Shown: positions 1 through 64,000 of the stretch, one piece after another | Layout of the letters: every line of letters starts with the position of its first letter | How positions within the stretch are numbered: the stretch's first letter is position 1 | DNA from: Sesamum alatum | Lineage: Eukaryota; Streptophyta; Magnoliopsida; Lamiales; Pedaliaceae | NCBI GenBank assembly: GCA_034509735.1 | Contig: JACGWO010000003.1 | Span: 5,208,001-5,272,000, forward strand | Direction of reading: 5' to 3' | DNA length: 64,000 bases | Position numbers and translations under genes: made by a program | Notes under the pieces: generated by a model | Database searches by the model: none | What the model saw: the letters and a program-made list of their open reading frames with translations, nothing else | What the model was told of the DNA's origin: nothing

Positions 1-1117
1 ATTAATTCCAAATTAATTCTACCAATTCCATAGTAATTTGTGTGTGACTCTTTAGGTTCACCCTCAGCTAGACTTGGGCTTGTGTCCAACACAATTGGTT
101 AAATCCAATTTAATTAACTATTTTCCAATTAACCATTAATCGGAAAACGCCCGTCACCATGGGTGGCCGTCTAGCAACGGTCCATGGCACTAGAGACTAG
201 GTGAATGTTGGAGTGAAAATTTAGGCTCTCGATTACCATACGAGTACGGTCCTTCCATCATCCGTCTCCCGGTCTAAGTCTAGGGCATGGAATTTGGCGT
301 CGGTTCCCATCCTGGACTAGACAACTATGCTCAATAACTCGAGACGCGTTTGCTCTATTGATCGACGTAGGAAACCATTCCCTACTCGACCAATCGCTGT
401 GGCCACAGACTTAAAGAGCTTAAACCGTCTCAGAGCGCATAGGAGACTCGACTGTCATATACTGACAGGTGACGGATCCTATCTTGGAATCCACCGTCCT
501 CAATACATATTCCGACTGCACTGGATGAGGCTTATGATGAACGTATCCCAGATACGGGCATCTCTTGCCAGACCCTAGATACAACCTTCATATGCATGTG
601 ACTGCCATGATTCCTCAAGTCCGAGGACTAATCTCGTACTATCGGAGCCGAGAATTCCAGTCATACCGACTAAGCCTCCAAGGCTTCCATATGACGATTC
701 CCGCGAGTCAGTTCAGTCAGCTAACACCCACGTCAACTAACCCACTAATATTGCATAGACGTCCAACGTCTGTTGCCGATGAAACACGGCACTCATCCAA
801 TGAATGCAATCCTTAGTGCAAGTCTCTGTAGGACCCTCGATGCCCTGTCTCGAGGTCCTCGACTTGGAACATTCCAGACCAACCCTCAGAAGTTGGTTTC
901 ATAGCTGCCATCCAATGCGCAGCCCAACTACATGGGTTATACAATTGGTCTGTGGGCATTTGTTGTGACGTTAAAACATCGTTTAACGTAATCAGTAAGC
1001 ACAACAAACACATAGTGCCACGGATGAATACTTACTATATTCATCAAGTCAATAAAGATTGCTAAATAGTACCCAAAACCGCCAATCCAATTGGCTTTCG
1101 GGTCACCTATTCTAACA
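1..1117 (-). repeat. Partial copia LTR (family C-like), U3 side
   Basis: Reads on the minus strand from the canonical LTR start (complement of ...CCTATTCTAACA, ending at 1117) leftward off the window. It carries the motifs shared by all copia LTRs here: the block CCATGGGTGGCCGT-ctagca-ACGGTCCATGG at 157-187 and the GACTCTTTAGGTTCACC block near 49-65. No internal region is visible, so this is either a solo LTR or the end of an element lying to the left. Short open frames inside it are LTR sequence, not genes. Confidence 0.8.
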
Positions 1118-2219
1118 GTCTCTAGTGCCATGAACCGTTGCTAGAGGGCCACCTATGGTAACGAGTTTTTCTAGTTATTGGTTAATCAAATAATTAATTA
1201 AATTATATTTAGTTAATTGTGCGGGATACAAGCCCAAGTCTAAGTGAAGGTGACCCTAAAGAGTGACATACAAATCACTATAGAATAAGTGGAATTAAAT
1301 CCGGAACAAACGAATTAATTTAATTGGAATAAATAAATTCATGGAGCAAAATAAATGATTGGATCATTTATTAGGATAATTTATTGGATGGATACCTTAA
1401 TAATTTAATTGATAGGATTAATTAAATTTTGGGCTTAGCCTTTAAAAATAATTGAAATGATTTAAAATTGGCTTGGACTAATTGATTAGTGGATTGGATT
1501 CATTAATTAATTAGTAGATGAGCTTGTCTAATTAATGGATTAGATTTATTAATTAGTGCAGATAGGCTTAATTAGTTAGTTGGACTAACTAATCGGTTTG
1601 GGCTTGATTAATAAATTGGATTTATTAATCGAGTATATTTGCACATGTGTATTTATTTAATTGGATTAAATATAAACATGTGTTTTCTATTGGGTATTTA
1701 TTTAATTGGATTAAATAATATACCTAATGGATTAATTATTAGGCTTGAATTAATTTGTTGGATAAATTAAAACAAGTCCAATCCAAATTATACATGCTTT
1801 AGCCGCCACATGAGAGAGATTGAGGCAAAGTGAATCTCTTTTGGATGAGTTAATCTCGGCCCACATAACAATTATACAAGTGTGTGCAAATTCGAGGAGA
1901 CAAGTGAAGAGGTAATGCAACGGGTTAGTGGCTGGCTGTTTTTGGAATGATTCACATCAAACCATAACTCTCTCCACAAAATACTCGTACACACGAAGCA
2001 CACATTTCAGTGTGCAAAATTCCGGGTGCATCTCCCTTTTTGACATGTGACTCTCGTCTCATGGTCTCTCTCTTCTCCATACACTAAGCCATGAAAATTC
2101 TTCTCCTAATCTCCATGGTTTGTGTTCTCCTTGAAGTAGTTCAAGTAGAGAACAAAGAAGAAAAATATTTTCACTAATTAATAGTGTAAAATATTTTTTG
2201 GTTTCTTCTGTCGATCTAG
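1118..2219 (+). repeat. Copia LTR remnant (plus strand), host of later insertions
   Basis: Starts in the middle of a family C/A-type LTR (GTCTCTAGTGCCATG, matching the block near 47884) and runs through AT-rich LTR sequence toward the 3' side. At 2220 a complete LTR start of another element interrupts it. The minus-strand LTR ending at 1117 interrupts it on the left. No coding signal is seen; this is the oldest visible layer at this end. Confidence 0.6.
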
Positions 2220-2807
2220 TGTTGGAATAGGTGACCAAAAACCAATTGGATTGGCGGTTTTTGGGAACTATCTACAAATCTTTATCAAAAGTAATATTGT
2301 CTTGATGAATATGGTAAGTATTCATCATTCGCCTATGTATCTGTTGTGCTTACCCATTTCGTTAAGCGCCAATTTAACGTTACAACAGATGCCCACAGAC
2401 CAATTAAATAACCTGTGTAGTCGAGTTGTGCATTGGATGGTGGCTATGAAACCAACTGCTAAGGTTTAGGCCTGAAATGTTCCAAGTTGAGGACCTCGAG
2501 ACTAGGCATCGAGAGTCCTATGGAGGCTTGCACTAAGCACCATATTCATTAGATGAGTGTCACGTTTCATTGGCGGGACATTGGACGTCTGTATGACCTT
2601 AGTGGGTTGGTTTACTGGTTGTCCAACCAACTGAATTGACTCGTGGGAAATCGTTATATGAAAGCCTTGGAGGCTTGATTGGTATGACTCGAATTCCTTG
2701 ACTCTGATAGTATGAGAGTAGTCCTCAGGCTTGAGGAACAATGACAATCACGTACACACAATAGTTGTATCTTGGATCTAGCGAGAGAAGATCGTGTCAT
2801 GGACATA
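2220..2807 (+). repeat. Family C 5' LTR, piece 1
   Basis: Begins at the LTR terminus TGTTGGAATAGGTGACC and ends at the gypsy insertion point. The last five bases, ACATA (2803-2807), are repeated at 16828-16832 beyond the gypsy element, where the LTR continues. Aligns by eye with the starts of the LTRs at 30817, 46991 and 52134. Confidence 0.8.
2803..2807. repeat. Target-site duplication of the gypsy element (left copy)
   Basis: ACATA here and at 16828-16832 directly flank the TG...CA termini of the gypsy LTRs. Sequence on either side joins into one copia LTR, as expected for 5-bp LTR-element target duplications. Confidence 0.85.
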
Positions 2808-3735
2808 TGTAAATAAATTTTCGTGTTCCTGAATTTAACGAAATACGAAAATATTACAAATGAATTCTTGAATTGAATTGAATATTTGTGGGTGCGAAAC
2901 CTCTATTTGAAACCTCTGATTCTTCTCTTCAAGAACGTGAGCTTTGACTTCGACAACTTCGAAGCTGAAAACTCAATGTTTGATCTCCTTTTATGTTGAC
3001 TTTGACTTTGAATAACGTTAATTCGGGGGTCGTTGACTTGTTCTCGGATCAAACGCTATGAATTTGAAGATATTTGACTTGAATTTGAGATATTTCTTGG
3101 TGGATTTGAGACTTTGATCTTCCGCCAAGGTGGACTTCTGTCTTGATAACGTTAATTCGCCGATCTTCGGACTTCTTGTCGAATCAAACGCTGAATTTTA
3201 GACGATTTCCACAACGAACGCCTTGAATCTTTCCTAGAATGCCACGGATCTTCCTTGATTTGCTTGAGAGGATTTCGGGACTTCTTGAATGCTCTCTTCG
3301 GTTGTATGTGTGTGTGTTGAATGAGTTCCCATGACCCCTTAATATAGCTGTCAAAGAGGTAGAGTTGTGGTGAACTTGAACACTTATTTTGTATTATCCC
3401 CTTATTTTAATTTAAAGAGATAAATACATTAAATATTTGGGAAGACATGATTGGTCAATTTCAATATTATCTCTTTGATTTTTGTATTGTTTTAAAGAGA
3501 TAATATGAGAAATATTTGTCTTTGATTTGATTGGCCGGAACACCTCAATTTGACACGTGTCGACCGTTGATTTGATGACGAAATATATATTAAATATCAA
3601 TTAATTTAACTATTTATATTTAGAATTAATTTGGTAAATTCCAAATTATAAATAGAAAAATAGAATATAATTGATAAATAATATATATTTTCCACTTGTC
3701 GTCATTTGATTGGGTGCAAAAATAATTTGTCTACA
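2808..3735 (-). repeat. Gypsy 3' LTR (complete, 928 bp)
   Basis: TG...CA bounded and nearly identical at its ends to the right LTR (14216-14434 and 16549-16827). It is the 3' LTR because pol lies to the right on the minus strand and a polypurine tract abuts it at 3736. Bases 3025-3456 have no counterpart in the right LTR, where a copia LTR replaces them. Confidence 0.88.
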
Positions 3736-3750
3736 AATGCCCCCTCGAGA
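3736..3750 (-). other. Gypsy polypurine tract
   Basis: On the minus strand TCTCGAGGGGGCATT lies immediately before the LTR terminus TGTAGACAAA, the expected position for the plus-strand primer of reverse transcription. Confidence 0.75.
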
Positions 3751-4219
3751 CTCGTTCACGAGTGTATACTTGGAAATGTAATTTTCAAAGTGAATGAGTC
3801 GCGAAAATATAAAATCGAATTCGAATAGGCCACCCTCATCGTATCACGGGCCACCAATTTAATTGATACCAAATTTGGGCCCATAATATGTGTTTGATAT
3901 TTGGGCTTTATTGATAAGCCCACACAAGATCTTTTTTTCTTGTTCAAACATGAGAAAATCTTTTCAGAGCAATCAAACAATGCCCATTTCGCTGGTCGAA
4001 GTCGTCATCTTTCGGAAAATTGAAGTAGCATACAGAATGTAAAATCTGAATCCTCCTTGGCTTCTGATTTGTAAAAGGCATCTAAATTGGTTAAAATTCT
4101 GGTAGGTGACGAAATTGGTTAGTGTTCCAATTCCACCAGAATTAGGCTATTCGAATTTGATTGCAATTGGGACTACAGACCACCTTATTTATTCGAACTA
4201 GAAATCTGAAATTGATATC
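3751..4219 (+). promoter_or_regulatory. Upstream region of the antisense cargo gene
   Basis: Non-coding stretch between the 3' LTR/polypurine tract and the TATA box at 4220. No conserved retrotransposon domain or convincing ORF is seen. By position it would be the promoter region of the plus-strand gene and at the same time the 3' untranslated tail of the element's own transcript. I see no recognisable cis element apart from the TATA box that follows. Confidence 0.4.
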
Positions 4220-4227
4220 TATATAAG
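4220..4227 (+). promoter_or_regulatory. Putative TATA box of the antisense plant mobile domain gene
   Basis: TATATAAG within ATCTATATAAGGAGC is a strong plant TATA match. It precedes a transcribed-looking segment with GT/AG intron signals and an ATG about 1 kb downstream, all on the plus strand. Start of transcription would be near 4250. This is inferred from sequence only. Confidence 0.55.
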
Positions 4228-4249
4228 GAGCTTAAATCTGCTCGAATAC

Positions 4250-5238
4250 GACAATGTTAATTTGGGATTTTTGAGGTATGTTCCAATAGCCGAATATTTT
4301 TTCCTTCTTCTATTTTCTGGTATGTCCACAAACTGTTTGTCGTAATGCCTCAATGATATTTTTTTTCAGAAATTTCAGTTCGTTGAGAAGCTTTCGGCTC
4401 GACGACGAGACTTCAACTTCAATTCCTTCTTGAATTTCAACCCGCTTGTCACGGTAATATTTCCAGCTTGACATTTAATTTTTTTTTGCTCATCGTGTAC
4501 AAGAATGACAAGGTTGTTCGTGCTCGACCCTTTGTTTATTCAGTTTCTTGCTTACTTTGATTGAGATTGTTGATATGCTTTTGTGGTTTTGTATGAATTA
4601 TTGCTTAGTTCTAGCATCAAAACTTTTCCTTCACAATCTTGATTCTCGATTTTGGGACGTATGTACGAGAGTATTTGACCAATAGCTCATGATTATTTCG
4701 ACTACACTATTCGAATCAAACGTGCACTGCTTCAATTAAATCATGAGGTTCAATCCTGTACACTTCAGTTGTATTGCTCTGCTTCAATTATAGGAGATTG
4801 ATTTTGCTGACATATGATTTCCCCTGACAGTGCCTAATTCCAATTTGAAAGCTATTATGTCAACTTTGTTATCCAAGTAAATTCACTTTGCTTGATTTAA
4901 ATCCAAGTGAAATTTGACAAATTTGTTATCGGTATTGATTTGGACTTGTCAAATATTGATTTAAGTCCAATATTGTCAAATACATCAAATATTGTCAAAT
5001 TTGTCCAATATTGATTTAAATCCAAGTAGAAATTTGTTATCCGTCTTGATTTGGGTGCAATAATTAATCCATCGAATAAGCTCGGGTACATACTTGGGAT
5101 GACCATATTGATTTAGAGTTGTCAAATATTTTTGAAGAGCTTGTAATCTCCTCAAACATTTTTTCCTTGGTTTATTTGAGTTTTTTTTTTTTTTTAAAAC
5201 TCAATTGAACTGTTTGCTCGTGCTTGGTAGGTTGTAAC
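4250..5238 (+). other. Putative spliced 5' UTR of the cargo gene (two introns)
   Basis: Candidate intron 1 has donor GAG|GTATGT (GT at 4276) and acceptor TTTTTTCAG (AG at 4368-4369). Candidate intron 2 has donor ACG|GTAATA (GT at 4454) and acceptor TTGGTAG (AG at 5229-5230). Exon 3 would start at 5231, eight bases before the ATG at 5239. The long second intron is AT-rich, with locally repeated TTGATTTAAATCCAAG / TATTGTCAAAT words at 4890-5110. No coding potential is seen. Splice sites are predicted by eye. Confidence 0.5.
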
Positions 5239-8086
5239 ATGGTTTACTTCAAAGACGATTCGTTTTCCTCCGATCAACAAAACTTAGTAATTCTTGACGA
5301 TGAAAGTCAATCCATGGAGAAAGGGACAGTTTTGACGACTCACACACCTCTCATTGGACGGTATGCGAAGCAATGACCAAGGTTGACGACTCCACTTCAC
5401 ACGGAACAATGGTGTCGAGAAGTCTCATTGAGCAAGACTTCCAAGGCGTGGTCTCTACAAGCGACTCATCACCGTTGTTCTGACGAACCAAGCTCTCTAG
5501 CGACGTTGGGCCGCCGCATCATTAAATGGAAAGCCAAGTGGGGCGACAACGTTCACTTTGCCGGTGAATTCCGCTTCATCAAAGGGTTTTGGGAGTAGAC
5601 GGAAGACGTACTTAGCCGGTGCAAAGACAAACTAGTCGCGGCCCAAGTATATGATGCCTTATATGCCTCACTATTTACCTACGACCGCAATTCCGATATC
5701 ATCAAGGCGTTTTGCGAAGTGTGGTGCCCATCTACCAACACTCTTCTGACGTCTTTTGGAGAATTGTCTATTTCGTTGTGAGACGTGCACACCCTTTCTG
5801 GACTTCCTATGGCGGGACTTCTTTATGACGAAGTTGTTCCAAGTGCCAAGGAGCTTAACGAGGTTGACGAGACAGGACGGAGACTTGTGCCTCATTCTTG
5901 CAAGTTCCTACTCCACGCCTACCATTTGCTTCGAAAGAGTAATAAAGATGGCCATTCCTCTCAAGTTCCTATTGACAACTGGGTCAAGTTTTGGCTTAGA
6001 AGGGCGACGAAATACTGCGAGCCTCCTCCACATAAAGAGAAGAAGGCCGTTTGTCCTAAGTCAACTCCTAACCCCTCCGGGACCGTTGGGGTACATGGCA
6101 AGTGGTCCACGGCGGACGAGGCATTGTTCTCGAGGCTTGGTATTGAAGGGAGTTCAAAGGAAGAAACATTCTTGGCGGCATACTTGGCGTGTTGGCTTTG
6201 TACTTTTGTCCTTCCCACTCAAGATGCTGGTTCAATGCGCCCAAGTGTTTTCAAGGTGGCAAGTGCTATGGCAGCCGGTCGTAGGATTGGTCTTGCAGTT
6301 CCTGTCTTGGCTAGTATTTACAGAGGTTTGAATAAGATTTCCGACTCCGCAAGGCCAACTCGCGTACACTCTCCATTTCCAATTCATTTTGTTTATAGTT
6401 GGATAGCTTATTATTTCAAGACTCACTATCAACTTGTGCAAAGCATTCGTGGGCCCAAGATGACACTCTTTTCAGGCGAAGGAGGCACAAAGTACTACGA
6501 TCCGCAAGAGGCGAGAAAGCGGCTACACAGAGGCGACTTTATTTCTTGGACTTGCAACATGATTATGAGGGACAAATATTTTTTTATTCACAGACGAAGG
6601 GCATGCCAAAGAATCTGAAGAAATCTATTTCATGGCCGTCCTTTCGAACTACCTTCCTTTGCGGCAAGGCGATCATTTCGTTGTTGAGCCTTGTAGCCCT
6701 CATCGATTTAGTCGTCAATTTGGTTTCTTCCAAGAAGTTCCGGGGATTCTTTCGCAAGATGTTCGTGAAGCTTCTTTAGAGGGTGGAATCCGTTATTGGC
6801 GCATGTGCGTTTCTGTCCAAGATTATGGAAAAGGTGGTGTTCCCTCCCATGCCCCCAAATATGAAGAAGTTCTCCTCCGAGGCGTACAAAAGGTGGTGGC
6901 TTGGAGTTCACGATGGCTACTTTGAAGAAAACGTGACGAAGTTACTTGCTTTGGGCCCAAGTCAAGCTTCTTCAAAAGGCAAGCAGTTCGGTGAAAGAGT
7001 CGCCCAAGATCAACCTCGTGAGCCGGCTATTTCCTCTCCCAAGCAAAATTCTCAAGTGGTTGAACCCTTTGAAGTAGATAAGAAGCGAAGTGCTCCTCGT
7101 TTCTTGAAAGTAAGTGGGAGTAACAACCCTGATCGTCATTGGAAGAGGCCGAAGAGGGACTCGAAACCAATAAACATCGACGTTGTTGATGAAGGCTAGA
7201 GTCATGGACCATCGATGTTGAACTTTGTCAAGGAGGTTAATTTTTTTTTTTTTTTATCCCTCTTCTTCTTCCTTTTTCTTTGTTTTTGGTGATAAGATTC
7301 TCTCTTGTTTCTAACTTTGGTTGATGCGTCATCATAGCTCGAAGCTGAGGTCTTAGCCGTTGAAGACGATGAAACTTCTCACGACAGTCAAGCGTTGACT
7401 TTATTAGCTACAACTTGTCCTCTTGGAATGGGGCTTAAGAGGAAACAACCCTCCTACCCAACCGTTGTGTCGGTATTTGAAGACGAGAGGTTTTTTCTTA
7501 ATCATCAAAAGGAGTTCCTTCAGAAGCTGTGGAGTAATCTTCTCGTGAAGATATCAAACACCCCAATTGATTTCATCTCATCAATCGAAGACGACGTTTA
7601 CTTTGTTCTTGAGTCTATGAAGAGTTTTCAAAATTTTGATATCTCAAACGTGGAAGAATCAATGAATGATTGTTTGCCAAGGCTGCTGCTTATGATGAGG
7701 CGAGGTCGTCGTCTTCTGAAAGGTTATCCAAAGATCTTTTCGACTGAAAGTTGAAGGAAGCCAACGATCGTCTTCAAGAAGCCCGTGCTAAAGAAAGTGG
7801 GGGAGCTTCCAAGGTCCAATCCACTACGGACGAGTTGAAGCGTGTTGAGAAGGAGCTTTTGGATTTGAAAGAGCGCAAGAAGAACCTGTGTGCCACTCTG
7901 AAAGAAGAAAATCAGCTTTTCCATAGTGCCCAAGTTGGAGTTCGTGAAATTGTGGAGGAAATTGCAGCACATGAGAATACTACCCCCCTTAATGATGAAG
8001 TAGTTGCGAGTTTGGAGAGGGGAGGGCCGTTCACAGTTTATACTCATGCGGGCCAGGAGTGTTTTTTTTTTCTTTCTTATTTTTGA
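5239..8086 (+). pseudogene. Plant mobile domain (PMD) protein gene carried antisense in the gypsy element, broken
   Basis: One frame runs from ATG 5239 to about 6590 and is interrupted by TGA 5374, TAG 5596 and TGA 5779. It shifts frame in a T-run near 6580-6588 and again near 6840. It then crosses a GT-AG intron at 7236-7337 and ends with a coiled-coil-rich part at 7751-8086. Recognisable PMD motifs are SFGELSISL (about 5755-5778), HTLSGLPMAGLLYDEVVPS (5788 on), CWLCTFVLP (about 6190), VLASIYRGLN (about 6305) and HRFSRQFGF (about 6697). A basic, nuclear-signal-like patch HWKRPKRDSKP lies near 7138-7170. A TAG at about 7197 is a further block. PMD proteins of the MAIN/MAIL1 type are known plant nuclear proteins involved in silencing and meristem maintenance, and related domains occur in transposons. 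The role in this element is unknown. Orientation is opposite to gag-pol, and the gene ends facing pol at 8139. Confidence 0.82.
7236..7337 (+). other. Putative 102-bp intron in the cargo gene
   Basis: Donor GAG|GTTAAT at 7236, a long pyrimidine/T tract, and acceptor CATCATAG ending at 7337. Joining the flanks keeps frame: the acidic segment ending ...NFVKE continues as LEAEVLAVEDDE. Predicted from sequence only. Confidence 0.55.
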
Positions 8087-8138
8087 GTTTTTTTTTTGTT
8101 TCTTCTTTTTGTTTTTTTTTTTCTTTTTGTTTTTTTTT
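8050..8138. other. T-rich spacer between convergent cargo gene and pol
   Basis: Runs of T broken by C and G separate the last codons of the plus-strand cargo gene from the integrase stop on the minus strand. It may be where both transcripts end, but no polyadenylation signal is convincing. Confidence 0.4.
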
Positions 8139-9508
8139 TCAGGCGTAATACCGCTTCAAGAACTTTCCATTTATCGGGCCTATCCTCAAGCCGTCTTCAG
8201 CAACCAGCTTATATGCCCCATTTGTGTAGACTTCTTTAACAACATACGGACCATCCCATTTTGACAAGAACTTGTTTCCCGTTCGATGCGTTGTGATTAT
8301 AGGCCTTCTCACTGCGAGTACTAGATCACCGACTTGAAAAGAGCGAAGGCGGACCTTCTTATTGAATGCTTTGGATAGTCAGGCTTGATAACACTCGAGC
8401 CTTTGTTGTGCTTCCAACTTCTTCTCATCGAGAGCTTCTAGCTCTTAAAGCCGTATTAGAGCGTTTTCTTCTTCAGTAAGCCCTTCTTGTATCGCCATCC
8501 TCAATGAAGGGATTTGTTGCTCAAGTGGGAGGATTGCCTCAACTCCATAAACCAGGGCATAAGGAGTTGCTTGCATAGGCGTTCTGACAGTGGTTCTATA
8601 TGCCCATAGAGCTTTTCCAGTTCTCTCGTGCCAATCCCGTTCTGACTTGGTCACTACTTTCTTCAATAGGCTGCACAAAGTTTGTTAAAAGCTTGAGCAA
8701 AGCCATTGGCAGCGGCATAGTACATAGAAGAGTTTCTCTGTTTGAATGCAAACTTCTGACACAATTTGTGTATCAAGCTGTTACAGAAGGGTTTGTCATT
8801 ATCAGTGATGATATACCTGGGCACTCCGTAGCGATTTGTGATGTGTGTACGGATGAAATAAGCAACATTCTCTTTCTTCACTTCTTTGAGGGGGACTACT
8901 TCAGCCCATTTAGAGAAGTCGTCAGTTGCCGCCAAGATATATAAGTGACCACCGGAGGACTTTGTCATGGGTCCTACGACATCCAAACCCCAAGCATCGA
9001 AGGGCCATGAAGCTACAGTAGGGTGTAATGGCTCGGGTGGTTGGTGGATAAAATTGGTGTGAATTTGACAGGCTTGACATCTCCGTGCATAGTCCATGCA
9101 ATCTTTAACCATTGTGGGCCAATAATAACCCATTCTTTTAATACGAAAGTGTAGCTTTGGTCCAGATTGGTGCGCACCACAAACTCCAGAGTGAGCTTCT
9201 TCCATAGCTTGCATTTGCTCATCATCGTTTAGGCAGCGTAAGAAAATACCATCAAATGAATATCTGTAGAGCGTGTCTTTGAAGTAGATGAAGCGAGACG
9301 CCCGCCGCCGAATTTCAGCCCTTCGTCGTATGTCGTCGGGTAACTTCTTGTACTTCAAGTAATCAACGAGTGGTTGTCGCCAATCTTCCCCTTCAATTTC
9401 GAAAACCTCCATGACATGATTTTCTTCTTCTTGGAATGTGTCATCCTCATCATCTGAAGACCGGTGGTATGACCCAATTCTTACATATCGGTATGCGCAT
9501 CTCCTCAT
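8139..9508 (-). pseudogene. int: Gypsy integrase (pol C-terminal part), frameshifted
   Basis: Reads from 9508 to a TGA at 8139-8141. The N-terminal zinc-binding domain shows AHQSG...HFRIKRMGYYWP with RRCQACQ. The core shows WGLDVVGP (first Asp) and YIITDNDKPF (second Asp). The frame changes near 8670, after which ERTGKALWAYRTT and PYALVYG continue. The C-terminal domain near 8410-8150 contains GDLVLAVRRP and KWDGPYVVKEVYTNGAYKL. Integrase last in pol is the gypsy order. This domain would join the cDNA to target DNA; here frameshifts at about 8670 and 8440-8400 block a full protein. Confidence 0.85.
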
Positions 9509-9917
9509 TGGTCATCGAGAGGGTTGAAGCGAGCTTGGCCAATGCATTAGCTTGTTTATTATCCTTTCTTGACAGGTGCTCAAGTTCTACATCTCCTAGC
9601 CATCCTACCAGCCTTCTTGCGTAGTTATAGTATGGAAGCAACTCAGGCTTTTTGACTTCATAGAGATCGAGGAGCTGATTAATCACTAACTGAGAGTCTC
9701 TGTATACTTTCAAGTGTCGTTGCTTTATGTCCACTGCCATTTCCAATCCGAGGATTAAAGCTTGATATTCCGCCATATTATTTGAATAGTTCTGGGTTAA
9801 AGTGAAGGAATAAGGCAGGACTTCCCCTTCAGACATGACAAAGACAACTCCAAGCCCGGCTCCTTCTCTATGGGCAGCTCCATCAAAGTACATTTTCCAG
9901 GGGGGGCGTAGCTTCAA
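9450..9917 (-). pseudogene. Second (archaeal-type) RNase H domain of the gypsy pol
   Basis: Begins WKMYFDGAAHREGAG, followed by NMAEYQALILGLE, YRDSQLVINQL and RKDNKQANALAKLAS. These supply the D-E-D-D acidic residues of RNase H. An extra RNase H of this kind between the classical RNase H and integrase is the known marker of the Tat clade. It is in a different frame from the domains on both sides (it overlaps them in the frames as they stand), so single-base indels separate it from the polyprotein. The domain itself looks intact. Confidence 0.85.
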
Positions 9918-10387
9918 TCAGAAGGACATCCTTGTCCGGCAAGTCATTAGACAATTCCCACTCGGCAGGCATGGGGTGATCGGCTAGAAAGTCTGCTAAA
10001 ACTTGTCCCTTCACAGCCTTTTGAGGAACGTATGTGATCACGAATTCTTGTAGATGAAGATACCATCTTGCGAGTCTATCTGATAGCACTGGCTTTTGCC
10101 ATGACATATTTCAGAGGGTTTGCTTTTGAGACTAAGTGAACACTGTGTGATTGAAAGTAATGTTTCAGCTTCTGGATTGCGAAGATGAGCGCCAAACATA
10201 GCTTTTCGATGGGTGAATAATTGAGCTCATTTGGTGTCATCGTTCTGTTTAAATAGTATAAAGCATTCTCTTTCCCCTCGTTATTTTTCTGGGCAAGTAA
10301 GATTCCCACGAAGCGGTCGTGAGCAGCGACGTACAGAATTAAGGGGCGTCCGGGGACGGGTGCAACCAACACCGGAGGCTTCATCAA
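9883..10387 (-). pseudogene. Gypsy RNase H (first, RT-linked), in two frames
   Basis: The first frame (10387-10076) holds PLILYVAAHDRFVGILLAQ and YLNRTMTPNELNYSPIEKL. The second (10107-9883) holds LARWYLHLQEFVITYVPQKAVKG and LADFLADHP. This is the RNase H-like tether downstream of a gypsy RT. Frame changes at about 10090 and 9900 break it. Confidence 0.82.
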
Positions 10388-11294
10388 GTAGGATTTTTAT
10401 GCTTCTGAACGCTTTATCACAAGTCTCATCCCATTCGAAGGGCACATCTTTCTTCATTAGGCGACTGAATGGTTGACAATGGCCAGCTAGAGTGGAAATG
10501 AATCTCCGAAGATACGCGAGCTTTCCTTGCAAACTCTTGAGCTCATGGACATTCCTAGGTTCTGGCATTCTCAAAATGGCATCAATCTTAGCTTGCTCAA
10601 TCTCTATACCCCGTTGACGAACGATGAACCCAAGGAATTTTTCGGATGTAACTCCGAATGCACACTTGGAGGGATTCATCTTTAGTTGGTATCTTCTCAA
10701 ACGTTCAAAAACCTTTCTTAAGTCATGAAGATGATCCTCTCGTTTCTTTGACTTCACGACCAAATCATCAACGTAGCATTCTACATTCTTGTGGAGCATG
10801 TCGTCGAAGATCTTTTGCATCGCCTTTTGATATGTGGCGCCGGCGTTCTTTAATCCGAAAGGCATGACTTTGTAGCAATATATACCTTTAGGAGTGCGAA
10901 ATGTTATCAATTCCTCATCCGCTGGTGCCATACGTATTTGGTTATATCCGGACGATCCATCCATGAAAGATAGGGCTTCATGACCCATAGTGGTGTCTAT
11001 CATTAACTCGGCGATAGGTAATGGGAAGTCGTCCTTGGGACATGCGTTATTCAAGTCCTTGAAGTCAACACATACTCGTATCTGCCCATTCTTCTTCCTC
11101 ACGGGCACGATGCTAGAGATCCACGTAGGATACTTGACTTCTCGAATAAAACAAACTTCAATAAGTTTGTTTACCTCACATTCAATTATTGGGATTAGCT
11201 CAGGTCGAAACCTAGTTTGAGCTTGTTTGACAGGACGAGCCCCCTTCTTTACGGATAAGTGGTGCACAGCTACTTTTGGATCTAGCTCGGGCAT
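10281..11294 (-). pseudogene. Gypsy reverse transcriptase
   Basis: Longest intact pol frame. It contains RVCVDFKDLNNACPKDDFPLP, FMDGSSGYNQIRMA, YCYKVMPFGLKNAGATYQ and the catalytic CYVDDLVVKS, then the connection segment MNPSKCAFGV and KFLGFIV. Palm and thumb motifs are complete to about residue 300, then the frame slips near 10390 and runs on as noise. The enzyme would copy element RNA into DNA in virus-like particles. The sequence is typical of Tat-lineage RT. Start codon is unassigned because this is part of a polyprotein. Confidence 0.9.
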
Positions 11295-12290
11295 TTCTTT
11301 GTAGGACCATGCAAATACGTCTTTATACTCATGGAGTAGCGCGACGTAAGCCTTATCTTCTTCCGGGGTTAGAGAAGCACTTGTGTAAATTGGCCGGGAT
11401 CTTTGGCATCACCTAGATTGACTTCTTTCAACTCGTCAACGGTGGTTGTAATGCCTTCCTCAAGTTCTAGAGGAACGTCTTCAGCATCTTCTTCTTCAAC
11501 CTCTTCATTTTCGATTAAGGTGATGTGATAGGCTAGGGCGATATCTTCTTCAGCACTGTCGTCAATATAATTGGATGATGCAACGCTTTCTCTGTCATCC
11601 TCATCATCAAGTTGAACTTGTGTAAAGATCATTGTTCTTGTTTTAACTTTCAAGACTCTGCCACATGATATGTCTAGAGTTGTGTGGCGTCTCATTCTGG
11701 AAGGGACCAAACTTCTAAGTTTATGTGAGGATGTGATGTTCCTTTGATTGTCCAGCCACCTTGGACATGGCTTTCTTTTGGTTCATCATTCTTTTCTGTG
11801 GACCAAGTCTATCAAAGACAGATTAATTGTTGGTCCTTCTATGCACCAGTCTTTTACGTGGGCCGAGTGTATTGAAGACAGACTCCCGTGGATTTTCTTT
11901 CCTTTGATCATCTTCTGTTGAAGAGAGACTTTCACTGACATAGTTGCTGCTGGCCCTTTTTATGGTTATGCGGATAGGCTTAGGAGGGATAAAGCCAAGA
12001 CCCACACGTGAATCTGGGACTGCATGCCCTTTTTCTTTTAACATCACTTGGTTGGCGTTGAGTCCATGGAGCTTCTTTGCCGGTGGCTTCCGGAGGAAGT
12101 TTTCCAAGGGCTAATCTTTCTTGTGGATTATACCCGGCTTTAACAAGTAATTTGAAGGCTTTAGGATCATACCCTTCTCCGTCTATAGCCAACGTTTCAT
12201 GTCCCTCTTCTTCTTTTTGGGTTGAGGACACAAATCCTTCGAGTGGCGGTTTTGATGGTTGCTTCGCGTTGACTTGAGTCAATGGTAAAG
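11295..12290 (-). pseudogene. Gypsy pol linker between protease and RT
   Basis: Acidic, low-complexity minus-strand frames (for example 11710-11369, rich in E and D, with NYIDDSAEEDIALAYHITLIE). No named domain is seen. It lies between protease and RT as a spacer of the kind found in Tat polyproteins. Several frame changes are present. Confidence 0.6.
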
Positions 12291-13149
12291 TCAGACTCTT
12301 TGAAAATCCGGCCTTGACAACGGGCTGCTCTTTCTCCTCATGCTTCCATCGTCATGTGACCTTGGTTTCTCAGAGGGTAAAATCTCTTTTCCTCTTTTGG
12401 CAGTTTCAACGTAGTACTTGGCATCGGCGAAGTGCGACTCAGCTTCGATAAAAGGCTTGGTATCACCGAGTACCCTTTTCTTTTTTTTTTTTTTTGATTT
12501 GGTAGATTCATAATTAAAACCGAGTACCCTTTTCACTATACCATTGCGGCAGTATTTGATGCATTGATGCCATGTTGAGGGGACCACAAAATTTTCATGC
12601 AACCAAGGGCGGCCAAGAAGCATGTTGTAAGAAGTCTTTGGCGTCTTTAACATGGAATAGTGTGGTTGACGCCATATCGTCCATCAACAATTCCATCCTG
12701 ATAATGCCGACAACCCTCTGTCCTCCTTGATTGAAGCCTTGAATCATCAGGCGGCTGTTTGCGAGTTCGTCCATCGGGATCCCCAAGTCTCTCAAGGTTC
12801 GTAGGGGTAAGATATTGACTGCAGAGCCTCCATCAATCAATATTCTATTCACCTTTTGTTCGCGTGCATATCCAGCAACGAACAAGGGGTGGTTATGGGG
12901 TTTTGACCCAAGAAGCAAATCTTCGTCGGTAAAGGTAATGGTGGACATGCATTCATCGCTATCAGAGGAATCTTCTTTTTTAGACAGAGCGTCCTCTTTG
13001 ATCGCAGTAGCATTCTCGTGTGTGGTGTTGTAGGAGGCTTCACTGTTGAAAGACCCACATTTGACCGAGGTCACGTTTGCTGCTGCGGTATCTTCTCCAA
13101 GAGAGATCTTGCCTTGGCAAGCTAATTGCATAACCTTGTCTTTGAACAC
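12291..13149 (-). pseudogene. Gypsy aspartic protease region, two frames
   Basis: The first frame (13149-12595) has PLFVAGYAREQKVNRILIDG followed by GSAVNILP. The active site is D-G-G in place of the commoner D-T/S-G; I recall D-G-G from plant gypsy elements. The second frame (12653-12291) continues TSYNMLLGRPWLHE and STWHQCIKY, typical protease C-terminal sequence. The frame slips at about 12640. A lysine run arises from a T homopolymer at 12480-12495. Confidence 0.8.
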
Positions 13150-14145
13150 AAAGAAATCTTGTATCGAATGCCCAACTAAACGATGGTACTTGCAATATTT
13201 TGGGTCATCTGTTCGTTCGACTTCTTCAGGTCATTTCGCTTCGGGTAGTTCGATGAGGTTAGCCTCCAAAAAGTCATCAAATATTCCGGGGACATCGGAA
13301 ACAAAGAAAGGATATTGTTTTGCTTGCATTTCCTTCAAAGTTAGCTTTCTTTGTAGTCTTTCGTAAGGCGCATTTTGCTTCGGGGCAATGCTGTCTTTTT
13401 GCTGCGCTCCTAAGCTTGAGTGGCGCTACATTCACTGCCATCGATTCCTTGCTTGGAGGTTTTGAAAAGGGTTTGCCCCCTTTCTTGATTTATTGCCTTT
13501 CCTTGGTTCTGCGGGGCTCTTGAACAGGTGGTCCTTCTACTCCACTTGCTGCCATACTTAACTCCATGTCATGTGCTCGAGTGGCCAAATCTTCGAATGA
13601 TCTAGGTAGGATTCCTTGAAAAATATACAGAAGACCCCAATGCATCCCTTGAATACACATCTCAATGGCGGAAGGTTCAGATAATCGGTCTTTGCAGTTG
13701 AGGCTCAACTTGTTTTCCCTGAGCATGGCTTGTCTCAACGTTGTCCAGCTTGTTGATCAACCTGGCGATTTGGGCATCTTGCTCTTGGACATGCTTGGCG
13801 AGTCCCTCGATAGCTCTTGTCAGGCTTGCAATTTGCTCTTCTAAGGTGGTGGCATTCGTCACCATGACTGGGGTCACATTCGTTGCGAAGGAGTAGCTAG
13901 ACAAGGTGCAAGGAGAGGACGGAGGAGATTTATCTTCGTCATCTTCGCCATCTTCGCTTTGCATGGTTAGGAACGAATGTGTCCTTCTGAGCAGACTCAA
14001 TTGGAGGAGTCATCTGGGAAGATTCCTTAAGTTTCTTCGACATGCTCCTCGTAGTAACACTGAGACTCTTGGTACTTGAACTTGAAGACTTCGTTGTGGC
14101 GAGTTTGGAATTCACCGTCTTCATGACTTTTCCTTGAGTGTCCAT
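13150..14145 (-). pseudogene. gag: Gypsy gag, internally deleted and frameshifted
   Basis: The N-terminal frame 14145-13939 starts MDTQGKVMK and is Ser/Lys rich. The next frame (14000-13677) has an acidic stretch and a heptad-like segment (LEEQIASLTRAIEGLAKHV). The next (13738-13490) has LSLNCKDRLSEPSAIEMCIQ and LATRAHDMEL, typical of plant gypsy gag. Sequence normally lying between these last two parts is missing at about 13740. Near 13200-13130 there is YCKYHRLVGHSIQDFFVFKD, a Cys/His motif in which an expected Cys reads Phe. Gag would form the capsid; this copy cannot. Confidence 0.78.
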
Positions 14146-14190
14146 TGAGATACTTCAGACTTTGTTGAAGGGAAGAGATGAGAGGTAGAG

Positions 14191-14215
14191 CGGTCCCACT
14201 GGGCGTGCCAAAATT
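14191..14215 (-). other. Gypsy primer-binding site region
   Basis: Directly inside the 5' LTR terminus the minus strand reads AATTTTGGCACGCCCAGTGGG. Position and the leading TGGC are right for a tRNA primer site. I cannot name the tRNA from sequence alone. Confidence 0.55.
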
Positions 14216-16827
14216 TGTAAACAAATTTTCGTGTTCCTGAATTTAACGAAATACGAAAATATTATAAATGAATTCTTGAATTGAATTGAATATTTGTGGG
14301 TGCGAAACCTCTATTTGAAACCTCTGATTCTTCTCTTCAAAGAACGTGAGCTTTGACTTCCGTAACTGCGCAGGTGAAAACTCAATGTTTTGATCTCCTT
14401 TTACGTTGACTTTGACTTTGAATAACGTTAATTCCGTAACCGGGCGTTCTATGTAGGATGTGTAAATATTGGAAATGAATATTAAACACATAGGGCATAG
14501 ATAAATATATATAATCAATGAAAGCGTAATAAACCGTTACCTTTGATTGTTTAGCGTATGCTCCCGGCTACTTGCGTTGTTCCTTCTCCGGAATGCTCAC
14601 GAAATCCAAACGTATGGATTCTCCAAAGGTGATCCACACCATACCGGAAGAAACACACGTTCTTCTTGCTAGAAAAGAACGGGTTTAAGAAGGAATCGGT
14701 TTAAGAGAAGAATACTATGAATTAGTGCTCTCTTAAACTTACTTTGTTCTTCTTCTTGATTCAAAATCAAGTGAAGAACACAAGTGTAAGAGAGGGAGAG
14801 AGGCCGAGAGTTTGAGAGAGAGTAGAGGATTTTTTTCTTCTCTTTTTCCTAGAAAAAGATGAATAATGAATCACCCATGCTTGGTGTTGTATTTTCTAAT
14901 ATATATACATAATTAATGTGATTATTGGAATGTGTCTAGGTTCATCCAAACATTTCTAGATTCATTCCAATCAATCACCATCAATTCTTCAATCAAGCCT
15001 ACCAAAATTTATGATATGATCAAATCATACCAAAAGGGAAGAGCTTGATTGGAGTTGATTTGTCTCTTTCCAAAAGAGATAAATCAACATACCACCTAGC
15101 ATGAAACATGGCTGATTTTGCTTCCTCCAAGGGAGCATGTCGGCCATGTTTAATTAAGGGAAGAAGTCCAACTTCTTTCTATTCCAAAATAAGAATTATT
15201 TCTCCTCTCGGGTATAATTTAACGGACCGGGTTTTATCGTAATCCAATTACGACGAATCCAATATTAAATCCAATTTAATGTTCATTTAAATTATTCCCG
15301 TTGATCTTTTAATCTAATTAAAAGATCCAACGCCTCAACGTCTCAACTTTCCATATTTAATCGAAAATTCAATTTACCGATTTAACGAAAGCCCGATACA
15401 ATATCGTCCCGTCCATCCAATGGAGTTTCCCTTAAGTAATCCAATTACTTATTTTATCCTTCGAGATTGACTCCAAGTCGATCTCTCAACCTCCTCGGTG
15501 ATTTGTGTGTGACCCTTTAGGCTCACCCTCAGCTAGACTTAGGCCCGTGTCCCACAAGGGCCCGTTACCATGGGTGGCCGTCTAGCAGCGGTCCATGGCA
15601 CTAGAGACTAGGTGAATTGGCGTGAACATTTAGGCGCCGATTCCGTACGGGTACGATCCTTCCGTCAACCGTCTCCCGGCCTTAGTCTAGGGTATGGAAT
15701 TGGGCGTCGGTTCCCATCCTTGACTAGGCATCTATGCTTAATACTCGAGACCACGTATGCTTCATTGCGTCGATACAAGAAACCATTCCCTGTTCGACCA
15801 ACCACTATGGCCACAGCTTCAAACAGCATGAACGTGTCTCCGAGTGCATAGGAGATACCTCTGTCACATACTGACATGGGACGGATCCTCTTCTTGGAAT
15901 CTACCGTCCTCGCTACACATTCCGACTGCACTGGACAAGGCTTATAATAATCATCTTACAGAATGATTACCTCTCGCCAGATCCAAGATACAGCCGTCAT
16001 GTGCACGCGACTGCCATGATCCCTCAAGTCAGAGGATTACTCCCGTACTATCGGAACCGGGGAAAACCAATCATACCGACCAAGCCTCCAAGGCTTCCAT
16101 ATGATGATCCCCGCGAGTCAGTCCAGTCAGCTCGACCCCAGTCGACCAACCCATCAAGATCGTGTAGGTGTCCCATGCCTGTCGCCGATGAAACACGGCA
16201 CCCATCCAATGAACACGACTCTTGACGCAAGTCTCAATAGGACTCTCGATGCCCTGTCTCGAGGTCCTCAACTTGGAATGTTTCAGACCCAACTCTTAAT
16301 CAGTTGGTTTCATGACCACTATCCAATGCGTGGCCCAACTGCACGAGTTGTTATCCATGGTCTGTGGGCTTTGTTGCAATATAAGTTAAACACCGTTTTA
16401 ACAAATGTAAGATGAGCGCAACAAAGAAGGTGCCATTGGTGACGAATACTCATCTTATTCATCACATAATAATATTACATTTACATCAAGTCGTCAGATA
16501 GGTTACAAATCGCCAAACATATTGGCTTTCCGGTCACCTATTCTAACAAATTTAGATATTATCTCTTTGATTTTTGTATTTTTTTAAAGAGATGATATGA
16601 GAAATATTTGTCTTTGATTTGATTGGCCGGAACACCTCAATTTGACACGTGTCGACCGTTGATTTGATGACGAAATATATATTAAATATCAATTAATTTA
16701 ATGATTTATATTTAGAATTAATTTGCTAAATGCCAAATTATAAATAGAAAAATAGAATATAATTGATAAATAATATATATTTTTCACTTGTTGTCATTTG
16801 ATTGGGCGCAAAAATAATTTGTCTACA
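14216..16827 (-). repeat. Gypsy 5' LTR, interrupted by a copia LTR
   Basis: LTR pieces 14216-14434 and 16549-16827 match the two ends of the left LTR (2808-3024 and about 3457-3735). The middle, about 430 bp in the left copy, is absent and a copia LTR takes its place. Right terminus CTACA is at 16827, followed by the duplication ACATA. Confidence 0.83.
14435..16548 (-). repeat. Copia family A LTR inside the gypsy 5' LTR (solo-like, one end truncated)
   Basis: The intact LTR start (complement ...CCTATTCTAACA) is at 16548. The other end breaks off at about 14438 (AACCGGGCGTTC), short of the final U5 bases seen at 56153-56270. It aligns throughout with the LTR at 56153-58390, including both stem-loop CCATGG words. 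No target duplication exists, because the insertion is associated with loss of about 430 bp of gypsy LTR. Open frames at 15612-15851 and 16101-16415 are LTR sequence repeated elsewhere, not genes. Confidence 0.82.
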
Positions 16828-16832
16828 ACATA
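16828..16832. repeat. Target-site duplication of the gypsy element (right copy)
   Basis: ACATA, matching 2803-2807. The family C LTR continues from here with TTCATTATAAACATTGTCC, as in the family A LTR near 47540. Confidence 0.85.
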
Positions 16833-16968
16833 TTCATTATAAACATTGTCCAGTGCAATCAGAATGTGTAGCGAGGATGGTGGGTTTCAATAAGAGGATC
16901 CATCCCCTGTCTGTATGTGACAGTGGTATCTTGTATGCACTTAGAGACACGTTCATGCTTTCTAAATC
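16833..16968 (+). repeat. Family C 5' LTR, piece 2
   Basis: Short LTR segment between the gypsy and family B insertions. Aligns with 47540-47670 of the family A LTR. Ends with AAATC (16964-16968), duplicated at 26736-26740. Confidence 0.82.
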
Positions 16969-17548
16969 TGAAAGAAATTGTGGATCGTCCCGGAAAAAGC
17001 GCGAATACGGAAGCGCGGTATAATTAAAATTAAATATGGAATTTAAACATGCTTTAAAATTAAAACACGTTTCAAAGGATGTGCCTTTGAAATTTCCCGG
17101 GCGTTCGGTGTATCTCATGAACGAATAACACAAAATAAATCATGGAGGCCATAGGGTTGGAAATTAAAGAGAGGACGAAAAATTAAAACGAGACCTACCC
17201 GTTGTCGTTTTCGACTTCAACGGCTACAAGCGTTGTTCCCCGTTTTGCACCAAGATCTCGTCTTTGAGACCCTCTAAATCGTGACACACGATCCACCCAC
17301 GTATCTTGCACGTCGTGCTAGCAACGAACAAGTTTATGTTTTTGGAGTGGATGAATCAATAACACATTATTGATTAATGGTATTGATTCATCAAGTTCTT
17401 AATGTTCCAAGAACAAAAAAGAACCAAGAAAAATATTTTCTTGGAGAGGGAGAGAGAATCGGACGAGAGAGAGGGAGAGAGAATCCGTGTGTGTGTTGGA
17501 GTGTGTGTGTTGGAGTTTCATCATCCTTCAACTTGTAGGATGCTAGGG

Positions 17549-17561
17549 GTTTATATAGAAG
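17549..17561 (-). promoter_or_regulatory. TATA box of family B 3' LTR
   Basis: Minus strand TTCTATATAAACC, a good plant TATA match in the expected part of an LTR. The same element stands at 25341-25353 in the 5' LTR, and CTATATATAG at 54323-54332 in the plus-strand B copy. Confidence 0.6.
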
Positions 17562-17604
17562 AGGAGTCTAATCCTCTTTAAACTCCTCTTTCAAGAACTC
17601 TATT

Positions 17605-17675
17605 TTGACTAGGATTTTGACCTAGTCAAAGTCCTAGTCAAAGTAGTGTTTTGACCTAGTCAAAACAATCCTAGC
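17605..17675 (-). promoter_or_regulatory. W-box array upstream of the family B TATA box
   Basis: Six TTGAC cores in both orientations within about 70 bp, arranged as palindromic pairs (TTTGACCTAGTCAAA). TTGAC(C/T) is the known binding core of WRKY transcription factors. The array lies about 45-115 bp upstream of the TATA box on the minus strand. The 5' LTR copy (25395-25447) has one repeat fewer. Confidence 0.5.
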
Positions 17676-18895
17676 CATCCATCTCTCCCATTCATCTCAC
17701 CGTTGATTTAATTTAATTTAATGGAATATTTAAAACCTATTTAAATATTCCAAGAGGGTAAAATAAATATAAATATTATTTAAGCCCATTAAATAAATCC
17801 CTTTGATAAATCTAATTTATCAATTTAATTCCTTATATCTAATAGAAGGAATTATTTCTCCAAGAAAAAAATAAAGGACCCGATTAAATCCAATTTAATC
17901 ATTCCTTCACTCCAATATTTAATTCCTAATTAAATATCTAAATGTGTGTGGATAGTGTGTGACTCTTTAGGTTCACCTTTCAGCTAGACTTGGTCGGATT
18001 CCTAGAATCCTTCCGTTACCATGGGTGGCCATCTAGCAACGGTCCATGGCACTAGAGACTAGGTGAAATATTCAGGGATGAACATTAGGCTCTAACAGTA
18101 CACTTGTCCTTCTGTCTTCGGTCTCATCACTTAGAGTCTAGGGCACGGATAATGCAGGTACCCATTTTGGACCTAAGTGTCGGTCTGTCCTCACTAAACG
18201 CCGCAAGGGAATCCTTCCCTTCTGTTCAGTTACTGTGGCCACAGATTTTAGGGACAAGACACAGAGCATACATGAGACTCAACTGTCAATACCTATTGGC
18301 AGGAGACAGATCCTTTCTTGGAAACTACTGTCACTTTGTACACCAGAACTGTACTAGACATGGCTTATGACTACCAAAGAGAATTCTGGCAATCTCTCAC
18401 CATATCTAAGATACAGCCCTAACGTACAGGTAAACTGAGCAATTCCTCAAGTCAAAGGACTTGGCCTGTACCGTTGGAACCGGGAATACACGTCATACCT
18501 TGCTGACCATACTCAAGGTCCTCCGTAAGACGGTTCCCGCGAGTCACCTCAGTCAGCTGCGTCCTAGCATGCTAACCCACTAACACTGCTTAGACGACCC
18601 TCGTCACCCGTCGATGAAACACGACAGCAGGTGCTTAGTGCAAGTCTCAAATGGAATCCCGGTACCCATTTTCGGGATTCCTTGACTTGGAGATTTCCGG
18701 ACTGATTCGGGAAGACTGATTCCATGGACCTACCTCCAAGCGTAGTCCCAGTCCCCGAAATTGATTCTCAGTCCGTGGGCTTTGTTTGCGTAGTGAACAG
18801 ATATGGAAAACAAATATAAGTGAACACAAACAAAGTGATGGCAAATGAAATTCACTTCTTTATTCATTAATGATTTATCAAACACCTGAAATTGT

Positions 18896-19951
18896 CTAGA
18901 CATAGGTTACATATTCCTGCCAAAATTGGCTTACATGGTCACCTATTCTAACAATCTCCCACTTGACCTTTAAAAGCCAATCACCCATATGCCTAATCCC
19001 CATCTTCTCAAGATGTTGCGTATGAGCACTCTGCGACATAGGCTTTGTCAGCGGGTCTGCTGTGTTGTCTGCTGAGTTGACTCGGTCCATCCGAACGTCA
19101 CCTCTTCCTACCATTTCTCTAAGAAGATGGTAGCGTCTAAGAATGTGTTTGGAACGGTGATGAGATCTCGGTTCCTTTGCTTGCGCTAGTGCACCGTTGT
19201 TATCACAGAAGATGACAACAGGCTCGGCGATGCTAGGCACCACACCCAACTCTTGGATGTAGTTTCTCATCCAAACCGCTTCCTTAGCAGCTTCTGAAGC
19301 TGCTATGTATTCAGCCTCAGTGGTGGAGTCAGCAGTGGTTGCTTGCTTGGAACTTTTCCAAGCCACTACTCCTCCGTTGAGTTTGAATACATACCCCGAT
19401 TGAGACTTGGCATCATCGTCATCAGACTGGAAGCTAGCGTCGCTAAAGCCTTCCAGAATTAGTTCTCCATTGCCATAGACCAAGAACATTTCCTTAGTCC
19501 TCCTAAGGTACTTAAGGATGCCCTTAACAGCATTCCAATGTGCCTCTCCTGCATAGGACTGATATCTGCTTGTCACGCTCAAAGCGTATGCAATGTCAGG
19601 CCTGGTGCAATGGACTGCATATTGGATGCTACCTACGGCAGAAGCATAGGGGATGACTTTCATCTTTTCAAGTTCCTCATCAGTCTGCGGGGACTGCTTC
19701 TTGGACAACTTGATCCCATGCCTCATTGGAAGGAATCCTCGTTTGGAGTTGTCCATTCGATATCTCTTTAGGACTTTCTCCATATACGAGTTTCCGGTGA
19801 GCCCTAACATCCTTTTAGATCTGTCCCTGACAATCTGGATGCCTAGGATGTAGGAGGCTTCACCCAAGTCCTTCATGGAAAACTTGGTTGACAACCATGC
19901 TTTTGTGTTTCCTAACATTCTGACGTCATTAACCAATGAGCAGAATGTCAT
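18896..19951 (-). pseudogene. Family B RT C-terminal part and RNase H
   Basis: Continues RT after a frame slip: TKAWLSTKFSMKDLGEASYI and YTKRYRMD-like thumb sequence, then GSIQYAVHCTRPDIAYALS. The RNase H domain has [51 protein letters not shown] and HHRSKHI, giving the D-E-D acidic set. The frame stays open through ADPLTKPMS to the end of pol, then across the polypurine tract and 58 bp into the 3' LTR before stopping at 18896. RNase H degrades the RNA strand during reverse transcription. Confidence 0.85.
18954..18968 (-). other. Family B polypurine tract
   Basis: Minus strand GGTCAAGTGGGAGAT directly before the LTR start TGTTAGAATAGG. The same tract precedes the family A 3' LTR (58391-58405) and, decayed, the relic LTR at 32304. 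It overlaps the pol reading frame. Confidence 0.8.
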
Positions 19952-20963
19952 CCACGTAAAGCACTAGGAACACTATAGAGCTCCCACTGACCTTCTTGTA
20001 TACACAAGGGTCGGATTCGTTTTTGATGAAGTCATATCCCCGTATTACTTCATCAAATCGAATGTTCCAACTTCGGGATGCTTGTTTGAAGCCATAGATG
20101 GACTTCTGGAGACGACAGACCTTCTGTTCTTCTCCAGTGACCGTGAAACCCTCCGGCTGATCCATATAGATCTCTTCTTCAACGAAACCGTTGAGGAAGG
20201 CCGTTTTCACGTCCATCTGCCATATTTCATAGTCATACCATGCTGCTATGGCAAGCAGGATCCGAATGGACTTAGCCATGGCTACTGGCGAGTAGGTATC
20301 CTCAAAATTGACCCCGGGTCGTTGAGTGTATCCCTTAGCTACAAGCCTAGCCTTAAAGGTTGTGACTTCTCCATCAACGCCGAGTTTGCGCTTGTAGACC
20401 CACTTACAGCCCACTGGCTTAACACCTTTCGGTGGATCTACAAGTCTCCAAACTTGGTTCTCGCTCATGGAGTCCATTTCGGTCTTCATGGCCTCAAGCC
20501 ATTTCCCGGAGTCGATGTCAGACATCGCTTCCCCGTATGTCTTAGGATCGTTATCCAGAAGATCGATCGCACCTAGAAACCCATATCTCACTGGAGGCCT
20601 GGATTCTCTAGTGGACCTACGGAGGACGGGAACGTCAGTGGTGACTGTGGGCGCTGACTGTATCGGAGCCGGCGGTTCAGGGGCCGGGACTGGCCTTTCT
20701 TGAGGTTGTCCTTCATGCCTAGCATGTTGGACTTCTCTAGGTTGGTCAGCCCTCCGTGCGTTAATCCTAAATCCTTTTGGTGAGGTTTCCGCGGCTATTT
20801 CTGATGGCTGAGTTCCATCACTTGATTCCTCAAGGATCAGCTCATCAGGTTGGATATCCTCCGGGAAGCCTTGCTCCAAGAATACTGCATTCCTTGAAAC
20901 AAATACTTTTTTGTTCCAAAGGGTCATAAAAGTAATAACCCGCAGTTTCTCTAGGGTATCCAA
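19929..20963 (-). pseudogene. Family B reverse transcriptase
   Basis: After a Pro-rich linker (PVPAPEPPAPIQS) and GEAMSDIDSGKWLEAMKTEM, the RT begins at VDPPKGVKPVGCKWVYKRKL. Copia landmarks follow: KARLVAKGYTQRPGVNFEDT, WQMDVKTAFLNGFVEEEIYM, SIYGFKQASRSWNIRFDEVI and the catalytic LYVDDILLIG. The frame ends directly after that motif because of a small indel, and the next frame (19951 leftward) carries on. Apart from this break the domain is complete. Confidence 0.88.
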
Positions 20964-21633
20964 CGAACCTGCATAGGCTAGACCTGGATTCTAGCTTATC
21001 TCCCACTAACCTCTTGACGTATGCGGGGCTACCCCACACTTTCAAGTAATTGTAGGACGCAGGCTTGCCGTGCCATATCTCATATAGCGTTGGGTCAATG
21101 CACTGGTAGGCGCCAAATTCAACAACTTGGCTGCCGTTTCTAATGCATAACCCCAAAACGATAAGGGCAATTTTGGTAAAACTCATCATGGACCGAACCA
21201 TGTCCAACAGGGTTCGGTTCCTCCTTTCAGAGACGCCATTTAACTGTGGTGTTCCGGGAGGTGTCCATTCTGATATTATACCATGTTCTTTTAGATAATC
21301 AAGGAATTCGGCACTAAGGTATTCACCACCTCGGTCTGACCGTAGGACTTTAATTTTGCAGTTGGTCTGGTTCTCCACTTCAAGTCTGAATTCTTTAAAC
21401 CTCTCAAGAGCTTCAGACTTGTACCTCATTAGGTAAACATAACCATACCGTGAATGATCATCGGTGAAGGTTATGAAGTAGGAGAACCCACCTCGAGCCT
21501 GCGTCCTTAGTGGTCCACATACGTCTGTATGGACCAAGTCCAACAGACCCGTGGCAAGCCTGCTTTGACCTACAAAGGGCTTCTTGGTCATTTTCCCTCT
21601 TAGACAAGATTCACAAGTTGGTAGATCGCTCAA
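20845..21633 (-). pseudogene. int: Family B integrase
   Basis: Has LPTCESCLRGKMTKKPF (end of the zinc-binding part), HTDVCGPL (first Asp), FTDDHSRYGYVYL (second Asp), LRSDRGGEYLS, and NGVSERRNRTLLDMVRSMM with the catalytic Glu: the copia D,D(35)E set. A stretch between about 21170 and 21080 reads as scrambled sequence from two compensating frameshifts, then YEIWHGKPASYNYLKVWG returns. The frame is lost at a T-run near 20910. Confidence 0.87.
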
Positions 21634-21920
21634 GTCCTCCCAACCTCTAGGTTCTTTGAGTCTACCAACCTTTTCATCCTATCTTGGGATATGTGACCTA
21701 GCCTAGCGTGCCACAGACGTGCGTTCCCGTTATTATCTAATTTCCGTTTGTGTTGAGCGTTAAGAACGAAATTCGTTTGTTGCAAGATATAGAGCCCGTT
21801 GTGCAATGTACCAAGTAGATGAGCAATTCCACACCTCATCAAATAAAAGCAATTTTTATTGATTCTGAACTCATAACCACTATTGTCCAACAATGGAATG
21901 GAAATGATGTTCTTAATCAT
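21630..21920 (-). pseudogene. Family B pre-integrase domain
   Basis: MIKNIISIPLLDNSGYEFRI, then LWHARLGHISQDRMKRLVDS, the conserved GAG-pre-integrase module before copia integrase. Its frame is offset from the integrase frame just downstream, and the preceding 21921-22044 stretch is in yet other frames. Confidence 0.85.
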
Positions 21921-22044
21921 ACTAGGTACAAAATAAACCTACTCTAATTCTATGCTAATGGTATCACTAATTACTAAAGTGGCGGATTCTACTGCTTCTG
22001 CCGAGATGGCCTTGCCATTTCCAAGCTTCAGGATCATGTCCCCG

Positions 22045-22416
22045 CTACTTAGTTTTTCTGCTTCTTTTCAGCACCTGCAAATCATTGCAAATGTGAGCTC
22101 CACAGCCGGTATCCAATACCCAAGAGGCAGAATTAGTGACCATATTAACCTCAATCACATATATACCTTGGTTTGAGAAGAGTTTGGGGCACTCTCTCTT
22201 CCAATGCCCTTTCTCACGGCAGTTGATACATATGTCATAAGCCTTTGACTGTTGCTTGGAGACAACCTTTCCCTTTCCTTTGCCTTTCCCCTCTTTGGCA
22301 ATGGGAACACTCTGAGTGTTCGTAGCTGCTATGACGGCTTTTCCCTTCCCCTTCTTCTTTTTCCAACGTCCGGCACCCTTGCCTTTCGTCTTGGAAGTTG
22401 AAGCACCTCCAAACAA
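22045..22416 (-). pseudogene. Family B gag C-terminus (zinc knuckle) and protease start
   Basis: A basic segment (GRWKKKKGKGKAV) precedes the CCHC knuckle CINCREKGHWKREC. It is followed by SASWVLDTGCGAHICNDL, the active-site motif D-T-G of copia protease. The knuckle would bind element RNA and the protease would cut the polyprotein. Frame breaks on both sides (about 22430 and 22050). Confidence 0.87.
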
Positions 22417-22435
22417 TACCGAAGGCGTGGACTTC

Positions 22436-23026
22436 TTAGTCGTTGCCTCGTTGCACCAACATATTGATCAACTCATGAATGCCCTTCTCAAGTGCATTCA
22501 TGTTATAGTTGACGATAAATTGGTCGAAGAAGGGTGGGAGTGACTGAAGGATCACATCTATGTACGTTTCGTTATCGAGACCTGCCTTTAGGTCCTCGAG
22601 CTTTTCCACTAGGGTAAGCATTTTAACCCCATGCTCTTGTACAGAGGATCCTTCTGTCATTTTAGTTCCAAAGAACGCCTTGGTCGCGACATACCTAGTA
22701 TGCCGGTCCGGGACTGCATAGCAATCCTTAAGGCGAGCCATAATGGAAGGGACATCGTCTAGCCTTTCATATTGCTTCTGAATCTCATTGGTCATCGAAG
22801 CAAGTATGACGCTACGGACCTTCCGGTTATCCTTATGCCAAGTCTCGAACGTCTCACGTTCTTCTGGCGTGGATCCTTCCGGTAAGGTCCTAGGGAGAGG
22901 CTCGTCCATGACGTAGCCTTGGTTCTCGTAATCTAGGACTATCCTGAGATTGCGCAACCAGTCGTTGTAGTTGGTTCCATTAAATTTGTTTGTCTCAAGA
23001 ATGGTTGATAGTAGGTTCTTAGACAT
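22436..23026 (-). pseudogene. gag: Family B gag capsid region
   Basis: Start chosen at ATG 23026 (MSKNLLSTILETNKFNGTNY), because family A and C copies begin with the same MSKNPL peptide. The open frame extends 30 codons further upstream without homology. Conserved stretches are YNDWLRNLRIVLDYENQGYV, KVRSVILASMTNEIQKQYER, AFFGTKMTEGSSV and TYIDVILQSLPPFFDQF. This is the UBN2-like copia gag capsid. The frame shifts at about 22440, before the zinc knuckle. Confidence 0.87.
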
Positions 23027-23128
23027 TTTAAATCTACATTTAGAAAACAACGCGCGATCAGCAGAAAATAAAGACAGTGGTTTGATGAAATAATTAAATG
23101 CTTGGTCTTTAGTCATTTAATCCTCCCA

Positions 23129-23317
23129 CTATTTATACGAAAACACGGTACTCTCAAACGTGATTTTCGGGAAATCCTTTCCTAGTGGGCTTGGGATCCA
23201 CAGCGATTTTTCCCATACCCCGCTTTTACGATTCGCATGGAAAAGATCCTGTGGGAGGTATTCCATACCATTCTCGTTCCACGAGATTCCCAAGATTATT
23301 GCCTCACCCTTTCGCAT
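23129..23317 (-). CDS. Leader ORF before family B gag (62 codons, conserved peptide)
   Basis: Starts ATG 23317, ends 100 bp before gag. Carries EYLPQDLFHANRKSG and LWIPSPLGKDFPK. The same peptide segment is encoded at the same place in family A: GYLPQGLLHVNRKSG / LWIPSPLGNGFPK at 62388-62585, and again at about 50700-50909. Several differences between A and B fall at third positions (Y tat/tac, Q caa/cag). In family A the ATG is not in the same frame. Function is unknown; it could be a translated upstream ORF or simply conserved leader RNA. Confidence 0.4.
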   Translation of the reverse strand: MRKGEAIILGISWNENGMEYLPQDLFHANRKSGVWEKSLWIPSPLGKDFPKITFESTVFSYK

Positions 23318-24551
23318 GATCCCGAGGACTCCAAGCGAATCATGCTAATTGGGCGTTAGACCCGACCCAATCGACCGAGCCATGGACCCACTAGTACCCC
23401 CACGACTCGTGAGACAGGTAACAGCAGCCCATTTTTCGTTCATGACACAGTGCAGCTTCTTTTAAGTACAATAACGTGCCATGACTCGTGAGACCACGCT
23501 ATTGACCTAAAACAGCTTCCTCACTATGCCACGGATTGGAAGGCATGGACGAACTCCTACAGTTCATGTCTACTTTATCTAGGATCTAATATTTCAACAT
23601 TGGTCCAACCAATGTGAGAGTAGTGAATGACTGAGATCTCATAATATATATGCATACATTCATCCATAATGCATAAATAAAATCCATCCATAGCAGTTAT
23701 ATGATAAATAAAAGCCATTCATCCATCATAATAACCACATGCAAAATTAAAGCCTAGCACGCCCCTGTTGGATGATCACGAGCCCAAATCCTATGCGACC
23801 CACTGAGCCCGTAGTGGATCTATGGTCAATCTAGGGTTGGTCCTATACTATTATAATAATAGTAACCCAATCATCATGCTGATGGGCCTTGGTCTCTTTT
23901 CTCTTTCTTCACTTCATGGAAAACTCCAAGGGACCTCCGGTCTGGGCTCTCCATGTGGTCCTTCCTTCTTCTCCACCAATTACAAAAAGAAACCTCACTC
24001 CTAGTCTACTCTCATTACATATTAAAAAATAGAAACCCCAGCGATAACCCGGGGGGAGTACATAAGGAGGGAGGTAGAAAGCCTTATTATTCCAAGGCAC
24101 TAGAAAGAGAGAAGGAGAAAGCTGTTAAAGAGGCACACAGGCCCAACAGAAAATTAAACCATACATTCGGTCTAGGGCTCGTGATCATCCATTTCCATCC
24201 AACACACGTAATTACATGATCCAATCACATAATCATAATATTCCAACAACACATGATTTCCAATCATATTAATCCAAGATGAAAATAAATGAACATGTGC
24301 GCAACGTGTGAAAATAAAAAATATAAATATTGGTAATATTAATTTTTTTTCTCGTTTTAGGAAAACCTTTCCTCATTATCTTAAGTAAAATAACCCCGGG
24401 ATTCCAAATCCAATTTATTTTACTCCTAAAATAATGTCTTTAGGAACTTAGGAAAAATTGAACCCAAAAAATGATTTTTCAGAATTAATTCAAAATTAAA
24501 ACTGAAAATTAATTTAAAATAAAATAACACTAGGGTTTCAAAACCCTAGCT
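23318..24551 (-). other. Family B leader (5' untranslated region)
   Basis: Non-coding, shares blocks with the leaders of families A and C, for example the block GGGATGATCACAAG..CCTAGAC and the segment around 23760-23850 with GGATCTATGG / TAGGGTTGGTCC. No convincing ORF other than the leader ORF above. Confidence 0.55.
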
Positions 24552-24783
24552 TCACAGCCACCGGCCGCCGCCGCCTGCGGCAGCCAGCCGGCCGGGCGCG
24601 CGCGCGCAGGCCCCTGCCTGCTTGCGCGCGCGCCTGACCGGCAGCGCACTGCACGGCCTAGCGCATCGGCAGGCCGACGCGCGCGCAGGCTCCTCTTCCT
24701 TGCGCGCGCTGGCTTGCTGGCCGCCGGCCGCGCGCGCAGACGCGCACTGGGCGTGCCTGCCGGGCGCGCGCGCGCAGACGCCT
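24552..24783 (-). other. GC-rich island in family B leader, abutting truncated LTR
   Basis: About 230 bp dominated by GCGCGCGC, CCGGCCG and GCAGGC words in AT-rich surroundings. It directly touches the truncated 5' LTR at 24784, where PBS and the final LTR bases should be. Comparable islands lie in the leaders at 28909-29027, 49405-49610, 55157-55790 and 63600-63705. Open frames here are compositional artefacts. Confidence 0.7.
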
Positions 24784-26735
24784 CCGGAAAAAGCGCGAAT
24801 GCGGAAGCGCGGTATAATTAAAATTAAATATGGAATTTAAACATGCTTTTAAATTAAAACACGTTTCAAAGGGTGTGCCTTTGAAATTTCCCGGGCGTTC
24901 GGTGTATCTCATGAACGAATAACACAAAATAAATCATGGAGGCCATAGGGTTGGAAATTAAAAAGAGGACGAAAAATTAAAACGAGACCTACCCGTTGTC
25001 GTTTTCGTCTTCAACGGCTACAAGCGTTGTTCCCCGTTTTGCACCAAGATCTCGTCTTTGAGACCCTCTAAATCGTGACACACGATCCACCCACGTATCT
25101 TGCACGTCGTGCTAGCAACGAACAAGTTTATGTTTTTGGAGTGGATGAATCAATAACACATTATTGATTAATGGTATTGATTCATCAAGTTCTTAATGTT
25201 CCAAGAACAAAAAGAACCAAGAAAATATTTCTTGGAGAGGGAGAGAGAATCGGACGAGAGAGAGGGAGAGAGAATCCGTGTGTGTGTGTTGGAGTGTGTG
25301 TGTTGGAGTTTCATCATCCTTCAACTTGTAGGATGCTAGGGGTTTATATAGAAGAGGAGTCTAATCCTCTTTAAACTCCTCTTTCAAGAACTCTATTTTG
25401 ACTAGGATTTTGACCTAGTCAAAGTAGTGTTTTGACCTAGTCAAAACAATCCTAGCCATCCATCTCTCCCATTCATCTCACCGTTGATTTAATTTAATTT
25501 AATGGAATATTTAAAACCTATTTAAATATTTCCAAGAGGTTAAAATAAATATAAATATTATTTAAGCCCATTAAATAAATCCCTTTGATAAATCTAATTT
25601 ATCAATTTAATTCCTTATATCTAATAGAAGGAATTATTTCTCCAAGAAAAAATAAAGGACCCGATTAAATCCAATTTAATCATTCCTTCACTCCAATATT
25701 TAATTCCTAATTAAATATCTAAATGTGTGTGGATAGTGTGTGACTCTTTAGGTTCACCTTTCAGCTAGACTTGGTCGGATTCCTAGAATCCTTCTGTTAC
25801 CATGGGTGGCCATCTAGCAACGGTCCATGGCACTAGAGACTAGGTGAAATATTCAGGGATGAACATTTAGGCTCTAACAGTACACTTGTCCTTCTGTCTT
25901 CGGTCTCATCACTTAGAGTCTAGGGCACGGATAATGCAGGTACCCATTTTGGACCTAAGTGTCGGTCTGTCCTCACTAAACGCCGCAAGGGAATCCTTCC
26001 CTTCTGTTCAGTTACTGTGGCCACAGATTTTAGGGACAAGACACCGAGCATACATGAGACTCAACTGTCAATACCTATTGGCAGGAGACAGATCCTTTCT
26101 TGGAAACTACTGTCACTTTGTACACCAGAACTGTACTAGACATGGCTTATGACTACCAAAGAGAATTCTGGCAATCTCTCACCATATCTAAGATACAGCC
26201 CTAACGTACAAGTAAACTGAGCAATTCCTCAAGTCAAAGGACTTGGCCTGTACCGTTGGAACCGGGAATACACGTCATACCTTGCTGACCATACTCAAGG
26301 TCCTCCGTAAGACGGTTCCCGCGAGTCACCTCAGTCAGCTGCGTCCTAGCATGCTAACCCACTAACACTGCTTAGACGACCCTCGTCACCCGTCGATGAA
26401 ACACGACAGCAGGTGCTTAGTGCAAGTCTCAAATGGAATCCCGGTACCCATTTTCGGGATTCCTTGACTTGGAGATTTCCAGACTGATTCGGGAAGACTG
26501 ATTCCATGGACCTACCTCCAAGCGTAGTCCCAGTCCCCGAAATTGATTCTCAGTCCGTGGGCTTTGTTTGCGTAGTGAACAGATATGGAAAACAAATATA
26601 AGTGAACACAAACAAAGTGATGCCAAATGAAATTCACTTCTTTATTCATTAATGATTTATCAAACACCTGAAATTGCCTAGACATAGGTTACATATTCCT
26701 GCCAAAATTGGCTTACATGGTCACCTATTCTAACA
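24784..26735 (-). repeat. Family B 5' LTR, lacking its last about 20 bp
   Basis: Matches the 3' LTR nearly base for base from CCGGAAAAAGCGCG to the terminus at 26735. The terminal U5 bases and PBS are missing. Relative to the 3' LTR it lacks one AAAGTCCTAGTC repeat in the W-box array. TATA box at 25341-25353. Confidence 0.87.
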
Positions 26736-26740
26736 AAATC
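26736..26740. repeat. Target-site duplication of family B element (right copy)
   Basis: AAATC, matching 16964-16968 across the element; the family C LTR resumes with TGTGGCCACAATGATTGG. Confidence 0.85.
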
Positions 26741-28637
26741 TGTGGCCACAATGATTGGTCAAGTAGGAAATGATTCCCTATGTCGAACAATGAACTGAAC
26801 CCGATCTCGAGCATAGATGCCTAGTCCAGAATGAGAATTGACACCCAATTCTATGCCCTAGATTAAGTGGGGAGACGACAGACAGTAGACGGAAGGACTG
26901 TACCCATATGGAAGTAAGGAGCCTAAATGTGCATGCCAAACATTCACCTAGTCTGGTGTCATGGACCGTTGCTAGACGACCACCATTGTAACGGGTGTTC
27001 TTGATTAATGGTTAATCAGAAACAATCAATTAAATTGGAATTAATTGATCAATTGTGTTAAACACAGGCCAAAGTCCAGTTGAGGGTGAACCTAAAGAGT
27101 CACACACAAATCACCTAGGCGGTGGAGGAATTAATTTAGAATTAATTCTAAAAGATGGGAATTAATTTAATTGGATGTAATTAATTTTGGATAGTATAAT
27201 AATTGGATTATTTATATGTGGGATAGTCCATTGGATGGATGACCCAATATATTATTGGGCTTGCCTAACTAAATAAATTGAATTTATTTATTAAGAGTAT
27301 TTTGGGCTTAAGTCTTTAATTGTATTAAAAAACTTTGGCAATAATTTGTTTTGGCCTTGAATTAAATTAGATTTAATTCTTTTGATTTGTTGGGCTTGTT
27401 CTAATGTGATTAAAACTAGGCCTGGCCCAATAAATTATGGCCCAATGGCATAGTTGACTTCCACTTTTTGGAAGTGGGAAGAATTGGACCCTTCCCAAAC
27501 GAGAGTGGCCGGTTTTCATGCTCTTGGAGGGCACAAAAATTGGCCATTTCCTTTAGAAGGTGATGGATTTGTGCTTTCGAAAGCACAACTGATCCCTTGA
27601 TTTTGGTTTCCTCACTTGATATGATTTGATCATACCTGGTGAGTTGAGGCTCAATTAATGGGATGATTATAATGAATCGAGACACATTTCAATGAATCTA
27701 GACACAATTCTATCATCCTGTTAATTATATATTTATATAAGTAAACTACTCAAGACTCTCATGACATACTTGCTCTCTCTAAATTCGGCCTCTCTCATTC
27801 CCCATCTCCCTCTCTTGCTTCTTCTTTGATTTAGGATTAAATTGAAGAATTTGAGAAGATAAAAAAGAATACGTTAATCAATAGCGTGATTCTTTAGATC
27901 GGCTTTCTTCCAACATTAAATCTTCTCTAGAAAGAGCATTAAACGCACTCCCGGTATGGTGTGGATATTCTTAGAGGATCACTACGTTGAGATCTAAAAC
28001 GTGAATGGGTTTGGAGAAAGGAGCAACGCATGTAGCCAATCAAGAAAACAAAAAAGGAAACAGTCGTTTTACATATTGCGTAACCTTTGTCTTCGTTTTC
28101 ACCCATATGCCTTATGTGCTAGATTATGTATGTCATTAATATATGCACATTTACATTGAATGCCCGGGAGGGTCCAAGGGCACACCCCTTGGATCGAGTT
28201 TAATGTTTTATAACGTATTCATTTTCACACTTCCGCCGCGTTCCCGGGCGGATCAATTTCCTTCATCTAGCCCTTTCAAGAAAGAGGGTTAGATATAACT
28301 TCCCGGTGTGGTGTGGACTAGCTTAAGAGGGGTTCCACGCTTGAACCCTATAAGTGAACAGATCCGCTGAAGGATTTTGCGTCAACATGAGTAGCCGATC
28401 ATAAAACGAAGAAAAGGTATATTTTCGTGGTTATGTTTTCTATTCGCCTTTTGAATTATCCTTTGTCATGATTAAACTCATGTTTTTTTTTTTGTTATTT
28501 CTGCATTTTAAATTGCATTGAACGCCCGAAATTGATCAATGGGTATACCCTTTTAATCAGTTTTAATTCCATTATCGTTTTATTTACTGTTTTTTCACGC
28601 TTCCGCTGCATTCCCATGTCGTTCCACAAAACTTTCA
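26741..28637 (+). repeat. Family C 5' LTR, piece 3, with duplicated U5 part
   Basis: Continues the LTR through the CCATTGTAACGGGTG block, a TATA-like ATTTATATAAGTA (27731-27743) and the U5 side. Two related units of about 350 bp follow each other (about 27920-28265 and 28266-28637). Each has a CCGGTATGG/CCGGTGTGG word, a GAAC/GCAACG..GTAGCC word, a GAA(T/C)GCCCG word and a final CTTCCGC-TTCCC block. The LTR ends ACTTTCA. Confidence 0.8.
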
Positions 28638-28638
28638 G

Positions 28639-28650
28639 TGGTATCAGAAT
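28639..28650 (+). other. Family C primer-binding site
   Basis: TGGTATCAGAAT, one base after the LTR end. The family A copy reads TGGTATCAGAGC, complementary to the 3' end of plant initiator methionine tRNA, the usual copia primer. The last two bases here are changed. Confidence 0.75.
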
Positions 28651-30330
28651 TCAGTTTGGTGCTTGTGGCATTCGATTTAACATGTATTATAATATGTGTT
28701 TTGAAATATGTTTACGTGATTTAATTGCTTTTTGGGTAAGCACAATTTATTAATTGCATAATTATGTGTTTTAAATGCATAATTCCATTTTGCATTATTA
28801 AAATTTTTTAGATCTTGATTTTACAAGAAATTGGATTTTCTCAAAACATATGGTTTCAGTTTTTTGGCAGGAAAAAGAAAAAAAAATATTGGGTTTTTCA
28901 GCAAAACAGGGCGGTGACACCTACCGGCAGCAACCAGCATACATGTGCAAAGGCGCGCTGCTGCGCTCAGGCACCGCCGAGCGCGCGCACTGCTGGGCGG
29001 TCGCCCGCCTGCACGCGGCCGACTGATTGTTTTGTTGTTCTTTTTCTAGAAAAATTGGTTTTTTCATTTATTCTGTATTTTTTGAAATTTCTGATTGTGA
29101 TTAACTCTTATTTTCGTTAAATTAGATTTTTTCAAAATTAAATTTCCATGGATTACTTTCCAAATAAAAAAAATATAGTACCTTGGATGTACGAGTGCAT
29201 TTCCATTTTTTAATCGCATTATTAGATGTGCATTTTTCTGCATATAATTTTGTCAATTAATATTTTTGGTATTAGATATCATTTATTTGTAATGCATGAT
29301 TTACATTATATTTGGTGCATGCTTATTTTGGAAATATATGTGCTTTTATTGTTAATTGGATTAATAAGGGATGATCACAAAGCCCATGTTCTGTGTGTAT
29401 GATTTATTTATGTTGGGTTGTGGCCTACGTGCCTCTTTAATTTTTTTCTCTCTCTCATTTTTAGCCTTGAAATAACAAGGTTTGCTTTCTCCCTCCTTTC
29501 GTACTCCCCCTAACTTATGATTTGGATTTCTTATTTCTATGATGTAATGAGAGTAGATAGGAGGTGAGGTTTTTTTCTTTTAAATAAAATATAAGGAAGT
29601 AAGCCTAAGGAGATGGAGGCCTATGGAGAAGGTTATTGGATGGCCCACGGAGGATCCATGGAGAAAAGGCCTAGTGGAGCACACGATGAAGGGCCCAAGA
29701 TGCGAAGAGGTGTTACAATGCTCATTAGCTTGATAATGGGTTAAATACTCGTAGTACCGTAGGTCTACCCTATATTGACCATGGATAAACTACAGGCTCA
29801 GTGGATCGCATAGGAATGGGCTTGTGATCATCTAATAGGGGTGTGCTAGGCTTATATTTTGTATGTTATGCATTCGTTGTCTCATGAGTTATGGAACATT
29901 TAGGATGGAAGAAAGTTGCGCTATTGTTATTAATAAAGTAATACGCTCCTGTTTTCCGATCCCACGAGTCGTGGGGCGAGACAGTCAAGGTATGATTTGG
30001 TAAATGGGTCGGACCTATCACCGAGTAACATGATTTGCTTGGAGTCTTCTAAATCCTGTGAAGAGGCGACGTGAAATACCTTGGGGATCTTTTGGATGAG
30101 AACGGTATAGGTTACCTCCGGCAAACCTTTTTTTCATGTGAATCGTAAAAGCGAGCCATGGAGAATTGCATTTGTGAAACCCAAGCCCACTAAAAAAAGG
30201 TTTTCCAGAACCCCACTTGAGAGTGATGGGCTTTTGGATAAATCGTGGGAGAGGTTAATAACTAATGTTCAAGTCCTAACTTGAATACAGTTTTATGATA
30301 ACCTACTAAAAGGTATATATTTAATTGTAG
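28651..30330 (+). other. Family C leader with GC-rich island and decayed leader ORF
   Basis: Contains a GC-rich patch (28909-29027, GCGCGC words) in AT-rich sequence. A leader segment shared with A and B runs from about 29370 (GGATGATCACAAAG). At about 30079-30250 a frame-broken counterpart of the conserved leader peptide is visible (FHVNRKSEPWR). Otherwise non-coding. Confidence 0.55.
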
Positions 30331-30816
30331 ATGTCTAAGAATCCACTTACACAAATACTTGAGACTAATAATTTTGATGGAGCCAACTATAATAATTTGA
30401 CTGCAAAATCTAAGGATTCCTAGATTTGAGAACCAGGCCTATGTTTTGGATACGTCTCTTCCTCGAGCCTTGTTGGAGGGGTCCACACCCAAAGAACGTT
30501 TGACATTCGAGATGTGGCATGAGGACAATCAGAAGATTTGCAGCATCGTACTGGCCTCGATAACTAACGAGATTTAGAAATAGTACGAAAGGCATAATGA
30601 TGTCAAGTCGATGATGCTTCGCATGAAAGATGCTTATGGGGTCCGGACCGACATATCAGATATGCTGCAATGAAAGCATTTTTCGGCGCTAAGATGACAG
30701 AAGGGTCATCTATACAGGAGCATGGAGTGATGATGCTATCCCTAGTGGAGAGCTCAAAGACATCTTGGTCGATCTGGAAAAGAGACGTACATCGATGTGA
30801 TCCTTCAGTCTCGTCC
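30331..30816 (+). pseudogene. gag: Family C gag remnant
   Basis: Begins ATG 30331 with MSKNPLTQILETNNFDGANY as in the other families, then runs into stops and frame slips after about 30 codons. Homology continues in pieces (EHGVMMLSLVESS-like, TYIDVILQS) up to 30816. There it stops at codon position equivalent to about 155 of gag and LTR-start sequence takes over. Confidence 0.75.
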
Positions 30817-31540
30817 TATTAGAATAGGTGACCAGAAAGCAAATAAGATTCGCATTTATGTAATCTATTTGACAAACTCGTTTTAATGTAATATTATATA
30901 TTTAATGAATAAAATGAGTATTTGTTATTTGACATTACCTTTGTTGTTCTCATTCCATTATGTTATACGGCTATCAATATCACAACAAAGCCAACATACC
31001 ATGTAGACAACCCATGCAGTACGACCACGCAGCGGATGGTGGTTATGGAGCCAACTGATAAAGGATTGGATTTGAAACGTTCCAAGTCGAGGACCTCGAG
31101 ACAGGGTATCGAGTGTCATACTAAGACTTGCGCTTCGTATCATATTCATTGGATGAGTGTCGTGTTACATCGGTGACAAACATCGAACATCCTTACGAGA
31201 ATTTTGGGCTTAAGTGTTTTAATTTGAGTAAAATATTTTAGGCATAATTTAATTGGCCTTGAATTAAATTTGATTTAATTCATTGATTTATTCAGCTTGT
31301 TTAATTTGATTAAAAATAGGCCCGGTCTACTAAATTATGGCCCAAGGGCCGAGTTGACTTCCACATTTGGAAGTGGGAAGAGTTAGACTCTTCCCAAAAG
31401 AGATAGTGGCCGATTCATGCTCTTGGAGAACATGAAAATTGGCCATCACCTTTTTAGAAGGTGATTTACTTGTGTTTTTGTAGAACTTTTGTATTAGGTA
31501 ACTGTGCTTCATCCTTGAGATTTAGTCACTTTATTGATCT
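30817..31540 (+). repeat. Family C LTR, internally deleted
   Basis: Starts TATTAGAATAGGTGACC (one base off the canonical TGTTAGAATAGG). About 380 bp of U3 are kept to about 31196. It then jumps to a segment equivalent to 27290-27620 (TTTTGGGCTTAAG, GACTTCCACATTTGGAAGTGGG) up to 31540. Preceding polypurine tract is absent. Confidence 0.7.
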
Positions 31541-32303
31541 GATCTAGGGAACCCATCGCTAATCGATCAATCGATTTGGCCAAAGACTTTGAGAGTCTAA
31601 ACCATCTCAAAGTGCATAGAAGAACTTGTTGTCACAATACTAACAGGGGACGAATTTTGTCTTGGAATCCACCATCCTCACGACATGCTCCAACTGCACT
31701 GGACCAGGCTTATGATGACTACATCTCACAATACAGTCATTGTTCGTCAGATTCAAGTTACAGACTTCATATGCAAGCGATTGCCATGATGCCTCAAGTT
31801 CGAGGACTAATCCTGTAGTATTGGAACCAGGAATTCCAGTCATACAGACCAAGCCTCCAAGCTTCCATATGACAATTCCCGCTGAGTTAGTTCAGTCACT
31901 CGACTACCTTGCGAACCAACCCACTAAAATTGCGTACACGACTCATGTCTGTCACTGATGTAACTCGGCACTCACCTAGTGAATGCAATACTTAGCGTAA
32001 GTCTGTGTAGGATTCTCGATGCCTAGTTTCGAGGCCTCGAATGGAACATTTCAGACCACCATTAGAAGGTGGTTTCATAGCCGCCAACCTATGCGTAGCC
32101 AAACTTCACGGATTTAACGATTCGGTCTTTGGGCATTTGTTGTGACATTAAAAGGCCATTTAAAGTGAGCAATGAGCACAACAGACACTAATGCCCTAAA
32201 TAAATACTCACTCTATTCATCATGTTAATATTACTTTTAATAAAGATTGATGAATAGTTTCAGAACTGCCAAATAATTGGCTTTCTGGTCACTTATTCTA
32301 ACA
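31541..32303 (-). repeat. Decayed copia LTR, U3 side (minus)
   Basis: Aligns with 365-1117 (CGATCAATCG..TGGCCAAAGAC versus CGACCAATCG..TGGCCACAGAC) and ends at the LTR terminus ...CTTATTCTAACA at 32303. A decayed polypurine tract follows at 32304. Confidence 0.75.
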
Positions 32304-34190
32304 GTCTCCTACTTGACCTTAAAGTCAATTACCCATGTCACTCAAAACCTTCTGAGTATGAGTAATCTACGACAACCACTCTATCTTGTGGGTCTACTAT
32401 ATATTTTTGCCGAAGTGACGTTGTTCAATCGTTTGTCACCTCTCCTAACATCGCTAAATACAGGTGATGGTTATCTAAAAAATTTTCCGTGGATCTTGTG
32501 ATGAGATCTCGGGCCCAAAAGCTTTTTCCATAGGCTAGTTGTTAACCTCCAAGGAAACTACTAGCTTGGTCGTGCTAGGTACCACATAATACAATGGATG
32601 CAGCTTTCATCGAAACTACTTTCCAAAACGACTTCAAAGTCGCCTTACATTCGACTTTCATGTCATGGTATCCTTCTCGGAACCTTTCCAAGCCACCACA
32701 TTCACCATTAAGTCCGAACATATATAGGTATTTGAGACTACATATTATTCCTATGATTCTAGAAGCTAGTTACGCTATGGCCTTCCAAAATCAACTCTCC
32801 ATAAATTGTGCATCCATAACACTTCTTTAATCCTTATTCATGTATTAAAGACTGCTCTCAACTACTGTCTACTACCTCCTTGGTACACACGCGATTTTTG
32901 TTGTTATGCCAAAGCATAAATATCAGGCATAGTGCAACGAACAACATTTACATGCTGCCTACGGCAAAGACATAGGGGACGTCAAACATCTTAGCTTCCT
33001 CATCAGTCACCTGTGACTGAATCTTGGACAACTTGTCCCTACAAGTAGGAATCTAATTCTGTTCATGGAGAATTGCGTGAACAACGCTCGTTTTGTTACG
33101 ATTTTCTAACATTTTAAATTCATTCCAAATAAATAAGATGTTACACACTAAACACTCGAAATATAAATGTACTCCCTCTGACCCTAAAGCTCATTACTAT
33201 TCTAGTCACACGTGAGCTCGTCAAAATGAATATTCGAACTAAATGAAATATCAACCCTAGTTTGAATTTCCATGATGGATCCTATACCTCTAACCCATTA
33301 ATCCGATCACGACCCCCAACATCTCTGCTCCTTGTATCTTTTGAATTATAAACCAATTGACCAGTTAGACACAGAAATATGTACTTATTAGGTAACTAAG
33401 TTATTCTGGTCGTCCCTCATAAGACTGGAATATAGTCAGTGGTAAAACTCAAGCACAAATGATGTTTGAATTATCCTGCAAAACACTTGTACAAACCAGA
33501 CCCCGACTCTAATTTGTCTCCCACTAGTCACTTGATTTATGAAGGTCCATCCCACATGCTCAAGGACTTTATAGGACACAAGTATGCCAAACCATATCCA
33601 ATATAGTAACTCGATCACGACTTTACGAAAGTGCTATGTTTCATAACTTGGCAGCTTTTCAAGTCCATGTCGTAGGTAGGTTAAGGTAATTCATTGAAAT
33701 GCCAACTGAACCATGTCCGACAAGGTTCGATTTCTCCCATATCGAAGACCGTTAAATTTTTCAAGAAGAATTCCACTAAATAAGAATTTCATTTTCAATC
33801 GGATATTCAAGAACTCCCACTAAATACACACCTATCCAATCAAAAGGTTTAACTTTGCAACCAGTTTGGTTCACCACTTCAAGTTTAATACCTCGAACAT
33901 ACACGAGGTCCATAGACTTGTTAACCCCCTTTTGATGTTGTGTATTCCTTTACCTACACATGTATAATTGGATCCAATATAATTGACTACTGGCAAGCCC
34001 ACTTTGTCCTACAAAGAGCTTCACGGTCTTTTCCTTCTCAGAAAGGACTTGTAAGCTAGCAGACTCAAATTGTCTATTTCTAAACTTTTTGAATCTACTA
34101 ACCTCCTTATCCTAACTAGAGAAAATTGACCTAGCTATGCAAGCCAAGATCTGTAAATTTGTCTTGATTACCCATTTTTTCTAATCATTT
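32304..34190 (-). pseudogene. Strongly decayed copia pol relic
   Basis: Nucleotide-level similarity to 18954-21720 in the same order. There is a PPT-like GTCTCCTACTTGACC, the RNase H region GTGATGAGATCTCGG (32501-32515), GGGACGTCAAACATCTTAG.. (32976 on) and CTCCCACTAGTCACTTGAT (33519 on). ACCATGTCCGACAAGGTTCG lies at 33711-33730, and near 34100-34160 a pre-integrase-like piece. No frame survives beyond short fragments. Much shorter and older than the other copies, 5' part missing. Confidence 0.7.
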
Positions 34191-34329
34191 GTTTTTAAGC
34201 ATTTATTTTCCGTTAAACAGCATATCTAAATATTTATCCTTTTGTTCCAACGTGTTTATTGTGTTTTTGGTTTAAAAGAAACTGCTTTATAAAATTTGAT
34301 TGTATTTTAAAACGATACTCCAATTATTA
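34191..34329. other. AT-rich junction between copia relic and LINE
   Basis: No feature recognised. Either the unrecognisable 5' part of the LINE or the end of the copia relic. Confidence 0.4.
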
Positions 34330-35810
34330 CACATTTTTTCCAACAATTCAGTCACTCTCCCATTTCGATTGATACACCTCTTTAACCATAGCCCAAAGTC
34401 AAAACATTCCGCTATGAGGAAATATGGTCACATTATGCTGATTTTAACAATATTGTTAAAAGAACTTGAGCCCCCAAACATGTCATGTTATCTTGATATG
34501 GTTTCGAAGTAAGTAACTATAATTTCATTCGACATACATGTAAAGAAGAAAATAACATTTGGTAATATACATTATCAAATCTCAAACCTTACTAGAAAGT
34601 TGGAGAGTATTAATCAACTACTTAGCCAAAAACCTCTTACCATCTTCCAAGCTACATATTCGAGCTTAACACAATCAACTTTTAGCTTATAAGGATAATT
34701 ATGAAAACAACGAGCCACTTTAAATTGGAAAGACGATTGTGATTAATGCAAAATTCGTCCATAAATATGTTAGCTCTAAGAAACAAAATAATTCGATTTT
34801 TGGGCCTAAAAGATGAGAATAATAACTGAATTTTTAACCATGAACATGTTATCTTACACCTCCAACGTTTCCTTCAAACCCAATCTAACGTGTCCTCCAG
34901 CCCAACGGATTTCTCATTTTTTAGTGAAGTCTGACCTTCCCTTAATTCTGAACAACAAGCGTCTTTAAATTTACTTGTTTCTGATAATGAAATTTTTGTT
35001 GTGGTTAAAAGAGTTGAGCTTTTGAAAGCTGCAGGGCCTTATGGTTTGAATGGGCGTTTTTACCAGCAATACTGACACATTTTTACAAGCACAATAATTC
35101 CTATGGTTCTTTGATTTTTAATCACGGTCATTTACCTCATTACCTTAATAAAACAAATATCATTCGTATACCCAAGAAAAGAATCTCTCAACGGCTACCC
35201 ATTTTGGACCTATTATCCTCGGCGCTCTTATTTATATAGTCACTAGCGTGTGACTCATACTATGCACGGGTTTAATTTAATTTTAAAAAATTATATTTTA
35301 TAAAAATTTTCAAATTAAGTGAATGTTAAATGAAGAATATTTAAAAATTATTTTTCTTTTCCAATTATATTGCATTATAGAAATTTTGTGTTATAAAAAT
35401 TATAAAAATTTACAATCATAAAAAATATATACAAAGGGAAATGGATCAAATTGATTGATGACGTTATAAGTTGTATTGCATTTTTTAATACAAAGGTGAT
35501 TAATAATAACATAAATATCAATATGTATATCGTCAAATATATTTATATGTTTGTGTAATTTATATATATAATGAATATCAATAGAAAATACTTATACGTG
35601 TCTTATTAATATAAAGCTATATATAACATGAAACAATTTAAGAATTTCACTATTTATGCAATGCTATATAAAGTCATTTACATACTTATACAAATTTATC
35701 ATATCAAATTTTTACTGAAACTATATATTAAATTGACAAATGAATATGTAATAGGACCCACATCATTTTGAATATGCAATGGATCCTAGTCATTAGTTTT
35801 ACGAAAGTTT

Positions 35811-35841
35811 GTCACCGTGTAACGCACGGGCAAAATGCTAG
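35811..35841 (+). other. Second Helitron-type 3' terminus inside the first
   Basis: CCGTG-TAACG-CACGG can form a short hairpin, followed by GCAAAATGCTAG and then T. This is the classical plant Helitron 3' end, on the plus strand. I could not fix its 5' end. The sequence TCTATACTATTATAAAG at 36234, also Helitron-5'-like and preceded by A, lies downstream, so cannot be its partner in a simple insertion. Confidence 0.45.
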
Positions 35842-36719
35842 TTATTATAATAATAATTATTTGTTAATATGTTGATATCTATTAATATATATATATATAT
35901 ATACGCTTTGTACACGTGTAGGAATATTTTAGTTATGTGTTAAAAAAAATCAGTTTTAACTTTCCAAATTCAGAATTCTAGAATTAATACATAAAAAATT
36001 ACTTATACGTGAACTACAATATAAAATAAGATAATATAAAAACTAAAAAATCAACCAATAGAAATTTTTCATATCTACTTGAGTAATTTTTTCTTTTTTT
36101 TATTTTTTGTTGTGGACTTGAAGATCCTATTAACACAGAAAAATCACATATACATGGACTATCAAAGCAAATTAAGATAATAAAAAAATATTAAAAATCA
36201 AGTAGTGGTTCATATCCATGGCCTCTAAGAATATCTATACTATTATAAAGAGAATGGGTTTTATAGACATAAAGTGAAATTTTTATACCACTACACCAAA
36301 TTATTGTAATACAAAAAATATCCTTCAACTTCCCAACTCTATTCAATTAAGTTCCTTTGAAAAATTAATTCCATGCAATTACATGAACTCAAAAATTAAA
36401 TTTACTCTCATTTTGTTTAAGTTTATTATTAATTGAAATAAAAATAACATATTAGTATTTGTGTTGCATGTAATTATAATCGTCATTGTCAATATAACAA
36501 TATTCTATAAAGTTTCAATTTTTAATTTAATTTGAGTATAATACTGTATTGATAATTAATACATTAAAAAACATTATCAAATAGTTTTTATATGTGAAGT
36601 TGTAAGGCAATGATAAATTTAAGATACTGGAATAAGTTATGAGATTCAATAAAATAAAAGTTTTTATTAAAAAGTATGCGCGCAGGTACTACGTGCCACA
36701 GTTTTTACTTTATTATAAT

Positions 36720-37235
36720 AAAAAGAATTCGCAGGGGTTTGAACCTATTACCTCCAAGAATATTTATTATAACAAAAAATTCGCAGGGGTTCGAACTCAT
36801 GATGTCTAGGAATATATATTATAATAAAAAGAATTTACAGGGGCTCGAACTCATGACCTCTAGGGGTATTTATTATAATAAAAGGAATTCGCAGGGGTTC
36901 GAACTCATGACGTTTAAGAATATTTATTATAACAAAAAGAATTCGCAGGGTTCGAACCCATGACCTCTAGGAATATTTATTATAATAAAAGAAATTCGCA
37001 AAGGTTCAAACTCATGACGTATAGAAATATTTATTATAATAAAAAGAGTTCGAAGGGGTTCAAACCCATGACCTTTAAAAATATTTATTATGATAAAAAG
37101 AATTCGCAGGGGTTCGAACTTATGACCTCTAGAAATATTTATTATAATAATAAGTATTCGTAGGGGTTCGAACCCATGACTTTTAGGAATATATATTATA
37201 ATAAAAAGAATTCATAAGGTCGAACCCTTGATCTT
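36720..37235 (+). repeat. Minisatellite, about 10 units of about 53 bp
   Basis: Units centre on GGGGTTCGAACTCATGACCT and A(G/A)GAATATTTATTATAAT, at about 36736, 36787, 36840, 36894, 36948, 37004, 37057, 37111, 37164 and 37215. Units diverge by point changes. A related single unit precedes the array at about 36207-36255. The frames open across it are a by-product of the repeat. Each unit carries GGTTCGAAC, close to the tRNA-gene B-box core. Confidence 0.85.
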
Positions 37236-37560
37236 TAGGAATATTTTGTATATTAAAAAAATTCAAAAATTTTGAAAATTAGAATTTTGGTCAAAATTGA
37301 AGAATTTGGTCAAAAGCCCGCCTTCAAATAATATATTAATAGATATCCAATCTTTTGGATAGTAAAATTAGACCACTCCTTAATGATTTAATTTCATAAT
37401 TGTCCCTACTCGTCATATAATAGATAATTTACTAGTTGCACATGAAACATATCCTTAGGCAGAAACAAAATTACATTACATCACTCTCCAACTAGGCTTA
37501 GCCAAAGCGTATGATAAGTTAGAATGGAATTATATTAAATACACCCTTCTTAAACATAAT

Positions 37561-37577
37561 TCCTCCCCCCCCCCCGC
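37561..37577. repeat. Poly-C tract in LINE
   Basis: A run of about 13 C within TCCTC..GCC, in the LINE RT region; a simple-sequence expansion. Confidence 0.7.
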
Positions 37578-37735
37578 CTTTTTGTGAATAAAATTATGAA
37601 AATGAGTAACGCTCGTTTCCTTTATCCCGTCTGTTAATGGTACTAGAGTATCATCATGGAAACCTCTTAGAGGTTAAGACAAGAGGATCCCTATTCCCTT
37701 ATTTGTTAATCTTTGCCTTGAACCTTTTATACAAA

Positions 37736-38275
37736 GGCTTAAATATATTTGTGTTCTTCTAATTTTGACACTTTGGTATTTTTATCATTTATCTTTATAA
37801 AACTATAAAAGAGTTATGTAATTTTTTTATATTTTGCAATTTTAGTCCTTTCGGTGCCAAATTTTATAAAATTTGTTGGAATAAATCATGTGTACTGCAT
37901 GTAGTTCATTTAATTTTTGACTTTTGTTGTAATTGGTTCACTTTTTCCAATATGAAAAAAAAAATTGAACAAAAAATGACGTGGCACATTGTTTATTCCA
38001 GAAACTTTTGCAAAATCCGGCACCTAAAGGATCAAACTTGCGAAATGCGAAAAAGTTACAAGACTCTTTTGCTACACCTAGAAAAATAAAGGATAAAAAT
38101 GCTCAACTTGTGAGGACACATGATTTATTCCGACAACTTTTGAAAAATTCGACATCCAAAAGACCAAAATTGCGAAATATCTCAATGTTACAGGACTATT
38201 TTACAGTTCTAAAATAATAAAAGAATCAAACTGCCAAAATATCAAAATTACATGAAAAAAAAAATATTTAAGCCT
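37736..38275. mobile_element. Long-TIR MITE (Mutator-like), 540 bp
   Basis: Termini GGCTTAAATAT / ATATTTAAGCC are perfect inverted repeats, and similarity continues inward for much of each half. Both sides are flanked by the 10-bp duplication TTTATACAAA (37726-37735 and 38276-38285); an 8-bp reading is possible. It lies in the LINE RT between LLYK and LHESIN. No transposase. The 78-codon frame at 37981-38217 is inside the arm and is not a gene. Confidence 0.75.
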
Positions 38276-39325
38276 TTATACAAAAGCACTACATGAAAGT
38301 ATTAATCATAACATTGATGCAATGAACATTTCCCAAAATAGTCCCCCACTACCTATATTCACCTTTGCCGATGATTGCCTCATCTTCCTAAAAAGCAATA
38401 ATAAAACTATATTTCAACTAAAATTTATAACCCAAAATTTCAGTACTGCTTTTGGTCAGACTATTAGTTGGGAAATATCAAGTGCACTTTTCTCTGCTCA
38501 TACACCTCATCATATTAAACAAGAGATTTCCCAAGACCTTAACTAACCCCCTAATCCTACCAAAAATAAGTACCTTTGTTTCCCTTCCCCAACTAATAGA
38601 ATCACGAAAGATATGTTTTATAATATTATTAGCAAAATAGAAAGCAAGATGTCGGTTTGGTATAATAAAACACTTTCTTATGCAGAACGTACAGTCTATT
38701 TGGAGTAGTCGGGCAGCCACAACCAATTACATTTCCATTTTTCATATCCCAGCTACCATTCATCATACAATCACCTCTCGAATTTTTCTTTTTTTTATGG
38801 AATGCTAAACCAAACAAAAATGAAATTAGTCTTGTGAAATATTGTTTGCTCTCCAGAATCTGAGGGTGGATTAGTATCCGAAACACAAAAATTCTCGATC
38901 AGTCTGCCTTCTAAAGCAAATTGGTGCCTGCATCTAACTGAAAACTCTCTATTATTCCAAATTATCAAATCTAACTACTGTCCAAATTAGAATTATACTG
39001 GATCAAAATACAAGCCTCAGCATAGTTTGATTTGGAAAAGCTTACATAAGAATATTCATCTAATTAAAAAATCCACACAATGGTTAGTAGGTAACGGGAA
39101 TATGACTAATATTTGGCATGACAAAATGGGTGGGAAACTCTTCTCTAAAATCTTATGTTCAGAATATACCACCACATCTCACGGTTCAATCCCTTACTGA
39201 CTCCAATTATTCATGGAATATTTCTATGAGTAATTTTGCTTCCCAACAATATTATCCAGCATATTCTTAAATCCCAATCCCTAGTTCCCCTGAGACAGAT
39301 TGCATCTTTGGATTGGAATAAAAAA

Positions 39326-39532
39326 GGGATAAATGCAATTACTCCCTTGTGATATAAGAAATGAGCAAAAGTCCCCCTGTGAAAAAATAATTAGCAAATT
39401 ATCCACGTGATCTTAAAATGAAGCAAATTACCCCTTGTGTTTTCCCTCGAAAGAAAGTAATTTGCTTCAGTTCTCAAAATACAGGGATGTAATTTGCTAA
39501 TTATTGTTTTACAAAAAAGTTTTTTGCTCATT
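39326..39532. mobile_element. Inverted-repeat MITE fragment in LINE
   Basis: Left arm GGGATAAATGCAATTACTCC...GAGCAAA..TAATTAGCAAATTA is answered by right arm TAATTTGCTAATTA...TTTTTTGCTCATT. The outermost about 20 bases of the right arm are missing, so no target duplication is seen. Lies between the LINE RT and its zinc-like motif. Confidence 0.55.
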
Positions 39533-40108
39533 AAATTTGCGAACTACTAATTCCACAACACAAATAAAAAAATACTCTACCACTAACCTACCTTGGAACA
39601 CTTTTTGGAAGATTAGAGCTCCTCCTAGAGAATTTTTGCATGCCTGGATTACGGGTCTTCCAAATTCCTATTAGATCGTTTCAGATACCATCAGCAACTT
39701 GCTCTCTTTGTGCTGATGGTTGTGATACCATTGAAAACCTTTATACTTAATGTAAATTCTTCCTTCCAATATCTAGGTTTTTTTGCCCATGTTTTATAAT
39801 ATTCAAGTCAAATAACCTCATTTGCTTGTTACATTCCTAGAAAATATCTCCTGTGAAATAGATGCTCCTTTTGGTTTGAAAGGATGGCAAATTTAGAAGG
39901 TACGTAACCAAGCACTCTTTGAAAATAGACCAATTAATATCAGTGGAGTTTGGAAAACTATACTTTCCGCAGCTCCCAAAGTTGCTGGTAAGAAAGAGAA
40001 ATAGAAAACTAGAATATTATAAAAATGGTTACATCGAGAACCTAAATGGATTAAATCGAACATTGATGGATCATCTCTTAAAAATATGGGATGTTCTAGT
40101 GGTGGAGG

Positions 40109-40552
40109 TGATATTGCATAAGTAATAATTTAAATAACAGTCAACTCAACATTAAATGATTTGTTTATTAATCAAAACGTGGGTATAATCACCGATACGT
40201 TACAATTGATCCGAAGCTGTTTAATTTCTTTGTTCGAACTAAGTTTTCTCTTTGTCTATGTGTCTTCCCCCTTTCAAATGACGAATTGAGCTCATCTTTA
40301 TACTATCGATCTATATACGGCAAGTATCGATCTTTGACTACTTTGCCCTTCATCCCTTTGACAATAGGTATATATGGAAACCTTTTGAGATGTCTAAATG
40401 GTCTTTTTCTTGGTCCTTCATTAATGCTAGAGCTCCATGGATGGAGCTCTAATTGCTAAAATGTCTCCTTAATTCCTATAGTTCCTCCTTAGATTAACCA
40501 CATGATGGGACATGCATAAATGTTGGTTGACCATTAATTCTCTCCCATATCA
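40109..40552 (+). mobile_element. Solo LTR (444 bp) in LINE RNase H
   Basis: TGATATTGCATAAG...CCCATATCA with TG..CA ends and the perfect 5-bp duplication GGAGG (40104-40108 and 40553-40557). Excision in silico joins the LINE RNase H segment SSGG to GGISRNHEG. The family is unrelated to the large copia LTRs here; copia-like by its ends only. Confidence 0.78.
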
Positions 40553-40979
40553 GGAGGTATTTCCAGAAATCATGAAGGTCTATTCCTCGGAGTACTTTCA
40601 ATCTATAGAGGCATTAACATAAATTCCATAGTTGAAGTTTAGGCAATCAACCATGGTTTATCTTTGCTAGTATCAAAAGGCTTTTCTCACATCATTGTGG
40701 AAACTGACTCTATGCTTGTTTTTAATCTCCTTGGCAGGGTAGCAGCCCCATCCAAGCACCACATCTAGTTTCTAGGCGAATCATGATATATCTGACATCC
40801 TTACAAAGCATGCTGTAGCGCACCCTTTTGCGAATTTTGCCTTTGATAGCTGCCCTGTTTTTTGCAAGATATTTTGCACCAGGATGTTAATACTTCATTC
40901 ATACTTAAGACTTGTAACTTCAAAGATGTGAAACCTTTTTGTTCTAGTAATATAAAGTAGTTTTTCTTGTGTTAAAAAA

Positions 40980-41463
40980 GAATATATGGAACATGTATTT
41001 TTCATTTATCTCTGATTGATTAACATCCTCAGCTTGACGTTACTTTGTTTAATGTGTTTGGATGTAACATATATTATGTTCATATATAAGTTTATTTTCA
41101 AAATTAATGATTAAATGTAAAATATATTAATTAATTCAAAATAAAAAAAATGCAATTATCAAAATGATGATAAACTTGAAATTTTTTTCTAATATATAGA
41201 AAAATTAAAACAAATTAAAAATATTAAATTTAAATAACACTATAATTTAAATATTTTGTAATTTAAGGTTTCATTCGTCTTTCACTTTTTGATCTTGATC
41301 GCTGGTAATATCTTCTTTTTACTTACTTTTCTAGATTTTATCTGATACTTTCTTTTTAAATTGTTAGAAGTTTCTAACATTAATTGATGTGTTGACTTTC
41401 TGACTGTTCGATTCTTGGTTCATCACCTTCGATTAGTTTAACTGATTTTGTTCATTTTCAATT
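40980..41463. other. AT-rich non-coding stretch
   Basis: No ORF, repeat boundary or RNA gene recognised. The final nine bases TTTTCAATT are the left target duplication of the next element. Confidence 0.5.
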
Positions 41464-42618
41464 GGGAAAATTGTGCTTTTGGTCCCACAGGATATGACAT
41501 GTTGCACTTTTGGTCCCGTTGTTTACGGGCTCAACTCTTTTGGTCCCGTCTTCGTTAAAGGTGTTAAGTTATGGATGGAAAACCACATTTCAAAGTCAAA
41601 AGTGGTTTTTTATGGTTTGAAACCACTAAAGCTCATGAATGTGGTATTTTTTCAAATTTTGACCCCAATTGGAAGACTCTCACTATATAAAATATATTTT
41701 AATAGCTAAATTTGATATATTATAATCTGCAATTTTATAATGATATTATTATAAATGAAATGTTAAATTATGTGATTGCAAAATTAAAATAACGATAAAA
41801 AAATAAAACAAAACACTACAAAATTAAAAGTAAAAAATGAACTAACTGCATTAAACGGGAAAAATTAATTATTTGCAATATTCAAATTGAGCCATGTTTT
41901 TCCCTTGCCAACTATGCGCATATAAGCAATTTACATCACAAAAGAATTGCCAATGTTTGCAATGGCCAAGAAATTGCAAAATTGCCCAAAAATTTGATTA
42001 CATCCCAAAATTTTTTATTACATCCCCAAAAACTTTACAATACCAAAAAATTGATTACATTTCATGTGCTTGATTTCTTCTTTTTGGATGCATGTAATGC
42101 AGCCGAAAGGTTTATCATGGTGACAAACATTTTTCCTCCTTTTGTTAAAAAAAGCACTTGTCTCTCACTCCCTGATGCTTCATTGACGTTCGAACATTGT
42201 GAGAAAATGTGCCTAAGGGATTGAGATTAACCAGGCGAGTGAGAACACTCGTTTGGTTTTCGTTTGATTTTTAACAGCTGTTAGGAGACGGGACCAAAAG
42301 TGCAACACTTTTTGTTCTTGTGGGACCAAAAGTGTTGAGTCCGTAAACAATGGGACCAAAAGTGCAACATGCTATATCCTGTGGGACCAAAAGTGCAATT
42401 TTTCGTCAAGTAACCGGGCGAGTGATAACACTCGCCTGGTTTCCGTCTGATTTTTAATGGCCGTTAGGTGACGGGACAAAAAATGCAACACTTTTGGTTC
42501 CTATGGACCAAAAGTGCAACACTTTTAGTTCCTATGGACCAAAAGTGTTGAGCCTATAAATAACGGAATTAAAAGTGCAACAGTCTATATCCTGTGGGAC
42601 CAAAAATGCAATTTTCCC
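41464..42618. mobile_element. Mutator-type non-autonomous element (1155 bp, long TIRs, 9-bp duplication)
   Basis: Ends GGGAAAATTG..CAATTTTCCC with TIR similarity over about 70 bp or more (TTGGTCCCACAGGATAT in both arms). It is flanked by TTTTCAATT at 41455-41463 and 42619-42627, the 9-bp duplication typical of Mutator-like elements. The right arm is tandemly duplicated (about 42231-42408 and 42412-42618, each with GGCGAGTGA-AACACTCG and GTTAGG-GACGGGAC). The core (41700-42180) is AT-rich and no transposase is seen. Confidence 0.78.
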
Positions 42619-42627
42619 TTTTCAATT

Positions 42628-43080
42628 GTATCTGCTATGACATTCAGTCTATCATTAATTACTTTTGTCATTTTGTTGGGTGTAATGAAAAATTAAAACT
42701 CTGTATAAGTTGACTTAGTTCTCTATAATATTTTGACTGATATTATCTCTCTAAAAAATTTCTGTATATTACATTAGATGATTCTTAATGTATGTAAAAA
42801 AAGAATTCAACTAAGATATTGTTATGATTTTAGTTGAAGCTTTTGAATAATCTCAAAAAATATGAAAATGCAATGCAGCAAAAGGAAGATTAAAAGGATA
42901 AAAATAAATTTAAAAAAACAAAAAACAAAAGTAGTCTTTGACGTTGAAAAATTGAATTCTGCACATTACTTTTTCAATTAATTGTCCAACCATTTAAATA
43001 TATATTATTGAACACAACATAGGGCACTCTTAAAACCACAACGAAATCATATTTATACTATTATGTGTCGTTCCTTCTTA

Positions 43081-43081
<1 letters not shown>
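42628..43081. other. AT-rich non-coding stretch
   Basis: Nothing recognised apart from A/T-rich words; no ORF of note. Confidence 0.5.
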
Positions 43082-43142
<61 letters not shown>

Positions 43143-43147
43143 GACTG

Positions 43148-43181
<34 letters not shown>
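43082..43181. repeat. Microsatellites (TTA)n and (AT)n
   Basis: About 20 TTA units (43082-43142) followed after a short gap by about 14 AT units (43152-43180). Confidence 0.9.
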
Positions 43182-43183
<2 letters not shown>

Positions 43184-44044
43184 CCGAAAATATGGTGAGC
43201 CCCCTTTCACAGGGCAGGGGCCTTGAATAAAAATAAAAAATAAAGAATTGGGAGCTAGAATGTTTATATGAATATTTCAATTACTACAATCGACAGTAAT
43301 ATTATTCTTATGATATATATATAATACATAGTAGAATGTTATATTTGAAAAAAATAAATATTTAATTTATTTACTTTTTCATTAGCCATTATCATCTTTT
43401 AAAGCCTAAAGAAAAAGTTAGGTCCACAAGCTGTTTCGCCCGAATTCATAGTATTTTTGGATAGATTGTTGATAATTTTTTATTATTTATCTCCAATGAT
43501 TTGATTTGAAGTATTGGATCTTTTGACATACTGAATTGTAGATTGGTAACTCTTTATATAATATTTTTCCATATATGATAAAGTTTAATGAGTGGGGTAC
43601 ATAAGATCTAATAATTTGATTATATAGAGTGTTAAATCCTGATTAATTATGGTCTAATTCAATGTTTTCTTCTAAATTCTATTAATTCAATTATCTATTA
43701 AATTCAATTAATATGTATGGGTATATACTTTGCATGTCAAACTTAATATGATACCTTGAATCTTATATATTCATTACATTGTATATGGAGTAAAATATAA
43801 ATTAATGTTCTTGTATTAATATATATATATATATATATTATAAATAACTATTATATGTTTGAAACGTTCCATATAAAACATGTATCTAAGTATCTTTTAA
43901 TTGGTGTATGGTTAAAGATTGATGTAAAAAAAATAATTGTTTTGTAAATTATATTAACTTAATAATTGTTCCTTTAATTCAATACATTTTTAATAAATAC
44001 ACTTTACAAATTATTGGTAGATGATTGTGCTTTTTTTAAGTGCT
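43182..44044. other. AT-rich non-coding stretch
   Basis: No gene, RNA or element boundary seen; a further AT run at 43818-43838. Confidence 0.5.
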
Positions 44045-45468
44045 AAAATGTATCACGCGCGATGCACGTGTAGAAACATATTTTTAGAGATGAATATATA
44101 ATTTATTGGTTAGGAAAGATATTAAACTCATAATTTTTTATTTTTGTATTATTGAATCATTAGTATATATTTTCAAAAATATTGATAATAATTGATTTAA
44201 TTGATGAGGAAACAATTTAATTTGTTATTTGTAACTCACTTCTAATTTACCTGCTAATATTGAATAAAAGACTTATTCATTAAAATTGAATTGTACATTT
44301 CATATATAATAATTATTATGTTTAATGATTTTGTATTGGAACAAATTAATGCAAAAGTAAAATATAATATATAAAAGATTGAATATTAAAATAAAATTAA
44401 CCGACGTCCCTTATTTATGGATTTTCTATAAGAAATTACAATTTAGTAAAATTCATCATGTTTTATTAGTAGCGTTTTCTTTGAATGTCTATTTGCAATT
44501 TTTTTTTTATTTTGTGTTTGTTATATTATTTTTGTGAAATGTTATATTTTTTATTTTACCATATTCTGAATTCTTTTTCTTAAATTTATTGATGTGTAAT
44601 GATTTTAAAACTAATCATTTATTAACTATGGTTTGTAAAATTTAATCTATTTACACATCCATAGTATTAGTATTAATTTGTATTGCAATGTCCTATAATT
44701 GTTCTAATTACATTTTACTATCAATTTTTATAGTTTGTCAAAATATTGCTTACATTCTTCATTAACTTCTAAATTTGAAATATTATCAAATAAAATATTA
44801 TTATTTGTATTTTTAACTTCATATTTCTAGTGTGGTTTCTTCATCTATTAAACCAAATAAATTTAATTGGTATCCATTTCTTATTCAATAGCATTTTATG
44901 TTTTTAAAAATTTAATATTTTATGTCCATACAATACTATCTAATATTAAAAAATTAAATAATAAGAGATTCACTAGATAACTAAATTTTCATACGCACTT
45001 AATAAATAATTAGTGCTTTTATTTGCCGATATTTTTTGTTTGTAATACTTAATTTACTTTTATTAATCATGAGAGCATTTAATTATGTTAATTGTAGTTA
45101 TTAGTCTTTATAAATTTTAATGTGTACACTCTCTTCAACTCTTTAGTTTATAGAGCATTCTTATACGCAATATTATTTCTTTCGGGCAGGTGCTTATATC
45201 ATGTTTTTTATTAGAAATTTCATATTCTTTAGTATGTTCTCATAGTACTTTATTTACTTTGATCAAATTGTTAACTTTTTTCTTTTAAATATCATATATT
45301 GTCATTGCAATTTAAACCTAAATTGCACTTATTAGTATTATTTTACCTCCATTATATGATGGGGGAAAAAATATTAAATATACAATCTAAAAAAAAATAT
45401 TCAATATTAATATTGAAATAAAATCAATTAGTTCAAAGTCACTTATTTTAAAAATTTTTCAACAGACT

Positions 45469-45528
45469 TATTATTATTATTGTTGTTGTTGTTGTTGTTG
45501 TTGTTGTTATTATTATTATTATTATTAC

Positions 45529-45573
<45 letters not shown>

Positions 45574-45574
45574 G
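45469..45574. repeat. Compound microsatellite (TTA)n(TTG)n(TTA)n
   Basis: TTA units, then about eight TTG units, then a long TTA tract with one ACT interruption. Confidence 0.9.
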
Positions 45575-45831
45575 TTTTGAAGTTTGGATTAACATATATT
45601 AATTTACATCTTACTCATATGTTATTCATTTTACATTTTACAGTGCCCAAGTAACTCAACCTTTTTAAAAAAAAATACATATTTAAAATCTTTCCCAGCA
45701 AATTAACGTTAAAATCTATTTGTCTATTTATATTTTAGAATATATTATTCATCTCTAAGTAATTCAGACAAATTATAATACCAAATACTTTGATGTTTTG
45801 ATAGAATTTTGTTCTTATACCTAATTCTTAT

Positions 45832-46106
45832 TTAGAGATAATTATATTTACACTCCCTAATATATTGTTTATAAATACCACTCTAATCTTTTGGATAATT
45901 ACAGATACACAAGCAGAAACGTCAAAATTATTTACACAAGTCATCATTGATTTTAAAAAATTACATATACACCCCAAAACTTCAACATCATTACACAACT
46001 ATCCTTATTCTTTGATTCTTATGGGTGATTTATGTAATTATGCAAAGCTAGGGGTGATTTGTGTAAATGCATCATAAATAGGGGGTGTAAATTTAAATCC
46101 CTCTAA
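45832..46106. mobile_element. Small MITE with inverted ends
   Basis: Left TTAGAGATAATTATATTTAC.. and right (reversed) ATTAGAGGGATTTAAATTTA.. match as terminal inverted repeats over about 28 bp. Target duplication is not clear (possibly TA). The 70-codon frame 45865-46077 lies within it and is not a gene. Confidence 0.5.
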
Positions 46107-46644
46107 TAGTTTATTATTAAAATGAGCACCACAATAAGGATAGAATTGTTTTCTCCACAGTAGGAATAAACACTCAAGAGATTCTCTTTATTATATATTT
46201 AATCATAAGTTGCACTTAACAGTATCATTTTATCTCCAGTATTATGGTAAAAATCAAAAGTATATGAAAGTATAATCTCAAAATAATTTTCTACTACTAA
46301 TATTAAAATATAATTAATTAGTAAGAAGTCACCCATGTTAAATTTTTTGAAAAAATTTCTAATTTAATAAGATTAATAATTTTTTTTAAAAAATTCATGA
46401 TATTTATTCTTTCATATATATATATATATATATATTTAAAATTTTAGTATTTTATGTATTATTCCGATGCTATTCATTTTAAATTATATTGTGCCTAGCT
46501 AGTAAAATACTATTTTTAAATAATTTTATTCTTTTATAGCTAATTTTTATTTATTATTAAGAATAACTTAAGTAAGGATATGAATGGCTTTTCACAATGG
46601 GAAACAAATACATAAGAGATTCACACTTTTATATATAATATAGA

Positions 46645-46990
46645 TATATTAGCGATATTATTATTATGATGATTAATGTTATTGGACCTCTTTTTATATT
46701 TTATTGAAAGATAGTTACTGGTCAATGCTAAATTGATATAAAAATATAACTAAGGAATTTTTACAATTTTTTTAGTAAAGCTATTTTAGGAAAATATGTA
46801 GAATCATTTTAAATGTTCATGTGTACTAAATCTATTACAAATGCATCCTAAATGTTGTATATCTCAATCTATCTTAATACAACTGGCAAATATTTTCACT
46901 AATCAAACAAATTATTTTTATCTTTGCAAATGATTATTTGATCTCCTTACAATACATTAAAATTGTTATTTTGTAGAGGCTCAAAGATGT
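46645..46990. other. AT-rich non-coding stretch before copia nest
   Basis: Nothing recognised. The last five bases GATGT precede the family A LTR and could be its left target duplication. Confidence 0.45.
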
Positions 46991-49155
46991 TGTTAGAATA
47001 GGTGACCTGAAAGTTAATAGGTTTGGTATTAAGTAACCTATTTGACAACTTGATATAATGTAATATTATGTAATGAATAAAATGAGTGTTCGTCACCAAT
47101 GGTACATACTTTGTTGCACTCATTTATCATATGTTAAAACGGTGTTTTACTTATATCGCAACAAAGCCCACAGACCACGTTTAGCAACTCATGCAGTTGG
47201 CAACGCATTGGATGGTGGTCATGAAACCAACTGACTGAGAGTTGGGTCTGAAACGTTCCAAGTCGAGGACCTATTGAGACTTGTATCAAGAGTCGTGTTT
47301 CATCGGCGACAGACGTGAGACACCTACACGATCTTGATGGGTTGGTCGACTGGGGTCGAGCCGACTGGACTGACTGGCGACGATCATCATATGAAAGCTT
47401 TGGAGGCTTGGTCGGTATGATTGGATTTCCCCAATTCCGATAGTACGGGAGTAGTCCTCAGACTTGAGGAACTATGGCAGTTGCGTGCACAGGATGACTG
47501 TATCTTGGATCTGGCGAGAGGTGATCATTTTATAAGATGATCATTATAAGCTTTGTCCAATGCAATTAGAATGTGTAGCGAGGACGGTGGATTCCAAGAA
47601 GAGGATCCGTCCCCTGTCAGTATGTGATAGAGGTATCTCCTATGCACTCGGATGCACGTTCATGCTGTTTAAAGTTGTGGCCATAGTGGTTGGTCGAACA
47701 GGGAATGGTTTCCTGTGTCGACGCAATGAAGCATGCGTAGTCTAGAGTATTAAGCATAGATGCCTAGTCAAGGATGGGAACCGAAGCTCAATTCCATGCC
47801 CTAGACTAAAGGCCGGGAGACGGTAGACGGAAGGACCGTACCCGTACGGAATCGGCGCCTAAATGTTCATGCCAACATCACCTAGTCTCTAGTGCCATGG
47901 ACCGTTGCTAGACGGCCACCCATGGTAACGGGCCTTTGTGGGATACGGGCCCAAAGTCTAGCTGAGGGTGAACCTAAAGTGTCACACACAAATCACCGAG
48001 AAGGTTGAGAGATTGACTTGGAGTCAATCTCGAAGGATAAATAAGTAATTGGATTACTTAAGGGATAGTTCATTGGATGGGCGAGCCGATATTGTATCAG
48101 GCCCTCGTTTAATCGGTAAACGGAATTTGTCAATTAAATATGGAAACTCGAGCCATTGGATCTTTTGATTGATTGAGAGATCAACGGGAATTATTTAAGT
48201 GGACATTAAATTGGATTTAATTTTGGGTTCGTCGTAATTGGATTACGGTAAAACCCGATCCGTTAAATTTTGACTCGAGAGGAAAATTAATTCCTATTTT
48301 GGAATAGGAAGAAGTTGGACTACTTCCCATATTGAGTATGGCCGAAAATGCTTCTTGAAGGAAGCAAAATTCAGCCATGTTCCATGCTAGGTGGTGGTTG
48401 ACTTATCTCTTTTGGAAATAGACAATTCAACTCCAATCAAGCCCTTCCCTTTTGGTATGATTTGATCATACCTTAAAAGTTGGTAGGCTTGATTGAAGAA
48501 TTAATGGTGATTGATTGGGATGTATCTAGACATCCTTGGATGAACCTAGACACATTTCAATAATCACATTAATTATGTATATATATGAGTATATACTAAC
48601 ACCTTAAGCAATAGAATTATTATTCATCTTTTCTAGGAAAAGAAGAAGCAAAAATCGGCCTCTCTCCTCTCTCTCACTCTCGGCTCTCTTTCCCTCTCCC
48701 ACTTGTGTTCTTCATTTGATCTTGGATAAAAAAAAAAAAAAAAAAACAAAGTAGGTTTAAGAGAACACTAATTCATAGTGTTTATTCTCTTAAACCCATT
48801 CCTTCATAGACCCGTTTTCTTCTAGCAAGGAGAACGTGGGTTTCTTCCGGTATGGTGTGGATCATGTTTGGAGAGTCCATACGTTTGGACTTTGTGAACA
48901 TTCTGGAGAAGGAACAACGCAAGTAGCCATGCACATGTGAAATCTACAAAGGTAATACGCTTTTGTAGATTTACATTTCATCTATGCCCTATGTATAATA
49001 TATGCTTCTATATTAATACATCCTACATCGAACGCCCGGTTGAGCACGCAAGGGTACACTCCTTGGGATTACGTCTATTTATTTGATTTAAATTCACGTA
49101 TTTTCCATGCTTCTCGCTTCCGCTCGCGCTCCCGTGCGGATCCGCTTGTGCTTCA
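46991..49155 (+). repeat. Family A 5' LTR (2165 bp)
   Basis: TGTTAGAATAGGTGACC..GTGCTTCA. Aligns with the minus-strand LTR at 56153-58390 along its full length. Includes the conserved block near 47890-47930, a TATA-like TATATATGAG (48579-48588), a CT-rich stretch near 48660-48710 and an A-run at about 48728-48746. Confidence 0.87.
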
Positions 49156-49157
49156 AG

Positions 49158-49169
49158 TGGTATCAGAGC
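49158..49169 (+). other. Family A primer-binding site
   Basis: TGGTATCAGAGC two bases after the LTR end, complementary to plant initiator methionine tRNA. Confidence 0.85.
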
Positions 49170-50987
49170 CCGGTTCGATGTAAGGGGCATAGATCTATGT
49201 GCTTGGAATGATCTACTTGCTTTACGGCGTTAATGGCATGTTTTGATTGTATGAATATATGAATAAATATGATGATTCAATTGTTTAAATTTGATGGACG
49301 TTAAGCATGATTATTTTATTAGATTGGATGTAGAATTGCATGCTCGTTTTCAGTTTATTACTGTTGATTTGTGCTAAAAAGGATGTCGAAAAATTATGAA
49401 AAAACGGACAGCAGCGACAGCGGTTGGCTGCCGCCCCTGCCGGCTGGTCACTGGCTGGCAGGCACGTGGCGGCGTGCCTGCTAGCGTGCGTGCTGGCAGG
49501 GGCGGCCGCGCATACCGCGGCCGCGCGCAGGCAGGTGCTTGCGCGCGTTGGGCTTCGGCCAGCGCGCACGGCTAGCGGCCAGGCACAATGGCTGGGTCGT
49601 TTTGTGCCATTTTTCGACGTTTTTCGGAGAATTTAATTTTTTGTTTTTTTCTGCATATTATTCTGAAAATGTATTAATTTTGCACATCTGATTTTGGAAG
49701 AATTGGATTATTCCTTATATCAAATTTGCTTAATTAATTTGGGATTAATACATGCATTGGATGCATTGTTTATAATGTCCATTGAATTTGAAATTTGAAT
49801 TTTTGCATATTGTTTATGTATTTATGCTTTGTTATGTTGGACATCACTTGGATATTTGGAATATCCATGGTTTAAGCATGATTATTTGGAATAATTATGT
49901 TATGTGCGTTGATGGGATCAACATGGGATGATCACAAGAGCCCTAGACCTTCTGTATGGTTGAATGTACCATTATTTACATTTCTGTTGGGTGGGGCCTG
50001 CGTGCCTCTTGTTTTGGGACTATCATCTCCCGTATTTCAGCCTCATGATGTTAAGGCTTATTTTTTTTTCCCATGTATTACTTTTAATTGTAATGAGAGT
50101 AGATAGGATTGGTGAGGTTTTAATTTTAACAAGCTTAAGGCGTGAAAAAAGAGCATTACAAGGCCCATTGGAATGACAATGGGTGTATTATTTTGTAATA
50201 ATATAGGACCACCCTAGACAGACCATAGACGCACTGCGGGCTCAGTGAGTCATATAGGTTGGGCTTGTGATCATCCTAGCAGGGGTACGCTATGTTTTCT
50301 GCATGCGGCGTATTTATTTAATCGCTTTAAATATTGAATATTTATGCATGCTAAAACACCTTAATGTGATGATGAGGTCTCGGTTATACATTAAGCTCTC
50401 ATTTGGTTGGACCAAATTGAATATTAGACCTAGAACGAACTTGGATTAAAACGGTATTTTGATCTATTCGAGCCTTCCATCCACAGCTATGTGGTGAGGA
50501 AGCTACCACTACCCAAGTGTGGTCTCACGAGTCGTGGCACACTTGGACTAGGGGAAAGTTGCACCATTGTTGTGAATAAAGAGACTGCACTCGATATTTC
50601 CCTGTCTCACAAGTTGTGGGGGGCAACAGTTTGAGGCATGATTTGGTTGATGGGTCGGGCCCAACACTCAGTAACATGGTTCGCTTGGAGTCCTCGGAAC
50701 CATGCGAATATGTGAGGCAAAACATCTTGGGAATCTCATGGGATGAGAATGATATTGGATATCTTCCACAAGGTCTTCTTCATGTGAATCATAAAAGTGG
50801 GGCATGGAGATTACGCTTGTGGATCCCAAGCCCACTAGAAAATGATTTTCCAAAACTCCGCTTGAGAGTTGCGGACTTTCGTACAGATAGAGGGAGGGTT
50901 AAAGACTAAAAGACCAATTCTTCAACTTGAATAATAATATTACCATCATTTGCTAATTTCTGCTTTACATTTTTTATAAATGTAGAT
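49170..50987 (+). other. Family A leader with GC-rich island
   Basis: AT-rich leader holding a GC island at 49405-49610 (GGCGGCCGCGC, GCGCGCAGGC words). A block common to all leaders runs from about 49925 (GGGATGATCACAAGAGCCC) to 50270. At the end it carries the conserved leader ORF. A T-rich word and TGTAG lie just before the gag ATG, resembling a 3' splice site. Confidence 0.6.
50701..50909 (+). CDS. Leader ORF before family A gag (conserved peptide)
   Basis: The frame carries ILGISWDENDIGYLPQGLL, HVNHKSGAWRLRLWIPSPL and ENDFPKLRLRV, with the stop at 50907. It matches the family B leader peptide at 23129-23317 over the same stretch. The open frame can be extended upstream to a GTG at 50616, but the nearest ATG (50703) is in another frame. 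Translation is therefore unproven. No known domain. Confidence 0.35.
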
Positions 50988-52133
50988 ATGTCTAAGAATC
51001 CATTAACCATGGTACTTGTGACTAATAAGTTCAACGAAAACAAACTACTCGGACTGGCTGAGAGACCTGAGGATTTTCCTCGATTTCGAGAACCAAGGCT
51101 ACGTCTTGGACGAGCCACCGCCGAGCGACTTACCGAAGGGGTCCACGCCAGAAGAACGTTTGACGTTCGAGAAATGGCATGAGGAAATCGGAAAGTGTGC
51201 AGTATCATATTGGCTTCGATATCTAACGACATCCAGAAGCAATATGAGAGGCTGGACAACGTCTCCGCCATAATGCTCCGCATGAACGAGGTTTATGCGG
51301 TTCCGGTTAGGCATATTAGATATGCCGCCACAAAAAGCATTCTTTGGCACCAAGCTTGCCTGAAGGATCGTCTGTACAAAGTCATTGGGTTAAGATGCTC
51401 TCCCTAGTAGAGAAACTCGAGGACCTTAAAGCTGGGCTTAACAATGACACGTACATTGACGTGATCCTCCAGTCGCTTCCTCCGTCCTATGACCCGTTTG
51501 TTGTAAACTACAACCATGAACGGACTTGAAAAGTCTATTCATGAGTTGATCAACATGCTGGTGAAATATGAGGTAACGACCCACAAGTCGGCGTCGGCGG
51601 TATTGATAAGAGAGGCTTCGACCTCCAAGGCGAATGGAAAGAGGGCCGAACGCTGAAAGAGGAAGAAGGGAAAGGGAAAGACGGTTGCAGCCCCTACTCG
51701 CGCTCAAGACATCCTTGTTGCACCGGTGGGGATGGGCAAAGGGAAAGGGAAGGCCCGTGGTTCTCAGCGGTCCAAGGCAAAATGATGTCTGCATGCATTG
51801 CAAGGAAAAGGGCATTGGAAGAGGGAGTGCCCACAACTCCTCTCCAACCCAGGTATGGTTGTGGTTGAAGTAAACATGATAACTAATTCTTCTTCAATGG
51901 GTATTGGATACCGGGTGTGGTGCTCACATCTGCAATGATTTGCAGGCACTGCAAAGAAGCAGAAGGCTAACCAAGGATGAGATGATCCTAAGGCTAGGCG
52001 ATGGCAAGGCCGTTGCTGCGGAAGTCGTCGGATTAATGGAGTTAGCCATTAGTAGTCATGTTAGGATTATACTGAATGATTGTTTCTATGTACATAGCAT
52101 GATTAAAAATATTGTACTATACCAGCCCTTGAT
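50988..52133 (+). pseudogene. gag: Family A gag and protease start (plus copy), frameshifted
   Basis: ATG 50988 starts MSKNPLTMVLVTNKFNE. Pieces in three frames follow: IQKQYERLDNVSAIMLRMNE, VEKLEDLKAGLNNDTYIDVI, SLPPSYDPFVVNYN. Then come the knuckle (DVCMHCKEKG, H-box displaced by a frameshift) and the protease motif MDTGCGAHICNDL. Ends in FYVHSMIKNIVLYQP at 52133, where LTR sequence begins. At least four frame changes. Confidence 0.82.
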
Positions 52134-52841
52134 TGTTAGAATAGGTGACCAGAAAGCCAATAGGTTTGGCGATTTGTAACCTATTATACAACTCGATGTA
52201 AATGTAATATTATTATGTGATGAATAAAATGAGTGTTCGTCACTTCTGGTGCTTACTTTGTTGCGCTCATTTAATATTTTTTAATACGGTGTTTAACTTA
52301 TATCGCAACAAATCCCACAGGCCATGGTTAACAACTCGTGCAGTTGGGCCACGCATTGGATGGTGGTCATGAAAACCAACTGATTAAAGAGTTGGATCTG
52401 AAACGTTCCAAGTCGAGTGTGATGTCCGTATAATTTTATTCATAATCGAGGGACTAATTAGTAATTATTAAGAAAATTTAATTTAATTATAAGTATACAT
52501 GTGGCGTAGTAGATATAAACTTTTGACAACTTCTATCATTATCATATATATATATGTTACATGTTTAATAGGACTGATTTTATTCATCTAAATGGAAATC
52601 TCTTATAAGGCAGGTTATAATTAAAAAGGGGTATAATTACTGATAATACAGTGTAGTTACGTAGGGGGTGTCACATCGAGGACCTCGAGACAGGGCATCG
52701 AGATTGAGACTTGCGTCAAGAGTCGTGTTCATTGGATGAGTGCCGTGTTTCATCGGCGACAGGCGTGGGACGCCTACACGATCTTGATGGGTTGGTCGAC
52801 TGGGGTCGAGCCGACTGGACTGACTCGCGGGGGATCATCAT
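52134..52841 (+). repeat. Family A LTR, 5' part, with a solo LTR inside
   Basis: TGTTAGAATAGGTGACCAGAAAGCC at 52134; follows the LTR to 52417, is interrupted by a 258-bp insertion (52418-52675) and continues to 52841. There a family B element begins. The remainder should lie to the right of that element, outside the window. Confidence 0.82.
52418..52675. mobile_element. 258-bp solo LTR, gypsy-like
   Basis: TGTGATGTCC..GGGGGTGTCACA with inverted ends TGTGA/TCACA. The perfect 5-bp duplication TCGAG lies at 52413-52417 and 52676-52680. Read on the minus strand it starts TGTGACACCCCC, a common plant gypsy LTR start. No internal region, so a solo LTR or a small TIR element. Confidence 0.72.
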
Positions 52842-54929
52842 TGTTAGAATAGGTTACCATATAGCCAATCTTGGCGGGCAAAATGTAACCTATGTCTATA
52901 CAATTTCCGTGTTTTGATAAACTATTAATGAATAAAGAAGCGAAATTCATTTTGACATTACTTTGTTTGCGTTCACTTTACTGCTTTATATCTATCTGTT
53001 CACTATGCAAACAAAGCCCACAGACTAAAAACCTATTTCGGGGACTGGGACTACGCTTGGAGGTAGGTCCATGAAATCAGTACCCGCCGAATCAGTCCGA
53101 AAATCTCCAAGTCAAGGAATCTCGAAAATGGGTACCGAGATTCCCCTTGAGACTTGCACTAAGCATCTGCTATCGTATTTCATCGATAGGTGCTGAAGGT
53201 CGTGTAAGCAGTGTTAGTGGGTTAGCCTGCTAGGGAGCAGCTGACTGAGGTGACTCGGGGGAACCGTCTTACAGAGGACCTTGAGTAGGGTCAGCAAGGT
53301 ATGATGTGTATTCCCGATTCTAACGGTACAGGCCAAGTCCTTTGACTTGAGGAACTGCTGAGTTTACCTTTATATCAGGTCTGTATCTTAGATATGGTGA
53401 GAGATTTTCAAGAAGCACTTGAGTAGTCATAAGCTATGTCTAGTGCAGCTCTGGTGTACAGAGTAACAGTAGTTTCCAAGAAAGGATCTGTCTCCTGTCA
53501 AAAGACATTGACAGTTGAGTCTCACGTATGCTCTGTGTCTTGTCCCTAAAAAATCTGTGGCCACAGTAACTGAACAGAAGGGAAGGTTTCCCTTGCGGCG
53601 TTTTAGTAAGGACAGACCGACACTTAGGTCCAAAATGGGTACCTGCATTTTCCGTGCCCTAGACCCTAAGTGGTGAGACCGTAGACAGAAGGACAAGTGT
53701 ACTGTTAGAGCGTAAATGTTCATCCCCGAAATTTCACGTAGTCTCTAGTGTCATGGACCGTTGCTAGATGACCACCCATGGTAACAGACGGATTCTAGGA
53801 ATCCGACCAAGTCTAGCTGAAAGGTGAACCTAAAGAGTCACACAACAATCCACACACATCAAGTGTTTTGATTTGGAATTAAATATTGGAGAAAAGGAAT
53901 GATTAAATTGGATTTAATCGGGTCCTTTATTTTCTTGGAGAATTAATTCCTATTATTTGATAAAAGGAATTAATCTAATAAATTAGATTTATTAGAGGAT
54001 TAATTTAATAGGCCTAGAATAAATATTTGTAATTTATTTATATTTTATTTATTTGGCCTTTGGAATATATTTAATAGGATTTAAATATTCCATTAAATTA
54101 AATTAATGGTTGAGATTAAAAGGGAGAGATGGATGGCTAGAATTAATTTGACTAGGTCAAATACTACTTTGACTAGGACTTTGATTAGGTCAAAATCCTA
54201 ATCAAAATAGACCTCTTTAGAGTTGGAGTTTAAAGGGGATTAAGCTCCTCCTCTAGAATCAAAATCCTAGTCAAAAATAGACCTCTTTAGAGTTGGAAGT
54301 TTAAAGAGTATTAAGCTCCTCCTCTATATATAGTCCTAGTCTTTCACTATTTGTTAAAGTGATGAAAAAACTCCAACACACACAACACACACAAAACTCG
54401 GCTCCCTCTCTCCCCTACTCGTCCGCCTCTCTCTCTCTCTCACATAGCAAAGAAAATACTTCTTTGATTCTTTTTGTTTTTGAAAATTTAGATCTGAGGA
54501 GAATTAATACCGTTAATCAATAACGTGTTATTAATTCATCCTCTTCAAAATATTACTGTGTTCGTTCGCTAGCACGACGTGCAAGATATGTGGGTGGATT
54601 GCGTGTTACTATTTGGAGAGTCCTCAAACACGAGGACTTGGAGCCAAATCGGGGACAACGCGAGTAGCAGTTAGAAGACGAAAACGACAATACATAGGTT
54701 CCGATTTATTTATTTTTGTCCCTTTTATTTTTTCAAAATCCTATGGCCTCCATGATTTTGTTTATGTTATTTAATTCATGAGATACACCGAACGCCCGGG
54801 AAACTTCAAGCGTACACCCTTGAACGAGTTTCTTTAATTTTAATTAAAGCATGTTTAATTTTCGTATTTTAATTTATACCGCGCTTCCTACATTCGCGCT
54901 ATTTCCCGGGACGATTCCAAAATCTTTCA
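52842..54929 (+). repeat. Family B 5' LTR (plus copy, 2088 bp)
   Basis: TGTTAGAATAGGTTACC..AAATCTTTCA. Clearly diverged from the LTR pair at 16969/24784. A promoter-proximal block of about 85 bp (TAGACCTCTTTAGAGTTGG.., GGATTAAGCTCCTCCTCTA) is tandemly duplicated at about 54205-54330, just before the TATA box. Confidence 0.85.
54150..54333 (+). promoter_or_regulatory. Promoter region of family B LTR: TTGAC cores and TATA box
   Basis: Several TTTGACTAGG / CTAGTCAAA words precede CTATATATAG (54323-54332). Some cores are mutated relative to the other B copies. The adjoining block is duplicated. Confidence 0.5.
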
Positions 54930-54930
54930 G

Positions 54931-54942
54931 TGGTATTAGAGC
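54931..54942 (+). other. Family B primer-binding site
   Basis: TGGTATTAGAGC one base after the LTR end; one change from TGGTATCAGAGC. Confidence 0.8.
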
Positions 54943-55117
54943 CTGGTTCGGTGTATAGGCCTAGGGTTTAATGTGCGTTTTAAGCATGAAACGTGTTCTT
55001 GACAAGTTTTTTAATTAATTCTTGGTTTCTTGATTTATTAAAGCATGTCTTCGTTTTCTTGCCTTTGATACATGTGATTAATAGCATCGTTGGATTTTCT
55101 GTTTTTTTCTTGGGAAA

Positions 55118-55155
<38 letters not shown>

Positions 55156-56152
55156 GAAAATTGAACGAAGAACGAAGAAAACGCCGCACGCCGACCAACC
55201 AGAGGCTGGCTGCGTGCAGCCGTGTGCAGAGGCTGGGCAGCCGCGCGCAGGGCAGGGGGGAAGGCTGCGCGCAGCCGCCCGGCCAGATGCGCAAGGCTGG
55301 GCGCAGCCCGCTAGGCGGACGCGCGGCGGATGATGGCCCCGCCTCAGGCAAGGCTGCTGGCCAGGCGCGCGTGCAAACGGGCAGGGAAGCCCGTGCGCGT
55401 GCGCCAGGCCAGTGTGCTGGAAGCCTGCGCGCCCGGACGTGCGGCCAAGAGTGGCCGCGCGCAAGCGCACACATAGAGGCGGCGCCTCCAGGCGGGCGCG
55501 CACGCAGACGAGGTGTTTGCGCGCCCGCCCGGCAGGCGCGTCCATGCACGCGCGCGCGTGCGAATGTGCGTAGCAGAGTCCGCGCGCAACGCAGACGGTG
55601 GTGTCTCACGCGCGCACTGCGCAGGGTAGATGCGCGGCTGGCGACCAGCAGGCTAGCGCACGCGCCAGGCATGGGCCTGCGCGCGCGACAGCTTGCCGGA
55701 ACACTAGGCTGCGCGGCCTGCTGCCGACCAGGCGCGCGCACGCCGGCAGGCTGCTGCCGGTGGCGGCGGCCGGCTGCTGGTGCTGCTAGGGTTTTTTACC
55801 CTATTTTCTATTTTTATTATTTATTTTTCAATTTTAATTTTTTAATTAATTCTAAAAATTCATTTTTTTGTTCAATTTTTGCCTAATTTTCTAATACATT
55901 ATTTTGGGAAACTAAAATATATTGGATTTGGAATCCGGGAATATTTTAATTAAAAAATAATGAGGAAAGATTTTCCGAAAACGAGAAAATATTATTACCA
56001 ACGGTTATGCCATATTTTCACATGCTACACATTTAGTTATTTTTTTTTTTATCTTGGATAATTATGATTGGTCATCATGTATTATTGGCATATTATTATT
56101 ATGTGATTGGATCATATAATTATGTGTGTTGGATGCAAACGGATGATCACGA
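54943..56152 (+). other. Family B leader with 36-G tract and 630-bp GC island
   Basis: An uninterrupted G run (55119-55154) is followed by a GC-rich island to about 55790 (GCGCGC, GGCAGG words) and then AT-rich leader as in 23860-24540. Long open frames on both strands of the island (for example 54980-55741 minus and 55161-55886 plus) are Arg/Ala/Pro-rich products of composition, without a recognisable domain. Confidence 0.65.
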
Positions 56153-58390
56153 TGAAGGATAAGCGGATCCGCCCGAAGAGCGCGAGCGGAAGCGAGAAAG
56201 CGAGAAATTGTGCGTAAATTTAAATCAAATTCAAAATAATCGAATCCCAAGGGTGTACCCTTGGGTGCTCAACCGGGCGTTCGATGTAGGATGTGTAAAT
56301 ATTAAAACATATATTTAAGCACATAGGGCATAGATATAAATGAAATCAATCAAAGCGTAATAAACCGTTATCTTTGATTGTTTAGCGTATGCTCCCGGCT
56401 ACTTGCGTTGTTGCTTCTCCGGAATGCTCACGAAATCCAAACGTATAGATTCTCCAAAGGTGATCCACACCACACCGGGAAGAAACACACGTTCTTCTTG
56501 CTAGAAAAGAACGGGTTTAGAAGGAATCGGTTTTAAGAGAAGAACACTATGAATTAGTGTTCTCTTAAACTTACTTTGTTCTTCTTCTTAATTCAAAATC
56601 AAGTGAAGAACACAAGTGTGAGAGAGGGAGAGAGCACGAAATTTGAGAGAGAGGAGAGGGATTTTTGTCTTCTCTTTTTCCTAGAAAAAGATGAATAATG
56701 AATCACTTATGCTTGGTGTTGTATATTCTAATATATATACATAATTAATGTGATTATTGGAATGTGTCTAGGTTCATCCAAGGATGTCTAGATTCATTCC
56801 AATCAATCACCATCAATTCTTCAATCAAGCCTACCAAAATTTATGGTATGATCAAATCATACCAAAAGGGAAGAGCTTGATTGGAGTTGATTTGTCTCTT
56901 TCCAAAAGAGATAAGTCAACATACCACCTAGCATGAAACATGGCTGATTTTGCTTCCTCCAAGGGAGCATGTCGGCCATGTTTAATTAAGAGAAGAAGTC
57001 CAACTTCCTCCTATTCCAAAATAGGAATTATTTCTCCTCTCGGGTATAATTTAACGGATCGGGTTTTATCGTAATCCAATTACGACGAATCCAACATTAA
57101 ATTCAATTTAATGTCCATTTAAATTATTCCCGTTGATCTTTTAATCCAATTAAAAGATCCAACGTCTCAACGTCTCAACTTTCCATATTTAATCGAAAAT
57201 CTAATTTACCGATTAAACGAAAGCCCGATACAATATCGTCCCGTCCATCCAATGGAGTTTCCCTTAAGTAATCCAATTACTTATTTTATCCTTCGAGATT
57301 GACTCCAAGTCGATCTCTCAACCTCCTCGGTGATTTGTGTGTGACCCTTTTAGGCTCACCCTCAGCTAGACTTAGGCCCGTGTCCCACAAGGGCCCGTTA
57401 CCATGGGTGGCCGTCTAGCAGCGGTCCATGGCACTAGAGACTAGGTGAATTGGCGTGAACATTTAGGCGCCGATTCCGTACGGGTACGATCCTTCCGTCA
57501 ACCGTCTCCCGGCCTTAGTCTAGGGTATGGAATTGTGCGTCGGTTCCCATCCTTGACTAGGCATCTATGCTTAATACTCGAGTCCACGTATGCTTCATTG
57601 CGTCGACACAGGAAACCAATCCCTGTTCGACCAACCACTGTGGCCACAGCTTCAAACAGCATGAACGTGTCTCCGAGTGCATAGGAGATACCTCTGTCAC
57701 ATACTGACAGGGGACGGATCCTCTTCTTGGAATCCACCGTCCTCGCTACACATTCCGACTGCACTGGACAAAGCTTATGATAATCATCTTACAGAATGAT
57801 TACCTCTCGCCAGATCCAAGATACAGCCGTCCTGTGCACGCGACTGCCATGATTCCTCAAGTCTGAGGATTACTCCCGTATTATCAGAATCGGGGAAAAC
57901 CAATGATACCGACCAAGCCTCCAAGGCTTCCATATGATGATCCCCGCGAGTCAGTCTAGTCGGCTCGACCCCAGTCGACCAACCCATCAAGATCGTGTAG
58001 GCGTCCCACGCCTGTCGCCGATGAAACACGACACTCATCCAATGAACAAGACTTGGAACGTTTCAAACCCAACTCTTAATCAGTCTGAGGATGCCTTGTC
58101 TCGAGGTCCTCGACTTGGAACGTTTCAAACCCAACTCTTAATCAGTTGGTTCCATGACCACCATCCAATGCGTGGCCCAACTGCACGAGTTGTTATCCAT
58201 GGTCTGTGGGCTTTGTTGCGATATAAGTTAAACACCGTTTTAACAAATGTAAGATGAGCGCAACAAAGAAGGTACCATTGGTGATGAACACTCATCTTAT
58301 TCATCACATAATAATATTACATTCACATCAAGTTGTCGGATAGGTTACAAATTGCCAAACCTATTGGCTTTCTGGTCACCTATTCCAACA
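56153..58390 (-). repeat. Family A 3' LTR (2238 bp)
   Basis: Starts TGTTGGAATAGGTGACC on the minus strand at 58390, ends ...CTTATCCTTCA at 56153. Carries the stem-loop block near 57400-57431. It contains a local duplication near 58046-58140 (GACTTGGAACGTTTCAAACCC twice). The open frames at 57445-57684 and 57934-58257 are antisense LTR sequence shared with 15612-16415. Confidence 0.88.
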
Positions 58391-58405
58391 ATCTCCCACT
58401 TGACC
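58391..58405 (-). other. Family A polypurine tract
   Basis: Minus strand GGTCAAGTGGGAGAT before the LTR start, identical to the family B tract. Confidence 0.82.
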
Positions 58406-58906
58406 TAAAGCCAATCATCCATTGACCTCGAACCTCTTATTCAGATGGTGAGTATGGGCAACTTGCGACATGGGCTTAGCAAGTGGATCTGCTATGTTTT
58501 CTGCGGAGCCGACTCGGTCCAACCGAACGTCACTCCTGCTATCCATCTCTCTAAGAGATGGTAGCGTCTAAGAATATGCTTGGATCGTGATGAGATCTCG
58601 GTTCCTTTGGTAGCGCTATCGTCCCGTTGTTATCATAAAAGATAATCACAGGCTTAGTAATGCTAGGTACTACATCCAACCCTTAGATGTAGCTCATCAA
58701 CCAAACCACTCCTTAGCAGCTTCTGAAGCTGCTATGTATTCAGACTCTGTGGTGGAGTCCGCTGTGGTAGCCTGCTTGGAACTCTTCCAAGCAACCATAC
58801 CACCATTAAGTCTGAACACATAACCAGACTGAGACTTAGCATCATCGTCATCCGACTGGAAGCTAGCGTCGCTATAGCCTTCCAGTATCAACTCTCCCAC
58901 CGCCAT
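58406..58906 (-). pseudogene. Family A RNase H, frameshifted
   Basis: The frame 58906-58697 contains [20 protein letters not shown] and [20 protein letters not shown], then slips. Downstream nucleotides to 58406 still resemble the family B RNase H end (GATGAGATCTCGGTTCC region; final HTHHLNK-like) in broken frames. Confidence 0.82.
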
Positions 58907-58964
58907 AGATCAAGAACATGTCCTTAGTCCTTTTCAGGTACTTTAGGATAGTCTTGACTGCACT

Positions 58965-59813
58965 CTAGTGTGCCTCCCCGGCACACGACTGATATCGGCT
59001 AGTTACGCTCAAAGCGAAAGCCACATCAGGTCTAGTGCACTGAACAACATACTGTATGCTACCTACGGCTATAGCATAGGGGATGTCCAACATCCTTTTA
59101 AGCTCCTCATTAGTCTTAGGAGACTGCTTCTTGGATAACTTAATTCCATGCCTCATAGGAAGGAATCCTCGTTTTGAGTTCTCCATCTTGAATCTCTTCA
59201 AGACTTTCTCAATGTACGAGGACTGGACCATCCCTAACATCCTTTTAGATCTATCCCTGTAGATCTTGATGCAAAGGATGTAGGATGCATCGCCCATATT
59301 CTTCATGGAGAATTGCGTTGACAACCAAGCTTTAGTGGTACCCAACATCTTAGCATCATTCTCAATGAGTAAGATGTCATCCACGTAAAGCACCAAGAAT
59401 GCAACTGAGCTCCCACTGATCTTCTTGTATACACAAGGATCGGACTCGTTCTTGATGAAATCATATCCACGTATGACTTCATCAAAACGTATGTTCCAGC
59501 TTTGGGAAACTTGTTTGAGGCCATAGATGGACCTTTGGAGACGGCAGACCTTCTGCTCTTCTCCAACAGTTGTGAAACCTTCCGGCTGATCCATATAGAT
59601 CTCTTCCTCTACGAAATCGTTGAGGAAGGCCATTTTCACGTCCATCTGCCATATTTCATAGTCATACCATGCTGCTATGGCAAGCAGTATCCCAATGGAC
59701 TTGGCCATTGCTACAGGTGAGTAGGTTTCCTCAAAATCGACCCCGGGTCGCTGAGTATAACCCTTCACCACAAAGCCTGGCTTTGAAGGTTGTAACCTCC
59801 CCGTCAGCTCCAA
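58965..59813 (-). pseudogene. Family A reverse transcriptase
   Basis: Contains VKGYTQRPGVDFEETYSPVA, WQMDVKMAFLNDFVEEEIYM, SIYGLKQVSQSWNIRFDEVI and the catalytic LYVDDILLIE. It continues through the thumb to TRPDVAFALSVTSRYQS. The N-terminal about 40 residues are in other frames (59814-60097), and a small gap separates it from RNase H (58907-58964). First motif D and the YVDD pair are intact. Confidence 0.88.
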
Positions 59814-59848
59814 GCTTACGTTTGTAGACCCATTTACACCCTACGGGT

Positions 59849-60097
59849 TTAACCCCTTTGGGTGGATCTACTAGGGTCCAAACCTTGTTTGTACCCATCG
59901 AGTCCATCTCGGATTTTCATGGCCTCAAGCCACTTGTCCGAATCGATGTCCGACATCGCTTCTCCGTACGTCTTCGGATCATTATCCAACTGACCGGTCA
60001 AGCCCAGAAATCCATACCTATCAGGTGCATGGGATACTCTGGCCGACCTACGGAGGACTGGAACAATATCAGTGGGAACCACTTGCTCAGATGTCAC
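59849..60097 (-). pseudogene. Family A linker before RT
   Basis: VPVLRRSARVSHAPDRYGFL and DPKTYGEAMSDIDSDKWLEA, the conserved connector between integrase C-terminus and RT. Frame slips after EAMK. Confidence 0.8.
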
Positions 60098-60148
60098 TGC
60101 CGCCTCATGGGGTACCTCACTTGATTCCTCAAGGAGTACCTCATCGCG

Positions 60149-60343
60149 TTAACTATCCGATGGAAAACCTTTTTCCAAGAACACTGCGTTTCGCGAGACA
60201 AAAACCTTTTGCTCGGAGGGATCATAGAAATAATACCCTGCAGTTTCTTTTGGATAGCCGATGAACCTGCATAAACTAGACCTCGAGTCCAGTTTATCTC
60301 CCACTAATCTCTTGACATATGCGGGGCAACCCCACACTTTCAA
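60149..60343 (-). pseudogene. int: Family A integrase C-terminal piece
   Basis: VWGCPAYVKRLVGDKL, SSLCRFIGYPKETAGYYFYD and KVFVSRNAVFLEKGF. Follows the main gag-integrase frame after a shift near 60395. Confidence 0.82.
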
Positions 60344-60401
60344 GTATTTGTAGGAGGCAGGCTTGCCATGCCATATCTCATATGGCGTCTGGGATACCTT
60401 T

Positions 60402-62309
60402 TTAGATGGTCAAGTTCAAAACTTTGGCCGCCATCTCAAGAGCGTATCCCCAAAAGGAAAGGGGTAGTTCGATAAAACTCATCATGGATCGAACCATGTC
60501 CAACGAGGTCCGATTCCTCCTTTCAGACACACCATTAAGCTGCGGTGTTCCAGGAGGGGTCCACTGAGAGAGAATCCCATTCTCTTTTAGATAATCAGTA
60601 AACTCACCACTCAAATACTCTCCACCTCGGTCCGACCGAAGGGCTTTGATCTTTCGACCGGTTTGGTTCTCTACTTCAAGTCTGTATTCCTTAAACCTTC
60701 CAAAGGCTTCACACTTGTACCTTATCAGGTAAACATAACCATACCGTGAGTGATCATCGGTAAAGGTTATGAAGTACGAGTACCCACCTCTAGCCTGAGT
60801 GTTTAGTGGACCACAGACATCTGTATGGATCAAATCCAACACACCACTGGCTAGCGTACTTTGTCCAACAAAGGGTTTCTTGGTCATCTTTCCCTTTAGA
60901 CAGGATTCGCAGGTTGGTAGGTTGTCCAAATTGTCTATTTCTAGACTCTTTGAGTCCACCAACCTTCTTATCCTATCTTTAGAGATATGACCTAACCTCG
61001 CATGCCATATCTGTGCGTTATTATGATCATCACGTTTTCGTTTGTGTTTTGCAGTCATAATCCAATTAGACTGTTGAAGTATGTGCAGACCGTTGACCAA
61101 TGTACCAAGCAAATGAGAAATACCATCTTTGATAATGAAAAAACCGTTTTTATAGATGGTAAATTCATATCCCTCCTTATCAAGGACCGGGATGGAAACA
61201 ATGTTTTTAATCATGCTAGGTACATAGAAACAGTCGTTCAGTACAATCCTAACATGACTACTAATGGCTAACTCTAGTGATCCTACGGCCTCCGCAGCAA
61301 CGGCCTTGCCATCGCCTAGCCTCAGGATCATCTCATCCTTGGTAAGCCTTCTGCTTCTTTGCAGTGCCTGCAAATCATTGCAGATGTGAGCACCACACCA
61401 GGTATCCAATACCCATGAAGCAGAATTAGTAATCATATTAACTTCAACCACAAACACACCTGGGTTGGAGAGGAGTTGTGGGCACTCCCTCTTCCAATGC
61501 CCTTTCCCTTGGCAATGTATGCAGACATCATTTGCCTTGGACCGCTGAGAACCATGGGCCTTCCCTTTCCCTTTGCTCGGTCCAACCGGAGCAACAGGGA
61601 CGCCCGGAGCGTGAGTAGGGGCCACAACCGTCTTCCCTTTGCCCTTCTTCCTCTTCCAGCGTCCGACCCTCTTGCCATTCGCCTTGGAGGTCGAAGCCTC
61701 TCCTATCAATACCGCCGGCACCGACTTGTGGGTCGTTGCCTTGTATTGGACCAGCATGTTGATCAACTCATGAATAGACTTCTCAAGTCCGTTCATGTTG
61801 TAGTTTACAACAAACGGGTCATAGGATGGAGGAAGCGACTGGAGGATCACGTCAATGTACGTGTCATTGTTAAGCCCAGCTTTAAGGTCCTCGAGTTTCT
61901 CCACCACGGAGAGCATCTTGACCCCATGACTCTGTACAGACGCTCCTTCAGCGAGCTTGGTGCCAAAGAATGCTTTTGTGGCGGCATATCTAATATGCCT
62001 ATCCGGAACCGCATAAACGAGCATTATGGCGGAGACGTTGTCCAGCCTCTCATACTGCTTCTGGATGTCGTTAGACATCGAAGCCAATATGATACTGCGT
62101 ACTTTCCGGTTGTCCTCATGCCATTTCTCGAACGTCAAACGTTCTTCAGGCGTGGACCCCTCCGGTAAGTCGCTCGGTGGCGGCTCGTCCAAGACGTAGC
62201 CTTGGTTCTCGAAACCGAGGACAATCCTCAGATTTCTCAGCCAGTCCAAGTAGTTCGTTCCGTTGAATTTGTTAGTCTCAAGAATCATGGTTAACGGGTT
62301 CTTAGACAT
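60402..62309 (-). pseudogene. gag-pol: Family A gag-protease-integrase polyprotein (635 codons)
   Basis: ATG 62309 starts MSKNPLTMILETNKFNGTNY. Residues 1-190: UBN2-like gag, lacking four residues near 98 that other copies have (AIML-VYAVP). About residue 265-280: zinc knuckle CIHCQGKGHWKREC. About 305-315: protease motif WVLDTWCGAH, with Trp where the other copies have Gly. About 425-445: pre-integrase IWHARLGHISKDRI, then CESCLKGKMTKKPF. Integrase: HTDVCGPL, FTDDHSRYGYVYL, SDRGGEYLSGEF and NGVSERRNRT (D,D,E complete). Ends out of frame at KVLNLTI. A copia polyprotein would be cut into capsid, protease and integrase; the changed protease site makes activity unlikely. Confidence 0.9.
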
Positions 62310-63942
62310 ATCTACATTATTAAAAAATGTAAAGCAGAAATTAACAGATGATGGTAATATTATTGTTCAAGTTGAAGACTTGGTCTTTTAGCCTTTAACC
62401 CTCCCACAATTTATACGAAAGTCCGCGACTCTCAAGCGGAGTTTCGGGAAACCATTTCCTAGTGGGCTTGGGATCCACAAGCGTAATCTCCATGCCCCGC
62501 TTTTACGATTCACATGAAGAAGACCTTGTGGGAGATATCCAATATCATTCTCATCCAATGAGATTCCCAAGATATTTTGCCTCACCTATTCACATGGTCC
62601 CGAGGACTCCAAGCGAACCATGTTACTCAGTGTTGGGCCCGACCCATCAATCAAATCATGCCTCAAACTGTCGCCCCCCATGACTCGTGAGACAGGAAAA
62701 CAGCGAGCGCAGTCTTTTTGTTCACAACAATAGTGCAGCATTCCCCTAGTCCAAATGTGCAACGACTCGTGAGACCACACTTGGGTAGTGGTAGCTTCCT
62801 CATCACATTATTGTGTTTTAGCATGCATAAATATCCAATATTTAAAGCGATAAATAAATACGCCGCATGTAGAAAACATAGCATACCCCTGTTTAGGATG
62901 ATCACAAGCCCAACCTATGCGACCCACTGAGCCCGCAGTGAGTCTATGGTCTGTCTAGGGTGGTCCTAAATTATTGCAATAATAATAAACCCATTGTCAT
63001 TTCAATGGGTCTTGAAGTGCTTCTTGTTTCACGCCTTGATGCTCCTCCTTGGGGTCTCCGACTCCAATTGCTTGTTAAAATTGAAACCTCACCAATCCTA
63101 TCTACTCTCATTATAACTGAAAGTAATACATCGGTAATAAAGAAAACAAGCCTTAACATCATAAGGCTGAAAATACGGGAGATGATAGTCCCAAAAACAA
63201 GAGGCACGCAGGCCCCACCCAACAGAAAATAAATGATCATATATTCATCCATACACAAGGTCTAGGGCTTTGTGATCATCCCATGTTGATTCCATCAACT
63301 CACATAACACAATTATTCCAAATAATCATGCATAAATAACCAATGGATATTCCAAATACCCAAGTGATGTCCAACATCACAAAAGCATAAACATACAAAT
63401 AATATGCAAAATTCAAATTTTAAATTTAATGGACATTTTAAACAATGCATCCAATGCATGTATTAATCCCAAATTAATTAAGCAAATTTAATCCAAGGAA
63501 TAATCCAATTATTCCAAAATAAAAAATACAAAATTAATATATTTTCAGAATATTGTGCAGAAAATACAGAAAATCAAATTTTCCGGAAAAAGTCGAAAAA
63601 ACGGCACAAAACGGCCCAGCCGTTGTGCTGGCCGGCCGGCCGCGCGCACAGGGCAGCGCGCGCGCAGGCGCCCGCCTGCGCGCGCCACTGTCGGCCCGAT
63701 CAATTTTTTTCTTTTTTTTGTTTTTCAAAACTGTTTCAGCACAATAACAGTAATATTATTCTGAAAATAAGCATGGAATTTTAGATCCAATCTAACAAAA
63801 TTAAGCATGCCAAAAGTCCATTAAATCCAAACAATTGAATCATCATATTATTCATATATTTATGTAATCTAATATGCCAATAAAGCCATTTAAAAGCAAG
63901 TAGATCATGCCAAACACATAAATCTATGCCCCTTACATCGAA
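62310..63942 (-). other. Family A leader (minus copy)
   Basis: Contains, in transcription order, the GC-rich island (63705-63600), AT-rich leader, the shared block near 63290-62880 (GGGATGATCACAAAGCCC) and the leader ORF. Word TAGAT precedes the gag ATG as in the plus copy. No other gene. Confidence 0.6.
62388..62585 (-). CDS. Leader ORF before family A gag (minus copy)
   Basis: Frame with NILGISLDENDIGYLPQGLL, HVNRKSGAWRLRLWIPSPL and GNGFPKLRLRV. It opens at a GTG; the nearby ATG is out of frame and followed by a stop. Ends about 80 bp before gag. Peptide matches the family B leader ORF at 23129-23317. Function unknown. Confidence 0.35.
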   Translation of the reverse strand: MRQNILGISLDENDIGYLPQGLLHVNRKSGAWRLRLWIPSPLGNGFPKLRLRVADFRINCGRVKG

Positions 63943-63958
63943 CCGGGCTCTGATACCA
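63943..63958 (-). other. Family A primer-binding site (minus copy)
   Basis: Minus strand TGGTATCAGAGCCCGG two bases inside the 5' LTR end at 63961. Confidence 0.85.
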
Positions 63959-63960
63959 CT

Positions 63961-64000
63961 TGTAGGACAAGCGGATCCACCCGGGAGCACGAGCGGAAGC
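63961..64000 (-). repeat. Start of family A 5' LTR (cut by window edge)
   Basis: TGTAGGACAAGCGGATCC.. matches 56153-56175 of the 3' LTR. Confidence 0.85.

Follow-up and report, generated by a model that had tools for sequence, protein, structure and literature searches.

How does a gene for a plant mobile domain (PMD) protein come to lie head-on against the pol genes of an LTR retrotransposon, and what could it do there? MAIN and MAIL1 stand for a plant silencing pathway whose mechanism is unclear, and the domain of these proteins also occurs in Gypsy elements. The window analysed here, a 64,000-nt stretch of DNA from the wild sesame Sesamum alatum, contains a minus-strand Tat-clade Ty3/gypsy element that holds a plus-strand PMD gene (PF10536) between pol and the 3' LTR. 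The literature already knows PMDs carried by Gypsy elements and extra ORFs that lie antisense in elements of the Tat clade, and it contains the suggestion that a transposon PMD counters silencing (accessible part of PMC8616336), an idea also put forward as a possibility for the window gene in the initial annotation. Taken as a whole, the locus is probably best explained as an accessory gene that a Tat-clade Ty3/gypsy family carries in antisense, whose protein would act most plausibly on a host pathway and whose promoter cassette would be exchanged between elements. Because such a gene shows measurable selection and comes with open copies and many natural versions of its promoter, the role of transposon PMDs becomes testable; its exon structure can escape surveys of uninterrupted ORFs.

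The element and its antisense gene

The LTRs of the element end in TG..CA, and its pol is broken in the window copy (Table 1). RVT_3 at 9453-9917 sits between the reverse transcriptase and integrase pieces; a second, archaeal-type RNase H between RH and INT is given in the available text of PMC6317226 as the mark of the Tat clade (Ogre/Retand), to which the element is assigned. TRP28 (PF04195), a mark of Retand, was absent from the Pfam matches of the antisense pieces in the window and of the open exon A of a relative. The window copy is decayed, and its insertion would date back roughly 2-4 million years.

The antisense PMD gene that the initial annotation placed between pol and the 3' LTR is borne out by position, strand and Pfam domains. 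The main PMD piece, at 5782-6615 on the plus strand, matches PF10536 with an E-value of 2.2e-12 and 47.3 bits, above the curated cut-off of 34.9 for the family; a second piece at 6569-6922 (+) falls under that cut-off (E 8.5e-4, 19 bits). Several frameshifts and in-frame stops interrupt the PMD frame, so that the window copy is unable to make the whole protein as it stands. This broken reading frame had been omitted from the initial annotation.

Table 1 Features of the element and of its antisense gene in the window
Feature	Position	Strand	Basis or remark
Tat-clade Ty3/gypsy LTR retrotransposon	2808..16827	-	LTR match, TSD ACATA on both flanks, Pfam domains
3' LTR	2808..3735	-	LTR match
Hypervariable cassette (upstream region, core promoter, 5'UTR exons 1-2, introns 1-2 of the antisense gene)	3820..5230	+	copy comparison
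TATA box TATATAA	4220..4226	+	literal in the sequence; conserved between cassette types
Intron 1 (5'UTR)	4276..4369	+	GT-AG; donor and internal motif conserved between types
Intron 2 (5'UTR)	4454..5230	+	GT-AG; donor conserved in most types
Coding exon A (ATG, PMD, basic patch)	5239..7235	+	broken in window copy
PMD matches, two frames	5782..6925	+	PF10536 profile
Intron 3 (coding, phase 0)	7236..7337	+	GT in 10/11 and AG in 10/11 copies
Coding exon B (coiled-coil-like tail)	7338..8086	+	broken in window copy; end uncertain there
Integrase (H2C2, rve)	8666..9511	-	Pfam, E 4.1e-10 and 2.6e-11
Second RNase H RVT_3, between RT and integrase	9453..9917	-	Pfam, E 1.5e-19
Reverse transcriptase piece RVT_1	10284..11408	-	Pfam, E 7.3e-33
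5' LTR	14216..16827	-	interrupted by insertion or replacement at about 14437-16548

Promoter and introns

The TATA box and three GT-AG introns originally read from the window copy hold up when copies are compared. Of the 14 cassette types into which related copies fall, 12 have TATAWA followed 30-85 nt downstream by GGTA[ATG][GT]; the types share small patches and so represent fewer than 14 independent events. This pattern, picked after the sequences had been viewed, averages 0.36 in 500 shuffles, with a maximum of 3, and occurs in 1 of 14 on the reverse strand. The acceptor TAG of intron 2 lies immediately upstream of the ATG in all 17 copies. Intron 3 is present in all 11 copies compared, and exons A and B are joined in homologous proteins, the junction falling at the same residue in 18 of 64. 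Identity between copies over intron 3 is 83-97%. Conservation between copies with differing surroundings thereby supports the putative TATA box and all three introns, and the homologous proteins additionally argue for the coding intron 3.

Because these introns are on the opposite strand, they are not spliced from the genomic RNA. The earlier proposal that they survive for this reason is sound in its logic and consistent with the retention of intron 3 in every copy compared. RNA polymerase II would transcribe the PMD gene independently of the LTR, and the introns would persist since the replicating RNA is the other strand.

Selection on the PMD gene

Scoring of the best 40 of 485 candidates in the genome showed, besides the window copy, at least 39 in which the PMD stretch is nearly complete, at 93-96% identity. 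Both coding exons are open in one of ten fetched relatives, and the gene of this relative codes for about 912 residues comprising the PMD, the basic patch and a coiled-coil-like tail; its PMD match covers profile positions 2-346 of 347 (E 1.4e-34, 120.2 bits). The integrase is antisense to the PMD in four of the five relatives fetched far enough.

Among 11 copies, dN/dS averages 0.33 over 55 pairs, which are not independent of one another, and the mean dS of the coding part is 0.11. A ratio near 1 would have spoken against the initial annotation. Third positions account for 85 of 139 shared variants and for 173 of 425 singletons in these copies, and the singletons, too, are enriched for third positions (41%, p 0.0017). 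These codon patterns suggest that the PMD gene has been kept under purifying selection. Full-length PMD homologs are present in other plant families, and the protein is conserved across asterid families. A chance ORF is ruled out by dN/dS, by the promoter and donor pattern relative to shuffles and by the open relative with its full-length PMD.

The same data bear on two readings that dispense with the protein. That the PMD gene is a passive captured fragment without function finds support in the broken frames of the window copy and of nine of the ten fetched relatives; however, the selection signature, the full-length match of the open relative, the conserved TATA, donor and intron 3 signals and the homologs in other families make this reading very improbable. 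Alternatively, the antisense transcript itself could be functional, through double-stranded RNA or transcriptional interference, with the protein being minor; the available text of PMC7264820 considers such a role for antisense ORFs, and a conserved promoter would suit an RNA function equally. Constraint at the protein level, seen in dN/dS and the third-position bias, conservation of the protein across asterid families and retention of the splice sites nevertheless render it unlikely.

Origin and known relatives of the PMD

In the tree, the closest company of the window PMD is formed by PMD proteins from Rosaceae and from asterids other than the host, apart from host MAIN, which rules out a branch of the host's own MAIN. 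A branch with 100/100 support separates 18 rows including the window from MAIN, with a warning from the tree tool of long branches meeting; the database rows were picked by similarity, without a check of element location, and the sequences of Ikeda et al. are not among them. The initial designation of the gene as cargo could suggest a recent capture of a host gene, with which the grouping apart from host MAIN does not agree. This position in the tree appears to accord with the PMD-A clades, made up of Gypsy sequences only, that are described in the available text of Ikeda et al. (PMC5418596).

The first 20 PMD loci of a Pfam-ranked list do not belong to the family of the element: with tblastn against the window pieces, one of them showed weak similarity to the PMD and two others matched RT. 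One of these loci is host MAIN and three carry MULE transposases. A search of viral contigs yielded no relative, and no PDB sequence matched the PMD protein. No match in the structure search reached E 0.001, the AlphaFold model of a Nicotiana relative being weak (pLDDT 59.8, pTM 0.65).

Parts of this arrangement are known from other systems, as judged from the available portions of the cited papers. PMD-A1 and PMD-A2 are Gypsy-encoded and stand apart from MAIN/MAIL (Ikeda et al. 2017, PMC5418596), as the window gene appears to do, which is likened to them by description; strand, introns and promoter were not found described in the accessible text. PMD is also found in extra ORFs of Ogre elements (57%; Neumann et al. 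2019, PMC6317226), which share with the window element a PMD in a Tat-clade extra ORF and a second RNase H between RH and INT. However, the Ogre surveys considered uninterrupted ORFs with a minimum length of 250 codons whereas the window gene is multi-exon, and the window element, in contrast with Ogre, has little room for an ORF before gag. Antisense ORFs with the position and orientation of the window gene occur between pol and the 3' LTR in Retand elements, maize Grande and rice RIRE2 (Vicient 2025, PMC11963269; Vicient and Casacuberta 2020, PMC7264820), and Grande gene23 has been shown to have its own promoter. These ORFs mostly carry TRP28 (PF04195) whereas the window gene carries PMD, and the word "intron" does not occur in the main text of PMC7264820, whereas the window gene has introns. 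MAIN and MAIL1 (PMC5418596, PMC7156037) have PF10536 in common with the window gene, but these host genes occupy a separate part of the tree.

Possible function of the PMD protein

Homology suggests a nuclear factor, perhaps on the MAIN/MAIL1 pathway; the literature covered describes no activity for PF10536. The protein would be nuclear and act in trans; the host PMD pathway (MAIN/MAIL1-PP7L) would be its most plausible target, the chromatin of the element itself the other possibility. A credible rival, although we would not favour it, is an antisense protein that works in the life cycle of the element, through nuclear import, integration-site choice or the chromatin and transcription of the element's copies, and leaves host silencing untouched. 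According to the available text of PMC7264820 and PMC11963269, other antisense ORFs of the Tat clade are presumed to act as regulators of retrotransposition, and the protein of Grande is found in the nucleus; the basic patch common to the window and its relatives fits such a role, and purifying selection fits it equally well. Against it stands the domain shared with the host silencing proteins MAIN and MAIL1, a weak argument because the element PMD and MAIN differ greatly in the tree.

A hypervariable promoter cassette

The promoter/5'-intron segment of roughly 1.4 kb falls into 14 clusters among 17 copies. The same elements stay alignable elsewhere, at about 91-95% in the LTR and about 89-97% in the PMD coding part. 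As judged from these alignments, the segment is changing far faster than the remaining element, while it has kept its predicted core promoter and splice sites. A hypervariable antisense promoter segment of this kind, beside an alignable LTR and PMD and with core promoter and splice sites retained, was not found in the open-licence literature searched. Tnt1 U3 subfamilies likewise combine a constant coding region with a swapped or diverged regulatory module (available text of PMC1838419), but there the LTR U3 varies, whereas in the window family the LTR is conserved and the promoter of the antisense gene varies.

Recombination between elements through template switching would be the most plausible source of the variety of cassettes, and the edge of an exchanged block would lie near codon 50. 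That the differences instead stem, without exchange, from rapid drift and indels of the ordinary kind in the unconstrained DNA of old lineages seems rather doubtful. Small patches of about 66-95% identity are common to different cassette types, and hypervariable 3' regions of Tat elements have been described (Macas 2009 as cited in the available text of PMC7004042), both of which would agree with drift. However, the mean coding dS is low, the LTR and intron 3 remain alignable, and identity steps up inside the coding start: the first 142 coding nt are 79-87% identical and the remaining exon A 93-96% (eight copies of other types). The region of Macas 2009 resembles the cassette in changing fast and in lying between pol and the 3' LTR, but it consists of tandem repeats. 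Only 4 of 17 cassettes contain one short tandem array, with promoter and splice sites retained in all four, which rules out tandem repeats as the cause of the variability.

Through cassette exchange, lineages may alter the expression of the accessory gene, and regulatory diversification of retrotransposons would then extend beyond the LTR. More tentatively, and with less confidence than the explanation as a whole, lineages with a constant LTR and pol and an antisense nuclear effector under a rapidly exchanged promoter/first-intron cassette might compete by swapping PMD expression. The PMD effector may be anti-silencing or self-regulatory, and an arms race could then be played out on the antisense promoter, not on the LTR.

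Drift could account for part of the cassette divergence. Among the best 42 of 50 listed cassette matches, 32 have no member of the top 40 PMD copies in their vicinity.

Antisense gene and host element

The antisense plant mobile domain (PMD, PF10536) gene proposed in the initial annotation is borne out by plus-strand Pfam matches in the interval from integrase to the 3' LTR, and the TATA box (4220) and the splice dinucleotides of introns at 4276-4369, 4454-5230 and 7236-7337 are present as had been read. The gene starts with the ATG at 5239; in the window copy the PMD matches form two pieces in different frames, and frameshifts and stops interrupt the three-frame translation. On the minus strand, the Pfam order of pol is RT, a second RNase H and integrase. 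The LTRs are 94.6 and 96.1% identical by BLAST, with a K2P divergence of 0.052 (25 differences over 503 sites in two comparable blocks, whose edges contribute a few false differences). Insertion would date to about 2.0-3.7 million years ago if the rate is taken as 1.3e-8 or 7e-9. Elsewhere in the window, direct repeats and the ORFs between them are, judging by motif, probably a young copia element.

Coordinates of the element, its antisense gene and other repeats in the window
Feature	Position	Strand	Remark
LTR retrotransposon	2808-16827	-	target duplication ACATA
Cassette	3820-5230	+	upstream region, core promoter, 5'UTR exons 1-2, introns 1-2
Exon A	5239-7235	+
Intron 3	7236-7337	+
Exon B	7338-8086	+	coiled-coil-like tail
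Insertion or partial replacement in 5' LTR	14437-16548
Stretch related to 14437-16548	56478-58366
Stretch related to 14437-16548	47289-48596		inverted
Direct repeats	16990-18384, 24784-26166		98-100% identical, ~7.8 kb apart
Copia-like ORFs	18896-20990		between the direct repeats
Tandem array	36720-37273		54-nt unit

Selection on the coding exons

Of 485 candidate places for the PMD stretch (5782-6925), 40 were scored. All 40 are nearly complete; besides the window, they comprise 39 copies with 93-96% identity. Sequence was sampled from 10 of these 39 copies in pieces of 3.9 or 5.3 kb, together with five upstream pieces and eight further cassette pieces. Pairwise dN/dS of the antisense ORF among 11 copies is well below 1, whereas a value near 1 would have counted against the annotation; the mean is 0.33 and the range 0.21-0.65 over 912 codons (55 non-independent pairs, stop- or gap-bearing codons skipped). 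Third positions hold 85 of the 139 variants found in at least two copies and 173 of the 425 singletons (chi-square p 4e-5), and the singletons too exceed one third (p 0.0017). Such a pattern would be expected if selection maintained the protein in element lineages and copies degenerated once inserted. One of the ten relatives is open in both coding exons, its exon A covering PMD profile positions 2-346 of 347 (E 1.4e-34); each of the remaining nine has an interruption in one or both exons. In the relative L030, RT and most of integrase have apparently been lost and the antisense gene retained, which is compatible with a role in trans or with a passive remnant.

Conserved splice-site and core promoter signals

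Conservation between copies also supports the TATA box and introns. Of 11 copies, 10 have a GT donor at intron 3 and one has GC; the AG acceptor is likewise present in 10. Indels per kb per copy amount to 24.5 in intron 3, partly through slippage in T runs, compared with 1.9 and 3.3 in exons A and B, respectively. Among 64 homologous proteins of at least 700 residues (new identifiers in a listing of 120 out of 437), 60 have an exon B-related region and 18 have the exon A-exon B junction at the corresponding position to within one residue; all these proteins are database entries, probably for the most part gene predictions. The ATG was recognised by pattern in 17 of 19 copies, all 17 with a TAG acceptor immediately upstream; L036 and L051, which gave no match, were excluded from cassette clustering. 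A TATA box followed by a donor occurs in 12 of 14 cassette types (sequence clusters), being absent from L050 and from L038, the latter read only to ~1.06 kb upstream. TATATAA, the donor GGTATG, an internal motif of intron 1 and the exon-2 donor are common to the 13 types aligned without L038, each in most rows, not in every row.

A hypervariable cassette

Clustering at 70% coverage sorted 17 cassettes, four of them covered only over ~1.06 kb, into 14 clusters; the cassettes share small mosaic patches and contain few tandem repeats. In three loci of other types (L031, L034 and L035), the match to the window comprises the LTR and ~80 nt past it at 91-94%, ending at 3811-3821; in L030 it runs to 4173 (86.9%), and in L029, of the window's own type, to 4191 and beyond (90.6%). 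Downstream of 5240, coding segments are 89-97% identical in 10 relatives. In eight copies of other types, identity is 79-87% over the first 142 coding nt and 93-96% over the remaining exon A; the corresponding values in two copies of the same type are 94-97% and 96%. Because identity steps up after these 142 nt, the alignments suggest a recombination edge within the coding start. We infer that cassettes are exchanged through template switching; part of their divergence may be drift.

Genome-wide (40 places scored of 143 candidates), the window cassette is full or nearly full at three places and partial in the others of the 50 matches listed. Ten of the top 40 PMD copies have a match within 4 kb; the cassettes matched neither 28 other loci nor the window past 17 kb. 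A cassette-like match on contig C77 (G000:C77:22797193-22797745, 94%) has no top-40 PMD copy nearby, and other such matches exist; these are possibly element copies or source loci.

Relationship to other PMD proteins

In a 35-row tree, which carries a long-branch warning (long branches meet), a 100/100 branch separates the window PMD, the open relative and 16 database proteins, labelled as retroelement-type by similarity and not by position inside an element, from 11 MAIN-type rows and six other PMDs of this genome. A 716-codon frame of the genome is 100% identical to the Sesamum alatum protein MAINTENANCE OF MERISTEMS, which very probably makes that species the source of the window. Published work reports PMD clades exclusive to Gypsy (Ikeda et al., PMC5418596), PMDs in 57% of Ogre elements (Neumann et al., PMC6317226), antisense ORFs in the Retand clusters analysed, with the TRP28 domain (PF04195) in 97% of clusters (Vicient, PMC11963269), and a proposal of counter-silencing by TE-encoded PMDs (PMC8616336); therefore, Gypsy-borne PMDs and antisense ORFs are already a known kind. 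No description of the supported multi-exon structure and cassette behaviour was found in the open-licence papers searched. A nuclear trans-acting role of the antisense PMD protein is likely, because it is homologous to the host silencing proteins MAIN/MAIL1, and shares a basic patch with its Sesamum relatives, and because the Grande antisense protein is nuclear (PMC7264820). Its relation to the host pathway could be one of opposition, redirection or mere resemblance.

At L020, L022 and L024, other PMD genes of this genome adjoin MULE transposases on the opposite strand (PF10551, three of the 10 proteins scanned). In grasses and Amborella, Ikeda et al. (PMC5418596) describe the MULE PMDs as fusions.
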